This document shows positions 1-64,000 of a stretch of DNA of 64,000 nucleotides, piece after piece. A program made the translations under genes and the position numbers. The notes under the pieces are model-generated. The model was not told where the DNA came from. It made no database searches and worked only from the letters and a program-made list of their open reading frames with translations. The stretch's first letter is position 1. Every line of letters starts with the position of its first letter. Source of the DNA: Jiangella gansuensis DSM 44835 (GTDB taxonomy: Bacteria > Actinomycetota > Actinomycetes > Jiangellales > Jiangellaceae); assembly GCF_000515395.1 (NCBI RefSeq), contig NZ_KI911782.1, positions 186,001-250,000 on the forward strand. The letters are read 5' to 3'.

Positions 1-342
1 CTTCTCGGTACCGCCCATGAAGGCGACGATCCAGCGGGTGGCCTGGCGACGCTTCGCCGGTGGCGCGGGGGCGGCGCCGGACGGCCCTTGGTCCTCGGAT
101 GGGAGGTCGGCGGTGAGCCGCGCCAGGTCCTCCCGGGTGACGGCCCGGTACGCCAGGCCGATGCGCTCTTCCAGCTCGAGCAGGGTGAGGCGGCCGGTGG
201 TGGCGTGCTCGGACAGCGCCTGCACGACCAGCTCGCGCTCGGCGTCGGAGGCGCGCACGCCCGGCAGCACGTGCGGGACGGCGGGCTCGGGCGGCGGCGC
301 GGGCTGCTCGTCCGGGCGTTCGGCGGGATCGGGGGCGGTCAC
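1..342 (-). CDS. DUF1707 domain protein (3' part cut by window edge)
   Basis: A reading frame starts at GTG 342 and is still open at the window edge, giving 114 codons. After a Pro/Glu-rich start the protein reads PGVRASDAERE, then LVVQALSEHATTGRLTLLE and EERIGLAYRAVTREDL. This is the DUF1707 (SHOCT-like) pattern of short helical domains found at the N-terminus of many actinobacterial membrane-associated proteins. The C-terminal part begins with basic residues before ATRWIVAFMGG, which fits the start of a membrane or DUF2154-like segment. The molecular function of DUF1707 is not established. The family call rests on the motif pattern. Confidence 0.8.
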   Translation of the reverse strand, partial: MTAPDPAERPDEQPAPPPEPAVPHVLPGVRASDAERELVVQALSEHATTGRLTLLELEERIGLAYRAVTREDLARLTADLPSEDQGPSGAAPAPPAKRRQATRWIVAFMGGTEK

Positions 343-404
343 TCTGTCAGGCTAGCGGCCGGAGCGGCTGCCGTCGTCCACCGCTCAGTGGATCTGGGCG
401 CAGG

Positions 405-857
405 TCAGCTCGCGTCGTCGTCGGCGCTCACCATGTCGATCAACGCCTTCACCACTTCCACGTCCGCGGGCAACCACGCGACGGCGTCCCACTCGCCCGG
501 GCCGAGCCACCGCAGCTCGTCGTGCTCCTGCAGTGGCGCGGGAACGCCGTCGGTGAGAACGGCCAGCCACAGTCGCATCGACAACCCGGGGCCGAGCGTC
601 CAGCGTCCCCGGATCGGGCCGGGCAGTTCGGCTCCGACCCGGACGCCGACGCCGAGTTCCTCGCGCAACTCCCGGTGTAGCGCCTCCAGGGGTTCCTCGC
701 CCGGCTCGACCTTCCCACCAGGGAATTCCCAGCCACCGGCGAGGGCGGCCGGTGCGCTGCGGCGGGCGGTCAGCAGGGCACGGGGCCGGGTGAGGTCGTC
801 GACGATGGCCGCGGCTACGACGAGTCGCTCGACCGGCCCCGCCTGCTCTTCGATCAT
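405..857 (-). CDS. NUDIX hydrolase (MutT-like, 8-oxo-dGTPase type)
   Basis: This 150-residue protein has a complete Nudix box at residues 48-70, fitting GX5EX7REUXEEXGU with R62, E63, E66 and E67 in place. The box binds Mg2+ and cleaves nucleoside diphosphate-X bonds. The preceding WEFPGGK and the total length match the MutT/NudG group that cleans oxidised or damaged dNTPs; the exact substrate cannot be read from the sequence. I chose ATG 857 over the longer open frame because it leaves the normal short N-terminus before the first beta strand. The gene diverges from the CAP-domain gene at 1025. Confidence 0.85.
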   Translation of the reverse strand: MIEEQAGPVERLVVAAAIVDDLTRPRALLTARRSAPAALAGGWEFPGGKVEPGEEPLEALHRELREELGVGVRVGAELPGPIRGRWTLGPGLSMRLWLAVLTDGVPAPLQEHDELRWLGPGEWDAVAWLPADVEVVKALIDMVSADDDAS

Positions 858-1024
858 GCGACCATCTTCGCGCGCCGGTGGTGTGACGCATCCGTCGGCC
901 CGTCGATGTTTGAGAACCCTGACTTGTGGACAAAACTGGGCGATGGCTACGGTATGTACCGTTTCGTCGCAAAGACCGTCAGGGTGAGGGAGGGGCGCCC
1001 GGGGTTGGAAAGGATTCAGCACCC

Positions 1025-1972
1025 GTGACCTCGAACCACCGGCACGCGCGTCTGCGCAGGCTGCCTCCCTTCGTCAAAGTCGGTGCCATCGCGGTCCTGC
1101 CGGTCCTAGGGGTCGGCGGTCTGATCTACGCCGTGACGGACGACGAGCCCGTGCTGCACGCCCGGGTCGAGTCCACCACTCCCGACTTCACCGAGCGCGA
1201 CGACGACTCCGAGACACCGAGCCCGCAGGCCTCCACTCCTGCCGAGACGCCGTCCATGTCTCCGACCGGGACGCCGTCGCCCACCGACGACGCATCCGGC
1301 GAGGCCGAGTCCGACTCCGGTTCGGGCGGATCGAGCGACGGTTCGTCCGGCTCGGGTTCCGATTCCGACGACGAGACGCCGGACGCGGACGAACCGTCCG
1401 AGCGGCCGCTCGCGACGCTGCCGCCGACCCAGCCGATGCCGACCGACGAGCCGACTCCGACCCCCACGGACGACGCGGAGCCGACCGACGAGCCGACACC
1501 CACCCCGTCCGACGAAGCCGAACCCACCGACGAGCCGACACCGGACGAGCCGGACCCCGAGCCCACCCAGCCGGTGCTGCCCGAGCTGCCGTTGAGCGGC
1601 CCGGAAGCGGGCCTGTTGGAGGCGGTTGCCGAGGTCCGTGCCGACGCCGGCTGCCCCGACCTGCGGTTGGATGCGCGGCTGCAGACGGCGGCCCGCGAGC
1701 ACAGTGTCGACATGCGCCAGCGGCACTTCGTCTCGAACGTCAACCCCGACGGCGAAGGACCGGAGGACCGTGCCGCTGACCAGGGCTACCACGCCTCCGT
1801 CGGCGAGAACGTCAACTTCGGGCAGCGGCGGCCGTCCCGGGTCGTGGCCGCGTGGTCCGACCAGCGCCAGGAGCGTGCCCAGATGCTGGACTGCGACTAC
1901 ACCGCGGTCGGTGTCGGGGTCGAGTCCGGCCTGTTCGGCTCGTGGTGGACGCTGACGCTCGGCCGCGACTAG
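1025..1972 (+). CDS. Membrane-anchored CAP/SCP-domain protein with Pro/Thr/Glu-rich linker
   Basis: The protein has 315 residues. A short basic N-terminus is followed by a single hydrophobic segment (about residues 18-38), probably a signal anchor. Next comes a long acidic Ser/Thr/Pro linker with imperfect PTDEPTPTP repeats (about residues 50-190). The C-terminal domain of about 120 residues has CAP (SCP/PR-1) signatures: AAREHSVDM, GENVNFG and the closing WWTLTLGRD. CAP proteins are extracellular; a specific function cannot be assigned. GTG 1025 follows a GAAAGGA ribosome-binding site, so upstream in-frame codons are not used. The linker probably spans the wall. Confidence 0.82.
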   Translation: MTSNHRHARLRRLPPFVKVGAIAVLPVLGVGGLIYAVTDDEPVLHARVESTTPDFTERDDDSETPSPQASTPAETPSMSPTGTPSPTDDASGEAESDSGSGGSSDGSSGSGSDSDDETPDADEPSERPLATLPPTQPMPTDEPTPTPTDDAEPTDEPTPTPSDEAEPTDEPTPDEPDPEPTQPVLPELPLSGPEAGLLEAVAEVRADAGCPDLRLDARLQTAAREHSVDMRQRHFVSNVNPDGEGPEDRAADQGYHASVGENVNFGQRRPSRVVAAWSDQRQERAQMLDCDYTAVGVGVESGLFGSWWTLTLGRD

Positions 1973-2045
1973 GGGTATCTCGTGGATCCTCGGCGGACCG
2001 GATAATCGCTCGCGCTGGCGACCGTACCGACTCTACGGTGACGGC

Positions 2046-3089
2046 GTGAGCACGCTCGATCTGGAACCTCTCGCCACCCGTGCGGCGCCGCCGCCACGGT
2101 TGCCCGCCCTACCTGCCGACGCCGGCCTCACGTGGCGGCCGCTGACGCTCGACGACGTGCCCGCGTGGCACCAGCTGGTGGTCGTCACCGAGAACGCGGA
2201 CGACGCGCTGGAGCGGCAGACCGCGCAGGAGCTCGCCGACCTGTTCAAGGGCAGCTGGCGGGATCCGGCTCGCGACAGCATCGCCGGTTTCGACGCCGAC
2301 GGTGTCGTCCGGGCGTTCGCCTGGTCGGTGTTCCGGCCGGTCGACGAAGGCATCCATGCGCCGTACCTGATCGGGGCGGTGCATCCGGAGTACCGCCGGC
2401 GCGGCATCGGCCGGGCCCTGGTGTCGTGGTCCGAGGCCCGGGCGCGGCAGCAGCTGGCCACCGCGGAGGTGAACCTGCCTGCCCGGATCCGGCTGTTCGC
2501 GGACGAGCACAACACGGGGGTGCGGCGGCTCGCCGAGGCCAGCGGGTTCGCGCCCCTGCGCTGGTACGTGGACATGCGCCGCGACCTCTCCCGGCCGCTT
2601 CCCGACATCGCCACACCGGCAGGCTTGCGCATCGAGGGCTATTCCGCGGAGCGGGACGAGGACGTGCGCATCACGCACAACGAGGCGTTCGCGCGCGACC
2701 ACTGGGGGTCCAGCCCGATGGATGCGGAGGCGTGGGCCCTCGACGTCGTCGGCGGTGAGAAGTTCCGGCCCGACTGGAGCTTCGTCGCCGTGGAGGAATC
2801 CACCGGCCGGGTCGTCGGGTACCTGATGTCCGGTGCATACGACCAGGACTGGGAACCACAGGGGTACACCGAGGGGTGGACCGATCTCGTGGCCGTACGC
2901 CGCGAGTGGCGCGGCCGCGGCGTGGCCGGGCTGTTGCTGACGGCGGCGATGCGCGCCTACGCGGCGGAGGGCATGCAGTATGCCGGGCTGGACGTCGACA
3001 CCGACAATCCCAGCGGTGCCCTCGGCACATACACCAGGCTCGGCTACGAGCGCCAGCGCGGCAGCGTGCTGTACACGCGCGAGATCTGA
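2046..3089 (+). CDS. Tandem GNAT-family N-acetyltransferase
   Basis: The protein has 347 residues and two GNAT folds. The first (about residues 30-180) has the acetyl-CoA loop VHPEYRRRGIGRAL. The second (about 195-347) has VRREWRGRGVAGLLL and ends in a typical beta-bulge region. Such double-GNAT proteins include mycothiol synthase MshD, but no specific match to MshD is visible, so the substrate is unknown. GTG 2046 starts close to the first fold. The gene stands alone between the CAP protein and a TetR regulator. Confidence 0.82.
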   Translation: MSTLDLEPLATRAAPPPRLPALPADAGLTWRPLTLDDVPAWHQLVVVTENADDALERQTAQELADLFKGSWRDPARDSIAGFDADGVVRAFAWSVFRPVDEGIHAPYLIGAVHPEYRRRGIGRALVSWSEARARQQLATAEVNLPARIRLFADEHNTGVRRLAEASGFAPLRWYVDMRRDLSRPLPDIATPAGLRIEGYSAERDEDVRITHNEAFARDHWGSSPMDAEAWALDVVGGEKFRPDWSFVAVEESTGRVVGYLMSGAYDQDWEPQGYTEGWTDLVAVRREWRGRGVAGLLLTAAMRAYAAEGMQYAGLDVDTDNPSGALGTYTRLGYERQRGSVLYTREI

Positions 3090-3168
3090 GTCACTACTGG
3101 CTCGTCGTTCGCGAACCCAACTGCGAGCGACTGTCAGTTATCCGGGATCGGCGCTACCATCGGCCGTG

Positions 3169-3813
3169 ATGACGACGGAACCGACAGCGAAGGCGGGCAG
3201 CCCGGCGCAGGCCTACGCAGAGCAGCCCATGGGCCTGCGCGAGCGCAAGAAGCTCAAGGCCATGAACCACATCCAGCGGGTGGCGCTGGACCTGTTCGAC
3301 GAACACGGCTACGCCAACGTGACCATCGAACGCATCGCCGCCGAGGCCGAGGTGTCGCCGAGCTCCATCTACCGGTACTTCGGCACCAAAGAGCAGGTCA
3401 TCCTCTGGGACGTCTACGACCCCATCGCCATCCAGGCGTTCGATGACGAGCTGGCGGGCAGCGACCCGGTCACCGCCCTGCAGTCGGTCATCGGCGACAT
3501 GGTCGACGTCATGACCCGCAACGGCGAGGAGGAACTCGCCCGTCGGCGCATGGGCTACGCGATGACCGAACCGTCCGTGCGGGCAGGGATGGACAGACAA
3601 GCCGCCGAAGCCGAGGTGGCGATCCGGCAGCTACTCGCCAAGCACAGCGGCCGCGACCCCGGCGATCTCGAACTGCGGGCCACCACGGCGGCCATCATCG
3701 CCGCCTTCATGACCGCCATCGCCTACTGGCACGACACCGGCTACCGCGACTCGCTGCGTGACGTCATCGAGACCGCCCTCAAGGTCATCAGCCGGGGCCT
3801 GCGGCTCGACTGA
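3169..3813 (+). CDS. TetR-family transcriptional regulator
   Basis: The protein has 214 residues. An N-terminal TetR helix-turn-helix (about residues 20-75) reads ALDLFDEHGYANVTIERIA, then EVSPSSIYRYFGTKEQV. A helical ligand-binding domain follows; it resembles the MftR-like C-terminal domain but this is not certain. ATG 3169 is preceded immediately by an alternative GTG at 3166. A 10-bp palindrome GTTCGCGAAC (3107-3116) lies in the short upstream region and could be part of an autoregulatory site. The downstream convergent neighbour is an alpha/beta hydrolase. The effector is unknown. Confidence 0.85.
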   Translation: MTTEPTAKAGSPAQAYAEQPMGLRERKKLKAMNHIQRVALDLFDEHGYANVTIERIAAEAEVSPSSIYRYFGTKEQVILWDVYDPIAIQAFDDELAGSDPVTALQSVIGDMVDVMTRNGEEELARRRMGYAMTEPSVRAGMDRQAAEAEVAIRQLLAKHSGRDPGDLELRATTAAIIAAFMTAIAYWHDTGYRDSLRDVIETALKVISRGLRLD

Positions 3814-3861
3814 CCTCGCCCCGGGGGGCGGGTACGCGGCGCGGTCAGGGCGCCAGCCGGT

Positions 3862-4677
3862 TCAGCGCGCCAGCCGGGCGCGTTCCAGGAACGTCAGCGC
3901 GGCGGCGTTGAAGGCCGCCGGCTGCTCCATCGCCAGCGCATGCCCGGTGCCGGGGACGACGGCGCTGGCGGTGAACTGCGCCTCGGCCTCGATGCGCCCC
4001 GCGACGGCGTGGATGTCCGACGAGTCGAGGTCGCCGACGAGCACGAGCAGCGGTGCGGCCAGCTCACCCAGCCGGTTCAGCGCGCCGAGCTCGTGTACGG
4101 CGCCAGCCGCCGAGGAGTGGTTCTCGATGACGTCCAGTGCCATCTCATGGCAGCGACGGCGTACCTCGGCGTCGACCTGGTCGGGCCGGCGCTGCGGACC
4201 GTCGACCCAGGCGCGCAGGAAGCACTCGACGTACCGGGCGGCGTCCATGGCGCGGGCCGCCTCGGACTGCTGGCGCAGCAGGTCCAGGATGGCGGGGTCG
4301 CTGAACTGCATGCCGCTGACGCCCGGGCTGGCCAGCACCATCATCTCGACTGCGTCGGGATACAGGAGCGCGAAGTCGATGGCCGTGCGGGCGCCGTAAG
4401 AGAGCCCGACCAGGGATGCCCGCCTGATGTCGAGGCCGGCGAGCAGGTCGCGGAGATCCTCGTGTGCGGCGAAGTCGTCCTTCGGTGTGGACGACTGGCC
4501 ATGGCCGCGGGCGTCGTAGCGGATCACCCGGTAGCCGGCGCGCACGAGCGGACCGACCTGACCGTCCCACATCCGATGGTCGAGCATCCCGCCGTGCAGG
4601 AGGATCAGAGCGTGACCTGCCCCTCGGTCCTCGAAGAACAGCTCTCCGTCCTGGACCGGGACTCGGCCACTCGTCAT
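3862..4677 (-). CDS. Alpha/beta-fold hydrolase
   Basis: The protein has 271 residues. The catalytic triad is visible: Ser93 in the nucleophile elbow GLSYG, Asp218 in GDLDSSD and His246 in GTGHAL. The oxyanion HGG loop lies at residues 28-30. The overall pattern is that of small esterase, lactonase or haloperoxidase-like hydrolases; the substrate cannot be predicted. ATG 4677 is preferred over ATG 4686 because AGGAG at 4687-4691 is then at a normal spacing, whereas it would touch the upstream ATG. Confidence 0.85.
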   Translation of the reverse strand: MTSGRVPVQDGELFFEDRGAGHALILLHGGMLDHRMWDGQVGPLVRAGYRVIRYDARGHGQSSTPKDDFAAHEDLRDLLAGLDIRRASLVGLSYGARTAIDFALLYPDAVEMMVLASPGVSGMQFSDPAILDLLRQQSEAARAMDAARYVECFLRAWVDGPQRRPDQVDAEVRRRCHEMALDVIENHSSAAGAVHELGALNRLGELAAPLLVLVGDLDSSDIHAVAGRIEAEAQFTASAVVPGTGHALAMEQPAAFNAAALTFLERARLAR

Positions 4678-4936
4678 TGCGTGCATCTCCTGAGGAGTCG
4701 TCGGTGGAACAAGGCGACCTGACGCAAGCTATGACAGAACGCGACGTGCCCGGTAGCGTCGTCCACCTCGTGGTCACCCCTCGCGGCCCGGAGCCGTGGC
4801 CGCGGGCCGCCTCGATCATGACACGGACGGCGGCCCCGAATCTCCCGGTTCGGGCAGGTCGGTGCGGATCGCCTCGGACCTTGTCGGACCGGCCCGCGAT
4901 GATGGGTGCTGACGGTCGGCGGAACGGAGGCATCGA

Positions 4937-6262
4937 GTGCGGACCAGCGGGAGCCAGCGCTCCGGCGCTGATGGTGCGCCGCCCAGCCTCGATACGGCGA
5001 TGCGGCTCATCATGGCCGCCACGGCTGACAGGCTGCACGACCGGGCGGCGGGCGATCACGTGGCCGGCCGGTTGACGTCGTTGCTGCCGTGGCCGCGGGT
5101 GGCCCATGCCGCCGTCGCCACCGTACTGCGCACCCAGGTCGAACGGCTGTGGGCCGTCGGCTGGCAACCCGCCGACCTCTACCAGGTGGCGCGGCGCCAG
5201 GCTGACGAGCTGGTAGCCGGCCTCGTCGCCGTCGCGGTCGCGGAGGCCACGGCTCAGCATCCCGCCGCCACCACGCATCCACGCTGGCTGGCGCAGCTGC
5301 GGCAGCTCGACGTCCACGACGGCTGGTCGGGCGGCAGTCCGTACCCGGCCCAGTGGGCCGACCGCCACGGGTTCACCACTGACGCGCTGTTGGCGGCCAC
5401 GGTCGACGCGCTCACGGTGGCGTTGCGGCTACCGTCGCTGCCCACGATCCTCCCGCCGCCTGGTGAGACGCGCAGCGACACCGGCGGAGCAGACGCCGCG
5501 GATGGGGGTGGCGCGGCGACAGTCGATGAGAAGGTGCTCGGCCGGGTGCGGGCCCTCCTGGCCAAGGCCGAGTCGACGACGTTCCCCGACGAAGCCGAGG
5601 CGCTGTCGGCCAAGGCGCAGGAGCTGATGAGCCGGTACGCCATCGAGCAAGCCTTGGCGCAGTCGGCGGTGCCGCCGGGTCTCCGGCCCCCGGGTTCGGC
5701 ACCCGGCTCGGTGGCGTCGGCACGCCGCATCTGGCTCGACGCGCCGTACCTGAGTGCCAAGACTCTGCTGGTCGCCGAGGTGGGGTCGGCGAATCACTGC
5801 CGCACCATCTCGTCGGAGAAGCTCGGCTTCGTCACGGTCCTCGGAGCCGATGTCGACCTCGATGTCGTCGAGGTCCTGACGACGTCCCTGCTGGTGCAGG
5901 CCACCCGGGCGATGCTGGCTAACGGCTCGCGCCCCAGCCGGTTGGGAACGTCGCGCACGCGGTCGTTCCGCCACTCCTTCTTGCTGGCCTATGCGACGCG
6001 CATCGGCGAGCGCTTGCGCGACACTGCCGAGCGCACCGAGGCCGCGGCCGGCTCAGCACTGGTTCCTCTTTTCGCCGAACGTTCTCGCGCCGTCGACGAG
6101 CTCGCCGGAACCCTCTTCCCCGGCGCGGTTCGCCGGCGGTCGTTCTCAGCCGGAAACTCCGACGGCTGGGGCGCCGGCCGCAGCGCCGCCGACCGGGCCG
6201 TCCTGTCCGCCGAGCATCGCGCACTCGGCTTCCATGATCATCCAGACATGACCCGGTCCTGA
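4937..6262 (+). CDS. DUF2786 domain protein
   Basis: The protein has 441 residues and is soluble. A DUF2786 segment (about residues 195-238) reads VLGRVRALLAKAESTTFPDE, followed by a conserved EALSAKAQELMSRYAI helix. The rest is helical and Ala/Arg-rich. DUF2786 has no known activity. GTG 4937 is well supported by GGAACGGAGG at 4921-4930. The stop codon lies within the loop of an inverted repeat (6232-6287) that also covers the end of the convergent next gene. Confidence 0.75.
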   Translation: MRTSGSQRSGADGAPPSLDTAMRLIMAATADRLHDRAAGDHVAGRLTSLLPWPRVAHAAVATVLRTQVERLWAVGWQPADLYQVARRQADELVAGLVAVAVAEATAQHPAATTHPRWLAQLRQLDVHDGWSGGSPYPAQWADRHGFTTDALLAATVDALTVALRLPSLPTILPPPGETRSDTGGADAADGGGAATVDEKVLGRVRALLAKAESTTFPDEAEALSAKAQELMSRYAIEQALAQSAVPPGLRPPGSAPGSVASARRIWLDAPYLSAKTLLVAEVGSANHCRTISSEKLGFVTVLGADVDLDVVEVLTTSLLVQATRAMLANGSRPSRLGTSRTRSFRHSFLLAYATRIGERLRDTAERTEAAAGSALVPLFAERSRAVDELAGTLFPGAVRRRSFSAGNSDGWGAGRSAADRAVLSAEHRALGFHDHPDMTRS

Positions 6263-6287
6263 CCGGATGAACTTTGGATGATCATGG
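6232..6287. repeat. Inverted repeat at a convergent gene junction (TGATCA type)
   Basis: CCATGATCATCCA at 6232-6244 is repeated exactly as its reverse complement at 6275-6287, with a 30-nt loop. The element overlaps the 3' ends of both converging genes. It could act as a bidirectional terminator; there is no T-run. Confidence 0.7.
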
Positions 6288-6914
6288 GGAGTGGGCCGGT
6301 TCCGCCAGCGTGACACGGGCGACCAGCCAGCCGCCCTCCGTGGCCGAGTAGCTCAGGCCGACGTTCAGGACCATCCCGGTGTCGTACCTCAGCTGGCCGT
6401 GCGTCGAGTGTGTACCAGCGGGTTCGGCCACCGTCACCTCCTGCAGCACCCCGCCGGGAATCTCGTGGATGGGGACACCGCGATACCGGCGCGCCTGCTC
6501 GGGTGTGAGCCAGGTGGACATGGCAGCGAACCATGCGTCCTGACCGACCGCCGTCCGGGTGAAGGCATGGCCGAACCCGCGAGCAGCCGCGGCCCAGCCC
6601 TCGGGGCCGTCCTGGTCACCGAGCGGCGCTTGGGTGGTCGCCTCCGGAGTCGCCGACGGAGACCCGCGCGGTTCGACCCCGCCGCTGACCGGCAGGGCGT
6701 CAGGAGTGTTCCCGTTCGAGCCGCCGCGGACGATTGCCATGCCGATGAACAGCGTGAGGGCGGCAACCACCGCGACCGCCAGAAAGCCGACCCAGCGGGT
6801 GCGCCGTCGGCTGCCGCCGACCGGTGCGGCCGCCGGGCCGGGGGAGGGCCCCCTCCGCGGCGGCCACACCGGGACCTCGGGGCGGCGGCTTCGAACCCAG
6901 TTCGCGTCGGACAT
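6282..6914 (-). CDS. Conserved single-pass membrane protein at the end of the Tad operon
   Basis: The protein has 210 residues. A Pro/Arg-rich cytoplasmic N-terminus is followed by one transmembrane helix (about residues 42-62), a Ser/Pro linker and a C-terminal extracytoplasmic domain of about 110 residues with no motif I recognise. It lies 150 bp downstream of the TadG-like gene, in the same orientation, so it is probably the last gene of the Tad transcript or a separate unit. Actinobacterial Tad loci often carry such accessory membrane proteins. The role in pilus biogenesis is only inferred from position. Confidence 0.6.
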   Translation of the reverse strand: MSDANWVRSRRPEVPVWPPRRGPSPGPAAAPVGGSRRRTRWVGFLAVAVVAALTLFIGMAIVRGGSNGNTPDALPVSGGVEPRGSPSATPEATTQAPLGDQDGPEGWAAAARGFGHAFTRTAVGQDAWFAAMSTWLTPEQARRYRGVPIHEIPGGVLQEVTVAEPAGTHSTHGQLRYDTGMVLNVGLSYSATEGGWLVARVTLAEPAHSP

Positions 6915-7067
6915 GACGATGACTCCCTTCGTCGGCTGTGCGCCTGGGCTTCGCCGAACTGCCGTCCCACTTTCTGTGGGTGGTTCGGCGCCGCCGAACG
7001 TGACAGCGATTCGCGAGGAGTTCGTCCAGGAATGCCGGACGGGTTCGCCTGCGGGCGGTCGGCGTGC

Positions 7068-7514
7068 TCACAGACCCGTCGCGATCTCCACGGTGGCTTC
7101 ACCGGTCGCCTCGAGTGTGGTGATGCCGATGATCGGCAGGATGGCGGCCGGTTCCGTGGCATCGGTACGCACCACGATTCTGGTGCCGCTGACCGACACC
7201 GTTCCGCGTACTCCCGCGGCCGCCAGGTGGGCACGGGCGGCTGCCACCGCCCTGGCTCGGTGCAGGCCGGCCGCGCCGGCGACGACCGAGCCGTCGATCT
7301 CCTGACCGGCCGCCCGGGCGGCCTCGGCGGCGACGGCGTCGGCTCGCTGCTGGGCGGTCATCTGAGCACGCCCGTCGAACACGAGACCGACCATCGCGAT
7401 CAGCGCGACAGTGACCACCGCGAAGATCAGCGTGATGCCGCCGGCCTCGCGACTGCGCGGACCGTGGCGATCGCCGCCACCTACGGGCGTCACACGATGG
7501 GGGCGTGGTCGCAT
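7068..7514 (-). CDS. TadG-like pilus assembly protein
   Basis: The protein has 148 residues. A basic N-terminus leads into EAGGITLIFAVVTVALIAM, a hydrophobic helix typical of TadG/Rv3654c-like pseudopilins. The region after it is rich in Ala and Arg and resembles a short secreted domain. It follows the second TadE-like gene by only 4 bp, so the two are co-transcribed. It probably inserts in the membrane as a minor pilin or assembly factor. The sequence is much shorter than classical TadG (about 400-500 residues), as is usual in actinobacteria. Confidence 0.72.
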   Translation of the reverse strand: MRPRPHRVTPVGGGDRHGPRSREAGGITLIFAVVTVALIAMVGLVFDGRAQMTAQQRADAVAAEAARAAGQEIDGSVVAGAAGLHRARAVAAARAHLAAAGVRGTVSVSGTRIVVRTDATEPAAILPIIGITTLEATGEATVEIATGL

Positions 7515-7518
7515 CAGC

Positions 7519-7932
7519 TCATCTCTCCCGGTAGGTGTCGACGGGACTGACGGCCGAGGACCGGATCATCAGCGATGGAACCGGCAGTTGAAGGTCGCTG
7601 ACCCGCAGCGGGCAGCTGACCGTGACCGTCACCTGCCCTCGGGTCCCTGCCGGCGCACGGAGACCGGTCACGTCCACGTCCACCGTCGTGCGCAGGCAGG
7701 ACAGGCCTTGGTCTGTCAACGAGGCCCGTGCCACATCGACTGCGGCCTCGCGCCCGGCCGCGGCAGTGCGTTCCAGCGACGCCGCACGTGCTGCGTCGGC
7801 GGCGGCGCGCTCGACGGCGGCATCCGCCACCGCATGTCGCCCGGCCAGTGCGAGCAGGGCGATGATCAGGAGCAGCCCCGGTGCCAGAACGGCGAGCTCC
7901 AGCGTGGCCGACCCCCGTTGCGCCCTGTTCAC
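7519..7932 (-). CDS. TadE-like minor pseudopilin (second copy)
   Basis: The protein has 137 residues and starts with a type IV prepilin-like signal: a basic stretch, then GSATLE with Glu at +5, then a hydrophobic helix of about 20 residues. This is the TadE pattern, a substrate of a prepilin peptidase. Its start overlaps the end of the first TadE-like gene by 4 bp, indicating translational coupling. Two cysteines (in LSCLR and VSCPL) could form a disulfide. It probably serves as a minor pilin in Tad pilus assembly. Confidence 0.78.
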   Translation of the reverse strand: MNRAQRGSATLELAVLAPGLLLIIALLALAGRHAVADAAVERAAADAARAASLERTAAAGREAAVDVARASLTDQGLSCLRTTVDVDVTGLRAPAGTRGQVTVTVSCPLRVSDLQLPVPSLMIRSSAVSPVDTYRER

Positions 7933-8306
7933 GGGCCGGTCCAGCGCCTGATCGGTGCGGTCGCGGACTGCCTGACGTCTACACGCCAGCCGGGGATCAG
8001 GGTCGTCGACGTGCCGGTGACCGTGACGGTGACGGTGTCGCCATCGGAGGATTCTCGGATGTCATCGACCCGCACCACCGCGGCGCGGTCGCCGAGGAAC
8101 GTGGCCGCGCGCGCCGCCCCGCCGGCACCGTCGGCCACACTGGCGGCACGAGCGCCCTCCTGGGCAGCAGCCAGGGCGACGTTGCGGGCATGAAACCAGA
8201 TGGCGCCGTGGACCATGCCGAAGATCAGCAGGAAGACGGCTGGCCAGAGGATCACCGTCTCCAGGGTTGCCGAGCCGCGTTCAGCCGCCCGTCGGTGCTC
8301 GACCAT
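7929..8306 (-). CDS. TadE-like minor pseudopilin (first copy)
   Basis: The protein has 125 residues. It has the motif ERGSATLE followed by a hydrophobic segment (VILWPAVFLLIFGM), as in TadE and type IV prepilins, then a small extracytoplasmic domain. ATG 8306 is used because it places the charged leader directly before the prepilin-type site; the longer open frame lies inside tadC. It follows tadC by 7 bp and overlaps the next TadE-like gene by 4 bp. A processing peptidase is not encoded in this cluster. Confidence 0.8.
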   Translation of the reverse strand: MVEHRRAAERGSATLETVILWPAVFLLIFGMVHGAIWFHARNVALAAAQEGARAASVADGAGGAARAATFLGDRAAVVRVDDIRESSDGDTVTVTVTGTSTTLIPGWRVDVRQSATAPIRRWTGP

Positions 8307-8313
8307 GTCTGCC

Positions 8314-9213
8314 TCACCCGATCCGCATGGCCACCGGCGTGGCGAGTAGCAACATGAACACCACCGACGTGGCAGCCAGTGGCGCGGTGGCACGTTCGGT
8401 TCTGGCGCCGGCCCGGGCCTGATCGGTAGCGAGGATCTCGCTGCGCATCGCCGAGGCTCGCGCCCGCAGGACGTCGTACACCGTGGCGCCTTCGACGGCG
8501 GACATCCGCATCACGTCGGCCGTGTCGGCGAGGTCGGGCAGGCGGAGGTCGTCACCGACGGCGCGTAAGGCCTCCCACGCCGGAACGCCGGACCAGCGGG
8601 CATGCGCGAGCTCGTCGCGCAGCCGGTGGAACGCCCACGACTCGCCGATGCGGGCCGCCGACTCCAACGCCTGCGTGGTCCCGGCACCGGCGGCGCGCTC
8701 CAGGGCGACGAGATCGATGTAGCTGGTCATCGCCCGGCGGAACTCGGCTCGCTTCGCCCTGGCCAGGTCGGCGACATTGGCCAGCGGGAGGAACGACATG
8801 GCGACCGCGGCCACGACGCCGGTGACCGTCGGTACGGTGACGGGCAGCGTCACGCCACTGACGGCGAGCATCGCCGAGCCGGCCGCGGGCAGCAGCATTC
8901 CGATGCCTGCGCACACGGCGCGCTCACCGAGGAACTGCGGAACGCTCCTGCGTAGCAGCGCGAGATCCCTGTGCGGCACATGGAGCAGGGCCCAGCCACC
9001 GGCGCGGCGCAGCATCACCCGGCCCACCCGGCCGGCCCATCCGTCGTCGGAGCCGACGGGGTCGCCGGCAGATGCGTCCGCGCCGGTGAGCCGGCGCGCG
9101 GTGTGCACCGGATGCGGGCGCCGCGTCGGGCGACCGATCAGCTCGCGCAAGATCATGAGCAACCCGGCACCGGCCAGCAGGCCGAGCAGAACGGCGGATT
9201 GCGTGGTCGTCAT
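8314..9213 (-). CDS. tadC: Tad pilus inner-membrane platform protein TadC
   Basis: The protein has 299 residues and belongs to the T2SSF/GspF family. An N-terminal transmembrane helix, a central pair of helices around residues 95-140 and a C-terminal helix surround the GspF-type cytoplasmic region (FRRAMTSYIDLVALERAAG). With TadB it forms the membrane platform on which the TadA ATPase acts. Its ATG at 9213 overlaps the 3' end of tadB by 4 bp. A much longer open frame exists upstream but lies over tadB and is not coding. Confidence 0.85.
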   Translation of the reverse strand: MTTTQSAVLLGLLAGAGLLMILRELIGRPTRRPHPVHTARRLTGADASAGDPVGSDDGWAGRVGRVMLRRAGGWALLHVPHRDLALLRRSVPQFLGERAVCAGIGMLLPAAGSAMLAVSGVTLPVTVPTVTGVVAAVAMSFLPLANVADLARAKRAEFRRAMTSYIDLVALERAAGAGTTQALESAARIGESWAFHRLRDELAHARWSGVPAWEALRAVGDDLRLPDLADTADVMRMSAVEGATVYDVLRARASAMRSEILATDQARAGARTERATAPLAATSVVFMLLLATPVAMRIG

Positions 9214-10079
9214 CGCGCCTCCTCGGTGGCGAGGATGCGCGGCTGACGTGGGGCCATGGTCATGCGGCGCATCCAGACCAGACACCCGACGTAGCAGGCC
9301 AGCAGGACCAGCAGGATGAGTTGGCCGGTGCCGGTCCGGTAGGGGTCGGCATGCGGCGTGAGCAGCATCAGAGTGAGACCGACGGCGCTGATCAGCGTCA
9401 CCAGGCGGGCGGTGGTCCTGCCTTTGGCCTGCTCGGCGTCGACGCCGCGCCGCGCCCGGACGTCGTCGCGGACAGCAGCGGCCAGTCCGTCCAGCACGTT
9501 GCTGAGCTGATCGCCGCGACGGTGCGCGCCGAGGAGCAGCGCCGCGGTCAGGAAGTCGCCGGTGGCGTCGTCGAGATCGTCCGCGAACGCCCGGAGCGCG
9601 GCCTCCGTGTCCCAGCGCGCCTGCAGACGGGCGACGAGCCGGGCGACGTCGGACCTGATGGGTGCCGGAGCCGACCGCAGGCTCGAGGTGATGGCCTGTT
9701 CGATGCCGACGCCCACGCCGAGGACGCTGGACAGGTTCTGCGCCCAGTCGCTGAGCGCTTCGAGCCGCTCGATGTCGGCCTTGCTCGTCGAGGTCTGCAG
9801 CAGCACCGGCAACCCCCAGACCGCGGCGGGCAGCACGACGACGGCCAGCATCCAGCCCGTGACCAGCCAGCCGACGACGCCGATGCCGGCGGCGAGAGCG
9901 ATGCGCTCGCGAGCCCGACGCTGGGCGGGCGTGTGTCCGCGCAAGGACGCGAGAAGGTGTCGCACTGGTCTGCGCCGCGGTGCGCCGAGGTCGGCCGGCC
10001 GCTTGACCAAGCCCCATCCGGTGGCCGTCAGGCCACCGAGGCCAGCAATCGTGGTGACGGCGGCCAGCACTGGTCTCAT
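9210..10079 (-). CDS. tadB: Tad pilus inner-membrane platform protein TadB
   Basis: The protein has 289 residues with the T2SSF fold: two N-terminal hydrophobic segments (about residues 5-25 and 60-95), a soluble part with LSDWAQNLSSVLGVGVGIEQ and GDFLTAALLLGAHRRG, and two C-terminal transmembrane helices. It is the partner of TadC. Its start overlaps the cpaF/tadA stop by 4 bp, so the operon is tightly coupled. Length and order cpaF-tadB-tadC are standard. Confidence 0.87.
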   Translation of the reverse strand: MRPVLAAVTTIAGLGGLTATGWGLVKRPADLGAPRRRPVRHLLASLRGHTPAQRRARERIALAAGIGVVGWLVTGWMLAVVVLPAAVWGLPVLLQTSTSKADIERLEALSDWAQNLSSVLGVGVGIEQAITSSLRSAPAPIRSDVARLVARLQARWDTEAALRAFADDLDDATGDFLTAALLLGAHRRGDQLSNVLDGLAAAVRDDVRARRGVDAEQAKGRTTARLVTLISAVGLTLMLLTPHADPYRTGTGQLILLVLLACYVGCLVWMRRMTMAPRQPRILATEEAR

Positions 10080-11542
10080 GACAGCACCTCGACCGGTCTC
10101 GCCAGCCAGGACGGCGTCGAGGCCGGGGTCAGCCGCCCGTCGGGGCCGGACAGGAACACGTCGGTCACCGCGGGCATTCCGCGTTCGCCCGGCTCCAACG
10201 CGATGATCTCGGTGATCTGCCGGCGCCGATGGGTGTCGTCGCGCCGCAGCTCGACATGCACGATGAGGTCGACGTGCTGGGCGATCTGGCGATACGCGAA
10301 CTCCGGCGAGATGTGCTGGCCTGCTTCCAAGGCGCAGGTGACCAGTCGTTCGATGGCGGCGCGGGCACCGTGCGCGTGGATGGTGGACAGGGATCCCGCG
10401 CCGGCCTGCATGGCTTTGAACATCGGCAGGACCTCGCGGCCCCGGACCTCACCGACGATCAGCCGATCGAGGTTCATGCGCAGGGCGTCGTAGACGAGGT
10501 CGTCGAGGGTGATCTCGCCGACGGCCCGCCCGTCCGCTCCGCGCTCGCCGCTGCCGGGCCGCGCCTCCCATGCGATGACCCGGCGGTGCCGGTCGCGCAT
10601 GTGATGCAGCCCGAGCTCGTACTCCGTCTCGATGGTGCCGAGCTTCTCCTCGGGGTCGATCTCATTGGCCAACGCCCTGGTCAAGGTGGTCTTTCCGGCG
10701 CCCATGGAGCCGGAGACGACGATGCTGCGACGGGACCGGACGGCGGTGCGGAGGAACCTCGCGGCCGGCTCGGTCAGCGACCCTCGGGCGACGAGATCGT
10801 CCAGGTCGATGTCGACCAGCCGGTGTCGTCTGATGACGACCACCGGCTGGTGTGTCGTCCAGCCTGATGCGGCGAGCCGGTGCCCACCGTGAAGGTGCAG
10901 ATGCAGGCTCGGGCTGGCCGTGGAGAAGTTGCGCTCACTCGTACCGCCGCGGGAGGCGAGGAACGTCAGCATGTCGATGAGTTCGTCGTCGGTCTCGACG
11001 ATGGGCGGGCGGCGGGTGATGCGGCCGTCGCCGTCGATGACGACCACCGGCTCGGCGCCGTAGACCTCGATGTTCTCCACGCCAGGGTCGTCGACGAGCG
11101 GCTGCAGGGGGCCGAGCCCGAACAGCGCGTCGAAGACGGCGCGTGCGAGAACGGCTTGGTGGTCCTCCGGGAACGCCGGTAGGCCACTGGTGACGGCGCG
11201 CCGGAGATGGTCCTCCAGGAGTGCGGCGATGACCTCGCTGCCGATAGCGCGCCGCTCGTCTTCGGAGGCGTTCTCGTCGACTCGGTCGGAGAGCCGGGCG
11301 GCAGCCTGCTGGCGGAACTCACGAACCAGCGACCAGTCGACGTCGACAAGGGTGTCCGAGCCGACGACCTCGGCGCGCACGGTGGTGGAGGTGCGGACCG
11401 GCGGCATCGCGGCCAGGAGATCGCGGGTGCTCGGGCGGGGCGCAGTGGCGGTTTCACCGGTGGGCGGGTCCGCCCCGAACCCGGCCGGTGGCTGGAAGAT
11501 GGGCAGGCCGGTGATGCTCCCGGCAGGGGACGACTCGGTCAT
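10076..11542 (-). CDS. cpaF: Tad secretion ATPase TadA/CpaF
   Basis: The protein has 488 residues and belongs to the GspE/VirB11 secretion ATPase family. The Walker A is GSMGAGKTTLTRAL, and the Asp-box/Walker B region reads LDRLIVGEVRGREVLPMF, followed by the conserved MQAGAGSLSTIHAH. The N-terminal 100 residues are helical and variable. It powers pilus polymerisation at the cytoplasmic side of TadB/TadC. Its start overlaps the upstream cpaE-like gene by 4 bp. It is shared with no second ATPase in this window. The symbol tadA would clash with the deaminase at 34020, so cpaF is used. Confidence 0.92.
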   Translation of the reverse strand: MTESSPAGSITGLPIFQPPAGFGADPPTGETATAPRPSTRDLLAAMPPVRTSTTVRAEVVGSDTLVDVDWSLVREFRQQAAARLSDRVDENASEDERRAIGSEVIAALLEDHLRRAVTSGLPAFPEDHQAVLARAVFDALFGLGPLQPLVDDPGVENIEVYGAEPVVVIDGDGRITRRPPIVETDDELIDMLTFLASRGGTSERNFSTASPSLHLHLHGGHRLAASGWTTHQPVVVIRRHRLVDIDLDDLVARGSLTEPAARFLRTAVRSRRSIVVSGSMGAGKTTLTRALANEIDPEEKLGTIETEYELGLHHMRDRHRRVIAWEARPGSGERGADGRAVGEITLDDLVYDALRMNLDRLIVGEVRGREVLPMFKAMQAGAGSLSTIHAHGARAAIERLVTCALEAGQHISPEFAYRQIAQHVDLIVHVELRRDDTHRRRQITEIIALEPGERGMPAVTDVFLSGPDGRLTPASTPSWLARPVEVLS

Positions 11543-12363
11543 CGCACTCCCTTCCCGCTCTGGACCGTGCTGGCGAGTGGCGTGCTCAAGACCTGGCTGC
11601 GGCGTTCGTCGGCGGCTTGCAGTTCGGCGACCGCGGCCCGCCCGGACCGGATCAGCCGCGACGTGGTCAGCCGGCTCAGACTGCTCCGGACACGCTCACG
11701 GCCGTTGACCCGATCGGCAGCGGCCGGGTCCCAGTCGATGCACGCCCAGACCGGCAGGGTGGTGGCCTCGGCGGCCTCGCCGGCCCGGTGCGGCCGCCCA
11801 GGTCCGACCAGCAGCAGGCCGCGACGGTCGAGGCTGGCGTCGGCGGCACTGCCGGGCAGCTGGTCGGCGCTGGCCCGCACGGCGACGAGGTCGTCGAGGG
11901 CGGTTCGCGTGACGACGGCCACCAGATCGGCAGAGCGCAGGAGCGGGTCGGGTCCGTGGGTCATGCCGAACCGGCCGGTGTCGATGATGACGTCGACACC
12001 GTGCCTGGTCACGCCACGGAGCAGGGTGGCGAGAGTGACCCAGAAGTCGTCGGTGAGGCTGGCCGCCTGAGCCCGCGTGGCCAGGCCGGGTAGGGCGAGG
12101 CGGCCGCCGTCGGCGGTGAGCGCGATGGTCTGCCCGCGTACCGCGCTCGGACTGAGCGCACCGTTGCGGTGCGCGACGGCGAGGTTGATCAGACCGAGCT
12201 GGTGGTCGACCTCGCCGCGCAGGTGGCCGGCCTTGATGCTGCTGCTTCCGCTGACGTCGGCCTCGACCAGGAGCACGGGGCGCGGCCAGGTGAGCGCGGC
12301 AACGAGGGCGGTGGTGGTGACGCCTGGCGCGCCCCGGACGGAGGTCAGTGCGAGGACCGTCAC
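11539..12363 (-). CDS. CpaE/TadZ-like MinD-type ATPase with degenerate P-loop
   Basis: The protein has 274 residues and looks like a ParA/MinD relative: SVRGAPGVTTTALVAAL near the N-terminus, then VLLVEADVSGSS and VDVIIDTGRFG. The deviant Walker A lacks the usual signature and P-loop lysines; Arg replaces the first and Thr the second. This is seen in actinobacterial CpaE relatives as I know them, and suggests weak or no ATP hydrolysis. CpaE/TadZ localises the Tad machine to a cell site. The gene lies between cpaB and cpaF with 4-bp overlaps at both ends. Confidence 0.78.
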   Translation of the reverse strand: MTVLALTSVRGAPGVTTTALVAALTWPRPVLLVEADVSGSSSIKAGHLRGEVDHQLGLINLAVAHRNGALSPSAVRGQTIALTADGGRLALPGLATRAQAASLTDDFWVTLATLLRGVTRHGVDVIIDTGRFGMTHGPDPLLRSADLVAVVTRTALDDLVAVRASADQLPGSAADASLDRRGLLLVGPGRPHRAGEAAEATTLPVWACIDWDPAAADRVNGRERVRSSLSRLTTSRLIRSGRAAVAELQAADERRSQVLSTPLASTVQSGKGVR

Positions 12364-13043
12364 GGCTCCTCCTCGGTGTGGGGCGCATCGAGGGCGATAC
12401 CGACGCGGCCGGTGGCGACGTGGGCGATGAGCGTTCCCGCAACGTCGTCACTCACGACGACGTCCACGACCACGTGGCCGGAGTCGAGAAGCCCGGAGAC
12501 GCCGACGACGGTGGCAGGGATCCCCTCGGTGTGATCGTCCGATGGCCGGTCGCCAGGGTTGGGAGTACCGAAGACGCGGATCCGGTCACCCGCGTTCAGC
12601 TCGAATCGAGGCAGCTGCGCCTCGGTGACCGCGACCCCCACCACGCTCTGTCCGGAGGAAGGGATCGGCGCGGACGTCACGGCCGCCGCCGTGAGTAGGG
12701 TGCCGCCGACGAGATCCGTGGCCGCCCGTCGTCCGACGACACGGTCGAGCTCGGCCGCGGCGACCGGCTGCAGGGCGGGGTCGGGCGCCGCCCGGGCGGT
12801 CGTGAGGTGCTGGGTCTCGATGACCTGGCCTCGATGGACGGTCTCGGTCAGCGCCAGCACCGGCATGGTGTCACCCAAGGACTGGGCGAGGTACGCCGCA
12901 CCGGCGCCGCAGGCGGCCAGAAGACCGACTCCGAGGCCGATGAGGGCCGGCCGCCGTCGGTATCGGCGCTCCGGATGGGTGATGCCAGAGAACGTGGGCT
13001 CGAAGGCATGGTCGGTGGTGTCTGCCCGAGCGGTCTGCGCCAT
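12360..13043 (-). CDS. Pilus assembly protein CpaB/RcpC-like, SAF domain
   Basis: The protein has 227 residues. An N-terminal transmembrane helix (about residues 33-55, ALIGLGVGLLAACGAGAAYL) precedes a SAF domain (about residues 65-125, with TVHRGQVIETQHL and VGRRAATDLVGGTLLT) and a C-terminal beta-rich region. CpaB/RcpC proteins are anchored in the membrane and are thought to bind peptidoglycan and stabilise the pilus channel. ATG 13043 is preceded by GAGGGGACGACC, a good ribosome-binding site, so the upstream in-frame ATG is rejected. This is the first gene after a consensus-like promoter. Confidence 0.82.
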   Translation of the reverse strand: MAQTARADTTDHAFEPTFSGITHPERRYRRRPALIGLGVGLLAACGAGAAYLAQSLGDTMPVLALTETVHRGQVIETQHLTTARAAPDPALQPVAAAELDRVVGRRAATDLVGGTLLTAAAVTSAPIPSSGQSVVGVAVTEAQLPRFELNAGDRIRVFGTPNPGDRPSDDHTEGIPATVVGVSGLLDSGHVVVDVVVSDDVAGTLIAHVATGRVGIALDAPHTEEEP

Positions 13044-13107
13044 GGTCGTCCCCTCACGGGTCGTTCTGGTCGCTCGCTCGTTGATCGACATCGTGGCGAG
13101 CCTGCAA

Positions 13108-13135
13108 ACATTAGTGATCGTTTCGCGTTTGTCAA
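13108..13135 (-). promoter_or_regulatory. Sigma-A-like promoter of the Tad operon
   Basis: On the minus strand TTGACA (13130-13135) is followed after 16 nt by TAATGT (13108-13113). This gives a predicted transcript start about 55-60 nt upstream of cpaB. The short A+T-rich patch is unusual in this G+C-rich neighbourhood. It suggests that cpaB onward can be expressed separately from the sigma-like gene. Confidence 0.6.
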
Positions 13136-13163
13136 CCCGCTTCCTCGCTCTCGGTCACACCGA

Positions 13164-13952
13164 TCAGGCAGCATCGGCCCAGGCCGGCCGGGGTAGGCGT
13201 ACGGCCTCTGCCAATCGCTGGACGGCTCGGCTGCACCGTTGCCGGACGGTGGCGGGAGTCAGCCCGAGCTCTCGCGCTACCGGCGACGCGCCGCCGTCGT
13301 GACCGGGCCGCGGGCAGTAGACGCGAAGGAGCAACGAGGCGTCGTCCGGCGAGATGACCTGAGCGCTGATGCCCCAGGTCAGCGTGTCGAGGAGTTCTGC
13401 GGCAGGTGCTGGCCCCCGGACCATGAACATCGGTTCCGCGGCCTCGAGCATGGCGATGTCGACGGCCTCGGGCGCACGGTCGTCCAGGGCGGCGGTGAAG
13501 TGGGCGAGCGCGTCCATGCAGAGATTGACGGCGACTTTGTGCCGGCGTCGGTGACGTGGGTAGGCGGCGATGGCGTGCCACAGCGCCGCGACCGCGGCCG
13601 CGGTTAGCTGGGCCAGGTCACCGCGAATACTGGGGTGCTTGGGGCGGTGTGCACGACGGGCGAGGTTGACCGCCCGGCCCAGCAAGGCTTGGAGCACGAG
13701 GCGACCCGCCAGCTCGTCGCCGTTCTCGACGTGGTGGTCCAGCAGGGCGAGCAAGAGCTGGTCGGCAGCCCGCGGCTGATGCCGTCGGGTCCACTGGACG
13801 GCGTCGAGCGCGTCTGCCAGCACGTCGCAGCCGGGTAGCGCGGCCACCGGCCAACGGGCCGGGATCGCACGCGCGGAGAGCTCCTGCCACTCGGCGTTCA
13901 GCTGGTCGGTGATCAAGGGGTGGGGATGAGCGTTGGGTGGTGTCGACGTCAT
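13164..13952 (-). CDS. Sigma-70-like regulator associated with the Tad locus
   Basis: The protein has 262 residues and is mainly helical. Its C-terminus has a region 4-like helix-turn-helix (about residues 225-255: PVARELGLTPATVRQRCSRA), the pattern used by sigma factors to bind the -35 element. The N-terminal half (LVLQALLGRAVNLARR, AAVAALWHAI) is a plausible but divergent region 2. It heads the Tad operon and diverges from the LysM-BTAD gene, so I infer that it controls Tad gene expression. It could instead be a LuxR-like or non-sigma DNA-binding protein. Confidence 0.65.
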   Translation of the reverse strand: MTSTPPNAHPHPLITDQLNAEWQELSARAIPARWPVAALPGCDVLADALDAVQWTRRHQPRAADQLLLALLDHHVENGDELAGRLVLQALLGRAVNLARRAHRPKHPSIRGDLAQLTAAAVAALWHAIAAYPRHRRRHKVAVNLCMDALAHFTAALDDRAPEAVDIAMLEAAEPMFMVRGPAPAAELLDTLTWGISAQVISPDDASLLLRVYCPRPGHDGGASPVARELGLTPATVRQRCSRAVQRLAEAVRLPRPAWADAA

Positions 13953-14004
13953 CGGCGGACTCCTTGCGGCTGGACGGTCGCGATGCGGGGAGTCCAGCCG
14001 GTGG

Positions 14005-14059
14005 CGTTTGCCCGCCCGTTAGCCCGAACAGGCTTCGGGCGCCTCGAATCGTTTGCCCG
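14005..14059. repeat. Direct repeats in the Tad divergent promoter region
   Basis: CGTTTGCCCG occurs at 14005-14014 and again at 14050-14059, 45 bp apart. Both copies are followed within 12 bp by related CCGTT/GAA sequence. Placement between two divergent regulator genes suggests activator or repressor sites, but no known consensus is matched. Confidence 0.4.
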
Positions 14060-14120
14060 TTCTGAATCGGGCGGATCGGGTGCGAAACGACGACGGGTCG
14101 GGCATTCTTGAAGGCTTTGT

Positions 14121-14150
14121 CCGGGCCGGCTGTCACATTCGCCGGCCCGG
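14121..14150. repeat. Inverted repeat upstream of the LysM-BTAD gene
   Basis: CCGGGCCGGC (14121-14130) and its exact reverse complement (14141-14150) enclose a 10-nt loop, about 55 bp upstream of the start codon. It may be an operator or a leader hairpin. Confidence 0.5.
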
Positions 14151-14205
14151 CGGCACCCACTGCGGGAAAGAGCGAATCCGAGCTGTCGAAGGAGGTGTCC
14201 CGGTC

Positions 14206-17037
14206 ATGGCGGTTGCATCGGTCCCGCGGTCGCAGGCTGCCGTTCGCGGTGCGGCGGCGTTCGGTGCTCTCGCCTTGCTGGTCGCCGGCGTGCCGGCCGT
14301 CCTGTGGGCCGTCAGCGGGTCGCCACTGCCCGATGCATGGCCGTCCGCGCACGATGTGTGGGCGGCAGTGGCCATGCCGGACGACGGCACCCTGTTCCTC
14401 GCGGTCCTGATCGCTGTCGGGTGGGCGGGTTGGCTGACGTTCGTGCTGAGCCTGCTGGTCGAACTGGTCGCGGCGGTGCGGGGAACGACGGCGCCACGGC
14501 TGCCCGGTCTCGGAGCGCAGCAGCGGTGGGTCGCCGGCATGGTGGCTGCGGTGGCGGCGCTCGGCGGTGGAGCCCAGGCGGCCCACGCCGGCTCCGCGAC
14601 GGCGCCGCCGTGGGAGCCCGCGCCCCCGGTCACCACCGACCTGTTCGACCAGCACGTTCCGGCGGACGACGGCGGCGCGGTGCCTGGCGGCGCCCCGGGT
14701 GATCCGGACGCGGCACCGAACGTCCGCGTCCACGTGGTGCGGCAGGGGGACACACTGTGGCGGGTCGCCGACACCCGGCTCGGCGACGCCCACCGGTATC
14801 CGGAGATCGTCAGGGCCACCGCCGACGTGGTGCAGCCGGACGGCCGGCGGCTGACCGACCCGGATCTCATCCTTCCGGGCTGGACGTTGACCATTCCGCC
14901 GGTGGAGGGGAGCGGCGGCGGCGGGGGCCTCCCCGACACTGGTTCGGCGCCGACCGAGCCGGCTTCGCTGAGGCAGGATTCGACCGGCCCGGCCTCGACT
15001 GGCCCGGCTACCACCACCTCGGGGACAGCACCGCCAGCCGACGCCGGGCCGGCCGCGCCCGCCTGCCGTGCCAGCACCGGCCTCGAACCAGCTGACCCTG
15101 AGACAGACCAGGTCCACGACGGTCTCGTCCGAACCGTCGGCGGCGTCGGCGCCGTCCTCGCGGCCGGGCTGACCGGTGTCCTGACCGTGCGGCGGGCCCG
15201 GCGGCAGCGCCGACGCAGGCCCGGGGATCGGCTCGTCGCTGCGTCACCGGCCGATCGCGCGGCTGAGACCGAACTGCGCCAGGCCGCCGATCCGGATGCG
15301 GTCGCGTTCGTCGACCTCACTTTGAGGGGTCTCGCCGAGAGCCTCGCCCGCACCGGTCGCGGCCTACCACTGGTGCGAGCCGCCCGGCTGACGCGCCGTG
15401 ATCTCGAGCTCTACCTGGCCGCACCCGGCGACCTTCCCGCACCGTTCGTCGGCACCGCCCACGGCGGGGTCTGGACGGCAAGTAGGGCCTCGCCCGGGGC
15501 ACCGGCTGATCACCAACCCGGCGACGGACCCGCGCCGTACCCCAGCCTGGTCAGCGTGGGACACGACGGCGACGACGGCTTGGTGCTGCTTGACCTGGAA
15601 CAACTCGGGTCGCTCGTCGTCGACGGCCCACCGGACCTGGTGCATTCGGCCATCACGGCCATGGCCGCGGAACTGGCCACCAGCCGTTGGGCCGACGACC
15701 TCCGGATCTCCGTGGTCGGCGGGGGCGCCTGGGCTGACCTCGGCCTCCTGCAGACCGGCCGGGTCCGGATGGTCACCGATGTCGAGGCGCTGCTGGCGGA
15801 ACTCACGGTTCGGGCCGCCGACGACCGGCTGTTGCTCGCGGCGGCCGGCGTCCACGGTCTCGGCGGGGCACGTGCGGCCCGCCTGGCGGAGGCCGCATGG
15901 ACCCCGGAGATCCTGGTGATCGCCGAGCCACTGCCCGAGGACCAGTGGCGCCGCCTCGAGACGTTGATCGAGACCGCGCCCCGGGTGGCCGTGGCCGCGG
16001 TGATCGGTGGTCACGGCGCAGCTAGCGGCTGGGCCTTGCGAATGCGCGGCACCGTGAGCGACCCGGTCGCGGTGCTGGAACCGCTCGGTGTCCCGCTGCG
16101 GCCACAGCTCCTGGACGACGCGACGCGTGCCCGCGTGCGCGAGCTGGTGCGGGCGGCCGACTCCACGGCATCCGAACTGCCCGAAGCACGCGGATCCACG
16201 CAGCCCGCCCGCCCGGCCGGGCAACCGCCGGACGCTACCGAAGGGCCACCCTCGTCCGACTCCACCCGAGCCGAGTCACGCCGCGCGCTGCCCGGCTCGG
16301 CTCCTCGACTGCTCATGCTGGGCCGGGTCGGCGTGGAGCACACGGCGGAGTTGGTCGAACCCACCAAGCTCGGCCAACTCACCGAACTGGCCATGTTCAT
16401 CGCGCTCAACCCGGGGTGCGACACCAACGCCATCGACGAAGCCATCTGGCCGGGCTCGGGCGTCACTCGCACCACGCGCGGTACCGCCATCTCCAAGCTG
16501 CGCCGGTGGTTAGGCACCGACGCGACCGGCGCATCGCTGCTGCCCCGTACCGAGGGCGGCTACACCTTCCTGCCGGACGTCCGCAGCGACTGGCAGGAGT
16601 GGTGCGAGCTGCTCTCCGAGGGGCCCGCACGGGCGACCACCACCGAGCTGAGAGCCGCATTGGCGCTGGTGCGTGGCCGGCCTTTCTCCGGCCGCGGCCG
16701 GAGACGGTATGCCTGGGTCGACCACATCGCGCAGGAGATGATCTCGAGCATCGTCGACGCCTGTCATGAGCTGGCGATGCGTGCCCTGGTGGACGGCGAT
16801 CCGTCGGAGGCACTACGTGTCGCCTTGCTCGGGCTGTCGGTGGAGCCAGGTGTCGAGCTTCTCTGGCGCGACCGGCTCAAGGCCGAGCTGTCCATCGGCG
16901 ACCGCTCCACCGTGCTCGAGAGCATCAGCAGGTTGCGCAGTACAGCGGACGACCTGGGAGGTGATCTCGAGCCGGAGACCGAGGAACTGATCGAGCGCAT
17001 CACGTCGCGGGGTGGCGGGCTGACGGCAACCAGGTGA
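14206..17037 (+). CDS. LysM-BTAD membrane-spanning regulator of the Tad locus
   Basis: The protein has 943 residues. Hydrophobic segments lie at about 17-37, 62-92 and 108-128. A LysM domain follows (about 176-232: VVRQGDTLWRVAD to GWTLTIPP), then a low-complexity Thr/Pro linker and another membrane helix (about 307-327) with a basic cytoplasmic flank. A large cytoplasmic part ends in a helix-turn-helix-like region and a bacterial transcriptional activation (BTAD) domain (about 690-935). LysM binds peptidoglycan, so the protein may sense the wall and regulate in the cytoplasm. ATG 14206 follows GGAGGTG. It faces the Tad operon, as in other actinobacteria. Confidence 0.82.
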   Translation: MAVASVPRSQAAVRGAAAFGALALLVAGVPAVLWAVSGSPLPDAWPSAHDVWAAVAMPDDGTLFLAVLIAVGWAGWLTFVLSLLVELVAAVRGTTAPRLPGLGAQQRWVAGMVAAVAALGGGAQAAHAGSATAPPWEPAPPVTTDLFDQHVPADDGGAVPGGAPGDPDAAPNVRVHVVRQGDTLWRVADTRLGDAHRYPEIVRATADVVQPDGRRLTDPDLILPGWTLTIPPVEGSGGGGGLPDTGSAPTEPASLRQDSTGPASTGPATTTSGTAPPADAGPAAPACRASTGLEPADPETDQVHDGLVRTVGGVGAVLAAGLTGVLTVRRARRQRRRRPGDRLVAASPADRAAETELRQAADPDAVAFVDLTLRGLAESLARTGRGLPLVRAARLTRRDLELYLAAPGDLPAPFVGTAHGGVWTASRASPGAPADHQPGDGPAPYPSLVSVGHDGDDGLVLLDLEQLGSLVVDGPPDLVHSAITAMAAELATSRWADDLRISVVGGGAWADLGLLQTGRVRMVTDVEALLAELTVRAADDRLLLAAAGVHGLGGARAARLAEAAWTPEILVIAEPLPEDQWRRLETLIETAPRVAVAAVIGGHGAASGWALRMRGTVSDPVAVLEPLGVPLRPQLLDDATRARVRELVRAADSTASELPEARGSTQPARPAGQPPDATEGPPSSDSTRAESRRALPGSAPRLLMLGRVGVEHTAELVEPTKLGQLTELAMFIALNPGCDTNAIDEAIWPGSGVTRTTRGTAISKLRRWLGTDATGASLLPRTEGGYTFLPDVRSDWQEWCELLSEGPARATTTELRAALALVRGRPFSGRGRRRYAWVDHIAQEMISSIVDACHELAMRALVDGDPSEALRVALLGLSVEPGVELLWRDRLKAELSIGDRSTVLESISRLRSTADDLGGDLEPETEELIERITSRGGGLTATR

Positions 17038-17131
17038 GGATCGCGGGACCGGCCTGTAGACGGGTGGCGCGGCGGCCGGAGCCCGTGCCGGCCATGACAC
17101 GTTGCGCCCACCCCGGCATAGGCTTCCCCTC

Positions 17132-17590
17132 ATGAGCGAGGAGCGGGCACTGGCGGCCCTGGACGCATCCGGCCTGGAGTATCAGATCGCCCGCCACCCA
17201 CCGGTGAACAGCCTGGAAGAGGCCGCCGCGGCCCGTGGCGTCGAGCCGGCGGCGGTGATCAAGTCGATCGTGGTCCGGCGTGCCGATGACGACTATGTCT
17301 TCGTGCTCGTACCGGGCGATCGCACCATCGCCTGGCCGAAGCTGCGCGCGCTGCTCGGAGTCAGCCGACTCTCCATGCCGGACGCTGACACGGCCCGTGA
17401 CGTCACGGGATACGAGCGCGGGACCATCACCCCGTTCGGCTCCACGCAGGCGTGGCCGGTGATCGCGGATCAGCGCATTCAGGGCCGGACGGTCTCCATC
17501 GGCGCGGGCGCGTTCGGCGTCGCGGCCACGGTTGGTGGTGACGAGTTGCTCAAGGCGCTCGACGCCACCGTCGCCGACGTCACGGAGTAA
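17132..17590 (+). CDS. YbaK/EbsC-type aminoacyl-tRNA deacylase
   Basis: The protein has 152 residues, the normal size for the single-domain YbaK/ProX fold. Landmarks are YQIARHPPVNSLEEAA, AAVIKSIVVRR with the conserved Lys, and GTITPFG, followed by SIGAGAFG. Members hydrolyse misacylated tRNAs such as Cys- or Ala-tRNA(Pro) in the cytoplasm. Which tRNA is corrected cannot be deduced. ATG 17132 starts directly before the first helix. It is a single gene between the LysM-BTAD gene and the convergent sirtuin gene. Confidence 0.85.
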   Translation: MSEERALAALDASGLEYQIARHPPVNSLEEAAAARGVEPAAVIKSIVVRRADDDYVFVLVPGDRTIAWPKLRALLGVSRLSMPDADTARDVTGYERGTITPFGSTQAWPVIADQRIQGRTVSIGAGAFGVAATVGGDELLKALDATVADVTE

Positions 17591-17640
17591 CCCCGCCGGC
17601 CTCGCAACCGGTCAGGACCTTTGTGGCGGGCTCGCCGTCC

Positions 17641-18489
17641 TCACGTCGGGATCGTCGTGGGCACGGTGTCCGCCAGCTCCGTCAGCACCGGAGAGCAGCC
17701 GGCGTCGATCTTGATCGTGGCGAGGTCGTCGCCGCGAGTCCGGCCGCGGTTGACGACCACGATCGGACGGCCCGACTTGTGCGCGTGCCGGACGAACCGC
17801 AGTCCCGACAGGACGGTCAGCGACGAACCGGCCACCAGCAGCGCGTCCGCCGCGTCGACCATCGCGTAGGCCGCCGCGACCCGCGGCTTCGGCACGTTCT
17901 CGCCGAAGTAGACAATGTCGGGTTTGAGGATGCCGCCGCAGTGCTCGCAGTCGGCCACGCGGAAATGCGCCGTCGCGTCGATGACGGCGTCGGCGTCCGG
18001 GGCGATCTCGGCGTCCCCGACGTCGTCGGCGAAGTCGGGGTTGAGCGCGTCGAGGCGGGCGGCGAGGTGGTCGCGGGACACGACGCGCCGGCAGGTCAGG
18101 CAGATGACGCGGTCGTAGCGTCCGTGCAGGTCGATGACGTTGCGGCTGCCTGCGGCCTCGTGCAGTGTGTCGACGTTCTGGGTGATCACGCCGATCACGG
18201 CGCCGGCGGCCTCGAGCCGGCTCAGCGCGTGGTGGCCGGCGTTCGGCCGGGTGCGGTGCACGTGCCGCCATCCCACGTGGTTGCGCGCCCAGTAGTGCCG
18301 CCGTCGATCTGGGTCGCCGACGAACTGCTGGTAGGTCATGGGTGTCCGCGGCGGGGAGTCCGGTCCGCGGTAGTCGGGGATCCCGGAGTCGGTCGAGATG
18401 CCGGCTCCGGTGAGCACGGTGATACGGCGCCCGGCGAGCAACTGCGTCACCGCAGCGAGGGGTTCGCCGAAACCGATGCCGTCGAGCAC
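17641..18489 (-). CDS. Sirtuin NAD+-dependent protein deacylase
   Basis: The protein has 282 residues. The NAD-binding GAGIS lies at 28-32 and the TQNVD motif at 103-107. His122 in LHGRYD is the expected catalytic base. A structural zinc site is formed by C130, C133, C181 and C184. All key sirtuin residues are present. It would remove acyl groups from lysines using NAD+, for example on acetyl-CoA synthetase. The substrate is not known. The start is GTG 18489. Confidence 0.93.
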   Translation of the reverse strand: MLDGIGFGEPLAAVTQLLAGRRITVLTGAGISTDSGIPDYRGPDSPPRTPMTYQQFVGDPDRRRHYWARNHVGWRHVHRTRPNAGHHALSRLEAAGAVIGVITQNVDTLHEAAGSRNVIDLHGRYDRVICLTCRRVVSRDHLAARLDALNPDFADDVGDAEIAPDADAVIDATAHFRVADCEHCGGILKPDIVYFGENVPKPRVAAAYAMVDAADALLVAGSSLTVLSGLRFVRHAHKSGRPIVVVNRGRTRGDDLATIKIDAGCSPVLTELADTVPTTIPT

Positions 18490-18567
18490 GCTTCGACCCT
18501 ATGTCGACATCCCCGATCGGCCCGTGCGAGGTCTGGGTACGCCTGGAGGCAGCCGGCGATCCACCGC

Positions 18568-18945
18568 CTACGCCAGATGGTCGGCGAGCACCCGGCGGTG
18601 GGTTTCGCGGGCCTCCGTGTGCTGGGCTCGTCCCAGCGTGGTGGGTTTGACGAAGCAGGCCCGTCTATCGTCCTGACAGATGATCCGCTCGACGAGGCCG
18701 GCTCGCTCGAGCCTGGCGACGGCGCGCGACAGGGCACTCTGACTGAGGTACATGTCGGAAGCCAGGTCGTGCATGCGCAGCTTCTCCTGGCCCGATTCGA
18801 TCAGCCGGTCGAGCGCCTCGAACTCGCTCAGGCCCAGCGCGTGCCGTTCCGACAGATGGCGGTCCAGAGCGGAAGCGATCTCGTTGTAGCTGGTCAGCAG
18901 GTCGCGCCACTGGGCGACAAGCTGTCGCTCATGGGTCTTGACCAT
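18568..18945 (-). CDS. MarR-family repressor, divergent from an MFS efflux gene
   Basis: The protein has 125 residues, on the short side for MarR. A winged helix reads MHDLASDMYLSQSALSRAVARL, then LERAGLVER with a wing containing DDRRACFV. It diverges from the MFS transporter gene across an 85-bp region that holds three regularly spaced palindromic repeats (18975-19016). This is the classic arrangement of a MarR repressor controlling an efflux pump and itself. The inducer is unknown. Confidence 0.87.
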   Translation of the reverse strand: MVKTHERQLVAQWRDLLTSYNEIASALDRHLSERHALGLSEFEALDRLIESGQEKLRMHDLASDMYLSQSALSRAVARLERAGLVERIICQDDRRACFVKPTTLGRAQHTEARETHRRVLADHLA

Positions 18946-18974
18946 GCGCGCACTGTAGCAGGAAAGCGCGAACC

Positions 18975-19016
18975 ATGCGAGCGCATTTAATGCTTGTGCA
19001 ATTCATGCGTGTGCAT
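18975..19016. promoter_or_regulatory. Triple palindromic operator between marR-type and MFS genes
   Basis: Three related 12-mers lie exactly 15 bp apart: ATGCGAGCGCAT (18975-18986), ATGCTTGTGCAA (18990-19001) and ATGCGTGTGCAT (19005-19016). Each is an inverted or near-inverted repeat. Placement just before the MFS start and near the MarR start supports a role as repressor sites. Confidence 0.65.
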
Positions 19017-19030
19017 GTAGCTTCTTCGCC

Positions 19031-20524
19031 GTGACTGTACCGACCCTCACCGCGGCCTCGTCCACTGCTTCGTCCGACGACGCGCGCTTCTCGCCCCGAC
19101 TGTGGGGCATCCTCGCGGTCCTGTGCATCGTGCTCTTCCTCGACGGCCTCGACGTCTCCATGGTGGGCGTCGCGCTGCCGTCCATCGGCGCCGAGCTCGG
19201 CCTCGGCACCTCATCGCTGCAGTGGATCGTCAGCGGCTATGTACTCGGCTTCGGCGGCCTGTTGCTCCTGGGCGGCCGTACCGCCGACCTGCTCGGCCGC
19301 CGCAAGGTCTTCCTGATCGCCCTGGCCGTCTTCGCGGTCGCCTCACTGCTCGGCGGGATGGTGGACAACGGCGCGCTGCTCATCGCCACCCGTTTCGTGA
19401 AGGGCGTCAGCGCCGCGTTCACCGCGCCCACCGGCCTGTCGATCATCACGACGACGTTCGCCGAGGGCAAGGCACGCAACAAGGCCCTGTCGATCTACAC
19501 GGTCTTCGGCGCCAGCGGCTTCTCGTCCGGCTTGATCGTCGGCGGCCTGATGACCGGCATCGGCTGGCGATGGACGTTTCTGTCCCCGGTGCCCATCGCG
19601 GTCGCTGCGCTGATCGCGGGCATGGTGCTTCTCCCGCGGGACCGACCGGCCGAGACCGGCGGCCACGACCTCGTAGGCGCTATGACGCTGACCGGCGGCA
19701 TGTTGCTGCTCGTCTACACGGTCGTCTCCGCGCCGGAGACCGGCTGGGCACACCCGCGCACGCTCGGCTCGTTCGTGCTCGCCGCCGCCCTGCTGACGGC
19801 GTTCGTGATCGTCGAGCGGCGGGTCGCACACCCGCTGATCAGGCTCGGCATCCTGCGGGTCGGGTCGATCGTTCGCGCCAACGTCGGTCTGGTGGCGCTG
19901 TTCGGCACCTACCTGAGCTTCCAGTTCATCGTCACGCTCTACCTGCAGTCCGTGCTGGGATGGTCACCGCTGCGGATGGCGCTCGCGCTGCTGCCGGCTG
20001 GCATCCTGGTGGTGCTGGCGGCGCCGTACGCAGGCCGGATGATCGACCGCACCGGAACGCCGCGGCTGATCGCCGCCGGGCTCGCGGCCCTGAGTCTGGG
20101 ATACCTCCTGTTCCTGCTCCGCACCGACACCGATCCCAACTACGTCACGGTGATCCTGCCCAGCGTCCTGCTCCTGGGCGTCGGGTTCGCGCTCGGGTTC
20201 CCGGCGATCAACATCCAGGCCACCAACGGTGTCGAGGATCACGAGCAGGGTCTGGCCGCCGGCTTGGTGCAGACCTCGGGCCAGGTCGGCGCGGCACTGG
20301 TCCTCGCCGTGACCACCGCGCTGGTGTCCACGGAGGAGTCCGGAGGGCTGTCGGCGGGCGAGATGCTCGACGCGTTCCGGCCGGGTCTCGTGCTGGTCAC
20401 CGTCGTTGCCCTGGTCGGCCTGGCAGTTACGGTGACGCCGCTGCTGCACCGTCGTCGTGGCCGGGTTGAGCGGGACGAGGTCGACGACGGTGACGAGGTG
20501 CCGGTCGAGGCCGGATCGCGCTGA
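19031..20524 (+). CDS. MFS drug efflux transporter (EmrB/QacA, DHA2-type)
   Basis: The protein has 497 residues with about 14 hydrophobic segments. Motif A (GGRTADLLGRRKVFL) follows helix 2. LDGLDVSMVGVALPSI in helix 1 is the D1-type motif of the DHA2 family, and GFALGFPAINIQATNGV resembles a late helix motif. It would export hydrophobic compounds with proton antiport. Start GTG 19031 has no clear Shine-Dalgarno sequence. The acidic C-terminal tail is cytoplasmic. Control by the divergent MarR protein is likely. Confidence 0.88.
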   Translation: MTVPTLTAASSTASSDDARFSPRLWGILAVLCIVLFLDGLDVSMVGVALPSIGAELGLGTSSLQWIVSGYVLGFGGLLLLGGRTADLLGRRKVFLIALAVFAVASLLGGMVDNGALLIATRFVKGVSAAFTAPTGLSIITTTFAEGKARNKALSIYTVFGASGFSSGLIVGGLMTGIGWRWTFLSPVPIAVAALIAGMVLLPRDRPAETGGHDLVGAMTLTGGMLLLVYTVVSAPETGWAHPRTLGSFVLAAALLTAFVIVERRVAHPLIRLGILRVGSIVRANVGLVALFGTYLSFQFIVTLYLQSVLGWSPLRMALALLPAGILVVLAAPYAGRMIDRTGTPRLIAAGLAALSLGYLLFLLRTDTDPNYVTVILPSVLLLGVGFALGFPAINIQATNGVEDHEQGLAAGLVQTSGQVGAALVLAVTTALVSTEESGGLSAGEMLDAFRPGLVLVTVVALVGLAVTVTPLLHRRRGRVERDEVDDGDEVPVEAGSR

Positions 20525-20623
20525 CGACAGCGACAGCGGCGCCCGCTACGTGCGCAGATGTTGCGGCGCCTGTCGCCAGCCGTTCCACCCCGGCCGCCAC
20601 GAGAGGGCGGCCGACGCCGAGGA

Positions 20624-21508
20624 TCACCGCACCTGCGAGAGGTTCCCGGGCGATCGTTGCGCCGGGATGGTGCTGGTTCCGTCGGACGCCGGCGCCGCTT
20701 CCTCGTCGCCGGCCGGGGTGGCGTTCTGGTGGGCGTCCGCGATGGCGGCCAGAACCGCCCGGCGCCGCTTGTGCCGCTCGATCAGCACCGCGATCCCGAG
20801 TCCGGCGACGACCACGCCGCCGCCCACCAGGGCGTCGACGACGTAGTGGTTGCCGGTGAGGACGATCGCCGCGAACATCAGCACCGGCATGGTCGCGCCG
20901 AGGATCCGCACGGCGAGCGGCCGCGCCAGCGCCACCAGTGCGATGCCCAGCAGCAGGATCCAGCCGAAGTGCAGGCTCGGCATCGCCGCGTACTCGTTGA
21001 CGAACGTCGGGGAGTTCATCTCGCGGTACGTGGTGGCGTGCAGCGTGATGGTGTCGACGTAGCCGTGCCAGGGCAGGAACCGTGGCGGCGCGAGCGGGTA
21101 GAAGGCGAAGATGACCAGGCTGAACGCGCCGGTCGCCAGCACCGCGTTGCGATAGAACGGGTACGCCACCGGCCGGCGCACGATCAACCACAGCAGCGTG
21201 AGCACCAGTACAGGCCAGAAGCCGTAGATGTAGACGCCGTTGGCGAGGTCGATGGCCCAGCCGTGGTCGAGGATCAGCCCTTGCATGCCGGTCTCGACGT
21301 CGATGCCGAGTGATCTCTCGAAGGAGATGACTTCTTCGGCGTGCCGGAAGGCTGCGTCGACTCGGTCGCTGCTGATTCCCCTCACCAGCGAGTACAGCAG
21401 CGCGGCCGTCCCTAGCAACACGAGTTCACGGGCGGCGGTGACGAGTCGCGAGTCGCGCTGAATCCGGTGGCGCGTAGGTGTGCGGCGCGACATGGTGTCC
21501 GAGGCCAT
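20624..21508 (-). CDS. PAP2-family membrane phosphatase or inositolphosphotransferase-like protein
   Basis: The protein has 294 residues and about six membrane helices. Phosphatase motifs are MPSLHFGW (motif 2, with the conserved SxH pair) and GNHYVVDALVG (motif 3, with His and Asp). The early APPRFLP segment is typical of the Aur1/Ipt1-like branch of PAP2 proteins. It would act on lipid phosphates or phosphoinositides at the membrane. ATG 21508 has a GGAGG site and is preferred to the longer frame. It diverges from a TetR gene, with two strong palindromes between them. Confidence 0.83.
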   Translation of the reverse strand: MASDTMSRRTPTRHRIQRDSRLVTAARELVLLGTAALLYSLVRGISSDRVDAAFRHAEEVISFERSLGIDVETGMQGLILDHGWAIDLANGVYIYGFWPVLVLTLLWLIVRRPVAYPFYRNAVLATGAFSLVIFAFYPLAPPRFLPWHGYVDTITLHATTYREMNSPTFVNEYAAMPSLHFGWILLLGIALVALARPLAVRILGATMPVLMFAAIVLTGNHYVVDALVGGGVVVAGLGIAVLIERHKRRRAVLAAIADAHQNATPAGDEEAAPASDGTSTIPAQRSPGNLSQVR

Positions 21509-21587
21509 CCGTCCTCCAGTCCCCCGCTGGCGTACGGCGCGTCGACGTATGCCGAGCACCCAGCGGCCCCCTGCGCCGGCCGCCCCT

Positions 21588-21646
21588 ACTTGTCGGCCGA
21601 CAAGTTCGTGGTCTCACACTACGACCGGGCTTGTCGGCCGGCAAGT
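21588..21646. promoter_or_regulatory. Paired TetR operators
   Basis: The perfect palindrome ACTTGTCGGCCGACAAGT (21588-21605) is followed at 21629-21646 by GCTTGTCGGCCGGCAAGT. The centres are 41 bp apart, close to four helical turns. Both lie between the PAP2 gene and the divergent TetR gene, which fits autoregulated dual control. Confidence 0.75.
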
Positions 21647-21702
21647 AGTTAACGTATTGTGTGGCCGCCCTCACTTTCTCTACCAGCGAGGTGGCGACAG
21701 GG

Positions 21703-22296
21703 ATGAGCAACGAGGGGCGTCCAGGCGGCGATACCGCGGCGAACATTCGTGCGGTGGCGCTGGACCTGTTCTCCCGCCAGGGCTACGAGCGGTCCACACT
21801 GCGTGAAATCGCCGATGCGCTCGGCATCACCAAGGCGGCGGTCTATTACCACTACCGCACAAAGGTGGAGATTCTCGATGATCTGCTCCGGCCCATGGTC
21901 GACGGTGAGGACGCGATCATCGCCAACGCGCAGTCCGCTACCGCCTCCATCGGCGACCCGGAGCGGCGGATGGCGATCGTGGAGCAGTACATCGATCTGT
22001 TGCTCACCCATCGGCGAGTGGCGACGTACGCCATGAACGACCTCGCCGGCGTGTCCAATTCGACGCTGCTGGGCCGGATGCGAGCCAATGACGCCAGGCT
22101 GCTGTCTCTGCTGGCCAACGGTGACCTGTCGGTGGAGCAGCGGGTGCGGACGTCCGCGGCGCTGGGCGTGATGGTGGCCGTGCTGGCGCTCCCGGACGTC
22201 TCCGATGCGGAACTGCGTCCCCAGCTGTTGACGGTGGCTCGAGACGTCCTCGGGCTGTCGACGTCGGAGCCGGTCCGCGGAGCTGCCACCGCCTGA
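21703..22296 (+). CDS. TetR-family repressor divergent from the PAP2 gene
   Basis: The protein has 197 residues from ATG 21703. The helix-turn-helix (about residues 12-55) contains ALDLFSRQGYERSTLREIA and LGITKAAVYYHYRTKVEIL. The C-terminal domain is helical and without recognisable ligand motif. An in-frame GTG at 21661 would add 14 residues; ATG is preferred because the N-terminus is then the usual length. The pair of palindromes at 21588-21646 is its probable binding site. A hairpin at 22346-22383 follows the gene. Confidence 0.83.
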   Translation: MSNEGRPGGDTAANIRAVALDLFSRQGYERSTLREIADALGITKAAVYYHYRTKVEILDDLLRPMVDGEDAIIANAQSATASIGDPERRMAIVEQYIDLLLTHRRVATYAMNDLAGVSNSTLLGRMRANDARLLSLLANGDLSVEQRVRTSAALGVMVAVLALPDVSDAELRPQLLTVARDVLGLSTSEPVRGAATA

Positions 22297-22345
22297 TGCG
22301 TCGGCGCCACCTGGCTGCCGGAATCCGGGCCGGTGAGAGACGAAT

Positions 22346-22383
22346 GAGCGGCACCACCCCGGGGGGCGAGAATGGTGCCGCTC
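22346..22383 (+). terminator. Hairpin terminator downstream of tetR gene
   Basis: GAGCGGCACCA (22346-22356) pairs perfectly with TGGTGCCGCTC (22373-22383) around a 16-nt loop. There is no T-run, as is common in high-G+C actinobacteria. Confidence 0.55.
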
Positions 22384-22569
22384 GTGTACCGAGGCTATGT
22401 CCGTACAGCCGAAAACGCGCCGGAATCCGGGAAAAATCTTCGCGCTCGCCGTGTGATGACGGCCGCGCTCCGTGACACTGCGCCGCACGGGTAGTCAACG
22501 GACGGGCCGACGGGTGCGGACGTGTCAGTGGCCGGCGGGTTCGTGATTGGTCGGGGAAGGGCGTGGGGC

Positions 22570-23628
22570 GTGTATCGAGGTGAGGGTCGCGGCGTCGTCG
22601 CGGCGCTGCTGGCCGGCCTGCTGGCGGCCTGTTCTTCGCCCGCCGCCGACGACGTCCCGGCACCGTCCGATTCCCGTCCCGGTGCTTCATCCGAAGTCCC
22701 GTCCGAGCCGACGGCGACGGACCCGGGGCCGTCGCCGTCCGGGCCTGCCTGTGACGCACCCTGCTACGGCTCGCCGGAGACTGTCGGGCAGCTCGATGCG
22801 GACACGGTCATCGAGGTCAGCGGCATGGCAGCCAGCCAGCGGACGCCCGGCCTGTACTACGTCGTCAGCGACGAAGCCGGCACGTCGGAGGTGGTGGTGG
22901 TCCGCGAGGACGGCTCGCCTGTGGTGCGCCTGGAGCTGGGCGGCATGTCGACCGAGAACGCCGAGGCCCTGGCCGTCGGCCCGTGCGGCGACGACGGGGG
23001 CAGCGAGGGCGACGGCGACAGCGAGGGCGACGGCGACAGCTGCGTCTACGTCGGCGACATCGGCGACCATGTCGGGCGGGACAGCATCGCCGTCTATCGC
23101 ACGCCGGAACCGGATCTCAGCGCGGTGGACGGCGGCACTCTCGACGTCGACGCCGACGAGCTGCGCTACACCTACCCGGACCACCCGACCGACGCCGAGG
23201 CTCTGATCGTCGACGCCGCAGGCCGGCCGCTCGTCGTCAGCAAGGCGACGTTCGACCGCGACACCGGTGAGACCGGCCCGACCCGCTTCTACCGCGGCCC
23301 GGCCGACGGCGGCGAGCTGGAGTTGCTCGGCGAGATCGACCTGCCGGCGCCGGAACAGGGCCTCCTCGCCGCCTTGGTGGGCAACGTGGTCACCGATGCG
23401 GCCTATGCCGAGGGCCGGGTGCTGCTGCGCACGTACGACGAGGTGCTGGAGTACCGCGCAGCCGACCCCGACCCCGATGACCCCGCCGACTTCCCGCAGT
23501 GGGCTGTGCGACGGGTCCCCGCGCCCGGCCAGGTGCAGTCGGAGACCGTGACGTACCTGGCCGATGGGTGCGGTTACCTCACGACGTCGGAGCTGACCGG
23601 CGGGATTGCCGCTGTGCGTTGCGAGTGA
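22570..23628 (+). CDS. Secreted lipoprotein, possible beta-propeller
   Basis: The protein has 352 residues. A short basic N-terminus and hydrophobic core end in a lipobox LLAAC, so the mature protein should be a membrane-anchored lipoprotein. A Ser/Pro linker follows. The rest contains repeated patterns such as GLYYVVSDEAG, CVYVGDIGDH and GRPLVVSKATF that resemble blades of a beta-propeller, and an internal GDGDSEGDGDS stretch. No enzyme motif is seen. GTG 22570 has GGGGAAGGG upstream and gives a good signal peptide. Confidence 0.7.
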   Translation: MYRGEGRGVVAALLAGLLAACSSPAADDVPAPSDSRPGASSEVPSEPTATDPGPSPSGPACDAPCYGSPETVGQLDADTVIEVSGMAASQRTPGLYYVVSDEAGTSEVVVVREDGSPVVRLELGGMSTENAEALAVGPCGDDGGSEGDGDSEGDGDSCVYVGDIGDHVGRDSIAVYRTPEPDLSAVDGGTLDVDADELRYTYPDHPTDAEALIVDAAGRPLVVSKATFDRDTGETGPTRFYRGPADGGELELLGEIDLPAPEQGLLAALVGNVVTDAAYAEGRVLLRTYDEVLEYRAADPDPDDPADFPQWAVRRVPAPGQVQSETVTYLADGCGYLTTSELTGGIAAVRCE

Positions 23629-23648
23629 TCACGTCGCGTCCGGAGGTA

Positions 23649-24464
23649 TCAGCCGGCGTAGAGCATCGGGTTCAGCGGTGTCTCGGGGATGTCGCCGACC
23701 TGAGCGCCCGGCATGAGCAGGTCGAGTTCTCGCTGCTGCTGCGGCCGGACCAGCGGCGCGATCCGCATGGCGGCATCCATGTAGATGACGGTCATCACCC
23801 GCCGCGGCTCGGTTGACACGTTCTGTTCGGCGCGGTGGAAGGTCCAGCCCAGGTGGAAGCTGACGTCGCCGAGTGCATAGGGGCTGGCGTCGACGGGGAA
23901 GCGCGCCTCGTGCAGCGCCTCTTGGAGGGCGGCCTCGGACTCGTCGCTGATCGGCAGGTCGCGGCCGAACTCGAACCGGTGGCTTCCAGCGGCGAACGCC
24001 AGCGGGCCCATCTCGGACGGCGTGTCCTGCAGCGGGATCCAGACCGTGCAGATCCGGTCGCTCGCGAACGGCCAGTAGTACTGGTCGGCGTGCCAGGGGG
24101 TGATGCCGCCGCCGGGCTCCTTGTACAGGGCTTGGTCGGCATAGAGCCGTACGCTCGGCACGCCCAGCAGGCGGGCGGCGATGCCGGCGAGCCGGGTCGA
24201 GTACACCAGGCTGCGAGCCGCGTCGCTGTGTCGCCAGAGGTTCCCGACCTGCAGGAACGCCTTCTGGGTGGTGGTCCTTTCGGCCATCGGTGCGTGCACC
24301 GTGTTGAGTTCGAGGACCCTCGCGGTGATCTCCGGCTCGAGTTCGCGGAGCGACGCGGGATCGAGGGCGCCCGGAAGGCGGACGTAGCCGTCCCGGTCGA
24401 ACGCGGAGACAGCTTCGTCGTCGAGGGCGTAGGGCTGGTCGAGGGTGGCGGTGGGTGAGGGCAT
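23649..24464 (-). CDS. Phytanoyl-CoA dioxygenase (PhyH) family Fe(II)/2-oxoglutarate oxygenase
   Basis: The protein has 271 residues. The iron facial triad is visible as H125 and D127 (WHADQYYW) and H210 (TFHRAEQN), with R221 positioned for 2-oxoglutarate. The core is the double-stranded beta helix of PhyH proteins. The substrate is unknown. ATG 24464 follows GGAAAGGACCGG. It diverges from the GH38 alpha-mannosidase gene, which suggests a shared carbohydrate or natural-product context, with operator-like palindromes between. Confidence 0.85.
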   Translation of the reverse strand: MPSPTATLDQPYALDDEAVSAFDRDGYVRLPGALDPASLRELEPEITARVLELNTVHAPMAERTTTQKAFLQVGNLWRHSDAARSLVYSTRLAGIAARLLGVPSVRLYADQALYKEPGGGITPWHADQYYWPFASDRICTVWIPLQDTPSEMGPLAFAAGSHRFEFGRDLPISDESEAALQEALHEARFPVDASPYALGDVSFHLGWTFHRAEQNVSTEPRRVMTVIYMDAAMRIAPLVRPQQQRELDLLMPGAQVGDIPETPLNPMLYAG

Positions 24465-24506
24465 CCGTCCGGTCCTTTCCGGCTTAGTGCGACGAGCCAC
24501 CAGGTC

Positions 24507-24607
24507 GAACCAGTGGTCTGGTTCAGCCGGGGCGGCCGCGCCACCTGTCGGTCGTCATGACTGGAAATGTAGCGGCGGCTTCGAGGAATTAACAGACCAT
24601 TGGTCTG
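24507..24607. promoter_or_regulatory. Palindromes in the PhyH/alpha-mannosidase divergent promoter
   Basis: The 301-bp intergenic stretch holds GAACCAGTGGTCTGGTTC (24507-24524, arms of 7 bp) and CAGACCATTGGTCTG (24593-24607, arms of 7 bp). Both contain the half-site TGGTCTG. They are likely operators for a regulator not encoded next to them. The rest of the gap shows nothing clear. Confidence 0.5.
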
Positions 24608-24765
24608 AAAATTCAGGCGGAAACTCGACGGCGCCGACCTCGGGACGGCGCGCCCGGCACACGCTCCCGGCCGGTGAGGGAACGATCCCACCACGGCGTA
24701 CGGTAGATCCCTGACTGTTGACCGGCCCATTCCGGGTACCAGCGTCCCTCTGGAGCCATTCAGCC

Positions 24766-27700
24766 ATGCATGACACTCGAGCGCTCGTCGAGAAGCGCCT
24801 GAAAAGAGTCCTGAACCAGCGCCTGAAGCCGGCCGTCCATCGACCCGTCGCCCCGCTCACGCTGCGGGCGTGGCATGTCGACGGCGGACAGGGCGAGCCG
24901 GTGCCGCCGGCCGAGGCGCTGCCCGGCGGTCCCGCCGTCGCCGAGGGGCGGTACCAGCCGATCGAGGTCGGCGAGCGGTGGGGGCCTCCGTGGGGCACGT
25001 CGTGGTTCCACGTCACCGGTGAGGTGCCGGCCGAGGCCGCCGGCCGCCGGGTCGAGCTGTTCATCGACCTGGGGTGGGAGAACCGGTTCGCCGGCTTCCA
25101 GGCCGAAGGGCTGGCATACCGGCCGGACGGGACGGTGGTCAAGGGCCTCAACCCGCGCAACCTGTGGTTGCCGGTCGCCCACCCGGCCTCCGGTGGCGAG
25201 CGCATCGACCTCTACATCGAGGCTGCGGCGAACCCTCGCCTGGAGGGCGACACCCCCTTCGCCGTCACGCTGCTCGGCGAGAAGCACACCGCCGGCAGCC
25301 AGCCGCTCTACCGGATCAACCGGGCCGACATCAGCATCCTCGAGGTGGATGTCTGGGAGCTGTGGCAGGACCTCGAAGCGGTCGGCGGCCTGATGGCCGA
25401 GCTGCCCGAGGGCGAGCCGCGACGCTGGCAGATCCTGCGCGCCGTCGAGCGGTCCCTCGACGCGCTGGACCTACAGGACCTCGCCGGTTCGGCGGCCGCC
25501 GCCCGGGCCGAACTCACCGGCGTCCTGACCAAACCCGCCAACGCCAGCGCCCACCTGATCTCCGCCGTCGGGCACGCGCACATCGACTCCGCATGGCTGT
25601 GGCCGGTGCGCGAAACCGTCCGCAAGGTGGCGCGGACGACGTCGAACGTGGTGAGCCTGCTCGACGAGTATCCAGACCTCGTCTATGCGATGTCGTCGGC
25701 GCAGCAGTACGCCTGGATCGAGGAGCACCGTCCGGAGGTCTTCGAACGGGTCGCCGATCACGTCAAGGGCGGCCGGTTCATCCCCGTCGGCGGCATGTGG
25801 GTCGAATCCGACACCAACATGCCCGGGTCGGAGGCGATGGCGCGGCAGCTGGTGTACGGCAAGCGGTACTTCCTGGACCGGTTCGGGATCGACACCCAGG
25901 AGGTCTGGCTGCCGGACTCCTTCGGGTACTCGCCGGCGCTGCCGCAGCTGGTGAAGCTGTCCGGCTCGCGCTGGTTCCTCACCCAGAAGATCTCCTGGAA
26001 CAAGCAGAACGTGTTCCCGCACCACTCGTTCTGGTGGGAAGGCCTCGACGGCACCCGTGTGTTCACGCACTTCCCGCCGGTCGACACCTACAACTCCGAC
26101 CTGTCGGCCCGCGACCTGGCGCACGCGGTGCGCAACTTCCGCGACAAGGCCGACGCCACCCGTTCGATGGTGCCGTTCGGCTGGGGCGACGGTGGCGGAG
26201 GTCCGACCCGCGAGATGATCGCCCAGGCGCGGCGGACGGCGGACCTCGAGGGTTCGCCGCGGGTCACCATCGAGAGCCCGGCGGCCTTCTTCGCCGCCGC
26301 CGAGGCCGAGTACGCCAACGCACCGGTGTGGTCCGGTGAGCTCTACCTGGAGATCCACCGCGCCACGTACACGTCGCAGGCGAAGACCAAGCAGGGCAAC
26401 CGGCGCAGCGAGCACCTGTTGCACGAGGCCGAGCTGTGGTCGGCGGCCGCGGCGGTGGCCGGCCTGGCCGAGTACCCGTACGACGAGCTGGACCGTATCT
26501 GGAAGCAGGTACTGCTCAACCAGTTCCACGACATCCTGCCCGGCTCGTCCATCGCCTGGGTGCACCGCGAGGCGCGCGAGCAGTACCAGCGCATCGAGGC
26601 CGAGCTGTCGGCGATCATCGAGCGTGCGCAGCGCGTGCTCGCCGGCGACGGCGAGGCGCCCGTCGTGTTCAACGCCGCCCCGCACGCGCGTCGCGACATA
26701 CCGGCGTTCGGCGCCGCCCCAACGCGGGTGGACGCCGACGCGGCACCGGTCGAGGCCATCGCGCAGGACGGCGGCTACGTGCTGGACAACGGCGTCCTAC
26801 GGGTGGTGGTCGACGGACGCGGCCTGATCACGTCGGTGCTCGACCAGGTGGCCGGCCGCGAGGTACTGTCCGGGCCCGGCAACCTGCTGCAGCTGCATCC
26901 CGATCTCCCGAACGAGTGGGATGCCTGGGACGTCGACCAGTTCTACCGCAACACCGTCGTCGATCTGGTGTCCGTGGACGAGCTCAGCGCCGACGGCGGC
27001 ACCGTCCGGGTCGCGCGCACGTTCGGCGACTCGCACGTCGTCCAGACCATCACGCTCGAACCGGGCGCCCGCCGCGTCGACATCACCACCGAGGTCGACT
27101 GGCACGAGACGGAGAAGTTCCTCAAGGCCGCCTTCGGGCTCGATGTGCAGACCCAACGGGCCGCGTACGAGACGCAGTTCGGGCACCACTATCGCGCCAC
27201 CCACGAGAACACCTCGTGGGACGCGGCCAAGTTCGAGGTCTGCGCGCACCGGTTCGTGCACCTGGAGGAGCCCGGCTACGGCGTCGCCCTGGTCAACGAC
27301 TCCACTTACGGCCACGACGTGCGGCGCGCGGCCGCCGATGACGGGGGCACGACGACGACGGTGCGGCTCTCGCTGCTGCGGGCCCCGCGCTACCCGGACC
27401 CGGAGACCGACCAGGGCATACACACGCTGCGCTACGCGTTGGTGCCGGGCGCGTCGATCGGCGACGCGGTGCGCGAGGGGTATGCGATCAACCTGCCGGC
27501 GCGGACGGTGCCGGGTGCCGGCAGCGCGGTCGAGCCGTTGGTGCGGGTGGACGGCGACGGGGTCGTCGTGTCGGCGGTGAAGCTGGCGGACGACCGCTCC
27601 GGCGACGTCGTCGTGCGGCTCTACGAGGCGCGCGGCGGGCGGGCGACGGCGACGCTGACCGCCGGGTTCGCGGTGGAGTCGGCCGACGAGACCGACCTGC

Positions 27701-27816
27701 TGGAGCGCCCGGTCGAGCCGGACGCCGTCGTCGGCACGGAAGGCGGTGCGGTGTCGCTGCGGATGCGCCCGTTCCAGATCGTGACGGTGCGCCTGCGCCG
27801 GGCCGCCCCTGAATGA
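24766..27816 (+). CDS. GH38 family alpha-mannosidase
   Basis: The protein has 1016 residues, normal for bacterial GH38. The catalytic domain has the zinc ligands H272 and D274 (HIDSAWLWP), the nucleophile D384 (WLPDSFGY) and the C-terminal conserved LLNQFHDILPGSS. An Ig-like N-terminal domain (about 1-250), a helical mid domain and beta-sandwich C-terminal domains complete the family architecture. No signal peptide is present, so it is cytoplasmic and probably acts on imported mannosides. ATG 24766 is preferred to the earlier in-frame codon. Control with the divergent PhyH gene is possible. Confidence 0.92.
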   Translation: MHDTRALVEKRLKRVLNQRLKPAVHRPVAPLTLRAWHVDGGQGEPVPPAEALPGGPAVAEGRYQPIEVGERWGPPWGTSWFHVTGEVPAEAAGRRVELFIDLGWENRFAGFQAEGLAYRPDGTVVKGLNPRNLWLPVAHPASGGERIDLYIEAAANPRLEGDTPFAVTLLGEKHTAGSQPLYRINRADISILEVDVWELWQDLEAVGGLMAELPEGEPRRWQILRAVERSLDALDLQDLAGSAAAARAELTGVLTKPANASAHLISAVGHAHIDSAWLWPVRETVRKVARTTSNVVSLLDEYPDLVYAMSSAQQYAWIEEHRPEVFERVADHVKGGRFIPVGGMWVESDTNMPGSEAMARQLVYGKRYFLDRFGIDTQEVWLPDSFGYSPALPQLVKLSGSRWFLTQKISWNKQNVFPHHSFWWEGLDGTRVFTHFPPVDTYNSDLSARDLAHAVRNFRDKADATRSMVPFGWGDGGGGPTREMIAQARRTADLEGSPRVTIESPAAFFAAAEAEYANAPVWSGELYLEIHRATYTSQAKTKQGNRRSEHLLHEAELWSAAAAVAGLAEYPYDELDRIWKQVLLNQFHDILPGSSIAWVHREAREQYQRIEAELSAIIERAQRVLAGDGEAPVVFNAAPHARRDIPAFGAAPTRVDADAAPVEAIAQDGGYVLDNGVLRVVVDGRGLITSVLDQVAGREVLSGPGNLLQLHPDLPNEWDAWDVDQFYRNTVVDLVSVDELSADGGTVRVARTFGDSHVVQTITLEPGARRVDITTEVDWHETEKFLKAAFGLDVQTQRAAYETQFGHHYRATHENTSWDAAKFEVCAHRFVHLEEPGYGVALVNDSTYGHDVRRAAADDGGTTTTVRLSLLRAPRYPDPETDQGIHTLRYALVPGASIGDAVREGYAINLPARTVPGAGSAVEPLVRVDGDGVVVSAVKLADDRSGDVVVRLYEARGGRATATLTAGFAVESADETDLLERPVEPDAVVGTEGGAVSLRMRPFQIVTVRLRRAAPE

Positions 27817-27934
27817 TCACGTCGGGTCGGCCGAGTCACGCTGCGCGGCCGAGGACGCAGGTGACTGCGTACTCCCGCTTCACCAGGCAAGCATTCCTGG
27901 TGAAGCGGGAGCACCCCAACGCCACGTGATCATT
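27812..27934. repeat. Nested inverted repeats at a convergent junction (TGATCA type)
   Basis: An outer 11-bp repeat AATGATCACGT (27812-27822 and 27924-27934) encloses an inner perfect 16-bp hairpin (27872-27887 with 27896-27911) with an 8-nt loop. It fills the gap between the GH38 gene and the convergent small membrane protein gene. It may serve as a bidirectional terminator or be a REP-like element. Confidence 0.7.
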
Positions 27935-27944
27935 TCCCGGGGTG

Positions 27945-28127
27945 TCAGGGGCCGATCTGGCGGTTACGGCGGTTGCGCAGCTTGCGGCGCTGCGACGGGT
28001 CGAGCATCAGGTAGCCGGCGACCGGAATGCCGATCAACAGCACCACGAACAGCCAGAAGGGCAGCAGCCAGAGCGCGAGGATCACCGCCGCCGCTCCTCC
28101 GAGGATCACTCCGGTGTTCTTGCCCAT
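27945..28127 (-). CDS. Small two-helix membrane protein
   Basis: The protein has 60 residues. Two hydrophobic stretches (about residues 6-22 and 24-41) are followed by a basic tail, RRKLRNRRNRQ. ATG 28127 follows GAGAAAGGACCGACC, a good ribosome-binding site. I do not recognise a family. It diverges from pntAA; conserved small membrane proteins of this kind are common in actinobacteria. Confidence 0.6.
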   Translation of the reverse strand: MGKNTGVILGGAAAVILALWLLPFWLFVVLLIGIPVAGYLMLDPSQRRKLRNRRNRQIGP

Positions 28128-28285
28128 GGTCGGTCCTTTCTCGAAGCCTCTACTCCATTGTCCCCCTCTCAGGCCGAATCCGGTCCTCCGAGTGGAGGGA
28201 TCCACCCCTACGGGACGATCCGCTGTCCGGTGGGGGCGGCAAACCCTGTTGATCCGCGGGTCCGGCGGGGTAACGTCTGCGGTCA

Positions 28286-29416
28286 ATGAAGGTCGTCGTC
28301 GCAGCCGAGGTCCGGGAACACGAGCGCCGGGTGGCGCTGGTCCCTGAGCTGGTGGGCCGGCTGACCACCGCGGGCCTCGACGTCGTGGTCGAATCCGGGG
28401 CCGGTATCGGCTCGTTGCACCCCGACTCCGCGTACGAAGCTGCGGGCGCCGCCGTCGTCAGTGGCGACGCGGCCCTTGCCGGTGCGGACGTCGTGGTCTC
28501 CGTTCAGCCGCTCGCCCCGGCCCGCATCGCGGCCCTGCGCACCGGCGCCATCACGGTGTCGTTCCTGCCGGTCACCCAGGAGCTGGACGTCGTGCGGGCC
28601 GCCCGCGACGCCGGTGTGACGGCGTTGTCGCTGGAGCTGGTGCCGCGCATCTCCCGAGCGCAGTCGATGGACGCGCTCACCTCGCAGGCACTGGTCGCCG
28701 GGTACCGGGCCGTGCTGGTGGCGGCGGAGAAACTGCCGCGGTTCTTCCCGCTGTCCATGACCGCCGCGGGCACCGTCCCGCCGGCCGAGGTGCTGGTGCT
28801 CGGCGCCGGTGTGGCCGGCCTGCAGGCCATCGCCACCGCGCGCCGGTTGGGTGCCCGGGTGCAGGCCTACGACGTCCGCGCCGCCTCCGCCGACGAGATC
28901 CGCAGCCTCGGCGCCAAGTTCGTCGAGCTCGACCTGCCGAGCCTGGAGGGCGCCGGCGGGTACGCGCGCGAAATGACCGAGGAGCGCGCGCAGCTGCAGC
29001 GCGACCTGCTGGCGCCGCACGTCTCGGCGTCCGACGTCGTCATCACCACGGCCGCGGTGCCGGGCCGGACCGCGCCCCTGCTGGTGCAACGGCCCGCGGT
29101 CGAGGCGATGAAGCCCGGCAGTGTCGTCGTCGACCTCGCGGCCGAATCCGGCGGCAACGTCGAAGGCAGCGTCGCGGGCTCGGAGCTCACCGTCGGCGGC
29201 GCGCTGCTGTGGGGCGGGCGCAACGTACCCAGCCAGCTGCCGGTGCACGCCAGCCGGTTGTACGCAGCGAATGTGGTGAACGTGGTCCTGCTCATGACGG
29301 CCGACGGCAAGGTCACCCCCGACTTCGACGACGAGATCGTCGACGGCGCCTGCGTCACCCACGACGGGGCCGTCAGGCTCGCCAACGTCAGGGACGCGCT
29401 GGGAGAGGGGAGCTGA
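28286..29416 (+). CDS. pntAA: NAD(P) transhydrogenase subunit alpha, part 1
   Basis: The protein has 376 residues and resembles alanine dehydrogenase/PNT domain I. Motifs are EHERRVALVPE near the N-terminus and the Rossmann VLVLGAGVAGLQAI (about residues 170-185), with R-A-S-A-D-E near the RQD-loop-like region. It binds NAD(H) outside the membrane in the cytoplasm. With PntAB and PntB it couples proton flow to hydride transfer from NADH to NADP+. The stop overlaps the pntAB start. Confidence 0.92.
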   Translation: MKVVVAAEVREHERRVALVPELVGRLTTAGLDVVVESGAGIGSLHPDSAYEAAGAAVVSGDAALAGADVVVSVQPLAPARIAALRTGAITVSFLPVTQELDVVRAARDAGVTALSLELVPRISRAQSMDALTSQALVAGYRAVLVAAEKLPRFFPLSMTAAGTVPPAEVLVLGAGVAGLQAIATARRLGARVQAYDVRAASADEIRSLGAKFVELDLPSLEGAGGYAREMTEERAQLQRDLLAPHVSASDVVITTAAVPGRTAPLLVQRPAVEAMKPGSVVVDLAAESGGNVEGSVAGSELTVGGALLWGGRNVPSQLPVHASRLYAANVVNVVLLMTADGKVTPDFDDEIVDGACVTHDGAVRLANVRDALGEGS

Positions 29417-29736
29417 TGGATCCGTCGATCGCGCTGTTGACGATCTTCGTGCTGGCTGCGTTCACCGGCTACGAGGTGGTGTCGAAGGTCTCGTCGACGC
29501 TGCACACGCCCCTGATGTCCGGGGCGAACGCGATCCACGGGATCATCCTGGTGGGCGGGATCATCGTCGCCGGGCAGGCCGATGGGAACGCCGAGCTGGC
29601 GATCGGCCTGATCGCCGTGCTCCTCGCCACCCTGAACCTGGTCGGCGGCTTCGTCGTGACCGACCGGATGCTCGAGATGTTCAGGGTGAAGAAGGCGCCG
29701 GCTGCCGACAGCGTCGGCGCGGGAGGCGGCGAGTGA
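29416..29736 (+). CDS. pntAB: NAD(P) transhydrogenase subunit alpha, part 2 (membrane)
   Basis: The protein has 106 residues and three membrane helices. PLMSGANAIHGIILVGG is the characteristic transmembrane motif of the split alpha subunit (domain II). ATG 29416 overlaps the pntAA stop by 1 bp and the pntB start lies inside its last codons. Splitting of PntA into two proteins is normal in many actinobacteria. Confidence 0.92.
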   Translation: MDPSIALLTIFVLAAFTGYEVVSKVSSTLHTPLMSGANAIHGIILVGGIIVAGQADGNAELAIGLIAVLLATLNLVGGFVVTDRMLEMFRVKKAPAADSVGAGGGE

Positions 29737-31103
29737 TACCCGTCTGGGCTCAGGTCGTCTACCTGGGGGCGGCAGCGTGCTTCGTGCTCGCGCTCAAGGG
29801 CCTGTCCTCGCCCAAGTCCGCCCGCGCCGGCAATCTCGTGGGTGCTGGTGCCGCGCTGGTCGCGGTCGTCGTGACGTTCATCGTCTACGACCTCGACAAC
29901 CTGGCGTTGATCCTGGGCGCGATCGCGCTCGGTTGCGTCGTCGCGGTGCCCATGTCGCGCCGTGTGGCCATGACGGCCATTCCCCAGCTGGTGGCCCTGT
30001 TCAATGGCGTCGGAGGCGGCGCCGCGGGACTGGTGGCGTACCTCGAGCTCGCCAGCGCCCCTACGGTCTTCCCGTTGGCCGCGTCCGTGGCCACGGTGGC
30101 GGTGGGTGGCGTGGCGTTCAGCGGCTCGGTGGTGACGTTCCTCAAACTGCAGGAGCTCATCACGACCCGCCCCGTGACGCCACCGGCCGGCCCGGCGCTG
30201 TTCGCCGTCTCGCTCGCGGTCACGCTCGTCCTGGGGATCCTGCTGTATGCCGACGGCGGCGACGGAGTGTGGCTGGGCGCGCTGCTGGGCGCCGTCGCCC
30301 TCGTCGTGGGTGTCCTGCTGGTGCTTCCCGTGGGCGGCGCCGACGTCCCGATCGTGATCTCGCTCCTCAACGCGTTCACCGGCATGGCCGTCGCAGCCGG
30401 CGGCTATGTCCTGGGCAACGCGCTGCTGCTGGTCGGCGGCACCCTCGTCGGGGCCAGCGGGTCGATCCTGACGCGGCTCATGGCCCAGGCCATGGGCCGG
30501 TCGGTGTCGTCCATTCTGTTCGGGGCGTTCAAGGGCGGCTCGACCGCCGGCGGTGGCGAAGCGTCGGACCGTCCGGTCCGCTCGGCCGGCCCCGACGACG
30601 TCGCCATCATGCTCGCCTACGCCCGCAGGGTCATCGTCGTGCCCGGATACGGGCTGGCCGTCGCGCAGGCACAGCACACCATCCGCGAACTGGTCGACCT
30701 GCTCGAGAAGCGCGGCGTCGAGGTCGGCTACGCCATCCACCCGGTGGCCGGCCGCATGCCGGGTCACATGAACGTCCTCCTCGCCGAGGCCAACGTCCCC
30801 TACGAGCAACTGCTCGAGATGGACACCGCCAACGGCCAGCTGCGCACCGCCGACGTCGCGCTCGTCGTCGGTGCCAACGACGTCGTCAACCCGGCGGCCC
30901 GCTCGTCGCCGGGGTCACCCATCTACGGCATGCCCATCCTCGACGCCGACCACGCGGGCGCCGTCGTCTTCCTCAAACGGTCCATGCGGCCCGGGTTCGC
31001 CGGCATCGAGAACGAGCTGCTGTTCGACCAGAAGACGACGCTGCTGTTCGGCGACGCCAAGGCATCCTTGACGGCCCTCGTCGGCGCCCTGAAGTCGCTC
31101 TGA
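29733..31103 (+). CDS. pntB: NAD(P) transhydrogenase subunit beta
   Basis: The protein has 456 residues. An N-terminal part of about eight or nine membrane helices (residues 1-265) is followed by the NADP(H)-binding domain III, with VIVVPGYGLAVAQAQH and HPVAGRMPGHMNVLLAEA, then VVGANDVVNPAA. It completes the pntAA-pntAB-pntB operon, overlapping pntAB by 4 bp. It is a cytoplasmic-membrane, proton-translocating source of NADPH. Confidence 0.93.
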   Translation: MIPVWAQVVYLGAAACFVLALKGLSSPKSARAGNLVGAGAALVAVVVTFIVYDLDNLALILGAIALGCVVAVPMSRRVAMTAIPQLVALFNGVGGGAAGLVAYLELASAPTVFPLAASVATVAVGGVAFSGSVVTFLKLQELITTRPVTPPAGPALFAVSLAVTLVLGILLYADGGDGVWLGALLGAVALVVGVLLVLPVGGADVPIVISLLNAFTGMAVAAGGYVLGNALLLVGGTLVGASGSILTRLMAQAMGRSVSSILFGAFKGGSTAGGGEASDRPVRSAGPDDVAIMLAYARRVIVVPGYGLAVAQAQHTIRELVDLLEKRGVEVGYAIHPVAGRMPGHMNVLLAEANVPYEQLLEMDTANGQLRTADVALVVGANDVVNPAARSSPGSPIYGMPILDADHAGAVVFLKRSMRPGFAGIENELLFDQKTTLLFGDAKASLTALVGALKSL

Positions 31104-31115
31104 CGCCGTCCCCGC

Positions 31116-31757
31116 TCAGTCCACCACGCCGTACAGGCGGTCGCCGGCGTCGCCGAGGCCGGGCACGATGTAGCCCTTCTCGTTCAGCCGTTCGTCCACC
31201 GCCGCCGTCACGACCGTCACCGGGACACCGAGCTGGCTGGTCTCGCGTTCCAGGTACTCCACGCCCTCCGGGGCTGCCAGCAGGCAGACCGCGGTGATGT
31301 CGTCGGCGCCCCGCTCCACCAGGAAGCGCACCGCGGCCGCCAGTGTGCCGCCCGTCGCGAGCATCGGGTCGAGGACGTAACACTGCCGCCCGGTGAGGTC
31401 GTCGGGCAGGCGCGTCGCATACGTGGTGGCCTGCAGGGTGTCCTCGTCGCGGATCATGCCGAGGAAGCCGACCTCCGCGGTGGGCAGCAGCCGGGCCATG
31501 CCGTCGAGCATGCCGAGACCGGCGCGCAGGATCGGCACGATCAGCGGCTTGGGTGAGCTGAGCTTGACGCCGACGGTCGCGGTGACCGGGGTCTCGATGT
31601 GCACCTCTGCCACGCGGGCGTCCCGGGTCGCCTCGTACGCGAGCAGGGTGACCAGTTCGTCCGCCAGCCGGCGGAAGGTCGGGGAGTCGGTGCGAGCATT
31701 GCGCAGCACGGTGAGCTTGTGCGCGACGAGTGGGTGGTCGACCGCCAGCAGACGCAT
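31116..31757 (-). CDS. upp: Uracil phosphoribosyltransferase
   Basis: The protein has 213 residues, the usual size. The PRPP loop region reads [18 protein letters not shown], and the uracil-binding C-terminal motif is [18 protein letters not shown]. It converts uracil and PRPP to UMP in pyrimidine salvage. Motifs and length are complete. It converges with pntB at a 12-bp gap. Confidence 0.95.
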
Positions 31758-31861
31758 GCCAGGAACTTATATGAATACGGTCATGCTCTCGACCTGCCGC
31801 CCTTGCTGATGCTAGCGTCCGCTGAGTGTGCAGGGATCGCTCCATGCGAAACGGAGGCCAG

Positions 31862-32071
31862 ATGCCCGAGGGCGCCTTTGCCGAGCCGGCCGGCTCGGGT
31901 GTAGACGATCCTGCCTGTCATGACGCCGAGCTCGTCACCGACGTCGCCCGGCTGCGGCAGCGGGCTGTGTTCCTCCGCGAGCTCGCCGAGGCCCGAGCCC
32001 TCCTCGCCCGGTCCACCGTGTGGCGCAGCCCGTCCGTCGCCGGTCGTCAGCGCTTGAGGCAGAGCATCTAA
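31862..32071 (+). CDS. Small hypothetical protein
   Basis: The frame encodes 69 residues. ATG 31862 has an excellent site, ACGGAGG at 31851-31857 with 5-nt spacing. The C-terminal half, VARLRQRAVFLRELAEARAL then LARSTVWRSP, looks like an amphipathic or coiled helix. The stop codon is part of a hairpin (32069-32095). It lies just upstream of the tRNA-adenosine-deaminase-associated gene. I do not recognise a family. Confidence 0.5.
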   Translation: MPEGAFAEPAGSGVDDPACHDAELVTDVARLRQRAVFLRELAEARALLARSTVWRSPSVAGRQRLRQSI

Positions 32072-32095
32072 GGGGTGTCGTGGACACGCCCCTTA
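32069..32095 (+). terminator. Hairpin after the small gene
   Basis: TAAGGGG (32069-32075) pairs with CCCCTTA (32089-32095), with further TGTC/GACA pairing inside. It includes the stop codon of the preceding small gene. Confidence 0.5.
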
Positions 32096-32118
32096 GCCGG
32101 CCGCTGTGAGGGATGGCC

Positions 32119-32592
32119 ATGTCCGACGCTGAGGGCGTCGTCGACTTCGTGGTCATTGCGTACCGCGAGGAAGGGCTGTGGCAGGTCGAGTCCGCACCTC
32201 GACAGCTCGGCCACGACCTGAACAAGATCATCGAATTGTTGCGGCAGCGTCCAGGGGAATCCGGCGCGCTGGCCTTCGTCTCCGTCGACGAGGACTTCTT
32301 TTACGCCGTGCGACTGATCGGCCCCGACGTCAGGCTGCTGCTCTCCGACGTCACCGCGGCCACCGACTGGCCGATGGCGCGCGAGGTGGTCGAGCGGCTC
32401 GGCCTGCCGCGGCCGGACGACGACGACCGTGTCCAGCCCGCCGGCGACCTCACCATCTTCGCCGACCTCGGCGTGGACCCGATGTCATTGGCGGCCATCT
32501 GCGACGACCTCGACTTCTACCCGGACGAGATGCTCATGCAGATCGCCGCCCGGGCCGGATTCGGCCCGCAGTTCGACGACGTCCTGCCGTGA
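32119..32592 (+). CDS. tRNA adenosine deaminase-associated protein
   Basis: The protein has 157 residues. The pattern VDFVVIAYREEGLWQVE, FVSVDEDFFYAVRL and SLAAICDDLDFYPDEML matches the conserved actinobacterial protein encoded near the tRNA deaminase gene. Its biochemical role is not known. ATG 32119 is favoured over ATG 32113 because GAGGG at 32108-32112 is spaced correctly only for it. The deaminase itself is at 34020, with a convergent dehydrogenase between. Confidence 0.82.
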   Translation: MSDAEGVVDFVVIAYREEGLWQVESAPRQLGHDLNKIIELLRQRPGESGALAFVSVDEDFFYAVRLIGPDVRLLLSDVTAATDWPMAREVVERLGLPRPDDDDRVQPAGDLTIFADLGVDPMSLAAICDDLDFYPDEMLMQIAARAGFGPQFDDVLP

Positions 32593-32599
32593 GCGGGCC

Positions 32600-33874
32600 C
32601 TATATCCGGCCGCGCAGCCGCAACGCGTCGACCACCCGCTCGACGGCGATGGCGTACGCCGCCTGGCGGTAGCTGCACCCGTGCTGTTCGCTGAACTCGG
32701 CGACGTCGACGAACGCACGTTCCAGCCGGCCCCGCAGTTCGGCGGCGAAGCGCTGCTCGTCCCAGGGGAAGCGGTGCAGGTTCTGCGCCCACTCGACGTA
32801 GGAGCCGACGAGACCACCGCCGCCCGCGACGAGGTCCGGCACCACCCGGATGCCGCGGTCGGCGAGGATGCGGTCGGCGTGCGGTGTGACCGGGTGGGTG
32901 GCGCCCTCGACGACGACGCTGGCACGTACCTGGTCGGCGTTGAAGACGGTGAGAGCCTCGGTGGTCGCGGCCGGCACGAGGATGTCGCAGTCGAGGGTCA
33001 GCAACTCCGCCGGGGCGATGCGTTCGTACGTCACCCCGGCATCGGCCACCGAGTACCCGGCAGCGGTGGCCCGCGCCAAGGCGGGCACGGCCAGGCCACG
33101 CTCGTTGAGCACCGCGCCGCCGGCGTCGCTGGCGGCGATCACCCGCGCCCCACGGGCGTCGAGCTCCCGCGCGACCCACGAGCCGACGTCGCCGAAGCCC
33201 TGGATCGCCACCCGCTGTGAGGACAGGTCGAGGCCCCAGCGGCGAGCCGCGGCATCGAGCACCTGGACGAGGCCACGGCCGGTGGCGGCATCGCGGCCGG
33301 GGATGCCTCCGAGCCCCACCGGTTTGCCGGTGACGGCAGCCGGTGCGTAGCCGTGCCGGGTGCTGTAGGCGTCGAGGAACCAGGCCATGATCCGTGCGTC
33401 GGTGTTGAGGTCGGGCGCCGGGATGTCGTGGTCGGGTCCGATCACGTGACTGACGGCGAGCGCGAACTGACGGGTGAGTGCCTCGACCTCGGCGGTGGAG
33501 AAATCCGACGGGTCGATCTGCAGTCCACCGTGAGCGCCGCCGAACGGCAGGTCCAGCAGGGCGGCCTTCCAGGTCATGATGGAGGCGAACGCGCGGGACT
33601 GGTGGAGGTCGGTCTTCGGGTGGTAGCGCAGCCCACCCTTGAACGGGCCGCGGACGCCCTGGTGCTGGACCCGGTAGCCCTGGACGACGGTGAGACTCCC
33701 GTCGTCGCGGCGAAGCGGCAGCTGTACGCCGATCTCGCGCTCGTTGAGCTTGAGGATCTCACTGACGCCCGGCCGGAGTTCGAGCAGCTCGGCTGCTTGG
33801 TCGACATAGCCGGCCACCGCGACGTCCGCGGTCAGGCCGTGATCGATCATGGCGAGAGACGACATCACCGTCAT
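32600..33874 (-). CDS. Glu/Leu/Phe/Val dehydrogenase-family protein with altered catalytic lysine
   Basis: The protein has 424 residues with both GDH domains: the N-terminal substrate domain and a Rossmann domain with IQGFGDVGSWVARELD. K79 (GPFKGGLRYH) and K103 (MTWK) are conserved. The position of the catalytic lysine in PFGGAKGG is His115 here (PFGGAHGG, codon CAC). An active enzyme would deaminate glutamate or a branched amino acid with NAD(P)+; the substitution makes that doubtful. ATG 33874 has GGGAG upstream. A 12-bp palindrome GAACGCTCGTTC (33892-33903) lies just upstream. Confidence 0.85.
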   Translation of the reverse strand: MTVMSSLAMIDHGLTADVAVAGYVDQAAELLELRPGVSEILKLNEREIGVQLPLRRDDGSLTVVQGYRVQHQGVRGPFKGGLRYHPKTDLHQSRAFASIMTWKAALLDLPFGGAHGGLQIDPSDFSTAEVEALTRQFALAVSHVIGPDHDIPAPDLNTDARIMAWFLDAYSTRHGYAPAAVTGKPVGLGGIPGRDAATGRGLVQVLDAAARRWGLDLSSQRVAIQGFGDVGSWVARELDARGARVIAASDAGGAVLNERGLAVPALARATAAGYSVADAGVTYERIAPAELLTLDCDILVPAATTEALTVFNADQVRASVVVEGATHPVTPHADRILADRGIRVVPDLVAGGGGLVGSYVEWAQNLHRFPWDEQRFAAELRGRLERAFVDVAEFSEQHGCSYRQAAYAIAVERVVDALRLRGRI

Positions 33875-34019
33875 GGGGACTCCCGTAAAGCGAACGCTCG
33901 TTCTTCTTAGTCTGGCATGGGTGGACGTTCTGGTCAAAGCATCGCCGGTGGTTCCTGTGGGGGCGCTGAGAACGGTCCGTCCGCGCCGGAACCCGGCCCC
34001 GGATCGCTAGGGTCGACGC

Positions 34020-34505
34020 ATGTCCGCGAGTCCAGCCGGGGTAGGCCCGGCCGGCGCCGCCTACGTCCCGCTCATGCGCGAGGCACTGACCGAGGCGGCC
34101 CTGGCCCTGCCCGCCGGCGACGTCCCCATCGGCGCGCTCGTCGTGTCCGCCGACGGCGACGTGCTCGGCCGCGGCCACAACCGGCGGGAAGCCGACGCCG
34201 ACCCCACCGCGCATGCCGAGGTGCTGGCCCTGCGCGCGGCCGCGGCGAGGGCCGGCGGCTGGCGGCTGGAAGGCGCCACCCTGGTCGTCACGATGGAGCC
34301 GTGCGCCATGTGTGCCGGCGCACTGGTCCTGGCCCGGGTGGAGCGGCTGGTATACGGCGCCGTCGACCCCAAAGCCGGCGCCGTCGGGTCGCTCTGGGAC
34401 CTGGTGCGCGACCGCCGGCTGAACCACCGGCCCGAGGTGATCGCGGGGGTGCTCGCCGACGAATGCGGCACGCTCGTCCGCGACTTCTTCGCCGCTCACC
34501 GGTGA
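34020..34505 (+). CDS. tadA: tRNA(adenine34) deaminase
   Basis: The protein has 161 residues. Zinc-binding deaminase motifs are HAE (H65, E67) and PCAMC (C95, C98). It converts A34 to inosine in tRNA(Arg) for wobble decoding. Length, motifs and the nearby deaminase-associated gene all agree. A tRNA-Ser gene follows within 52 bp. Confidence 0.93.
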   Translation: MSASPAGVGPAGAAYVPLMREALTEAALALPAGDVPIGALVVSADGDVLGRGHNRREADADPTAHAEVLALRAAAARAGGWRLEGATLVVTMEPCAMCAGALVLARVERLVYGAVDPKAGAVGSLWDLVRDRRLNHRPEVIAGVLADECGTLVRDFFAAHR

Positions 34506-34556
34506 CGCGCCGCCACGATTTCGCGCAGCGCGGGAGCCTCCGGTACCCTCGACGGC

Positions 34557-34643
34557 GGTAGCGTGTCCGAGCGGCCTAAGGAGCACGCCTCGAAAGCGTG
34601 TGTGGGGGCAACTCCACCGTGGGTTCAAATCCCACCGCTACCG
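34557..34643 (+). tRNA. tRNA-Ser (anticodon CGA)
   Basis: GGTAGCG (34557-34563) pairs with CGCTACC (34636-34642), with G34643 as discriminator. A long variable arm typical of tRNA-Ser and a T arm (GTGGGTTCAAATCCCAC) are present. The anticodon CGA is at 34591-34593. CCA is not encoded. Confidence 0.95.
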
Positions 34644-34659
34644 CGCCGGTAACACGCCG

Positions 34660-34696
34660 CGAGACCCCGATCGCATCACTGCTGGTCGGGGTCTCG
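34660..34696 (+). terminator. Terminator hairpin after tRNA-Ser(CGA)
   Basis: CGAGACCCCGA (34660-34670) is exactly complementary to TCGGGGTCTCG (34686-34696), 15-nt loop, 17 bp downstream of the tRNA. Confidence 0.75.
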
Positions 34697-34809
34697 TCGC
34701 GTCCGGAGGAGCTCGACGATGCCAACGGGCTCGCGGGGTGGCTGGCAGCGTCTTAGGCTCGACACCTGCTCAGGCGCGACGGGGCCCGTCCTCGTGAGGG
34801 GGTGGCGGT

Positions 34810-36342
34810 GTGACGGTCGACTCGCTCAACGTCTTCCTGCTGGCCGGCGCCCTCGTGCTCATCGCCGCCGTCGCCGCCGTCCGGGTCAGCCTGAAGCTGG
34901 GGCTGCCGAGCCTGGTGCTGTACCTGCTGATCGGTCTGGCGCTGGGCGAATCCGGACTGGGCATCGAGTTCTCCGACCCCGCGCTCGCGCAGTCCTTCGG
35001 ATACGCCGCCTTGGTGGTGATCCTGGCCGAGGGCGGGCTGACAACGCGGTGGGAGCAGGTGCGCCCGGCGTTCGGCATCGGACTGTCGCTCGCCACCATC
35101 GGCGTGGTGGTCAGCACGGCGATCGTCGCCGTCATCGGGCACTATCTGCTCGGTTTGGACTGGTTGCCGGCGATCCTGCTGGGCGCCATCTTCGCGCCCA
35201 CCGACGCGGCCGCCGTCTTCTCCACGCTGCGGCGGCTTCCGCTCAAACGCCGGGTCTCCGGGGCACTGGAATCCGAGTCCGGGCTCAACGACGCCCCCGC
35301 GATCGTGCTGGTCACTCTGCTCAGTGCCGACAACGGCGCCGAGCACGGGTTCGTCGTCGTCGGGCTGATGGTCGTGTACCAGCTGCTCGGCGGCGCGGCC
35401 GTCGGCTACCTCGTCGGCCGCCTGGGTGCGAGGATCCTGCGTTCCGCTGCGTTGCCGGCGTCCGGCCTGTATCCGCTCGTCGTGCTGACGTTGACCGTGC
35501 TGGCCTACGGTGTGGGTGCGTTCGCGCAGGTCAGCGGGTTCGCGGCGGTGTACGTCGCGGCGCTGGTCCTGGGCAACTCCCAGCTGCCGCACCGCGCCGC
35601 CACCCGGTCGTTCGTCGAAGGGCTGGCGTGGCTGTCACAGATCGGGCTGTTCGTGATGCTGGGCATGTTGGCGTCGCCGTCGCGCATGCCCGAGGCGTTC
35701 CTCGCCGCCATCGTCGCCGGGGCCGCGTTGACGTTCGTCGCCCGGCCCATCTCGGTGTGGGTCTCGACCGTGTTCTTCTCCATGCCGGTCCGCGAGAAGC
35801 TGTTCCTGTCGTGGGCCGGTCTGCGCGGCGCGGTGCCGGTGGTGTTCGCGACGGTGCCGCTGGCCGAAGGGGTGGCACGAGCCGACTGGCTGTTCGCGGT
35901 GGTGTTCATCGTCAGCGTCGTGTTCACCCTGCTCCAGGCACCGACGCTGCCCTGGGTGGCCGGGCGGCTCGGCATGTCGCCCGCCTTCACGGCGCGCGAT
36001 GCCGAGGTGGAGTCCGCCCCACTGGAACGCATCGACGCCGACCTCATCCACGTCCGGATCCCGCCCGGCTCGAAGCTGCACGGCGTCGAGGTCGGCGAGT
36101 TGCGGGTCCCGCCCGGCGTGGGCGTGGCGCTGATCGTCCGCGGCGACACCACACTCGTGCCGAGCCTGCGAACCAAGCTCCTGCACGGCGACGAGATCCT
36201 CATCGTGGCGCCGCGAGAGCTGCGCCGGGCCACCGAGCTGCGCCTGCGCGCGGTCGGCCGGCGCGGCCGGCTGGCCGGATGGTTCGGAGAAGACGGTCGT
36301 GAGGACGACCGCCCTGACGACAGCCGGGCCGGGCCGGGCTGA
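34810..36342 (+). CDS. Potassium/proton antiporter (CPA1, NhaP2/RosB-like) with TrkA-C domain
   Basis: The protein has 510 residues. About 12 membrane helices (residues 5-390) include the conserved FAPTDAAAVFSTLRR and SGLNDAPAI segments, in which the Asp residues carry ions. A cytoplasmic TrkA-C/RCK-C domain follows (about 415-490: IPPGSKLHGVEVGELRVPPG). It exchanges K+ or Na+ for H+ and may be gated by a ligand. GTG 34810 follows GAGGGGGTGG. The last 20 residues are charged and low in complexity. Confidence 0.9.
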   Translation: MTVDSLNVFLLAGALVLIAAVAAVRVSLKLGLPSLVLYLLIGLALGESGLGIEFSDPALAQSFGYAALVVILAEGGLTTRWEQVRPAFGIGLSLATIGVVVSTAIVAVIGHYLLGLDWLPAILLGAIFAPTDAAAVFSTLRRLPLKRRVSGALESESGLNDAPAIVLVTLLSADNGAEHGFVVVGLMVVYQLLGGAAVGYLVGRLGARILRSAALPASGLYPLVVLTLTVLAYGVGAFAQVSGFAAVYVAALVLGNSQLPHRAATRSFVEGLAWLSQIGLFVMLGMLASPSRMPEAFLAAIVAGAALTFVARPISVWVSTVFFSMPVREKLFLSWAGLRGAVPVVFATVPLAEGVARADWLFAVVFIVSVVFTLLQAPTLPWVAGRLGMSPAFTARDAEVESAPLERIDADLIHVRIPPGSKLHGVEVGELRVPPGVGVALIVRGDTTLVPSLRTKLLHGDEILIVAPRELRRATELRLRAVGRRGRLAGWFGEDGREDDRPDDSRAGPG

Positions 36343-36347
36343 CCCGG

Positions 36348-36923
36348 CTACTCCGCGGTCTGTGTGGCGTTGGCCTCCTGCGGCTCGCACGCGGGCAGGG
36401 TCGACGTCGGTGCTGGTGCGGCCGGGTCGGCGAGCGCCTCGAACGTCTCACCCAGCACCAGGTCGATCACCGGCTCGGTGCGTTCGTCGGGGACGTAGGT
36501 GGCACCGGGGACGAGGGACGCCACCAGCCCGGCGGCCGCCTGGTGTTCGGGCCCCGACCGCACCTCCGCGGTACCGGTGATGTCGCGGTCGAGGGGGTCG
36601 TTGTCGACGTCGACGACGACGAAGCCGCGCTCGCGCACCTGCCGGGCCACCGCCGACGCCAGCCCGTTGCGGTCGGTGGAGTTGTAGACGTTGATCTGGA
36701 TGTCGGCCGGTGCCGGAGCCGCCGTCGGTTCGCCAGGCGCGCAGGCCTGGCTCGACGACCCGGCCGTCACCTCGTCGTCCTCACCGACCACATTTCGCCA
36801 GCTGAACCAGGCCGCGCCGACGACGATGCCGACCAGCACCAGCAGCGTCACCGAGGTGCGGATGCGCTTCCATCTGCGTCTGCGCGCGTGCTCGTCCTCG
36901 GGCGTCTGCTCGTCGAAGGCCAT
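36348..36923 (-). CDS. LytR C-terminal (LytR_C) domain membrane protein
   Basis: The protein has 191 residues. A basic cytoplasmic start (residues 12-24) and one membrane helix (about 25-45) precede an extracytoplasmic LytR_C domain (about 75-160: IQINVYNSTDRNGLASAVA to GFVVVDVDND). LytR_C domains accompany cell-wall polymer ligases, but here the domain stands alone. Function is unproven. It converges with the antiporter gene and lies next to the small gene at 36997, an arrangement I recall from other actinobacteria. Confidence 0.82.
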   Translation of the reverse strand: MAFDEQTPEDEHARRRRWKRIRTSVTLLVLVGIVVGAAWFSWRNVVGEDDEVTAGSSSQACAPGEPTAAPAPADIQINVYNSTDRNGLASAVARQVRERGFVVVDVDNDPLDRDITGTAEVRSGPEHQAAAGLVASLVPGATYVPDERTEPVIDLVLGETFEALADPAAPAPTSTLPACEPQEANATQTAE

Positions 36924-36996
36924 GACACCTCCGGGGGTCGGCCGCGTGCCGCTGGTCTGGGTCAGCAGCCTAACCGGACCCGCCAGTCACAACAGG

Positions 36997-37302
36997 TCAT
37001 GTGCTGGTGTCGGGTAGCAAAAGTACTCGGGCGTGGATGACGGGGCGCTGCTGGAGCGCCGCGCGCAGCGCCCGGTGCAGGCCGTCCTCGAGGTACAACT
37101 CCCCCTTCCACTCCACCACGTGGGCGAAGAGATCGCCGTAGAACGTGGAGTCGTCGGCTAGCAGCGTCTCGAGGTTGAGGGTGCGTTTGGTGGTGATGAG
37201 CTCGTCCAGCCGGATCTGCCGTGGCGGAAGCTCCGACCAGTCCCTCAGCCCCGTCTCGTGGTCCGGGTAGGGCTTGCCGTCTCCGACACGCTTGAAAATC
37301 AC
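36997..37302 (-). CDS. Conserved about 100-residue protein, sometimes named VapB-like
   Basis: The protein has 101 residues, starting at GTG 37302 (VIFKRVGDGKPYPDH). It is highly patterned: PPRQIRLDELITTKRTL, STFYGDLFAHVVEW and YLEDGLHRALRAAL. The DGLHR segment resembles the DGxHR motif of ParB/sulfiredoxin-fold proteins. Similar actinobacterial proteins are often annotated as VapB-family antitoxins, but there is no toxin gene beside it. It diverges from the HerA-like gene with 60 bp between. Confidence 0.65.
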   Translation of the reverse strand: MIFKRVGDGKPYPDHETGLRDWSELPPRQIRLDELITTKRTLNLETLLADDSTFYGDLFAHVVEWKGELYLEDGLHRALRAALQQRPVIHARVLLLPDTST

Positions 37303-37362
37303 CTTGCGCAGTCTAAACTGCGGGCCACGATTCGCCAGGCATATGCCGTGACGGGGGTGGAC

Positions 37363-39054
37363 ATGGCTGACGACGTCGTGACGACGGTTCAGCGGGGATA
37401 CGCGTTCGAGGGCGCCTGCGTCGAGCTCGGTGCGCTGGTCGTCGATGGCGCCCCACGGGCCGACGCGCCGGTGCGGGTGCCGCTCGCGATGCTCAACCGG
37501 CACGGCCTGGTGGCCGGTGCGACGGGCACGGGCAAGACCAAGACACTGCAGGTCATGGCCGAGCAGATCGCCGCCGCCGGAGTGCCGGTGTTCGCCGCGG
37601 ACATCAAGGGCGACCTGTCCGGGCTCGCGTCGCCCGGCGTCACCGACGCGAAGATCGCCGCGCGGGCGGAGTCCATCGGCCAGGCGTGGACGCCGACGGC
37701 TTACCCCGTCGAGCTGCTGCGTCTGGGCGACGACGGCGTCGGCGTGCCGGTCCGCGCCTCGGTGACGTCGTTCGGGCCGACCCTGCTGGCGAAGGTGCTG
37801 GAGCTCAACGAGACCCAGGAGAGTTCACTCGGGCTCGTCTTCCACTACGCGGACACCGCCGGGCTGCCGCTGGTCGGCCTGGACGACCTGCGCGCCGTGA
37901 TCGAGCACCTCACCTCCGACGAGGGCAAGGAAGATCTCCGCGGCGTCGGCGGGCTGGCCAGGCAGACGGCCGGGGTGATCCTGCGCGAGCTGGTCAACTT
38001 CGCCGCCACCGGTGCCGACGCGTTCTTCGGCGAGCCGGAGTTCGACGTGTCCGAGCTGCTGCGCACCACCGACGACGGCCTCGGCGTCATCACCTTGCTG
38101 GAGCTGCCGAGCGTGCTGGACCGCCCGGTGCTGTTCTCCACCTTCCTCATGTGGCTGCTCGCGGAGCTGTTCGAGACGTTGCCCGAGGTGGGCGACTCGG
38201 AGAAGCCGAAGCTGGTCTTCTTCTTCGACGAGGCGCACTTGCTGTTCAAGGACGCCTCGAAGGACTTCCTGTCCGCGCTGGTGCAAACCGTCCGGTTGAT
38301 CCGCTCCAAGGGCGTCGGTGTCTTCTTCGTCACGCAGTCGCCCAAGGACGTGCACGAGGACGTGCTCGCGCAGCTGGGCAGCCGCGTGCAGCATCAGCTC
38401 CGCGCGTTCACCCCCAACGACGCCGCCGCGCTGCGCGCTGCTGTGCGCACGTATCCGACGTCGGGCTACGACCTGGAGGAGTTGCTGACGACGCTCGGCA
38501 TCGGGGAGGCGGTGGTGACCGTGATGTCGGAGAAGGGCGCACCGACCCCGGTGGCGCACACCATGCTCCCGGCGCCGAGGTCGCTGATGGCGCCGTCGCC
38601 GGCCGATGTGCTGTCGGGCGTGGTGTCGTCGTCGCCGCTGGCCGCGAAGTACGCCGAGCGCCTGGACCGCGAGTCGGCCTACGAACTCCTCACCGGCAAG
38701 ATCGCCGCCGGCCCGGGCGAGCCCCTGGACGCTGGAACCGGCGCGGCCGAGCCCGCTGGTGCCGACGGCGCACCGGCCGAGCCGCTGACCCGGGAGGAGG
38801 AGATCAAGCGGCTGGAGGCGGAGATCCGCGGCCTCCCGGTCCCGACGACGGTGCCCACACCGGCCCCGTCACCGGCTGAGCAGCCGGAAGAGGGCCAGCC
38901 GAAGCCGCGCCCTGGCTCCGGGTCGCGGCCGCGGTCCCGGCCGGGCTCGCGGCGGGCCGCCGACGGGCCGTTGGACGCGTTCCTCAAGACTGCTGGGCGG
39001 GAACTGGCGAAGGAGATCGCCCGCGGCGTCTTCGGTACGCGCCGCCGTCGCTGA
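37363..39054 (+). CDS. HerA-like ATPase (DUF853/YjgR family)
   Basis: The protein has 563 residues. The Walker A region reads GLVAGATGTGKTKTLQ (about residues 47-62), and the Walker B is LVFFFDEAHLLF. A conserved HerA/FtsK-like SRVQHQLRAFTPNDAAAL segment is present. The C-terminal 100 residues are a Pro/Arg-rich tail ending in a basic helix. HerA relatives are hexameric DNA pumps; the role of this branch is unknown. ATG 37363 follows GGGGGTGG. Confidence 0.87.
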   Translation: MADDVVTTVQRGYAFEGACVELGALVVDGAPRADAPVRVPLAMLNRHGLVAGATGTGKTKTLQVMAEQIAAAGVPVFAADIKGDLSGLASPGVTDAKIAARAESIGQAWTPTAYPVELLRLGDDGVGVPVRASVTSFGPTLLAKVLELNETQESSLGLVFHYADTAGLPLVGLDDLRAVIEHLTSDEGKEDLRGVGGLARQTAGVILRELVNFAATGADAFFGEPEFDVSELLRTTDDGLGVITLLELPSVLDRPVLFSTFLMWLLAELFETLPEVGDSEKPKLVFFFDEAHLLFKDASKDFLSALVQTVRLIRSKGVGVFFVTQSPKDVHEDVLAQLGSRVQHQLRAFTPNDAAALRAAVRTYPTSGYDLEELLTTLGIGEAVVTVMSEKGAPTPVAHTMLPAPRSLMAPSPADVLSGVVSSSPLAAKYAERLDRESAYELLTGKIAAGPGEPLDAGTGAAEPAGADGAPAEPLTREEEIKRLEAEIRGLPVPTTVPTPAPSPAEQPEEGQPKPRPGSGSRPRSRPGSRRAADGPLDAFLKTAGRELAKEIARGVFGTRRRR

Positions 39055-39096
39055 CCGGACTCTGGTGGCATTCACGGCGCGTGTGCACGGCGACGG

Positions 39097-39750
39097 TCAC
39101 GGCCGGCCTGGCTTCTCGGCCAGGGCCAGCAGCTGGGGGCGTATCGCTGCCGAATCCTCGATCAGCAGCCGCGCGGTCACGACGAGCCCCGCGTCGGCGA
39201 GCAGCGTGGCGACACGCTCGGCCGGCACCAGGTGCGACTCGTACGACACCGGGTGCCCGCCGTATGCATGCGTGGGCCGCAGCTGCTCGTCGTCGCCGAC
39301 GTACGTGCCCAGCAGGAGCCGGCCGCCGGGCGCGAGCGTCCGGCTGAACTCGCCGAACACCGTCGGCAGGTACTCCGGAGGCGTGTGGTAGGTCGAGAAG
39401 AACGCCAGGGCACCGGCCAGCTGGCCGTCCGGGAGGTCGAGCGCCGTCATGGAACCGACCTCGAACCGCAGCTCCGGGTGAGCCGCGCGGGCCAGTTCGA
39501 CCATCCGGGGCGACAGGTCGACGCCGAACACGTCCAGACCCAGCTCCGCGAGCCAGCCCGTCACCCGCCCCGGACCGCAGCCGAGGTCGGCCACCGGCCC
39601 GCCGCCCGAGCCGCGGACCATCTCGGCGAACCCCGCCAGCATCGCCCGACCCAGCGGATCGATCTGGTCAGGGCCATAGCGCGGGGCAAACGTGTCGGCG
39701 ACGGTGTCGTAGGACGTACGTACGGCGGCCAGGAAGGCGAGCTCGGACAT
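39097..39750 (-). CDS. SAM-dependent class I methyltransferase
   Basis: The protein has 217 residues. Motif I VADLGCGPGRVTGWLAE (about residues 53-69), an acidic end to strand 2 (VFGVDLSPRMV) and LAPGGRLLLGTYVG are standard for class I methyltransferases binding S-adenosylmethionine. The acceptor is not known. ATG 39750 is chosen; the longer open frame upstream runs through a hairpin and the attachment site and is not coding. Confidence 0.85.
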   Translation of the reverse strand: MSELAFLAAVRTSYDTVADTFAPRYGPDQIDPLGRAMLAGFAEMVRGSGGGPVADLGCGPGRVTGWLAELGLDVFGVDLSPRMVELARAAHPELRFEVGSMTALDLPDGQLAGALAFFSTYHTPPEYLPTVFGEFSRTLAPGGRLLLGTYVGDDEQLRPTHAYGGHPVSYESHLVPAERVATLLADAGLVVTARLLIEDSAAIRPQLLALAEKPGRP

Positions 39751-39817
39751 GGCGGCGACGGTAGCGCCCGGCACCGACAGTGATCTTGTGGTCTCGCGCC
39801 CGTGCCGCTGTCGGACA

Positions 39818-39869
39818 TGATCAAGGCGGGATTCGTGCTGTTCCAGCGACACGAATGCCGCCTTGATCA
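39818..39869. repeat. Inverted repeat bounded by TGATCA
   Basis: Two 20-bp arms (39818-39837 and 39850-39869) match at 19 of 20 positions around a 12-nt loop. Both ends are TGATCA, like the repeats at 6232 and 27812. It lies between the methyltransferase start and the attachment site. Confidence 0.7.
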
Positions 39870-39875
39870 AGGAAA

Positions 39876-39904
39876 GGCCGGCCTGGCCCCGGGTGAGGCC
39901 GGCC
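39876..39904 (-). terminator. Original terminator of the tRNA-Ser(GGA) gene
   Basis: GGCCGGCC occurs at 39876-39883 and 39897-39904 and forms an 8-bp stem. It lies 14 bp beyond the tRNA 3' fragment on the chromosomal side. I infer that it was the tRNA terminator before the element inserted. Confidence 0.5.
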
Positions 39905-39917
39905 GGCGATGCCGCGA

Positions 39918-39975
39918 TGGCGGAGGATAGGGGATTCGAACCCCTGAGGGATTGCTCCCAACACGCTTTCCAAGC
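39918..39975 (-). other. attL: displaced 3' fragment of tRNA-Ser(GGA)
   Basis: The 58 bp are identical to 56161-56218 and include the CCA end, T arm, variable arm and anticodon loop (TTGGAAA) on the minus strand. The 5' half of a tRNA is absent, so this is not a functional gene. It marks the left junction of the element. Confidence 0.93.
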
Positions 39976-40068
39976 CCGTGACCAGGCATTTGTCTGTATC
40001 CAGAACCGTCCGACCTGCAGACGATGCGTAGCACCTGCCTGTGTTATGGACAGGGCTGAACGGCCCCG

Positions 40069-40089
40069 AATGAGACGAGAACTGAGACG
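40069..40089. repeat. Left arm-type repeat (TGAGAC pair)
   Basis: These 21 bp are identical, in the same orientation, to 56081-56101. Each copy contains TGAGAC-N6-TGAGAC. Position 93 bp inside attL suggests an integrase or excisionase arm-binding site. Confidence 0.6.
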
Positions 40090-40212
40090 GGAGCGGACGG
40101 CTCGTGGTCCACCTGGAGGCGGGATCGGCCTCATCAGTTAGACGCCCCCGGCCGGTGCTGGAACACCGGACCGGGGACTTGATCCCAACCTGACCTAACC
40201 AGGGAGAGACCC

Positions 40213-40764
40213 ATGGTCACCGTATCGAAGCCGAAGAAGCGGGAGATCATCACCCGCGCTCCGTTCGTGCATCACGACATCGGAGAGATCGTCGCCTACC
40301 ACGATGAGGAAGGCCCCACCATCGATGTGACGATCCGCCCGGAGGACAGCGATCAGTACGCACAGTTCGCCCTCACTGCGGCCGACGCGCACCAGCTGGC
40401 CGACGAGCTGCACCGCATCGCCGATGAGGCCCAGCGAGCCGGCTGGACCCCGACCATCCTGTCCGACGCACGGGCGTACCTGCCGGGCATGACGGATGAG
40501 CAGATCATCGATCGGCTGGACCGGCTGTACCGCCGGTGGGGCGGGCTCGTGATCGGGTTCCGCGGCCGGCTGGATCGTGCCGCCGGGCGTGCGCTCGCGG
40601 TCGAGGTGCACATCGAGACGCTGGAACGCTCGGTCAGCCTGGTCGAGGAGCACGCTGGGCGGCTGTCCGGGATCCCGGAGCTGGCGGACCGGCTGAACGA
40701 GCTGCGCTCGTCGCTGGAGGACGTGAGGCAGCTCTACATCGCGGAGCAGGAGCGCCAGCCGTGA
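40213..40764 (+). CDS. Hypothetical protein of the element
   Basis: The protein has 183 residues. The N-terminal half looks beta-rich (VHHDIGEIVAYHDEEGPTID) and the rest is helical with a likely coiled coil at the end (LADRLNELRSSLEDVRQLY). ATG 40213 follows AGGGAGAGACCC. It overlaps the next gene by 4 bp. I do not recognise a family. Base composition is like the element backbone. A hairpin (about 40145-40175) precedes it. Confidence 0.65.
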   Translation: MVTVSKPKKREIITRAPFVHHDIGEIVAYHDEEGPTIDVTIRPEDSDQYAQFALTAADAHQLADELHRIADEAQRAGWTPTILSDARAYLPGMTDEQIIDRLDRLYRRWGGLVIGFRGRLDRAAGRALAVEVHIETLERSVSLVEEHAGRLSGIPELADRLNELRSSLEDVRQLYIAEQERQP

Positions 40765-41066
40765 CCGGGGCGGTCGACCGTAACGCGGCGTGCTCGGTGA
40801 AGTGGTGCGACGAGACCGGAACGCACGCCGTTCACCGCAAGTACGTGGCATCGGTCCCTGGCGGGATTCGTGGCGGCGGCCTGGTCGGCGTGAACCTCGC
40901 GCAGCGTGTCCAACCGCGGGCGTCGGTGTGTGTCGAGCTGACCGTGACCACGCCGTGGGCGTCAACGGCCGGCTACCTGTTCGCGGCATCGTGCGCGCCG
41001 GAGATCGCGGCGGCGCTGACCGAGGCCGCCGAACGAGCGACCGAGCTGGGTGGAACGAAGCCTTGA
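40761..41066 (+). CDS. Hypothetical protein of the element
   Basis: The protein has 101 residues from GTG 40761, which overlaps the previous stop (GTGA). It begins AACSVKWCDETGTHAVHRKY, with two cysteines and two histidines that might bind zinc, and ends in a helix, EIAAALTEAAERATEL. It is probably translationally coupled to the upstream gene. No function can be assigned. Confidence 0.6.
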   Translation: MTGAVDRNAACSVKWCDETGTHAVHRKYVASVPGGIRGGGLVGVNLAQRVQPRASVCVELTVTTPWASTAGYLFAASCAPEIAAALTEAAERATELGGTKP

Positions 41067-41182
41067 CCGGCGCGACTGAGGGCTAGCGGCTCCGCCGTGA
41101 GGTCCATTTGACGGTGGCTTGGCGATGACCGTGGGGCTGACGCGGAATACCGCCTGCCTACTAGAAGTTGTGAGGTATATTG

Positions 41183-41533
41183 ATGGGTGCCTGGGTGATT
41201 CACGAACACCCTGACGTCGCCAAGTGGTTGGAGGGCCTGACTGGTACGACCGCGGTGACCGTCGCCGCGGCCCTTGACCGACTGGCCGAGGACGGGCCGG
41301 CGCTGGGACGACCGACGGTGGACAGCATCAAGGGCAGTCGGCATCACAACATGAAGGAGCTGCGTGCGCGCACGGTACGGATCTTGTTCGTGTTCGATCC
41401 ACGGCGCGCCGCCATCCTCCTGGTGGCCGGCGACAAGCGAGGCGAGTGGGAACGCTGGTACAAGACGTCCATCCCGCTCGCGGACGACCGATACGACGAG
41501 TGGCTGACGTTGCTCGACGAGGGCAAGGCATAG
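41183..41533 (+). CDS. RelE/HigB-like toxin (Gp49 family)
   Basis: The protein has 116 residues. The pattern HEHPDVAKWLEGL, GPALGRPTVDSIKGS, MKELRARTVRILFVFDP, and GDKRGEWERWYKTSIPLAD is that of phage-derived Gp49/HigB toxins, ribosome-dependent mRNA interferases. ATG 41183 is chosen. It precedes the XRE antitoxin by 8 bp, the toxin-first order of HigBA-type modules. It may help to maintain the element. Confidence 0.87.
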   Translation: MGAWVIHEHPDVAKWLEGLTGTTAVTVAAALDRLAEDGPALGRPTVDSIKGSRHHNMKELRARTVRILFVFDPRRAAILLVAGDKRGEWERWYKTSIPLADDRYDEWLTLLDEGKA

Positions 41534-41541
41534 GGGGCGAG

Positions 41542-41883
41542 ATGACTCAGGAGATCGAGACCACGACCGACACCGCGCGCTGGCCGACGTGGGCGGAGAC
41601 CCGCGCGAAGCTGAACGTCGACGAGGCCGCCGTAGCCCAGGCTCGTGCGGAGCTGGAGGCGGAGGAAGCCGCGTATCGGCTGACCGAGATCCGGCGCGAG
41701 CAGCACCGCACCCAGACCGAGGTCGCCCGCGACATGGGTGTCAGTCAAAAGCGGGTGAGCGAGATCGAACGCGGCGACCTGACCCGCACCGAGGTCGACA
41801 CCATCAGCCGCTACGTCGCCGCGCTCGGCGGTCGGATCCGGATCGTCGCGGACTTCCCCGGCCACAGCATCACCGTGCGCTGA
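41542..41883 (+). CDS. XRE-family antitoxin (HigA-like)
   Basis: The protein has 113 residues. A helical N-terminus (residues 20-55) precedes a Cro/C1-type helix-turn-helix (about 58-100: TQTEVARDMGVSQKRVSEIE). ATG 41542 has AGGGGG upstream. It should bind both the toxin and the promoter of the pair. No similar antitoxin is elsewhere in the window. Confidence 0.87.
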   Translation: MTQEIETTTDTARWPTWAETRAKLNVDEAAVAQARAELEAEEAAYRLTEIRREQHRTQTEVARDMGVSQKRVSEIERGDLTRTEVDTISRYVAALGGRIRIVADFPGHSITVR

Positions 41884-42330
41884 TCTTCGCTCGTAGATCT
41901 GGCGATTGTCGGACATGTTTGCCTGGGGACGCCGCCCTGGGCGAAAATGGCACTGACCTGCAAGAACCTTCTCTGTGGCTCTCATCGGATCGTGGCCGTT
42001 CCGACCTTCGACGGCCCAGTGACCGCCTGATCTTGGCCGCGCGGCGCTGGGCTCGGGGCCCGTCGTGACGTGCTCCGCGGCATCCGCACCTATGCGCACG
42101 CTGGTGCGCTCGTCGACGGGCTGGTCCGTTGGCCGCTGTCGGTCGCTCAGTCCGACCGCTGCTGCGCGATGCCTGGACGATGCGCAACAACATCACCATC
42201 CACGACGGGAGCCATCGAACGGTGACCAGGCGGGGCCGCCGAGTGTCCGGCCACCAGGCTAGTCTCGCAGCGCGGCCAATGACTGGCCGGTCCTTGCAGT
42301 GGCGCATGTTGACGCTTGGGGGTTCAACAG
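41884..42330. other. 447-bp stretch without a recognisable gene
   Basis: No frame here has convincing codon pattern or a plausible protein. Frames exist on both strands but give Arg/Pro-rich shadows. The region forms the left boundary of the low-G+C cargo and may hold its promoter or the remains of an older gene. Confidence 0.5.
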
Positions 42331-44502
42331 ATGGTCAAGTTGTTGGGTGACGATCCGGTGGACGGCACACCCGAGTTTCCCGACCTGCTTAGCCGGGAGC
42401 GTTATGCGAAGGAAATTGCAAATCTCTTGTGGCGCGTGCGGAAAGACAGCAATTCCAGCGTACTCGCATTGGTTGGCCCATGGGGGTCCGGAAAGACCAG
42501 CGTACTGGAAATGGTCGAACGGGAGCTGAGATCGTCTGCGAACGAAGGTAGATGGCTAACCGCTAACTTCAATCCGTGGATGTACAACAGCGTCGCGGCT
42601 CTTCAGATCGCGTTCTTCGGGGAGTTGCATGCTGCTCTACCAAAGGACGAGCAGTGGAAGACTGCAAAGGACCGACTGGGTGAGCTAGGTAAGAAGCTAG
42701 CGCCCCTTGCCTCGCTGATTCCCGGCATTGATGCATCTAGGGCTATAGACTTCGTCGCCGACACGTTGGCGGGCGATACAGGAATCGCTGAGACCAAGAG
42801 GCGAGCGGAAGAAGCACTCAGGTGTGCTAAGAGTCCGATGCTCGTAGTAGTAGATGATCTTGACCGTCTCACGCCAGATGAGCTCCTGTTCGTTTTTAAG
42901 CTGATTAGGCTCGTAGGACGCCTTCCGAACATCTACTATCTGCTCTCCTTTGACGAGCGTACGATGCTGGACGTCTTGAGCCGAACGGAGCTGGTTGGTG
43001 GTACCGGGACTAATTCCACGCCAAACAGAGCTCGAGACTATCTTGAAAAGATTGTTCAGATTCGCTTGGACTTACCCATATTTGGTGAGTACCAAGTGCT
43101 TGAAATGGTAAATCGGGCATTAGGATTTGTCATCGAGAGCAGCGGGGTTGCGCTTGATGAATCGGACTTGGAGCGCTTCCAGACAGCGTTCAGTAGGCAT
43201 CTGCAAGAGCGCTTGAACACGCCCCGAGCGATCAACCGATACTTCGGCCAGGTCGACGCATTGTATGGATTAATAGGAAAGGAGGTCGACTTCGTCGACT
43301 TCATGTTGGTCACATGGCTGCGGACCACTGAGCCATTAGCCTACCAAATGTTGTCACGTCACAAGGATGAATTAACTGGCACAAGCGGCAAGCTGTACGT
43401 TAACAGTAAGCAGCAGACCCATGCTCAGGTGGTCGAGATTTGGAAAACGCGACTACGAGAATCTGACGTGGCTGAAAACCATGTGGACGGAGTGTTAGCA
43501 GTTCTGGCCGTGCTATTCGTTCCCGTCAAATCTGCCACAGACGGTATGGATTACGGCGAAAAATGGGCCAAGGAGATCGGGGAGCGGCGGGGCGTCGGAA
43601 GCGCTGACTATTTTGATCGATACTTCAGCTTTGGGGTGCCGGAAGGCGATGTGGCAGATTTGCAAGTCGAGGCGGCGTTGGCTGCGCTGTCGGTGGGCGA
43701 GATGGACGCGCCAGAAGTGTTATTTCTACGGAGTGCGCTGACGAATGAGACTGGGTTGGTATGTCGCAAGATTGCAAGCCTTGTTCAGGGCAATCCTGTT
43801 GCGCCAGCCGAGGCTATACTGACCTTGATGGCGGAATGCTACTCGAAGATCCCAATAGGCGGAGGTCAAGCCCAACTTTCGTCACGTCGGACCATTGATC
43901 TGTTTGCTGCCGATCTGCTTCCGCGCCTCGCTGCTGCGACGGTCCCCGTACTGCTTCCGCGGCTTGCGCATGTTCCGGAGGGGATCTACCTCGTCGCGAA
44001 TATAGTTGCTCGTGCGTCAGTCGATGCGCGGTCTCGACCAGACCATGCGCCGATTCTCACCTGGATAAGCGAAGCACAGTATATTGTTAGTGGTTTAATT
44101 CAAGAGCGCCTCAATGTTGTGCATCGCGTTCGATTGGAATTAATTTCGGCCGAGGACTGGCAACTGGTTTGGACATGGCATCACATAGATCATGCGCGTT
44201 GGACAGTGTGGTACCGAAATCAACTTGCAGACGGCTGGTCTCTGATTGACCTAGTTGCCAAGCTCGTTCAGGAAGAGTGGCACTCTGGGAACCCGTCGCG
44301 CCACCTACTGGATATGGCGACCGTTGATTCGCTGCTTGGACTGGAATACGTTTTAGAGGTGTTGGGCGAAGAGCTCCTGCCCGCACAGGGTCCGTTTACG
44401 CTGCCTGCGTCGATCGAATCGTGGCAGGATCGACAGATCGTGGCCAAGGAGCTTTTGAGGCAACAGGTGGTTGCGCAGCGGCGACCGGCCTCGGGCGCAT
44501 AG
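42331..44502 (+). CDS. KAP-family P-loop ATPase
   Basis: The protein has 723 residues. The Walker A lies at 49-56 (GPWGSGKT), the KAP-typical NPWMY follows at 81-85, and the Walker B is at 171-180 (LVVVDDLDRL). A helical region with DYLEKIVQIRLDLP and RAINRYF completes the STAND-like KAP core. The membrane insertion of many KAP proteins is not evident here. The C-terminal 350 residues are unfamiliar. KAP ATPases such as PifA of plasmid F exclude phages. ATG 42331 has GGGGG upstream. Codon use is clearly more A+T-rich than in flanking genes. Confidence 0.87.
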   Translation: MVKLLGDDPVDGTPEFPDLLSRERYAKEIANLLWRVRKDSNSSVLALVGPWGSGKTSVLEMVERELRSSANEGRWLTANFNPWMYNSVAALQIAFFGELHAALPKDEQWKTAKDRLGELGKKLAPLASLIPGIDASRAIDFVADTLAGDTGIAETKRRAEEALRCAKSPMLVVVDDLDRLTPDELLFVFKLIRLVGRLPNIYYLLSFDERTMLDVLSRTELVGGTGTNSTPNRARDYLEKIVQIRLDLPIFGEYQVLEMVNRALGFVIESSGVALDESDLERFQTAFSRHLQERLNTPRAINRYFGQVDALYGLIGKEVDFVDFMLVTWLRTTEPLAYQMLSRHKDELTGTSGKLYVNSKQQTHAQVVEIWKTRLRESDVAENHVDGVLAVLAVLFVPVKSATDGMDYGEKWAKEIGERRGVGSADYFDRYFSFGVPEGDVADLQVEAALAALSVGEMDAPEVLFLRSALTNETGLVCRKIASLVQGNPVAPAEAILTLMAECYSKIPIGGGQAQLSSRRTIDLFAADLLPRLAAATVPVLLPRLAHVPEGIYLVANIVARASVDARSRPDHAPILTWISEAQYIVSGLIQERLNVVHRVRLELISAEDWQLVWTWHHIDHARWTVWYRNQLADGWSLIDLVAKLVQEEWHSGNPSRHLLDMATVDSLLGLEYVLEVLGEELLPAQGPFTLPASIESWQDRQIVAKELLRQQVVAQRRPASGA

Positions 44503-44637
44503 GGTGCGGCTCCCACACTTCGGCGTCGTCCTCGTGGCTGCCGCTCGTTGGCTCGAGCGGAGCGGGTCAAGGGTCGGCGCAGCCGATCACGTAGTGACGC
44601 CGCAGGCGCCCTTGACGCGTGAAGTGGAGGCCAAAGG

Positions 44638-44913
44638 ATGGCCGCGATGAGGACGACGCCGACCTACGCTGACTGTGCGGACCTGGACGAACTGATGTGG
44701 GCCGCCCGCGTGGCCGCCGGCCGACAGGCCCGGAACGGCCGCCAGGCCGCACGCCCGGCCCTGAGGCCGGGCGGGCACGGCGCGCGAAGCGCGCCGCTTG
44801 ATACCCAAGAGGTCTGTCCGGCAGTCCCGGGGAGACTCGGTGCGCTCCGTCGGCTGATGTGTGACACGCGTCCGCCACAGTGCGTACTTGTACGAAAGGC
44901 GCCCACTGGTTAG
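44638..44913 (+). CDS. Doubtful small ORF in a hairpin-rich gap
   Basis: The frame encodes 91 residues starting at ATG 44638. Only the first third (YADCADLDELMWAARVAAGR) looks like a protein; the rest is spread over two strong stem-loops (about 44752-44773 and 44779-44795). It could be a remnant or a false frame. The gap of 423 bp around it otherwise shows no gene. Confidence 0.25.
   Translation: MAAMRTTPTYADCADLDELMWAARVAAGRQARNGRQAARPALRPGGHGARSAPLDTQEVCPAVPGRLGALRRLMCDTRPPQCVLVRKAPTG
44752..44795. repeat. Two adjacent stem-loops
   Basis: CGCCCGGCC/GGCCGGGCG (loop CTGA) is followed at once by GGCGCGC/GCGCGCC (loop GAA). They sit between the KAP gene and the convergent HEPN-type gene and may terminate transcription from either side. 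Confidence 0.55.
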
Positions 44914-44925
44914 ACGCGATGCGAG

Positions 44926-46515
44926 CTACGTGGCTTCCGCCAAAATCTGATCGAGATCAGCAAGGTCACTGCGGTCGACCATTATTCCTTCGAGAGGCAG
45001 CACCTTATATTCAGGATGCCAGTGGGAACCGTGAACTGGCGAGGAAGTGGCGCCCATCATCACCATGGTCACTGGTTCCGTCAAGTCGACCAGCGGAATA
45101 CCGGCCCTCCAATTCTCAAAGCTTGCTTCCTGCTCTTCCGGCAGCTCGGGTCGGAGACACTGGCGCACGCAACGCGCCGTTCGATCGTGCAGCCACCAGC
45201 TCACGCGGCCGTCAGGCTGGATAAGTGCGAATACGACCGACCTAGCCTCGTCGGGCGCGTCAAATAACTCGGCTGCATCGCTTCTGGCGTGGGCGACAGC
45301 AATTTGGTAGCGGAGGAATGTTGCAGCCCAGTTTGGCTCGTTCGGGTCGGTCAGCAAATCACGAGTTCGCCGCGTGAGAAGACCGAGTTCTTCTAGTCGC
45401 GCAGTGCCCAATAGGCCAATCGCCGTTCTCGGCCATCGGCGGATGTTCTGTGGGGTGGCGAGCCGGTCGCTCACGAATGAAAAGACATCCTCCATTGCCC
45501 GAGCAGCGGCATTGGCCTCCTCGTGGCGCACGGTGTAGGCAGCATGAACTACTCGATGGCGCAACGCTGCGAGGTCCCTTCGCCATGTCGCCAGGGCGCC
45601 CGGGCGGTCCAGATTCCAGACACCGCCGAGCCGATTGTGATACTGACTTCTGATCCTCCATTCTAATCCGGAATCGAAAAGTGTGCCCACGTCGACTGGC
45701 GGCATGCGTTCCTCCCAGGCGAGGGAGATAAGAAGGTCATCAAGAAGCGTCTCTGTTGCCGTGCCTGCAAGGATGACGGCGGTCTCATATTCACCTTGCC
45801 GCCTTGCGAGTTGCCAAACCTGCTGCCGGAGATCGGCGAACCGCGAGAATACCCGATGGCTATCAATGGCTTGAAGGACGTGCTGGAACCGTTGCAGGTC
45901 CGCGGTCGACAAGTCGGGGTAGCGTGCTAACCGATAGATGTTGTCGTGTGGAACGAATATCTCCAGACCGTCCGGCCAAGCTGGATTCTCGGCTGTCACA
46001 CCGCTGCGGTGTGCGAACGGTAGCATGACGGGCATCCTTTCGCGCGTCGCCAGCGCTGCTGGAAGTCCCGTTGTGGCACGATAGGCGCGCTGAACGAGCC
46101 GGATAGAATTAAGGCATTCGTCGAACGCTTCCGAGATAGCAGCTTCGTCGTCAATATCGGTTCTAAGCGGAGCGACGCACTCCACGACAGTTATCGGCAC
46201 CGCTGGCCGCTCTCCATAGCTACCGTCATTTGTAGGGGCAAGAGTCGGAATTGCCCTTCGGGCCACATCGTTAATTGCCCGAAGGATGTCGATGGAAGCA
46301 TCGGTCTCTTGGTGCCAAAATTTCAAGGAGACCCAATGGACCGTATCGCCGATATCAAGGTCTTGCCCACTGGCCGAGGCCGCGATCAGATCATCTATCA
46401 TGGCGGCCTCTTCCAATCGTTGGACGAATCCGTCCGGAAAAGCGAGCGCATCCTCCAGCGGGATTAGAAAGTGGACGAGGTCGACGCGAGCATCCTGGGA
46501 TGGCAACTCCTGCAT
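44926..46515 (-). CDS. Large HEPN-motif protein A of the cargo module
   Basis: The protein has 529 residues. A central helical region (about 225-350) contains TATETLLDDLLISLAWEE and LRHRVVH (R319 to H324), an R-x4-H motif as in HEPN ribonucleases. It shares full-length similarity with the divergent gene at 46634: YETAVILAGTATETLLDD versus YRGAVVWSACAAESLLDE, RLGGVWN versus RLGGAWN, and C-terminal LPLEGIMVDRSDL versus VPMAGVMVDGSDL. I do not recognise a named family. ATG 46515 follows GGAGGAG. Codon use is like the KAP gene. A nuclease or RNA-binding role is inferred. Confidence 0.75.
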   Translation of the reverse strand: MQELPSQDARVDLVHFLIPLEDALAFPDGFVQRLEEAAMIDDLIAASASGQDLDIGDTVHWVSLKFWHQETDASIDILRAINDVARRAIPTLAPTNDGSYGERPAVPITVVECVAPLRTDIDDEAAISEAFDECLNSIRLVQRAYRATTGLPAALATRERMPVMLPFAHRSGVTAENPAWPDGLEIFVPHDNIYRLARYPDLSTADLQRFQHVLQAIDSHRVFSRFADLRQQVWQLARRQGEYETAVILAGTATETLLDDLLISLAWEERMPPVDVGTLFDSGLEWRIRSQYHNRLGGVWNLDRPGALATWRRDLAALRHRVVHAAYTVRHEEANAAARAMEDVFSFVSDRLATPQNIRRWPRTAIGLLGTARLEELGLLTRRTRDLLTDPNEPNWAATFLRYQIAVAHARSDAAELFDAPDEARSVVFALIQPDGRVSWWLHDRTARCVRQCLRPELPEEQEASFENWRAGIPLVDLTEPVTMVMMGATSSPVHGSHWHPEYKVLPLEGIMVDRSDLADLDQILAEAT

Positions 46516-46539
46516 GGGCCTGCTCCTCCACTCGTCCTA

Positions 46540-46549
46540 GCCCATGGGC
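46540..46549. promoter_or_regulatory. Palindrome in the divergent HEPN promoter region
   Basis: GCCCATGGGC is a perfect 10-bp palindrome 25 bp upstream of protein A in the 118-bp gap between the two paralogs. It may be an operator; no consensus is matched. Confidence 0.3.
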
Positions 46550-46633
46550 GATTAGGCGGCCGATAAGCGAACGATCGGTCAGGTTGTGTCCGACGATGAT
46601 GGCAGGATGAATGGGGTCCGGCAAGGGGCGATC

Positions 46634-48295
46634 ATGGAAGGAACCTTAGTGAGCAGTCAACACATTCGAGTGCTAACGCCACCAGCCGTTGTGCACTTCT
46701 TCCTTCTGATGCCCGAGCGACTTGCGTTGCCTGACGGATGGGAGGAGACCATGGTGTCGTTCCTGCCGCCGGATCAGGCTGAGCACGTACCGCCGCCAGA
46801 CGATGCTCCGCCAGCTGCACCGGGCCAGGTGATTGACCATACTGGAGATCGCGTATTTCAGTGCAGGCTCAGACACTATATCGGGGCTCATGTCTCACAG
46901 AGCGTGCGTGATCTGAAGGCAACCGCGCGAGTTGCCGAGCGTATCGGATTCCCCGGAGGCGCCGAGCGGATTCCAGAACATAGCAGGCCCAGAATCGACC
47001 CTCCCGAGACCGACGCGTCGGTAGTGCAGGTTTCGGTACCCTGTTCGCCAGGCGCCAACAGAGAAGAACTGTTAGCGGCACTCCAGATCGCGGTCCAATA
47101 TGTACAGGATCTACAACGAAGCTACTATCACGCCGTCCAGGATCCAGTGTCTCTGGTGACCTTAGAGCGCTTGCCAGCGTTCGTGAGGTATGTGATCACC
47201 GAAACAAGTAGCTATCAGGCGCCGTCGGTTGATTCGCTTCATGGGAATGTCGTCGCTAACGGTGCTCTCGCTGTCAATCTTCATAGCCTTGTTGGACAGC
47301 CTGGGCGAGACTTCGAGGCGACTAGCGCTTCGATTGCCTCAGATTTTCGCATGCTCGACGAGGGCGATCAGTTCTTTTCGTTCTTGGAGTTTCGCCGTGA
47401 GGCGACCACTTCGCTGGAGATCCTAGGTGACTACCGTGGCGCGGTCGTCTGGTCAGCATGTGCAGCCGAGTCGTTGCTTGACGAGATCTTGCAGGCGATG
47501 CTCTGGGAAGAAAGTGTGAGACCGGAGGATGCAGTAGGCGAGTTCCTAGATCAGGCTGGAGGTATAACGGCCAGAGTAAAATCCAAATATGGCGCTAGGT
47601 TGGGTGGCGCATGGAACATCGGGGATAATGCTAGTGGCCCTATAGCGGACTGGTTCGCAAAGGTTGCCAATGTTAGAAATCGCGTGGTGCATGGGCGGTA
47701 CGGCCCTTCGCGTGTAGACGCTGCGGACGCGCTCAGCGCACTCAACGGGCTCGTTACCTTCCTCTGCGACCGGTTCGCCGATCGGACGAGAGATTATCCA
47801 CGGACGGCGTGGATGCTCCTCGGGGGCCGTGGGGGATTCGAACGACGCGGCCGGCGAGTGCCTAGGAGGATCGTGGAGTTGCTTGAGGATACTAGCGAGG
47901 TCCGATGGAGTGAAACGTTGTTTAGGTGGCGAGAGTCCAATGCTCGCTGCCGACGCGACGCCGAGGCTCGTAGGGTTCCGGATCTGACGCGGGCGCACCG
48001 TTATGTGGTGATGTGCCCAGGTGGCGGCGAGTATCTCTGCTTCCACGATCGTGTGACGGCCCAGGCCTCAAAGGCCGCGTTCTCGTTTGATCAAATGATT
48101 GACGGGCACCGTGAGTCATTTATGCAAGCGCTACCACTTATACGGTCAAGGATGCGCGACACACATCTCTCAACCGGCTTTCCGTCTAGTGTGTTTCCGA
48201 GCGCCGTGCCGACGACTGACTGGGTAGAGGAATATCGCCTAGTTCCTATGGCGGGCGTGATGGTAGACGGTAGCGATCTAGATGATGCTTGCTAA
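46634..48295 (+). CDS. Large HEPN-motif protein B of the cargo module
   Basis: The protein has 553 residues from ATG 46634, which has AAGGGG upstream; in-frame ATGs at 46586 and 46607 are alternatives. The central helical domain (about 245-375) carries CAAESLLDEILQAMLWEE and VRNRVVHGRY, with R348 and H353 as an R-N-x3-H HEPN motif. It is a paralog of protein A along most of its length. It has no membrane segment or known enzymatic domain beyond this. Codon use is A+T-rich, as in the KAP gene. Role in RNA cleavage during phage infection is an inference. Confidence 0.75.
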   Translation: MEGTLVSSQHIRVLTPPAVVHFFLLMPERLALPDGWEETMVSFLPPDQAEHVPPPDDAPPAAPGQVIDHTGDRVFQCRLRHYIGAHVSQSVRDLKATARVAERIGFPGGAERIPEHSRPRIDPPETDASVVQVSVPCSPGANREELLAALQIAVQYVQDLQRSYYHAVQDPVSLVTLERLPAFVRYVITETSSYQAPSVDSLHGNVVANGALAVNLHSLVGQPGRDFEATSASIASDFRMLDEGDQFFSFLEFRREATTSLEILGDYRGAVVWSACAAESLLDEILQAMLWEESVRPEDAVGEFLDQAGGITARVKSKYGARLGGAWNIGDNASGPIADWFAKVANVRNRVVHGRYGPSRVDAADALSALNGLVTFLCDRFADRTRDYPRTAWMLLGGRGGFERRGRRVPRRIVELLEDTSEVRWSETLFRWRESNARCRRDAEARRVPDLTRAHRYVVMCPGGGEYLCFHDRVTAQASKAAFSFDQMIDGHRESFMQALPLIRSRMRDTHLSTGFPSSVFPSAVPTTDWVEEYRLVPMAGVMVDGSDLDDAC

Positions 48296-48329
48296 TGTTC
48301 GATGTCTGTTTTGCTAGCTCGCGGGGAGG

Positions 48330-48992
48330 CTAGACGAGGCGCCTATCGAAACCGCGTTGGGCCAGACGGGTGAATCCGTCGCGAACGTCTTGAGGCATGT
48401 CTTGTGAAATGGCGAAGCCGCGCTCAGCGTAGAGGCTGATGCGCTGGGTGTCGCCAACAAGCATGTTGATGACGCGGTCATCGTCGGCGACAGTGGCGAG
48501 GTAGTCGCGGAGGCTCTGTGGCTGGGATGAGCAGATGACGTCGACGTCGGGCCATTGTTTGCGGCACGTGGCGTAGGCCCGGCGCTGTTGGTACGGCCGG
48601 CTGACGATAGTGACGGATCGTGGTCTGACGCCGTGCTCGGCGAGGAGCTGCCGGGTGAAGGTGATGTTCTCGGCGGTGTTGGTTGCGCGGGGCTCGATCA
48701 GGATCGCGCCGGCAGGCACGCCGAGTTCGGCGGCTCTGCGCGCGTAGTGGTTGGCTTCGCCGTCGGGGAAGAGGTCGACGGTCGTGGGCGCGTTAGCGCC
48801 AGTGAACACGATCAGCGGGAACATACCGCGGTGGTAGAGGTCGGCGGTGTGGTCGGCGACGCCGAGGTCGTGGCTGCCGAGGCCGATGCCGACGTCAGTG
48901 CGCCGCAGCTCGTGGTGGAGCTGGTGGTAGTCCCACAGGATCTGCGCGTCCTCCAGGACGTCATCAGGCAGTCTCGATCGATCAGCACCCAT
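48330..48992 (-). CDS. YdcF/DUF218-family protein
   Basis: The protein has 220 residues. The DUF218 pattern is visible: IGLGSHDLGVADHTADLYH, IVFTGANAP, then ATNTAENITFTRQLL and SVTIVSRPYQQRRA. No signal or membrane segment is seen, so it is cytoplasmic, unlike SanA. The biochemical role of this branch is unknown. It follows the GntR gene by 17 bp in the same direction, a pair I recall from other actinobacterial elements. G+C is higher than in the cargo. Confidence 0.83.
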   Translation of the reverse strand: MGADRSRLPDDVLEDAQILWDYHQLHHELRRTDVGIGLGSHDLGVADHTADLYHRGMFPLIVFTGANAPTTVDLFPDGEANHYARRAAELGVPAGAILIEPRATNTAENITFTRQLLAEHGVRPRSVTIVSRPYQQRRAYATCRKQWPDVDVICSSQPQSLRDYLATVADDDRVINMLVGDTQRISLYAERGFAISQDMPQDVRDGFTRLAQRGFDRRLV

Positions 48993-49009
48993 AGCTGCCA
49001 GCTACCCAA

Positions 49010-49777
49010 CTAGTCGGGGATCTTGAATTTGTAGCTCCAGGAGAACCGTGACGCCGAGTGCACGCCGCGCGCGAACTCGACCACCTTGCCACTCTCGGTG
49101 GTGGTGATCCGCTGGAGGATCATGACCGGCTCGCCGGCCGGCAGCTCCAGCGTCTCGCGCTCGTCGGGCGTGGGCATGCGCGCGTAGAACGTCTCCGCGA
49201 TCTCGTGCGGCTCCAGGCCCTGCATCGTCAGCACGGCGTACCCGCCCCCGCTACCGGCGGGTCCTGGCGTCGGATCGACGATAGGCGTCCCTTTGACGTC
49301 CTCGGGCCTGTAGTAGCTGGTGAGGGTATGCGTGGGGGTGCCGTCGTCCTTCACGAGTCGTGCTCGCTCGTAGACGGTCGACCCAACTGGCACGGATAGA
49401 GCGGTCGCGATCTCCTGGTCGGCTGGGACCTGCCGGACCGTCTGTGTCTGGTCGGTCCACTTCCACGGCCGGCCCGAGGCCTCGCGGTCGGCGGCGAACG
49501 CGACGAGGTCACCGAACTTCCACTTGCTCTTCGCGTACCGCTCGGCGCCGAGCCGTTGCATCGGTGGCCGGATACGAACCACCGTGCCCCGCCGGCGGAC
49601 GGGCGTCACGAGCCCTTCGGCCGCTAGCAGCGAGACGGCGTTGCGGACCGTCTTCACGTTCACGCCGTGCTCGGTCGCAAGCTCGTCCTGTTTGGGCAGC
49701 GTAGAGCCCTCGGGGTACTCACCCCGCAAGATCGCCGCTCGGAGCACATCCGCCAGCTCGCGGTAGCCGGTGGCCAT
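49010..49777 (-). CDS. GntR/UTRA repressor, KorSA-like
   Basis: The protein has 255 residues. A GntR winged helix (about residues 5-70: ADVLRAAILRGEYPEG, VNVKTVRNAVSLLAAEGLV) is followed by a UTRA effector domain with YERARLVKDDG and RITTTESGKVVEFARG. ATG 49777 follows GGAGGTGAT. In pSAM2, KorSA of this family represses pra and itself. Three copies of the GGTACCTCTA half-site lie between this gene and the divergent Pra-like gene. It is therefore the likely master repressor of the element. Confidence 0.88.
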   Translation of the reverse strand: MATGYRELADVLRAAILRGEYPEGSTLPKQDELATEHGVNVKTVRNAVSLLAAEGLVTPVRRRGTVVRIRPPMQRLGAERYAKSKWKFGDLVAFAADREASGRPWKWTDQTQTVRQVPADQEIATALSVPVGSTVYERARLVKDDGTPTHTLTSYYRPEDVKGTPIVDPTPGPAGSGGGYAVLTMQGLEPHEIAETFYARMPTPDERETLELPAGEPVMILQRITTTESGKVVEFARGVHSASRFSWSYKFKIPD

Positions 49778-49801
49778 CGCATCACCTCCCGAGCCGATAA
49801 C

Positions 49802-49895
49802 GGTACCTCTACTCATCGTCTGCGCGACACCGGGGCTATAGAGCTACCTCTATTGACATGTGCTGCGCCGGACTGTTCCATAGAGGTACCTCTAT
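49802..49895. promoter_or_regulatory. KorSA-type operators
   Basis: ATAGAGGTACCTCTAT at 49880-49895 is a perfect 16-bp palindrome. ATAGAGCTACCTCTAT at 49838-49853 differs at one base. A further half-site GGTACCTCTA lies at 49802-49811, close to the GntR start. Spacing of 40 and 42 bp places them on similar faces of the helix. Confidence 0.8.
49853..49882 (+). promoter_or_regulatory. Promoter of the Pra-like gene
   Basis: TTGACA (49853-49858) is followed after 18 nt by TCCATA (49877-49882). One operator touches the -35 box and another covers the -10 box, so repressor binding should block transcription. Confidence 0.6.
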
Positions 49896-49940
49896 CGGTC
49901 AAGGGCGGTCCTGACCGCCCGAGCAAGCAAGGAGCAGGGC

Positions 49941-50420
49941 ATGGCACTACAGCGAGGTCACCGGTTCCCGGTGGAGTTCGCCGAGGCGTTTCCGCGAGGT
50001 CTGGTTTTGATCGGTGAGATCGAACCGGACCTGGAGTACGTGTCGCAGGAGGATCGGGCGCGTGGCCGTGAGGCTCGGCAGCTGGTGGACGAGGTCACGA
50101 AGCTGCGGCAGTGGCGCGGGACCGTGACAGATCCGGACGAGCAGAAGGCGAAGCGGGCGTCGTTCGACGTCATCTTCACCGCCGAGGTGCAGCCGGCGCC
50201 GTTGCCGGACGAGGTGTTGCCGGGTATGCGCCCGATCGAGCTGGTCGGGCTGACGGCGTCGCCGAAGGTGATGGGGCAGGGCGAGTTCAAGTACCTCGGA
50301 TACGAGTACCGCGCCACCGGTGTGAAGGCGCCCGGCACCGCTGAGACGGCGCGCCCGGCTGGACGGCCCGACGGCACGGCGCACGACGCGGTTAAGGCCA
50401 GCGAGAAGAAGGCCGGCTGA
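49941..50420 (+). CDS. Pra-like activator of element replication and excision (candidate)
   Basis: The protein has 159 residues. Its start, RFPVEFAEAFPRGLVLIGEI then EPDLEYV, resembles the pattern of proteins annotated as replication, integration and excision activator (Pra) in AICEs. ATG 49941 follows AAGGAG. It is divergent from the KorSA-like gene and under the operators described, which is the pSAM2 korSA-pra arrangement. The C-terminal 40 residues are a low-complexity tail. Pra in pSAM2 turns on repSA-xis-int; the same role here is inferred. Confidence 0.62.
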   Translation: MALQRGHRFPVEFAEAFPRGLVLIGEIEPDLEYVSQEDRARGREARQLVDEVTKLRQWRGTVTDPDEQKAKRASFDVIFTAEVQPAPLPDEVLPGMRPIELVGLTASPKVMGQGEFKYLGYEYRATGVKAPGTAETARPAGRPDGTAHDAVKASEKKAG

Positions 50421-50423
50421 GCC

Positions 50424-50957
50424 ATGGCTGACACGACAGTGAAGGCGCCGTCGGACGTCTATAGGGCGGCGGACTGGCTCGCGGCCCGGCATCCATAGGT
50501 TCGGCAGCTGGTCGAGCGGATCGCCGGCCGCATCGACGACCAGCCCGACTGGTTGGACGTCATCACCGCCACCGTCAACGAGCACCTGGCGCACTCAGCG
50601 GCCTGTGCAGAGTACGAAGACCGCTACCCGGCCCCGGACGACGACGCGGCGTTCTGGGAGTGGCAGGAACGCGGCCCGCAGGCCTCGCGTGAGGTGCAGG
50701 CGTTCGGTGTCATGTCCAGCGGTGAGAAGAACCTCGTCCGGCTGGTCGCCACGCTCGGCGGGCGGGTGGCCTGGTCGCCGCTGGATGTGTCGTTCGACCA
50801 ACGCGGCGCCGCTGTGCTCGCGGACTGGCTCGCGATCGTGCACGCCCAGCTGCCCGCGTGGGTGTATCCGGTCGGCAGTGATGACGCGCTCGTCGAGCGG
50901 CTGGCCGCGGTGAGTCACGAGATCAACGGCGAAGGACTGACTGTCGTCTCGCGATGA
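50424..50957 (+). pseudogene. Element gene interrupted by an in-frame TAG
   Basis: ATG 50424 starts 3 bp after the Pra-like stop. Codons 1-24 end in AARHP; codon 25 is TAG (50496-50498). The same frame then continues for 152 codons with normal composition (VRQLVERIAGRIDDQPDW, later FWEWQERGPQASREVQ) to the stop at 50955-50957. A single base change from CAG or GAG would explain it. The downstream part might be re-initiated, for example at TTG 50553. The intact product would be about 177 residues; family unknown. Confidence 0.75.
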
Positions 50958-50961
50958 GTCC

Positions 50962-51010
50962 CCACCGGGGACGGGTGACAGGCCTAGGAAACCAACCCCG
51001 TCCCCGGTGG
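50962..51010. repeat. 14-bp perfect inverted repeat inside the element operon
   Basis: CCACCGGGGACGGG (50962-50975) and its exact reverse complement (50997-51010) flank a 21-nt loop. It may be a terminator, an attenuator or part of a replication origin. Confidence 0.65.
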
Positions 51011-51044
51011 CCCCAATCAACACCCCCGAACGGAGGGGATTGGT

Positions 51045-51209
51045 GTGTCCCAACCTACCTCGTGGCGACTCCCGCTCGCCGTATACGCGCTCGTCGCCGT
51101 CGTGTTGCTGGTCGCCGTGCCGTGGATGATCGCGTCCGTCGATGCCGAGCTGGACCGCACCTTCGAGCACGAAACGCCAGCGGTCGATCGGTGCGGTGAG
51201 CGGGCATGA
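51045..51209 (+). CDS. Small single-helix membrane protein
   Basis: The protein has 54 residues from GTG 51045, preceded by CGGAGGGG. One membrane helix (about residues 9-31: PLAVYALVAVVLLVAVPWMI) is followed by a short acidic tail. The stop overlaps the ATG of the next gene by 3 bp. Small membrane proteins of unknown role are common in AICE transfer operons. Confidence 0.6.
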   Translation: MSQPTSWRLPLAVYALVAVVLLVAVPWMIASVDAELDRTFEHETPAVDRCGERA

Positions 51210-51391
51210 ACGGCGATCCGGTCCTGTTCGGCCTGCTGCCGCACGACGTCACCGCGGCGGCGTACCTGTTCCGCTGCCTGGTCTGCGGCCGCGCCCGCGC
51301 CCACGAGCCTGAGACGCCGTGCGACGGCTGCGCCAAACCCGCCCGCCGGCCCACGGGCACACCACGGCGACGAGCGAGGGCCGCGACGTGA
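51206..51391 (+). CDS. Small Cys-rich protein (zinc ribbon-like)
   Basis: The protein has 61 residues. Two pairs of cysteines (CLVCG at about 24-28 and CDGC at about 39-42) suggest a zinc ribbon. The basic C-terminus could contact nucleic acid. Start and stop overlap the neighbouring genes (ATGA and GTGA), so it belongs to a tightly coupled operon. No family is recognised. Confidence 0.6.
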   Translation: MNGDPVLFGLLPHDVTAAAYLFRCLVCGRARAHEPETPCDGCAKPARRPTGTPRRRARAAT

Positions 51392-51546
51392 TCCCGGTGC
51401 TGGTGCGCTGCTCGCGCTGCCCGCGCCTGGTCAAGGTGGCTGAAGCGTGGTTCTACCCCGTCACCGGCGAACGGCTGTGCCCCAGCTGCCACGCGACCGC
51501 GCACGCCCGCCACGTGGCCATGACGACTTCCGCACCTCCGAGGTGA
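51388..51546 (+). CDS. Small Cys-rich protein (zinc ribbon-like)
   Basis: The protein has 52 residues from GTG 51388, which overlaps the previous stop by 4 bp. Cysteine pairs CSRC and CPSC, about 22 residues apart, and a later HARH are consistent with a zinc-binding fold. It is the second of two adjacent mini zinc-ribbon genes in this operon. Function unknown. Confidence 0.58.
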   Translation: MIPVLVRCSRCPRLVKVAEAWFYPVTGERLCPSCHATAHARHVAMTTSAPPR

Positions 51547-51617
51547 TCTCCGATGCAACGAACCAACCTGACGACGCCTGAGCCAGGCGTCCTGAGCCCG
51601 GCCGGGTGGTGTGCGCG

Positions 51618-53044
51618 ATGACCTGGCTGCTGAAGCTCGTGACCGGCGTGTGGCTGCTCCAGCTGGCGTGGCGGTTCAAGGGCATTCTGACCGTCGGGGT
51701 ACTGGCGGTGTTCATGGTCGCCGCCTACGGGTGGGCCGGCCTGCTGCTTGTGCTGGCGGGTCCGCCGCTGCTCGCCGTCGTGTGGCGGTGGGTGCACCCG
51801 TGGTCGTACTGGCGGTTCGTCGGCTGGCTGATGGCCCGGCACCGCCTCCGGACGACCTATGAGCTGCGCTGGGCCGAGGTCATGCAGTCCTGCGGCCTGC
51901 ACCGCCCGATCCCGGCCGTCCCCGCGAGTACGCGACACCTCGGCTCGTGCGGGTGAGCGAAAGCGCGGTCGGTGACGTCCTGCGGGTGCGGCTGCTCACC
52001 GGGCAGCAGCCGGGCGACTTCGAACGCCAGGCGCCCGAACTCGCCCACGCCCTCGGCTCGCCTCTGGTGCGGGTGACCTCGGCCGGTCCCGGCCTGGTCG
52101 AACTCACGCTGGTTGAACGCGACGTTCTGGCCGAACCGGTCGAGCTGGATGACGTCGAGCCGGTGACCGATCTCCGGGCGGTGCGGTTCGCGGTCGGTGA
52201 GGACGGGCAGTGGCGGACCCGCGACTACGCCAACATCGCCGCCGAAGTTGGCGGTGGCGTCCCGGGCTCCGGGAAGACAGCCGGCGAAACGAGCCTGGCG
52301 TGCGGGCTGATCCAGAACCCGGCCGTCCAATACGTCGTGATCGACGGCAAGGGCGGCGAGGACTGGTCCTGGATCGCCCCACGCGCCGCCGCCTACACCA
52401 ACGAGGACGAAGACCTGAGCGCCGTCCTCGAGCTGGTCGAGTCCGTGCACCAGCTCATGCGCGCGAGGTTGAAGACGCAGAAGACCGTCCGTGGGCAGGC
52501 GAACTTCTGGAACCTCCCACTCGACCCGGCACACCCGGTGATCTTCCTCGTGGTCGACGAGGTCCAGACGTTCACCGACCAGAAGGCCATGGACAAGGAC
52601 ACCAAGACGGTCGCAGCCACGATCACGGCCCGGCTGTCGGCGCTGGTGAAGAAGGGCCGCTCGGCCGGGATCATCACGCGGCTACTGACGCAGAAGCCCA
52701 CCTCGGATGCGATCCCGACCGCGATCCGCGACAACGCCTCCGTGCGCACCGCCTGGCGGGTGCTGTCCGACGACGCCGCCGAAGCCATCCTCGGACCCGT
52801 CGTCCGCGGCTCCGCCGTGACTCCGGTCGACATCCCCGTCGGCATGCCCGGTGTCGCCGTGGTCGCCACCGCCGGCGGACAGCTCGAACGCGTCCGGTTC
52901 CCCTACGTCGACGAGCACACCGCCGAACAAATCGCCAACCGCACCGCACACCTGCGCCGCGACCTGGCCGACCTCACCGGCCCCACAGCCGACGACGAGG
53001 CGCCTGCGGACGAGGCCGCGAGTGAGCAGGAGGCGACGGCATGA
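51618..53044 (+). pseudogene. FtsK/SpoIIIE-type translocase (TraB-like), split by a frameshift
   Basis: Two frames together make one FtsK-like protein of about 475 residues. The first (51618-51956) gives two membrane helices, HPWSYWRFVGWL and CGLHRPIP. The second, open from before 51947 to 53044, continues as REYATPRLVRV, then LLTGQQPGDFERQAPELAHA, Walker A GVPGSGKT and Walker B VIFLVVDEVQ. The joint lies at about 51911-51917 (CCCGGCC), where one missing C would restore the frame. AICE TraB proteins move double-stranded DNA between cells. GTG 51947 could still allow a membrane-less product of 365 residues. Overlaps repSA by 4 bp. Confidence 0.78.
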
Positions 53045-54588
53045 CGGCCCTGCCCGACGACGCGACGATGCGCGAGCTCGCGGCCAGTGAGCGGGTCTGC
53101 GTGCGGCCGATCCTGCAACGGGTCACCGACACCCTCACCGGCACCGTGCGGACCGTCGTCCTGCCCTGTGGCGCCACCCGCGCGAAGGTGTGCCCCTCGT
53201 GCGCGGACGCTGCCCGCCGGCTGCGGATCCAGCAGTGCCGCGAAGGTTGGCACCTCGCCGACGACCCACCCAAGCCAGTACCGGAACCCGGCGAGGGTGC
53301 AGAGAACGACGCCGTCGACCAGGCCGACGAGGACGACGACGAGACCGGTCGTCGCGTGCGGTCGACCAGGCGGCGGCAAGACGCCCCCGATCTTCCGCGG
53401 CTGGCGGTGTCGGACACGACGGTCGGGCGCGTGTTCGAGGCACCGGACGGGAAGACGTATCGGCCGTCGATGTTCGTCACGCTGACCCTGCCGTCGTACG
53501 GGCGCGTCACTAGCGAGGGTGTGCCGGTTGACCCGGCCCGATATGACTACCGGCGGGCGGCGCTGGATGCGATGCACTTCCCGAAGCTGGTGGACCGGTT
53601 CTGGCAGAACCTCCGCCGCGCCACCGGCTACTCAGTGCAGTACTTCGCCACCGTCGAACCCCAACGCCGCCTCGCCCCGCACCTGCACGCCGCCATCCGC
53701 GGCGCCATCCCGCGCAAGCTCCTGCGTCAGGTGGTCGCGGCGACCTACCACCAGGTGTGGTGGCCACAGCTCGACGAACCCGTCTACACCGACGTGCTGC
53801 CGGTGTGGGACGAGCTGGCGCAGGCCTACGCCGACCCGACCACCGGTGCCGTCCTGCCGACATGGGACGAAGCGCTGGACGCCATCGACGACGACCCGTC
53901 CGCCGTGCCGGCACACGTGATCCGCGCCGGGTCGCAGGTCGACATCCAGGGCGTCATCGCGGGCACGCCGCTTGCGGACCGCGTCATCGGCTACCTGACG
54001 AAGTACCTCACGAAGTCGATCAGCGACCCACTCCACGACGACGCCGACGGCGAGGCACCCGTCTCGATGGCACGCAGAGCGCATATAGATCGGCTCGCCG
54101 AAGAGGTCCGTTGGCTGCCGTGCTCGCCGACGTGTGCGAACTGGCTCCGTTACGGCGTGCAGCCCAAGGACGCGAGAGGTGGCATGGAGCCTGGCCGCTG
54201 CGGGTCCAAGGCGCACGACCGGGACCACCTCGGCCTCGGCGGCCGGCGCGTCCTCGTGTCCCGCCGCTGGACCGGCAAGACCCTCGACGAGCACCGGGCC
54301 GACCGTGCCGCCGTCGTGAAAGCGGTCCTCGCCGAAGCGGGCGTGGAAATGGACGACCACGACGAGCTTTCGGCAACCGCCACCCGGCCCGACGGGCTGC
54401 CTCGGTTCGTGTGGACCACGACCAAGCCCGGCGACCTCGACGCACCGACCTACGCCCGGCTCATCGCACACGCCATCGCGCAGAAACACCGCTGGCGAAC
54501 CCAGTACGAGGACGCGAAGACCCGCGCCGGACCTGCGGCGCTCGGTCTTTCGGCAACTGCAAGGCCTGCCGCTGCCCCGGCGGCGTGA
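53041..54588 (+). CDS. RepSA-like rolling-circle replication initiator
   Basis: The protein has 515 residues. The HUH motif is at residues 214-216 (LAPHLHAAIRG), preceded by FVTLTLPSYG (145-154) and followed near residue 320 by the conserved YLTKYLTK. Cysteines at 43, 51, 54 and 66 may bind zinc. This pattern is that of RepSA of pSAM2 and related AICE initiators, which nick the origin and start rolling-circle replication after excision. The Asp/Glu-rich segment at 85-105 is a linker. It overlaps the translocase gene by 4 bp and is followed by xis and int. Confidence 0.9.
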   Translation: MTALPDDATMRELAASERVCVRPILQRVTDTLTGTVRTVVLPCGATRAKVCPSCADAARRLRIQQCREGWHLADDPPKPVPEPGEGAENDAVDQADEDDDETGRRVRSTRRRQDAPDLPRLAVSDTTVGRVFEAPDGKTYRPSMFVTLTLPSYGRVTSEGVPVDPARYDYRRAALDAMHFPKLVDRFWQNLRRATGYSVQYFATVEPQRRLAPHLHAAIRGAIPRKLLRQVVAATYHQVWWPQLDEPVYTDVLPVWDELAQAYADPTTGAVLPTWDEALDAIDDDPSAVPAHVIRAGSQVDIQGVIAGTPLADRVIGYLTKYLTKSISDPLHDDADGEAPVSMARRAHIDRLAEEVRWLPCSPTCANWLRYGVQPKDARGGMEPGRCGSKAHDRDHLGLGGRRVLVSRRWTGKTLDEHRADRAAVVKAVLAEAGVEMDDHDELSATATRPDGLPRFVWTTTKPGDLDAPTYARLIAHAIAQKHRWRTQYEDAKTRAGPAALGLSATARPAAAPAA

Positions 54589-54607
54589 CATGGAAGGAAC
54601 AGTCCGC

Positions 54608-54838
54608 ATGAACGACGACGAGACGCTGATCGCCCTCCGATCAGCCGGTGACGTCCTGACCATCGAGGAAGCCGCACGCTATCTGCGTATCGGCCGGACC
54701 ACGATGTATGCGCTGGTCATGAGTGGAGAGATCCGCTCCATCAAGATCGGGTACCTCCGTCGCGTGCCGGTCGAGTGCCTGCGCGAGTACGTCGCCGACC
54801 AGCTGCGCCAGGCTCAGGCCGCGGGACAGGTGGCGTGA
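54608..54838 (+). CDS. xis: Excisionase (HTH_17/MerR-like)
   Basis: The protein has 76 residues. DVLTIEEAARYLRIGRTTMY and the later IKIGYLRRVPVECLREYV are typical for the excisionase-type winged helix. ATG 54608 follows GGAAGGA; an upstream in-frame ATG at 54590 is an alternative. Its stop overlaps the int start (TGATG), so the two are translationally coupled. It directs the integrase toward excision. Confidence 0.9.
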   Translation: MNDDETLIALRSAGDVLTIEEAARYLRIGRTTMYALVMSGEIRSIKIGYLRRVPVECLREYVADQLRQAQAAGQVA

Positions 54839-56085
54839 TGGCTACCCGCAGACCCAACGGCGCGTCGAGCATCTACCTGGGTAAGGACGGCGACTGGCAT
54901 GGCCGGGTCACCGTCGGCATCAAGGACGACGGCTCGCCGGACCGTCGGCACGTGCAACGCAAGACCGAAGCCGAGGTCATCGCCGCGGTGCGCAAGCTCG
55001 AACGCGACCGCGACGCCGGAGCCGTCCGCAGGGCCGGCCAGCGATGGACGGTGGAGAGCTGGCTCATGCACTGGATCGAGAACATCGCCGTCCCGCCCGC
55101 GATCAGCGACTACACGCACGACGGATATCGCCGGGACATCAAGGTCCACCTCGTGCCCTGCGTCGGAAAGCACCGCCTCGAACGCTTGCAACCCGAGCAC
55201 CTGGAGAAGCTGTACGCGGCCATGCAGAAGGAGAAGGGCCGTAGCGCGGGCACGGCTCACCACGTGCATCGGACGATCCGGGCAGCGTTGAACGAAGCCG
55301 TGCGGCGCAAGTACCTGACATCGAACCCGGCCACCCAGGCGAAGGCTCCGAACGTCCAAGAGATCGAGGTCGAGCCGTACGACGTCGACGAGGTCAAGCG
55401 GCTGCTGAAGGTGGCCGGCGAGCGGCGGAACAGTGCCCGATGGGCGATCGCGCTGGCGCTCGGCCTGCGTCAAGGCGAGGCGCTGGGGTTGAAATGGTCG
55501 CATCTCGACCTGGAGACCGGGACGCTTCGGGTCCGCCGTAGCCGGCTGCGGCCGAAGTTCGCCCACGGCTGCGACGGAACATGCGGACGGCAGAAGGCTG
55601 GCGACTGCCCGCAACGCATCCAGGTGAACCCCGACACCAAGGACACTAAATCCCGTGCCGGGCGCCGCGTCGTCGGACTACCGCCGCAGCTCGTCGCCCT
55701 GCTCGAAAAGCACCGTGAGGAACAGAACGCCGAGCGGGTGGCCGCAGGTGAGGCGTGGAAGGACGAGGGCTGGGTGTTCGCGAAGCCCAACGGGACCGCG
55801 CTCGCCCCGGCGACCGACTATCACGAGTGGAAGCGGCTCCTGAAGGCCGCCGGCGTCCGTGACGGTCGCCTGCACGATGCCCGGCATACGGCGTCGACCG
55901 TCCTGCTGATCCTCGGCGTGCCTGAGCGCACGGTCATGTCCATCATGGGATGGTCGTCGACAGCGATGGCGGCCCGATACCAGCACGTCACCGACCCGAT
56001 CCGCCGCGCGGTCGCGCAGCAGGTCGACGGGCTGTTGTGGGCCGACCAGGACGACGACAAGAAGGCCGACGGCGAAGGCAAATGA
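54838..56085 (+). CDS. int: Tyrosine site-specific integrase
   Basis: The protein has 415 residues. The catalytic residues are visible: R211 (LGLRQGEALGL), H346 and R349 (LHDARHTAS), W372 and Y381 (AARYQHV). An N-terminal AP2-like arm-binding domain (about 1-60) and a SAM-like core domain (70-165) precede it. A Cys cluster (C245, C249, C257) in an insertion may bind zinc. Its stop codon lies inside the 21-bp arm-type repeat, and attR is 75 bp downstream. It integrates the element in tRNA-Ser(GGA). Confidence 0.93.
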   Translation: MATRRPNGASSIYLGKDGDWHGRVTVGIKDDGSPDRRHVQRKTEAEVIAAVRKLERDRDAGAVRRAGQRWTVESWLMHWIENIAVPPAISDYTHDGYRRDIKVHLVPCVGKHRLERLQPEHLEKLYAAMQKEKGRSAGTAHHVHRTIRAALNEAVRRKYLTSNPATQAKAPNVQEIEVEPYDVDEVKRLLKVAGERRNSARWAIALALGLRQGEALGLKWSHLDLETGTLRVRRSRLRPKFAHGCDGTCGRQKAGDCPQRIQVNPDTKDTKSRAGRRVVGLPPQLVALLEKHREEQNAERVAAGEAWKDEGWVFAKPNGTALAPATDYHEWKRLLKAAGVRDGRLHDARHTASTVLLILGVPERTVMSIMGWSSTAMAARYQHVTDPIRRAVAQQVDGLLWADQDDDKKADGEGK

Positions 56086-56101
56086 GACGAGAACTGAGAC
56101 G
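56081..56101. repeat. Right arm-type repeat overlapping the int stop
   Basis: Identical to 40069-40089, with TGAGAC-N6-TGAGAC. The int stop codon TGA is the first base triplet of the first TGAGAC. Distance to attR is 59 bp. Confidence 0.6.
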
Positions 56102-56109
56102 AGCGGCCC

Positions 56110-56142
56110 CACCGACCCGACCTCGCTTGAGGCCGGTCGGTG
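56110..56142. terminator. Element-borne terminator between int and tRNA-Ser
   Basis: CACCGACC (56110-56117) pairs with GGTCGGTG (56135-56142), with an inner CCTC/GAGG stem. It lies just 3' of the reconstituted tRNA on the minus strand, and so probably replaces the terminator left behind at 39876. Confidence 0.6.
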
Positions 56143-56160
56143 CGTCTGCCCTGGTGAGCG

Positions 56161-56218
56161 TGGCGGAGGATAGGGGATTCGAACCCCTGAGGGATTGCTC
56201 CCAACACGCTTTCCAAGC
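56161..56218 (-). other. attR core
   Basis: This 58-bp copy, supplied by the element, restores the 3' part of tRNA-Ser(GGA) including its encoded CCA. It is identical to attL. Confidence 0.93.
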
Positions 56219-56248
56219 GTGCGCCCTAGGCCACTAGGCGAATCCTCC
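56161..56248 (-). tRNA. tRNA-Ser (anticodon GGA), reconstituted by the element
   Basis: GGAGGAT (56248-56242 on the minus strand) pairs with ATCCTCC, followed by G and an encoded CCA. The anticodon loop reads TTGGAAA and the variable arm is long, as in tRNA-Ser. The 5' part is chromosomal and the 3' part lies in attR. Confidence 0.95.
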
Positions 56249-56329
56249 GCCGGAGAGGTTATCCGACGACGGGGTCCGCGTCGAAATCGGCCGGTCGTGG
56301 CCGGGTGTGGTTCGTCGCCTCGAAGCACG

Positions 56330-56335
56330 TACACT
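56330..56335 (+). promoter_or_regulatory. Likely -10 box of the SRP RNA gene
   Basis: TACACT lies 7 nt before the first paired base of the SRP RNA. No good -35 box is seen. Confidence 0.45.
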
Positions 56336-56342
56336 GGCAGCC

Positions 56343-56430
56343 GACCCCTCGCGTGGCGGTATCCCGCCCAACTCCCCCAGGGCCGGAAGGCAGCAAGGGT
56401 AAGCGGGCTCTGCCGGGTGCGCGAGGGGTC
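56343..56430 (+). ncRNA. ffs: Signal recognition particle RNA, small bacterial type (4.5S)
   Basis: GACCCCTCGCG at the 5' end pairs with CGCGAGGGGTC at the 3' end. The apical conserved loop GGCCGGAAGGCAGCAAGG binds Ffh. A T-run follows directly (CTTTTG). Length is about 88 nt. Confidence 0.93.
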
Positions 56431-56513
56431 CTTTTGTGCCTCGTCGCGGGCCCGGTGCACGAGGTCCGGTGCTGAATGGGAATCTGTCGGTCCGGGCGGC
56501 TAGGGTTCGCAAG

Positions 56514-58757
56514 GTGTCGTCGTTAGCTCTTTACCGCACCTACCGCCCGGGCACCTTCGCCGACGTGGTGGGGCAGGAGCATGTCACGGTCCCGCTGATG
56601 CGGGCCTTGTCTAACGACCGCGTTCACCATGCCTATCTCTTCTCCGGTCCGCGCGGCTGTGGCAAGACGTCGTCGGCGCGCATCCTGGCCCGATCCCTCA
56701 ACTGCGAGCAGGGGCCGACGGCTGAGCCGTGCGGCAGTTGCCAGTCCTGTCTGGACCTCGCGCCCAACGGCCCCGGCAACATCGACGTGGTCGAGCTCGA
56801 CGCGGCCACCCACGGCCTGGTCGACGACGCCCGCGACCTGCGCGAGAAGGCGCATTTCGCGCCGGTGTCGTCGCGGTTCAAGATCTACATCATCGACGAG
56901 GCACACCAGCTCGGTCCGGGCGCGGCCAACGCGCTGCTCAAGCTGATCGAGGAGCCGCCGGCGCACCTGAAGTTCATCTTCGCCACCACCGCGCCGGACA
57001 AGATCATCGGGACCATCCGGTCCCGCACGCACCACTATCCGTTCCGGCTCATTCCCACCAAGACGCTGCAGCAGAACCTCGGCTGGATCTGCGAACAGGA
57101 GGGCGTGGCCATCGAGCCGGCGGCGCTCGCACTGGTGGCTCGGGCGGGCGCCGGGTCGGCCCGTGATTCCCAGTCCATCCTCGGCCAGCTCATCGCCGGC
57201 GCCGGCGATGACGGCGTCACCTACGAGCTCGCGGTCGCGCTGCTCGGGTTCACCGACGCGGCCATGCTCGACCAGGTGGTCGAGGCCGTCGCGGCGGGTG
57301 ACGGCCGATCGGTGTTCGGTGCGCTCGACCGGGTCATGGACGCCGGTCACGATCCGCGCCGTTTCCTGACCGACCTGCTCGAGCGGTTCCGCGACCTCAT
57401 CGTGCTGCGGGCCGCGCCCGACGCCGTCGCCGCGGGGCTGCTGGACATCCCGCCCGACCAAGCCGAGCGGATGGCCGCGCAGGCCACCCGGTTCGGCCCG
57501 AACGACCTCATCCGCCTGGCCGCCGTGGTCGACGAAGGCATCACGGCCATGAAAGGCGCCACCCCCACCCGGCTGCAGCTGGAACTGGTGTGCGCGCGGC
57601 TGCTGCTGCCCGGCGCGGACCATTCGGTCGACGGTGTCCAAGCTCGGCTGGATCGAGTCGAGCGCCGGCTCACCGGCGGCGAGCCGATCGCGACGGCCCA
57701 GCCCAGCGAGGTCGCGACACCTCCGGTCGCAGCGACGCCGCCGGCTGCAGCAGCGCCTCCGGTCGCCGCGCCGACGCCCGAGCCGGTCGCCCCGCCCACG
57801 CCCGAGCCGGTCGCCCGGCCGACGCCCGAGCCGGTCGCTCCGGCCGAGCCGCAGCCCTCAACCGGGGGCGGGCAGGAGGCGCCGTCCAGGCCGGCCGCGC
57901 CGGCGACCGTCCAACCGCCAGCCGCACCCGCTGCGTCCGCGCCGCCAGCTACGCCGGCACCGGCCGCGCCGCCGCAGCCCATCTCGGCCGCGGGCGCCTC
58001 CGGTGGGGTGGCAGACGTCCGGCGCATGTGGCCGGAGGTGCTGGTCCGCCTCAAGGAGATCAAGCGCACGCCGTGGAGCCTCATCTCGCAGGAGTCCATG
58101 GTGGCCGACGTCGCGGACGGCGTGCTGACTCTGGCGTTCCGGCAGCCGACGCTGCGCGACACGTTCGCCCGCCGCGAGGACTTCCAGGCGTGCCTGCAGC
58201 AGGCCATCAAGGACGTGTTGCTGCTCGACCTGCGCATCGAGGCCATCGTCGATCCCTCGGCCGACCCGTCGTCCAACACGCGTCAGCCGGGGGCGCCGGC
58301 GGCCAGCCCGGCCGGGCCGCCGCCCACGGCCGTCGCCGCGCCGCCGGCCGGCGACCAGCCCGCTCCCGGTCAGCCGGGGCAGCCCGCCGGTCCGAGCCAG
58401 CCTGGGCCGACTCCGCCGGCGGCTCCCGGTCCGTCCGCGAACAGCGATTCCCCGGCCGGCCCGGGCACGCCGGGTGAGCCCCCCGGTGGTCCTGGCACGC
58501 CAGGTGGCGCCGCGTCGTCCGGCCCGGTTGCCCACGGTTCCGAACCGCCGGTCAGCCGAGCCGCCGCGGCCAAGGAAGCCGCCCGGCGCAGTCAGGCCCG
58601 CGCTACCGAAGCCGCGGCCACCGCGCCGGGTCACGTCGCCGACGACGCCGACGCGGACCCGAACGACGATGATCTCCCCGACGACGGCGTCTCCCAGCGC
58701 GAGCTGCTCGAACGCACCCTCGGGGCGACCGTCATCGCCGAGATCGAAAACGAGTAG
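56514..58757 (+). CDS. dnaX: DNA polymerase III subunits gamma and tau
   Basis: The protein has 747 residues. Walker A GPRGCGKT is at 45-52; the zinc cysteines are C64, C73, C76 and C79; the Walker B region is YIIDEAHQL. A clamp-loader collar follows to about residue 380. A long Pro/Ala-rich region (with repeats of TPEPVA) then precedes a tau-type C-terminal domain (about 500-590) and a second low-complexity tail. It loads the sliding clamp. The start GTG 56514 gives the normal N-terminus ALYRTYRP. It follows the SRP RNA as in other actinobacteria. Confidence 0.95.
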   Translation: MSSLALYRTYRPGTFADVVGQEHVTVPLMRALSNDRVHHAYLFSGPRGCGKTSSARILARSLNCEQGPTAEPCGSCQSCLDLAPNGPGNIDVVELDAATHGLVDDARDLREKAHFAPVSSRFKIYIIDEAHQLGPGAANALLKLIEEPPAHLKFIFATTAPDKIIGTIRSRTHHYPFRLIPTKTLQQNLGWICEQEGVAIEPAALALVARAGAGSARDSQSILGQLIAGAGDDGVTYELAVALLGFTDAAMLDQVVEAVAAGDGRSVFGALDRVMDAGHDPRRFLTDLLERFRDLIVLRAAPDAVAAGLLDIPPDQAERMAAQATRFGPNDLIRLAAVVDEGITAMKGATPTRLQLELVCARLLLPGADHSVDGVQARLDRVERRLTGGEPIATAQPSEVATPPVAATPPAAAAPPVAAPTPEPVAPPTPEPVARPTPEPVAPAEPQPSTGGGQEAPSRPAAPATVQPPAAPAASAPPATPAPAAPPQPISAAGASGGVADVRRMWPEVLVRLKEIKRTPWSLISQESMVADVADGVLTLAFRQPTLRDTFARREDFQACLQQAIKDVLLLDLRIEAIVDPSADPSSNTRQPGAPAASPAGPPPTAVAAPPAGDQPAPGQPGQPAGPSQPGPTPPAAPGPSANSDSPAGPGTPGEPPGGPGTPGGAASSGPVAHGSEPPVSRAAAAKEAARRSQARATEAAATAPGHVADDADADPNDDDLPDDGVSQRELLERTLGATVIAEIENE

Positions 58758-58888
58758 CCGCCGCAGCCGCCCACTGCTGCCGTCGGCACGCGCAGACCTG
58801 GGAATCTCCGTCGGTGCAGTGACGTAGGCTCGCTGGTGACATCAGCCGAGTGTCCGCGACACCACCCCTGCCACGCCGAGGAGGCACC

Positions 58889-59380
58889 GTGTTTCCGCCT
58901 GGATCCGAAGGCTTCGACATGGGCCAGCTGCTGCAACAGGCTCAGCGCATGCAGGAGCAGCTCATGTCCGCCCAACAGGACCTCACCGAGGCCGAGGCCA
59001 CCGGCACGGCCGGTGGTGGCCTGGTCCGCGCGACTGTCACCGGCGCCGGTGAGCTGACCGACCTGCAGCTGGACCCGTCCGTCGTCGATCCCGAGGACGT
59101 CGAGACGCTCTCCGACCTCATCATCGCTGCCGTCCGCGACGCGCACGCGGAGATCCAGCGCACGGCGCAGGAGCAGCTCGGCTCCATCAACGCCGACGTC
59201 GCCGGTCTCCTCGGTGACGCCGGCGGCCAGGGCAACCCGCTGGCCGGCCTGTTCGGCGGTGCCGCCGGTGGGCCCGGTGGCTCCGGCGCTGCTGACGAGG
59301 CCGGCGCCATCCAGGGCTCCGTCGTCGACGATGACGACGACCGGCCCGGCAGCTCCGCGCCGTCCGGCCAGGGCACCTGA
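58889..59380 (+). CDS. YbaB/EbfC family nucleoid-associated protein
   Basis: The protein has 163 residues. [39 protein letters not shown], and [14 protein letters not shown] are the YbaB core. A Gly/Pro/Asp-rich tail follows (residues 110-163). The family binds DNA as a dimer. GTG 58889 follows GAGGAGG and gives a start just before the core. The order dnaX-ybaB-recR is conserved in bacteria. Confidence 0.9.
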
Positions 59381-59396
59381 GCCAGAGGCGAATCCC

Positions 59397-59996
59397 ATGT
59401 ACGAAGGCGTCGTCCAGGACCTCATCGACGAGCTCGGGCGGTTACCGGGCGTCGGTCCGAAGAGCGCCCAGCGCATCGCGTTCCACCTGCTGGCCGCCGA
59501 CGCCGACGACGTGCGCCGGTTGGTGTCGGCGCTCACCGAGGTCAAGGAGAAGGTCCGGTTCTGCACCGTCTGCGGCAACGTCGCGCAGCAGGAGCAGTGC
59601 CGCATCTGCCTCGACCAGCGGCGCGACCCGTCCATTCTGTGTGTGGTCGAGGAGCCGAAGGACGTGGTGGCCATCGAGCGGACGCGTGAGTTCCGCGGCC
59701 GCTACCACGTGCTCGGTGGCGCCATCAGCCCCATCGAGGGCGTTGGTCCGGACGACCTGCGGGTACGGGAGTTGATGACAAGGCTCGCCGACGACGCGGT
59801 CAAGGAGATCATCCTCGCCACCGACCCGAATCTCGAGGGCGAGGCGACGGCCACCTACCTGGCCCGGATGATCAAGCCGATGGGGTTGCGCGTGACGCGT
59901 CTAGCCAGTGGACTTCCGGTAGGTGGTGATCTCGAGTATGCCGATGAGGTCACCCTGGGTCGTGCGTTCGAGGGACGGAGACTTCTCGATGTCTAG
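59397..59996 (+). CDS. recR: Recombination protein RecR
   Basis: The protein has 199 residues, the normal length. A helix-hairpin-helix ([18 protein letters not shown]) precedes a C4 zinc finger (C56, C59, C68, C71) and a Toprim domain ([27 protein letters not shown]). It acts with RecF and RecO in recombinational repair. It overlaps the next gene by 8 bp. Confidence 0.95.
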
Positions 59997-60594
59997 TGCT
60001 GCTGCAACCCGGTCGGCCGCGGACCAGGCCGAGGAGTACGCCGATTTCGCTGCCGAGATCGCGGACCAGGTCGAGAGCTTCCTGCTCGCAGTCCGCGAGA
60101 TCGCCCGCGGCAGCGACCCGGGCAGCACGCTTTCGCTCCTGCTCCTCGAGGTCAGCCAGCTGTGCCTGGCCGGCGGGCGGCTCGGCGCCATCAGCGACGT
60201 CGTCCCCGACGAGCGGTTCGAGCCCGACGCCGGCCCGGACGCCGACGTCGATGAGCTGCGGGAGCGCATCGCGGCGCTTCTCGACCCGGTCGACGGCTAC
60301 GTCGAGGTGGTCGACCCCATCGACCCGGAGCGCGGCGCCACCGGCTTCCGGATCTCCGACGACCTCGCCAGCATCGCGCAGGACCTGCTGCACGGGATGT
60401 CGCACTACCGTGACGGCCGCGTCATCGAGGCGCTGTGGTGGTGGCAGTTCTCGTACCTGTCGTCGTGGGGTTCCACGGCGGGGGCCGCGCTGCGGGCGTT
60501 GCACTCGCTGATCGCGCACACCCGGCTCGACCACCACGACGAAGACATCGATATCACCCAGGAGACCCTGATCCCGGTCGAGGCCGAACTCTGA
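59989..60594 (+). CDS. DUF5063 family protein
   Basis: The protein has 201 residues. It is acidic and helical, with [18 protein letters not shown], then [19 protein letters not shown] and [14 protein letters not shown]. Such proteins (DUF5063) are encoded directly after recR in many actinobacteria; their role is unknown. ATG 59989 overlaps the recR stop, so translation is probably coupled. No zinc or membrane motif is visible. Confidence 0.85.
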
Positions 60595-60686
60595 ACATCC
60601 TGTCCCGCGATCCGGACGTCTCGGGGCACTGCGGTCCCGTCGCCTAGACTGCCATGGGCACGTTTCGGACCTGGGAGGAGTGTGCC

Positions 60687-61960
<1,274 letters not shown>

Positions 61961-61964
<4 letters not shown>

Positions 61965-63028
61965 CCGACACCAGCCGCCCCACTCTCGCCGTCGTCGGCG
62001 CCACCGGTGCCGTCGGCACGGTCATGCGCGACATCCTCTCCACCCGGCAGGACGTCTGGGGCGAGATCCGGCTCATCGCGTCCGCGCGCTCGGCCGGTCG
62101 CCGGCTCACCGTTCGCGGTGAAGAGGTCGAGGTCCAGGCGCTGACCGCCGACGTCTTCGACGGCGTCGACGTCGCCATGTTCGACGTCCCCGACGAGGTG
62201 TCCGCCGAGTGGGCGCCGGTCGCCGTCGAGCGCGGCGCCGTCGTGGTCGACAACTCCGGCGCGTTCCGCATGGATCCGGATGTCCCGCTCGTGGTTCCCG
62301 AGGTCAACGCGCGGGCGGCACGGCAGCGGCCGCGCGGCATCATCGCCAACCCCAACTGCACCACCCTGACCATGATCGTGGTGCTGGGGGCACTGCACGC
62401 CGAGTTGGGGCTGACTGCCGTGCATGCCTCGTCGTACCAGGCCGCGTCCGGTGCCGGTCAGGCCGGCATCGACACGCTGCACGACCAGCTGAACAAGGTC
62501 GCCGGCAACCGCGAGCTCGGCACCCACCCGGGTGACGTGCGCCGCGTCGTCGGTTCCGAACTGGGTCCCTTCCCGGCGCCGCTCGCCCTGAACGTCGTCC
62601 CGTGGGCGGGGTCGCTGAAGAGCGACGGCTGGAGCTCGGAGGAGCTGAAGATCCGCAACGAGTCGCGGAAGATCCTCGACCTCCCCGACCTCAAGGTATC
62701 GGCCACCTGTGTGCGCGTCCCCGTGGTCACCACCCACTCGGTCACCATGCACGCGACGTTCGAGCGTGAGGTCAGCACCGAGCGGGCGTGCGAGATCCTG
62801 CGCGACGCTCCTGGCGTGGTTCTCTACGACGACCCGTCCCGCGGCGAGTTCCCCACGCCGGCCGACGTGGTCGGCACCGACCCGACGTGGGTCGGGCGCG
62901 TGCGCCGGGCACTCGACGACCCGCAGTCGCTGGAGCTGTTCGTGTGCGGCGACAACCTGCGCAAGGGCGCGGCGCTCAACACCGCGCAGATCGCCGAGCT
63001 GCTGGCCCCGGAGTTCACCACCGCCTGA
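61961..63028 (+). CDS. asd: Aspartate-semialdehyde dehydrogenase
   Basis: The protein has 355 residues. The NADP-binding loop is [12 protein letters not shown]; the catalytic cysteine is in NPNCTT (about residue 132), and the active-site His region is [10 protein letters not shown]. It reduces aspartyl phosphate to the semialdehyde. The start overlaps the aspartokinase stop (ATGA). The lysC-asd operon order is standard in actinobacteria. Confidence 0.95.
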
Positions 63029-63037
63029 CCACGGTGA

Positions 63038-63463
63038 TCACGAGCGAGTTCGAGAGAACTCCTCGGCGGTCTCCACCAGGTGCTTCGCTTGCGGAAGCGC
63101 TGCGGTCACTCGTTGCTGTCCGACGTGCAGGACGCCGTAGTGAGCGTCGTCCTTGACGGACAACAGCCGGCTGAGGTCCCGAGCCATCGTCTCGCCGATG
63201 CCGGTGACCTGCCGGAGCAAGTCGCTGGCTTGCCTGTGATCCTGACCACGTGAGCGCTGGCCCAGCGCGATGCAGCAAACGGCGTCGGAAGCGCCTCTTC
63301 CGGCCAGGACGGCGAGCGACGCGGCCACGTTCGGGGTGGCCAAGTCATCGTCCTGATCGCCCACGAGTTCAGCGACGTCGAGGAAAGCGCGTGCGTGTTC
63401 CAACCGGGCGGCGGCCTGTGCAGGGTCGCATCGTGCTGTCCGTCCACCCGGACGAGCGTTCAT
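63038..63463 (-). CDS. HEPN-like protein (SAV_6107-type) paired with a nucleotidyltransferase
   Basis: The protein has 141 residues and is all helical. Helices such as ARLEHARAFLDVAELVG and GETMARDLSRLLSVK lead to the DDAHYGVLHV turn, a pattern seen in HEPN proteins of the SAV_6107 type. The classic R-x4-6-H is not clear. ATG 63463 follows AGGAGG and overlaps the nucleotidyltransferase stop by 4 bp. HEPN-MNT pairs act as toxin-antitoxin modules; here this is inferred from gene pairing. Confidence 0.68.
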   Translation of the reverse strand: MNARPGGRTARCDPAQAAARLEHARAFLDVAELVGDQDDDLATPNVAASLAVLAGRGASDAVCCIALGQRSRGQDHRQASDLLRQVTGIGETMARDLSRLLSVKDDAHYGVLHVGQQRVTAALPQAKHLVETAEEFSRTRS

Positions 63464-64000
63464 GTGCGCCTCCTCTTGACGTCGCGGAGCAGGTCTCGAA
63501 GCCCGCCGCCGGCGAGCGTGATGGAGTCGCGGATCCACTCGTCGACGAGTGGATCCGCGGCCGCCACATGCTCGGACAGCCGATCGATGTCGAGGTGGAA
63601 AGGCTGGCAACGGTTGCCGGTCCAGCTCTCGGTGCGGCGTTGGAGTTCGTCGATCTGCTCCAGCCAGGTTCGATCGTCATCAGCGACGTGGGCCGGCCGG
63701 ACCACGAGGATGTCGATATCGGAGTCGGCGTCGCCATCGCCACGCGCGGTTGAACCGAAGAGCGAAGCATGCGTGGGCGGCGTGTGCCACGATTCGAACT
63801 CGGCCCGCAGCCGCTCTATGAAGGTCCGCCGGACCGACGCCAGGATTTCGACTGCCGGCCATGCGAGATGGTCACGGTTCGCCTCATAGAAGACCGCTGA
63901 ACTACGCTCATCGGCCCGAACCACTCCTTGCCCGACGAGGCGTGCCAGGGCTAGGCGTATCCCATTGGGGGAGCCGATACCGGCCAGCTGCTGGACCTCA
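63460..64000 (-). CDS. Winged-helix/nucleotidyltransferase protein (5' part beyond window edge)
   Basis: The frame is open to the window edge, so the start is missing. It begins with a likely winged helix (VQQLAGIGSPNGIRLALARL, then GQGVVRADER). A minimal nucleotidyltransferase domain follows, with LFGSTARGDGDADSDIDILV, which contains the GS and DxD catalytic elements. Such proteins AMPylate or nucleotidylate partners, including HEPN toxins. It overlaps the HEPN-like gene by 4 bp. An internal GTG at 63924 is not the natural start. Confidence 0.8.
   Translation of the reverse strand, partial: EVQQLAGIGSPNGIRLALARLVGQGVVRADERSSAVFYEANRDHLAWPAVEILASVRRTFIERLRAEFESWHTPPTHASLFGSTARGDGDADSDIDILVVRPAHVADDDRTWLEQIDELQRRTESWTGNRCQPFHLDIDRLSEHVAAADPLVDEWIRDSITLAGGGLRDLLRDVKRRRT

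Follow-up and report, generated by a model that had tools for sequence, protein, structure and literature searches.

KAP ATPases such as PifA of plasmid F exclude phages, PrrC acts as the guard of a type I restriction system, and single-strand origins (sso) of the sso/sti type are conserved non-coding palindromes in rolling-circle replicons. PifA is reported in PMC8594841 to act against very few coliphages only, T7 among them. For HEPN proteins, Anantharaman et al. 2013 (PMC3710099) give a conserved R-x4-6-H motif in which the arginine is followed by a polar residue, and the AbiJ and other HEPN Abi families treated there combine HEPN with a family-specific N-terminal domain, some of them being found beside restriction genes. 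The single-gene defence ApeA (ApeA_NTD1 plus HEPN_Apea) is likewise built of a large N-terminal domain and, after it, HEPN with the motif R-N/H-x3-H.

The locus described here, part of the 64,000-nucleotide stretch of DNA that was analysed (the window), holds a KAP ATPase next to a pair of HEPN-family proteins, A and B. The initial annotation took the three genes as one system, in which a phage-sensing KAP would switch on both HEPN RNases. Plausible as it was, this reading is probably wrong, and we replace it by two testable objects: a HEPN family recognised by none of Pfam, NCBIfam and PADLOC, and an exchangeable two-slot cargo region of actinomycete integrative and conjugative elements (AICEs), which can be mined for unknown defence genes, for example among the unmatched slot genes of the sibling elements L138 and L140. 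The explanation we prefer, and consider probable, is an AICE with two slots, one occupied by a stand-alone PifA-like KAP and the other by a separately acquired divergent pair of an unnamed HEPN family.

An AICE with two cargo slots

The locus is cargo of a 16.3-kb AICE (39918-56218) in tRNA-Ser (Table 1), and a blastn comparison of the tRNA region with the window gave 58 of 58 identical positions at attL. As in pSAM2-type AICEs there are a tRNA site with an att repeat, a tyrosine integrase, RepSA, a GntR regulator and an FtsK-like protein, the last recognised below cut-off. The element differs from these AICEs in that a conserved palindrome separates its two cargo slots, an arrangement of which no description for AICEs was found in those parts of the open-access literature that were searched.

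Table 1. Features of the element, in window coordinates
Feature	Coordinates	Strand	Basis or remark
attL	39918..39975	+	left end of AICE; left copy of a perfect 58-bp direct repeat matching part of tRNA-Ser(GGA)
Backbone gene	40213..40764	+	DUF6907 match below cut-off; 79-85% protein identity in L136-L139
RelE/HigB-like toxin (Gp49/DUF891)	41180-41533	+	Pfam PF05973 E 2e-18
HTH protein	41446-41883	+	Pfam HTH_3 E 2e-9
PifA-like KAP ATPase, cargo slot 1, 723 aa	42331..44502	+	Pfam KAP_NTPase E 1e-37
Imperfect palindrome, 147-nt, conserved, apparently non-coding	44522..44668	.	between slot 1 and slot 2
HEPN-family protein A, cargo slot 2, 529 aa	44926..46515	-	R319-x4-H324 in RHRVVH
HEPN-family protein B, cargo slot 2, 553 aa from internal ATG	46634..48295	+	R348-x4-H353 in RNRVVH
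DUF218 protein	48330..48992	-	PF02698 E 1.3e-18; borders slot 2 on the right in three close siblings
GntR/UTRA regulator	49010..49816	-	93-96% identical in L136-L138
FtsK/SpoIIIE-like protein, putative conjugative translocase	51947..53044	+	below-cut-off match to Pfam FtsK_SpoIIIE
RepSA replication initiator (pSAM2 type)	53041..54588	+	PF20199 E 7e-97
Tyrosine integrase	54775..56085	+	PF00589 E 2.7e-21
attR	56161..56218	-	right 58-bp repeat copy, within tRNA-Ser(GGA) 56161-56248

Four of the eight sibling elements (L136-L143) are close siblings from the same genus (L136-L139), which have a colinear backbone and lack all three genes, and a KAP relative is found in none of the eight. The toxin and HTH genes, likely a toxin-antitoxin pair, border slot 1 on the left in the close siblings (91-98% identical in L136-L139), the DUF218 protein is 78-81% identical in L136-L138 and was not seen in L139, and the FtsK/SpoIIIE-like protein is 77-92% identical in all eight siblings. 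Slot 1 is the KAP side of the palindrome and slot 2 the side of the HEPN pair. The alignment of L136 with L138 is unbroken across slot 2, where both proteins of their pair are nearly the same (96.8% and 99.6% identity), and across the palindrome, after which slot 1 differs; with common slot-2 cargo and different slot 1, the slots therefore exchange separately. In slot 1, L136 and L137 each hold an RmrA-like gene (30-35% identical), and slot 2 holds a kinase in L136 versus an MmeI-type enzyme in L137. A crude caller gave 46 ORFs in the sibling slots, and of the 20 proteins scanned with Pfam, 10 of them also with PADLOC, ten match defence-type families, four match families that are not defence-specific and six have no match; an ApeA-like gene lies in a slot of L139. 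The earlier proposal of mobile cargo with a likely role in defence is supported.

The palindrome folds as DNA at -51.8 kcal/mol (z -6.3), none of 200 shuffles being as stable, and its profile matches all eight siblings, the match in L139 being split and weak; single-base indels are found in it between siblings. By blastn, the sequence that separates KAP from protein A is conserved in three of the four close siblings, and by profile in all eight siblings, weakly in L139. A promoter and terminator scan gave results near chance. We infer from RepSA that the element would replicate by rolling circle, and the palindrome is a candidate sso of the element. A tentative extension, which may well prove wrong, is that AICEs of this genus have a dedicated two-slot defence hotspot, in which the palindrome both primes the lagging strand and marks the boundary for swapping one slot at a time, and that the divergent HEPN RNase pair, with its own sensor and C-terminal domains, constitutes a new abortive-infection family.

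The KAP ATPase and its neighbours

The KAP protein has a Walker A motif (GPWGSGKT) at residue 49 and a Walker B-like motif (LVVVDDLDR) at 171, so that its identification as a 723-residue KAP ATPase with both motifs stands. It is PifA-like in having a KAP_NTPase P-loop domain with these motifs and in full-length similarity to the PADLOC PifA profile (PDLC02361; E 1.2e-56, residues 18-675 against profile positions 17-693 of 720). Common to it and PifA of plasmid F are furthermore the length and the carriage on a mobile element; the likeness is one at profile level, the best plasmid relatives being Streptomyces and Kitasatospora proteins (40-48%). KAP matches are uncommon in genomes of the class (6 of 296 at E 1e-10), and 1048 records of a plasmid collection match the window protein; a sequence search of solved structures with KAP gave no match. 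Membership of the Qat system (QatABCD) was rejected, as the QatA score of 65.4 bits compares with a curated cut-off of 600, and QatB-D had no PADLOC match among the seven window proteins scanned. By itself, KAP would exclude phages in the fashion of PifA.

The adjacency of the three genes in the window and their common low third-position GC (0.594, 0.623 and 0.596 for KAP and the HEPN genes versus 0.80-0.89 for nine other genes measured) argue for a single system. The AT-richer block pointed out earlier is indeed reflected in all three genes, but it is not one block, being split by the conserved segment (about 44514-44823) that is common to the siblings and separates KAP from the HEPN pair. 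The presence of the conserved palindrome between them, the separate exchange of the slots in siblings and the convergent orientation of KAP and protein A, which form no operon, all argue against one three-gene system, and so does the rarity of co-occurrence in other genomes, a check that had been proposed. KAP is found near HEPN-family genes in 0 of 17 and 1 of 34 loci, a single case among 51 other loci, of which 48 are distinct (L055, L068 and L070 repeat L024, L027 and L033), HEPN-family genes are absent from 20 KAP neighbourhoods, and none of the loci examined outside the window holds KAP and both HEPN genes. The 34 loci, at most 8 kb long, are those that hold the HEPN family by profile among 49 recovered with a DNA pattern demanding W, W, R, N/H and H, and the flanks of the 20 KAP loci vary, being short on one side in L042, L043, L048, L052 and L120. 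The closest KAP relative found (L042, 48%) lies on an 11.6-kb contig that lacks a HEPN-family gene. HEPN members may be missed, since the larger genome searches scored only a few top candidates in each genome. With HEPN relatives at no more than about 20-33% identity to protein B, an orthologous three-gene cluster may also be present beyond the genomes sampled.

In the sole exception, L096, a KAP gene lies directly before a HEPN-family gene on one strand, 35 bp apart, despite the scarcity of KAP matches, and this keeps a weaker form of the coupled KAP-HEPN idea alive. The L096 contig is however short (3.5-kb) and binned as a spirochaete, a phylum in which 0 of 197 other genomes searched has a match, and in the tree its HEPN protein is placed with an actinobacterial protein. 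We thus regard a single three-gene system as quite improbable; from their sequence context, KAP and the HEPN pair look like separate acquisitions in two slots.

An unnamed HEPN family

Proteins A and B are full-length paralogs (28% identity over a 540-column alignment, E 2e-41) encoded head to head, in agreement with the initial annotation of two large divergent proteins that each carry R-x4-H. Their supposed position outside named systems likewise held, as neither matches any model in Pfam, NCBIfam or PADLOC, and the 17 family members match no HEPN Pfam profile. R348 and H353 are identical in all 17 rows of alignment A2, for which reason the R-x4-H is beyond chance, and the residue after the arginine is the polar N or H in every row. 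A2 consists of the two window proteins and 15 relatives, which were found by whole-protein similarity and not by motif; L031, L032 and L035 are weak family members, and L032 and L035 are left out of A2. A3 is without the three repeats, six fragments (L058, L063, L065, L084, L088, L089) and the distant L028-L032 and L035; for A3 and A4, the invariance of W, W, R, N/H and H follows circularly from the DNA pattern, which demands these residues, and the claim of invariance is based on A2 alone.

The family is rare. Peptide-pattern searches with P0004 in genome and viral contigs and with P0002 in viral contigs gave no relative, and no match to P0004 was found in a phage collection. A recent tandem duplication as origin of the pair is not supported, as P0002 and P0004 form no clade in the tree and have long branches, although the two may have a single origin. 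Comparison of the family with the adjoining DUF5677 protein of L004 was negative.

The structure was predicted for protein B alone of the pair. In the AlphaFold2 model (pLDDT 82.2, pTM 0.82; pLDDT >90 across most of 250-400) a mixed alpha/beta N-terminal domain is followed by HEPN (about 243-397) and a small alpha/beta C-terminal domain (about 450-550). The best structural matches are 2hsb (Z 10.8, rmsd 2.6, 120 aligned), 1ufb (9.5), 2q00 (8.9) and 1wol (8.8), all below the Z of 13 advised by the tool for helical bundles, and next come HEPN/MNT toxins and Csm6, followed closely by a nucleotidyltransferase-like chain and some others (Z 6.0, 5.7). At E 0.001, neither PDB nor viral models yielded a Foldseek match, and no significant hit to the family came from searching the sequences of solved structures. 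The R-x4-H of protein B is placed in a HEPN-like fold by a confident model, the outcome on which the HEPN assignment had been made to depend, with Foldseek alone not significant. For the N-terminal domain by itself (pLDDT 72.6), a structure comparison found nothing at Z 5, which does not imply a new fold.

The window proteins resemble ApeA in having a large N-terminal domain ahead of HEPN and differ from it by their extra C-terminal domain. Membership of ApeA was rejected: 0 of 17 members match HEPN_Apea (PF18739) or ApeA_NTD1 (PF18862) at E 0.1, the same profile library does recognise the ApeA-like protein of L139, and a profile comparison of the family with that protein gave a probability of 1.2%. 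From AbiJ and the other HEPN Abi families the window differs by its paired paralogs and by the lack of HEPN Pfam profile matches.

Possible roles of the HEPN pair

By analogy with known HEPN proteins, the family members are probably RNases and would dimerise to become active, the pair acting perhaps as a heterodimer or as two units that differ in specificity. The N-terminal domain would keep the RNase inactive until released by a phage product or by failure of another defence, and the released enzyme would cleave RNA and stop the infection by dormancy or death. The pair could instead guard another defence or the element, firing on blocked restriction, replication or transfer, and several relatives indeed lie beside restriction genes: after HsdR on one strand in L033 (the same place as L070) and, judged by similarity to it, in L092 and L066, and after an annotated methyltransferase and helicase in L007. 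The part of PMC3710099 that lists the HEPN genes of PrrC/RloC, AbiJ and ApeA in restriction operons also favours such a function. Restriction neighbours were however identified in these loci only, and the proteins scanned from the window element include no recognisable restriction gene. We find a guard function unlikely, and we know of no physical interaction in its support.

It has also to be considered that the two genes encode a toxin and a neutralising partner and not two effectors, as their head-to-head arrangement with a short intergenic region may suggest, along with the second, distant family member near the first in L081. This we hold to be very improbable indeed, since R-x4-H is kept in both proteins and since 49 of the 51 other loci have one family gene, or fragments of one, at most positions examined, two distinct genes being found in L081 only.

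Two cargo slots in one element

The three genes described in the initial annotation are present where it placed them, and its statement that their codons are richer in A+T holds as well, with a GC3 of 0.59-0.62; the nine other genes for which it was measured have 0.80-0.89. The KAP ATPase has its Walker A motif at residue 49 and its Walker B-like one at 171, and it matches both KAP_NTPase (E 1e-37) and, over its full length, the PifA profile (E 1.2e-56). The HEPN paralogs, proteins A and B, share 28% identity across almost their entire length and are divergently transcribed. Since the KAP gene is convergent with that of protein A, the three genes form no operon. All lie within an element that is a pSAM2-type AICE encoding a tyrosine integrase, RepSA, a GntR regulator and, by a weak match, an FtsK-like protein.

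The notion that the three genes constitute a single system is furthermore not borne out by their distribution, since KAP was found in none of 17 HEPN-family loci and in one of 34 further ones (31 new, the rest already among the first 17), and the HEPN family in none of 20 KAP neighbourhoods. In the one exception, contig L096, KAP ends 35 bp before a HEPN-family gene on the same strand. Of 43 genomes holding the HEPN family, three match the window KAP at E 1e-5, one being that of L096, and in the other two the KAP match is weak or on a contig other than that of the HEPN gene. Among the loci examined outside the window, two distinct HEPN-family genes were seen together solely in L081, and the second of these is a distant relative within the family.

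For comparison, eight AICEs were chosen from the genus by related RepSA (four at 91-92% identity and four at 87%). One of the eight is a second element carried by the window's own genome. The window backbone aligns with L136-L139 up to about 41.89 kb and resumes at 48.4 kb (49.9 kb for L139), and these four contain neither KAP nor the two HEPN genes; between the aligned ends, blastn matches about 44514-44823 only, in three of the four. L140-L143 resemble the window in RepSA, the FtsK-like gene, parts of the flanks and the segment with the palindrome, but the window's integrase, GntR and DUF218 genes have no counterpart there at comparable identity. L136 and L138 align continuously across slot 2 (proteins 96.8% and 99.6% identical) and the palindrome, after which slot 1 diverges, and L136 and L137 both hold an RmrA-like gene in slot 1 (30-35% identity) next to a different slot 2. 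It follows that the two slots are exchanged one without the other.

Features of the window, sibling AICE cargo and other loci
Source	Position (strand)	Feature	Remark
Window	39918-56218	AICE	ends: 58-bp perfect repeat of part of tRNA-Ser(GGA)
Window	42331-44502 (+)	KAP, slot 1	723 aa
Window	44522-44668	palindrome	147 nt
Window	44926-46515 (-)	protein A, slot 2	529 aa
Window	46634-48295 (+)	protein B, slot 2	553 aa
L136		PD-T4-6-like kinase, RmrA, RmrT	profile match
L137		RmrA, MmeI-type IIG enzyme	profile match
L139		ApeA	profile match
L141		PHP-AAA protein	best PADLOC match Ppl
L143		GmrSD_N, RiboL-PSP HEPN, CAP12/Pycsar TIR	profile match
L137		AAA domain	less telling
L142		PIN_8, metallo-beta-lactamase	less telling
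L140		Gmad2	less telling
L136	9528-10337	cargo gene	unmatched
L137	14650-15453	cargo gene	unmatched
L139	9197-10075	cargo gene	unmatched
L140	9283-10449	cargo gene	unmatched; R-N/D-x3-H motif
L138		both slot-1 genes	unmatched
L138	11360-11947	one of these two slot-1 genes	unmatched; R-N/D-x3-H motif
L033	8560-14438	HsdR gene, directly HEPN-family gene, then 327-aa gene without Pfam match	one strand
L081	740-5135	two distantly related HEPN-family genes, opposite orientation	332-aa gene without Pfam match between them
L096	3-3541	3.5-kb contig binned as spirochaete	HEPN protein groups with actinobacterial one
L116	4085-7968	annotated AbiEi and AbiEii genes, 1-bp gap, KAP ATPase gene	Corynebacterium plasmid
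L045 (genome of L136)		AICE slot without KAP	yet KAP relative (E 4e-49) elsewhere in genome

Palindrome and sibling cargo

The palindrome is conserved and separates slot 1 from slot 2. Its profile matches all eight siblings, the match in L139 being split and weak. A 103-aa ORF overlaps the segment in the window, but single-base indels among the siblings speak against a coding role. Folded as DNA, the 147 nt reach -51.8 kcal/mol (z -6.3), and since just one of the 52 pairs in the consensus fold is compensatory, what is conserved may be the sequence or a DNA hairpin rather than an RNA. From its form in a RepSA replicon we propose it as a candidate single-strand origin, presumably akin to sti of pIJ101.

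Twenty sibling cargo proteins were scanned against Pfam, ten of them also against PADLOC; ten of the 20 match defence-type families (those listed for L136, L137, L139, L141 and L143 as profile or best PADLOC matches), four match less telling ones and six gave no match. The L138 kinase pair is a near-copy of that in L136 and was assigned by this likeness, and it should be mentioned that a kinase or regulator profile match alone is not proof of a defence role. That AICEs carry defence-type cargo is in itself no new observation, since PMC11706625 reports diDNase genes within AICEs and near defence genes, and related observations could be contained in PMC9513070 (AICEs in Streptomyces) and PMC10482375 (antiviral arsenal of Actinobacteria). 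No description of two slots around the palindrome, or of the window HEPN family, was found in the open-access literature surveyed.

The HEPN family and its proposed function

Searches of Pfam, PADLOC and NCBIfam gave no convincing match for either protein A or protein B, and HEPN profiles match none of 17 family members at E 0.1. In an alignment of the two window proteins and 15 relatives found by whole-protein similarity, all 17 rows carry the motif's R and H. A model of protein B built from 31 rows (pLDDT 82.2, pTM 0.82) has its best structural matches in residues 243-397, led by 2hsb, titled HEPN (Z 10.8, rmsd 2.6, 120 residues), and followed by 1ufb and 2q00, which we take to be HEPN proteins, and 1wol, titled HEPN homologue; lower matches (Z 6.0-6.8) include a toxin-antitoxin complex, HEPN toxins, Csm6 and a nucleotidyltransferase-like chain. 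Since Foldseek alone returned nothing significant for this model, the predicted HEPN fold is based on the second-look aligner in combination with the motif and the helix pattern. Structural search with the N-terminal domain gave no clear match.

Profile or protein searches place relatives in ten of 393 genomes of the class and eight of 396 of the phylum (four weak), the window's genome being counted in both, in five of 198 genomes of one genus and on five actinobacterial plasmids; among 22 genomes of the window's own taxonomic family, solely the window's has them. The two window paralogs do not pair with each other in the tree.

The HEPN pair may act as an abortive-infection RNase, a dimer that would be held inactive by its N-terminal domain and released upon a phage cue. 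Restriction genes adjoin some relatives, namely L033 (HsdR), L092 and L066 by similarity to L033, and L007 by annotation, and would allow the family a role as a guard. Alongside the putative abortive-infection RNase, KAP by analogy probably works alone, like PifA, to which PMC8594841 ascribes a narrow range; in the open-access literature searched, PMC12342005 is the one paper containing both PifA and HEPN.
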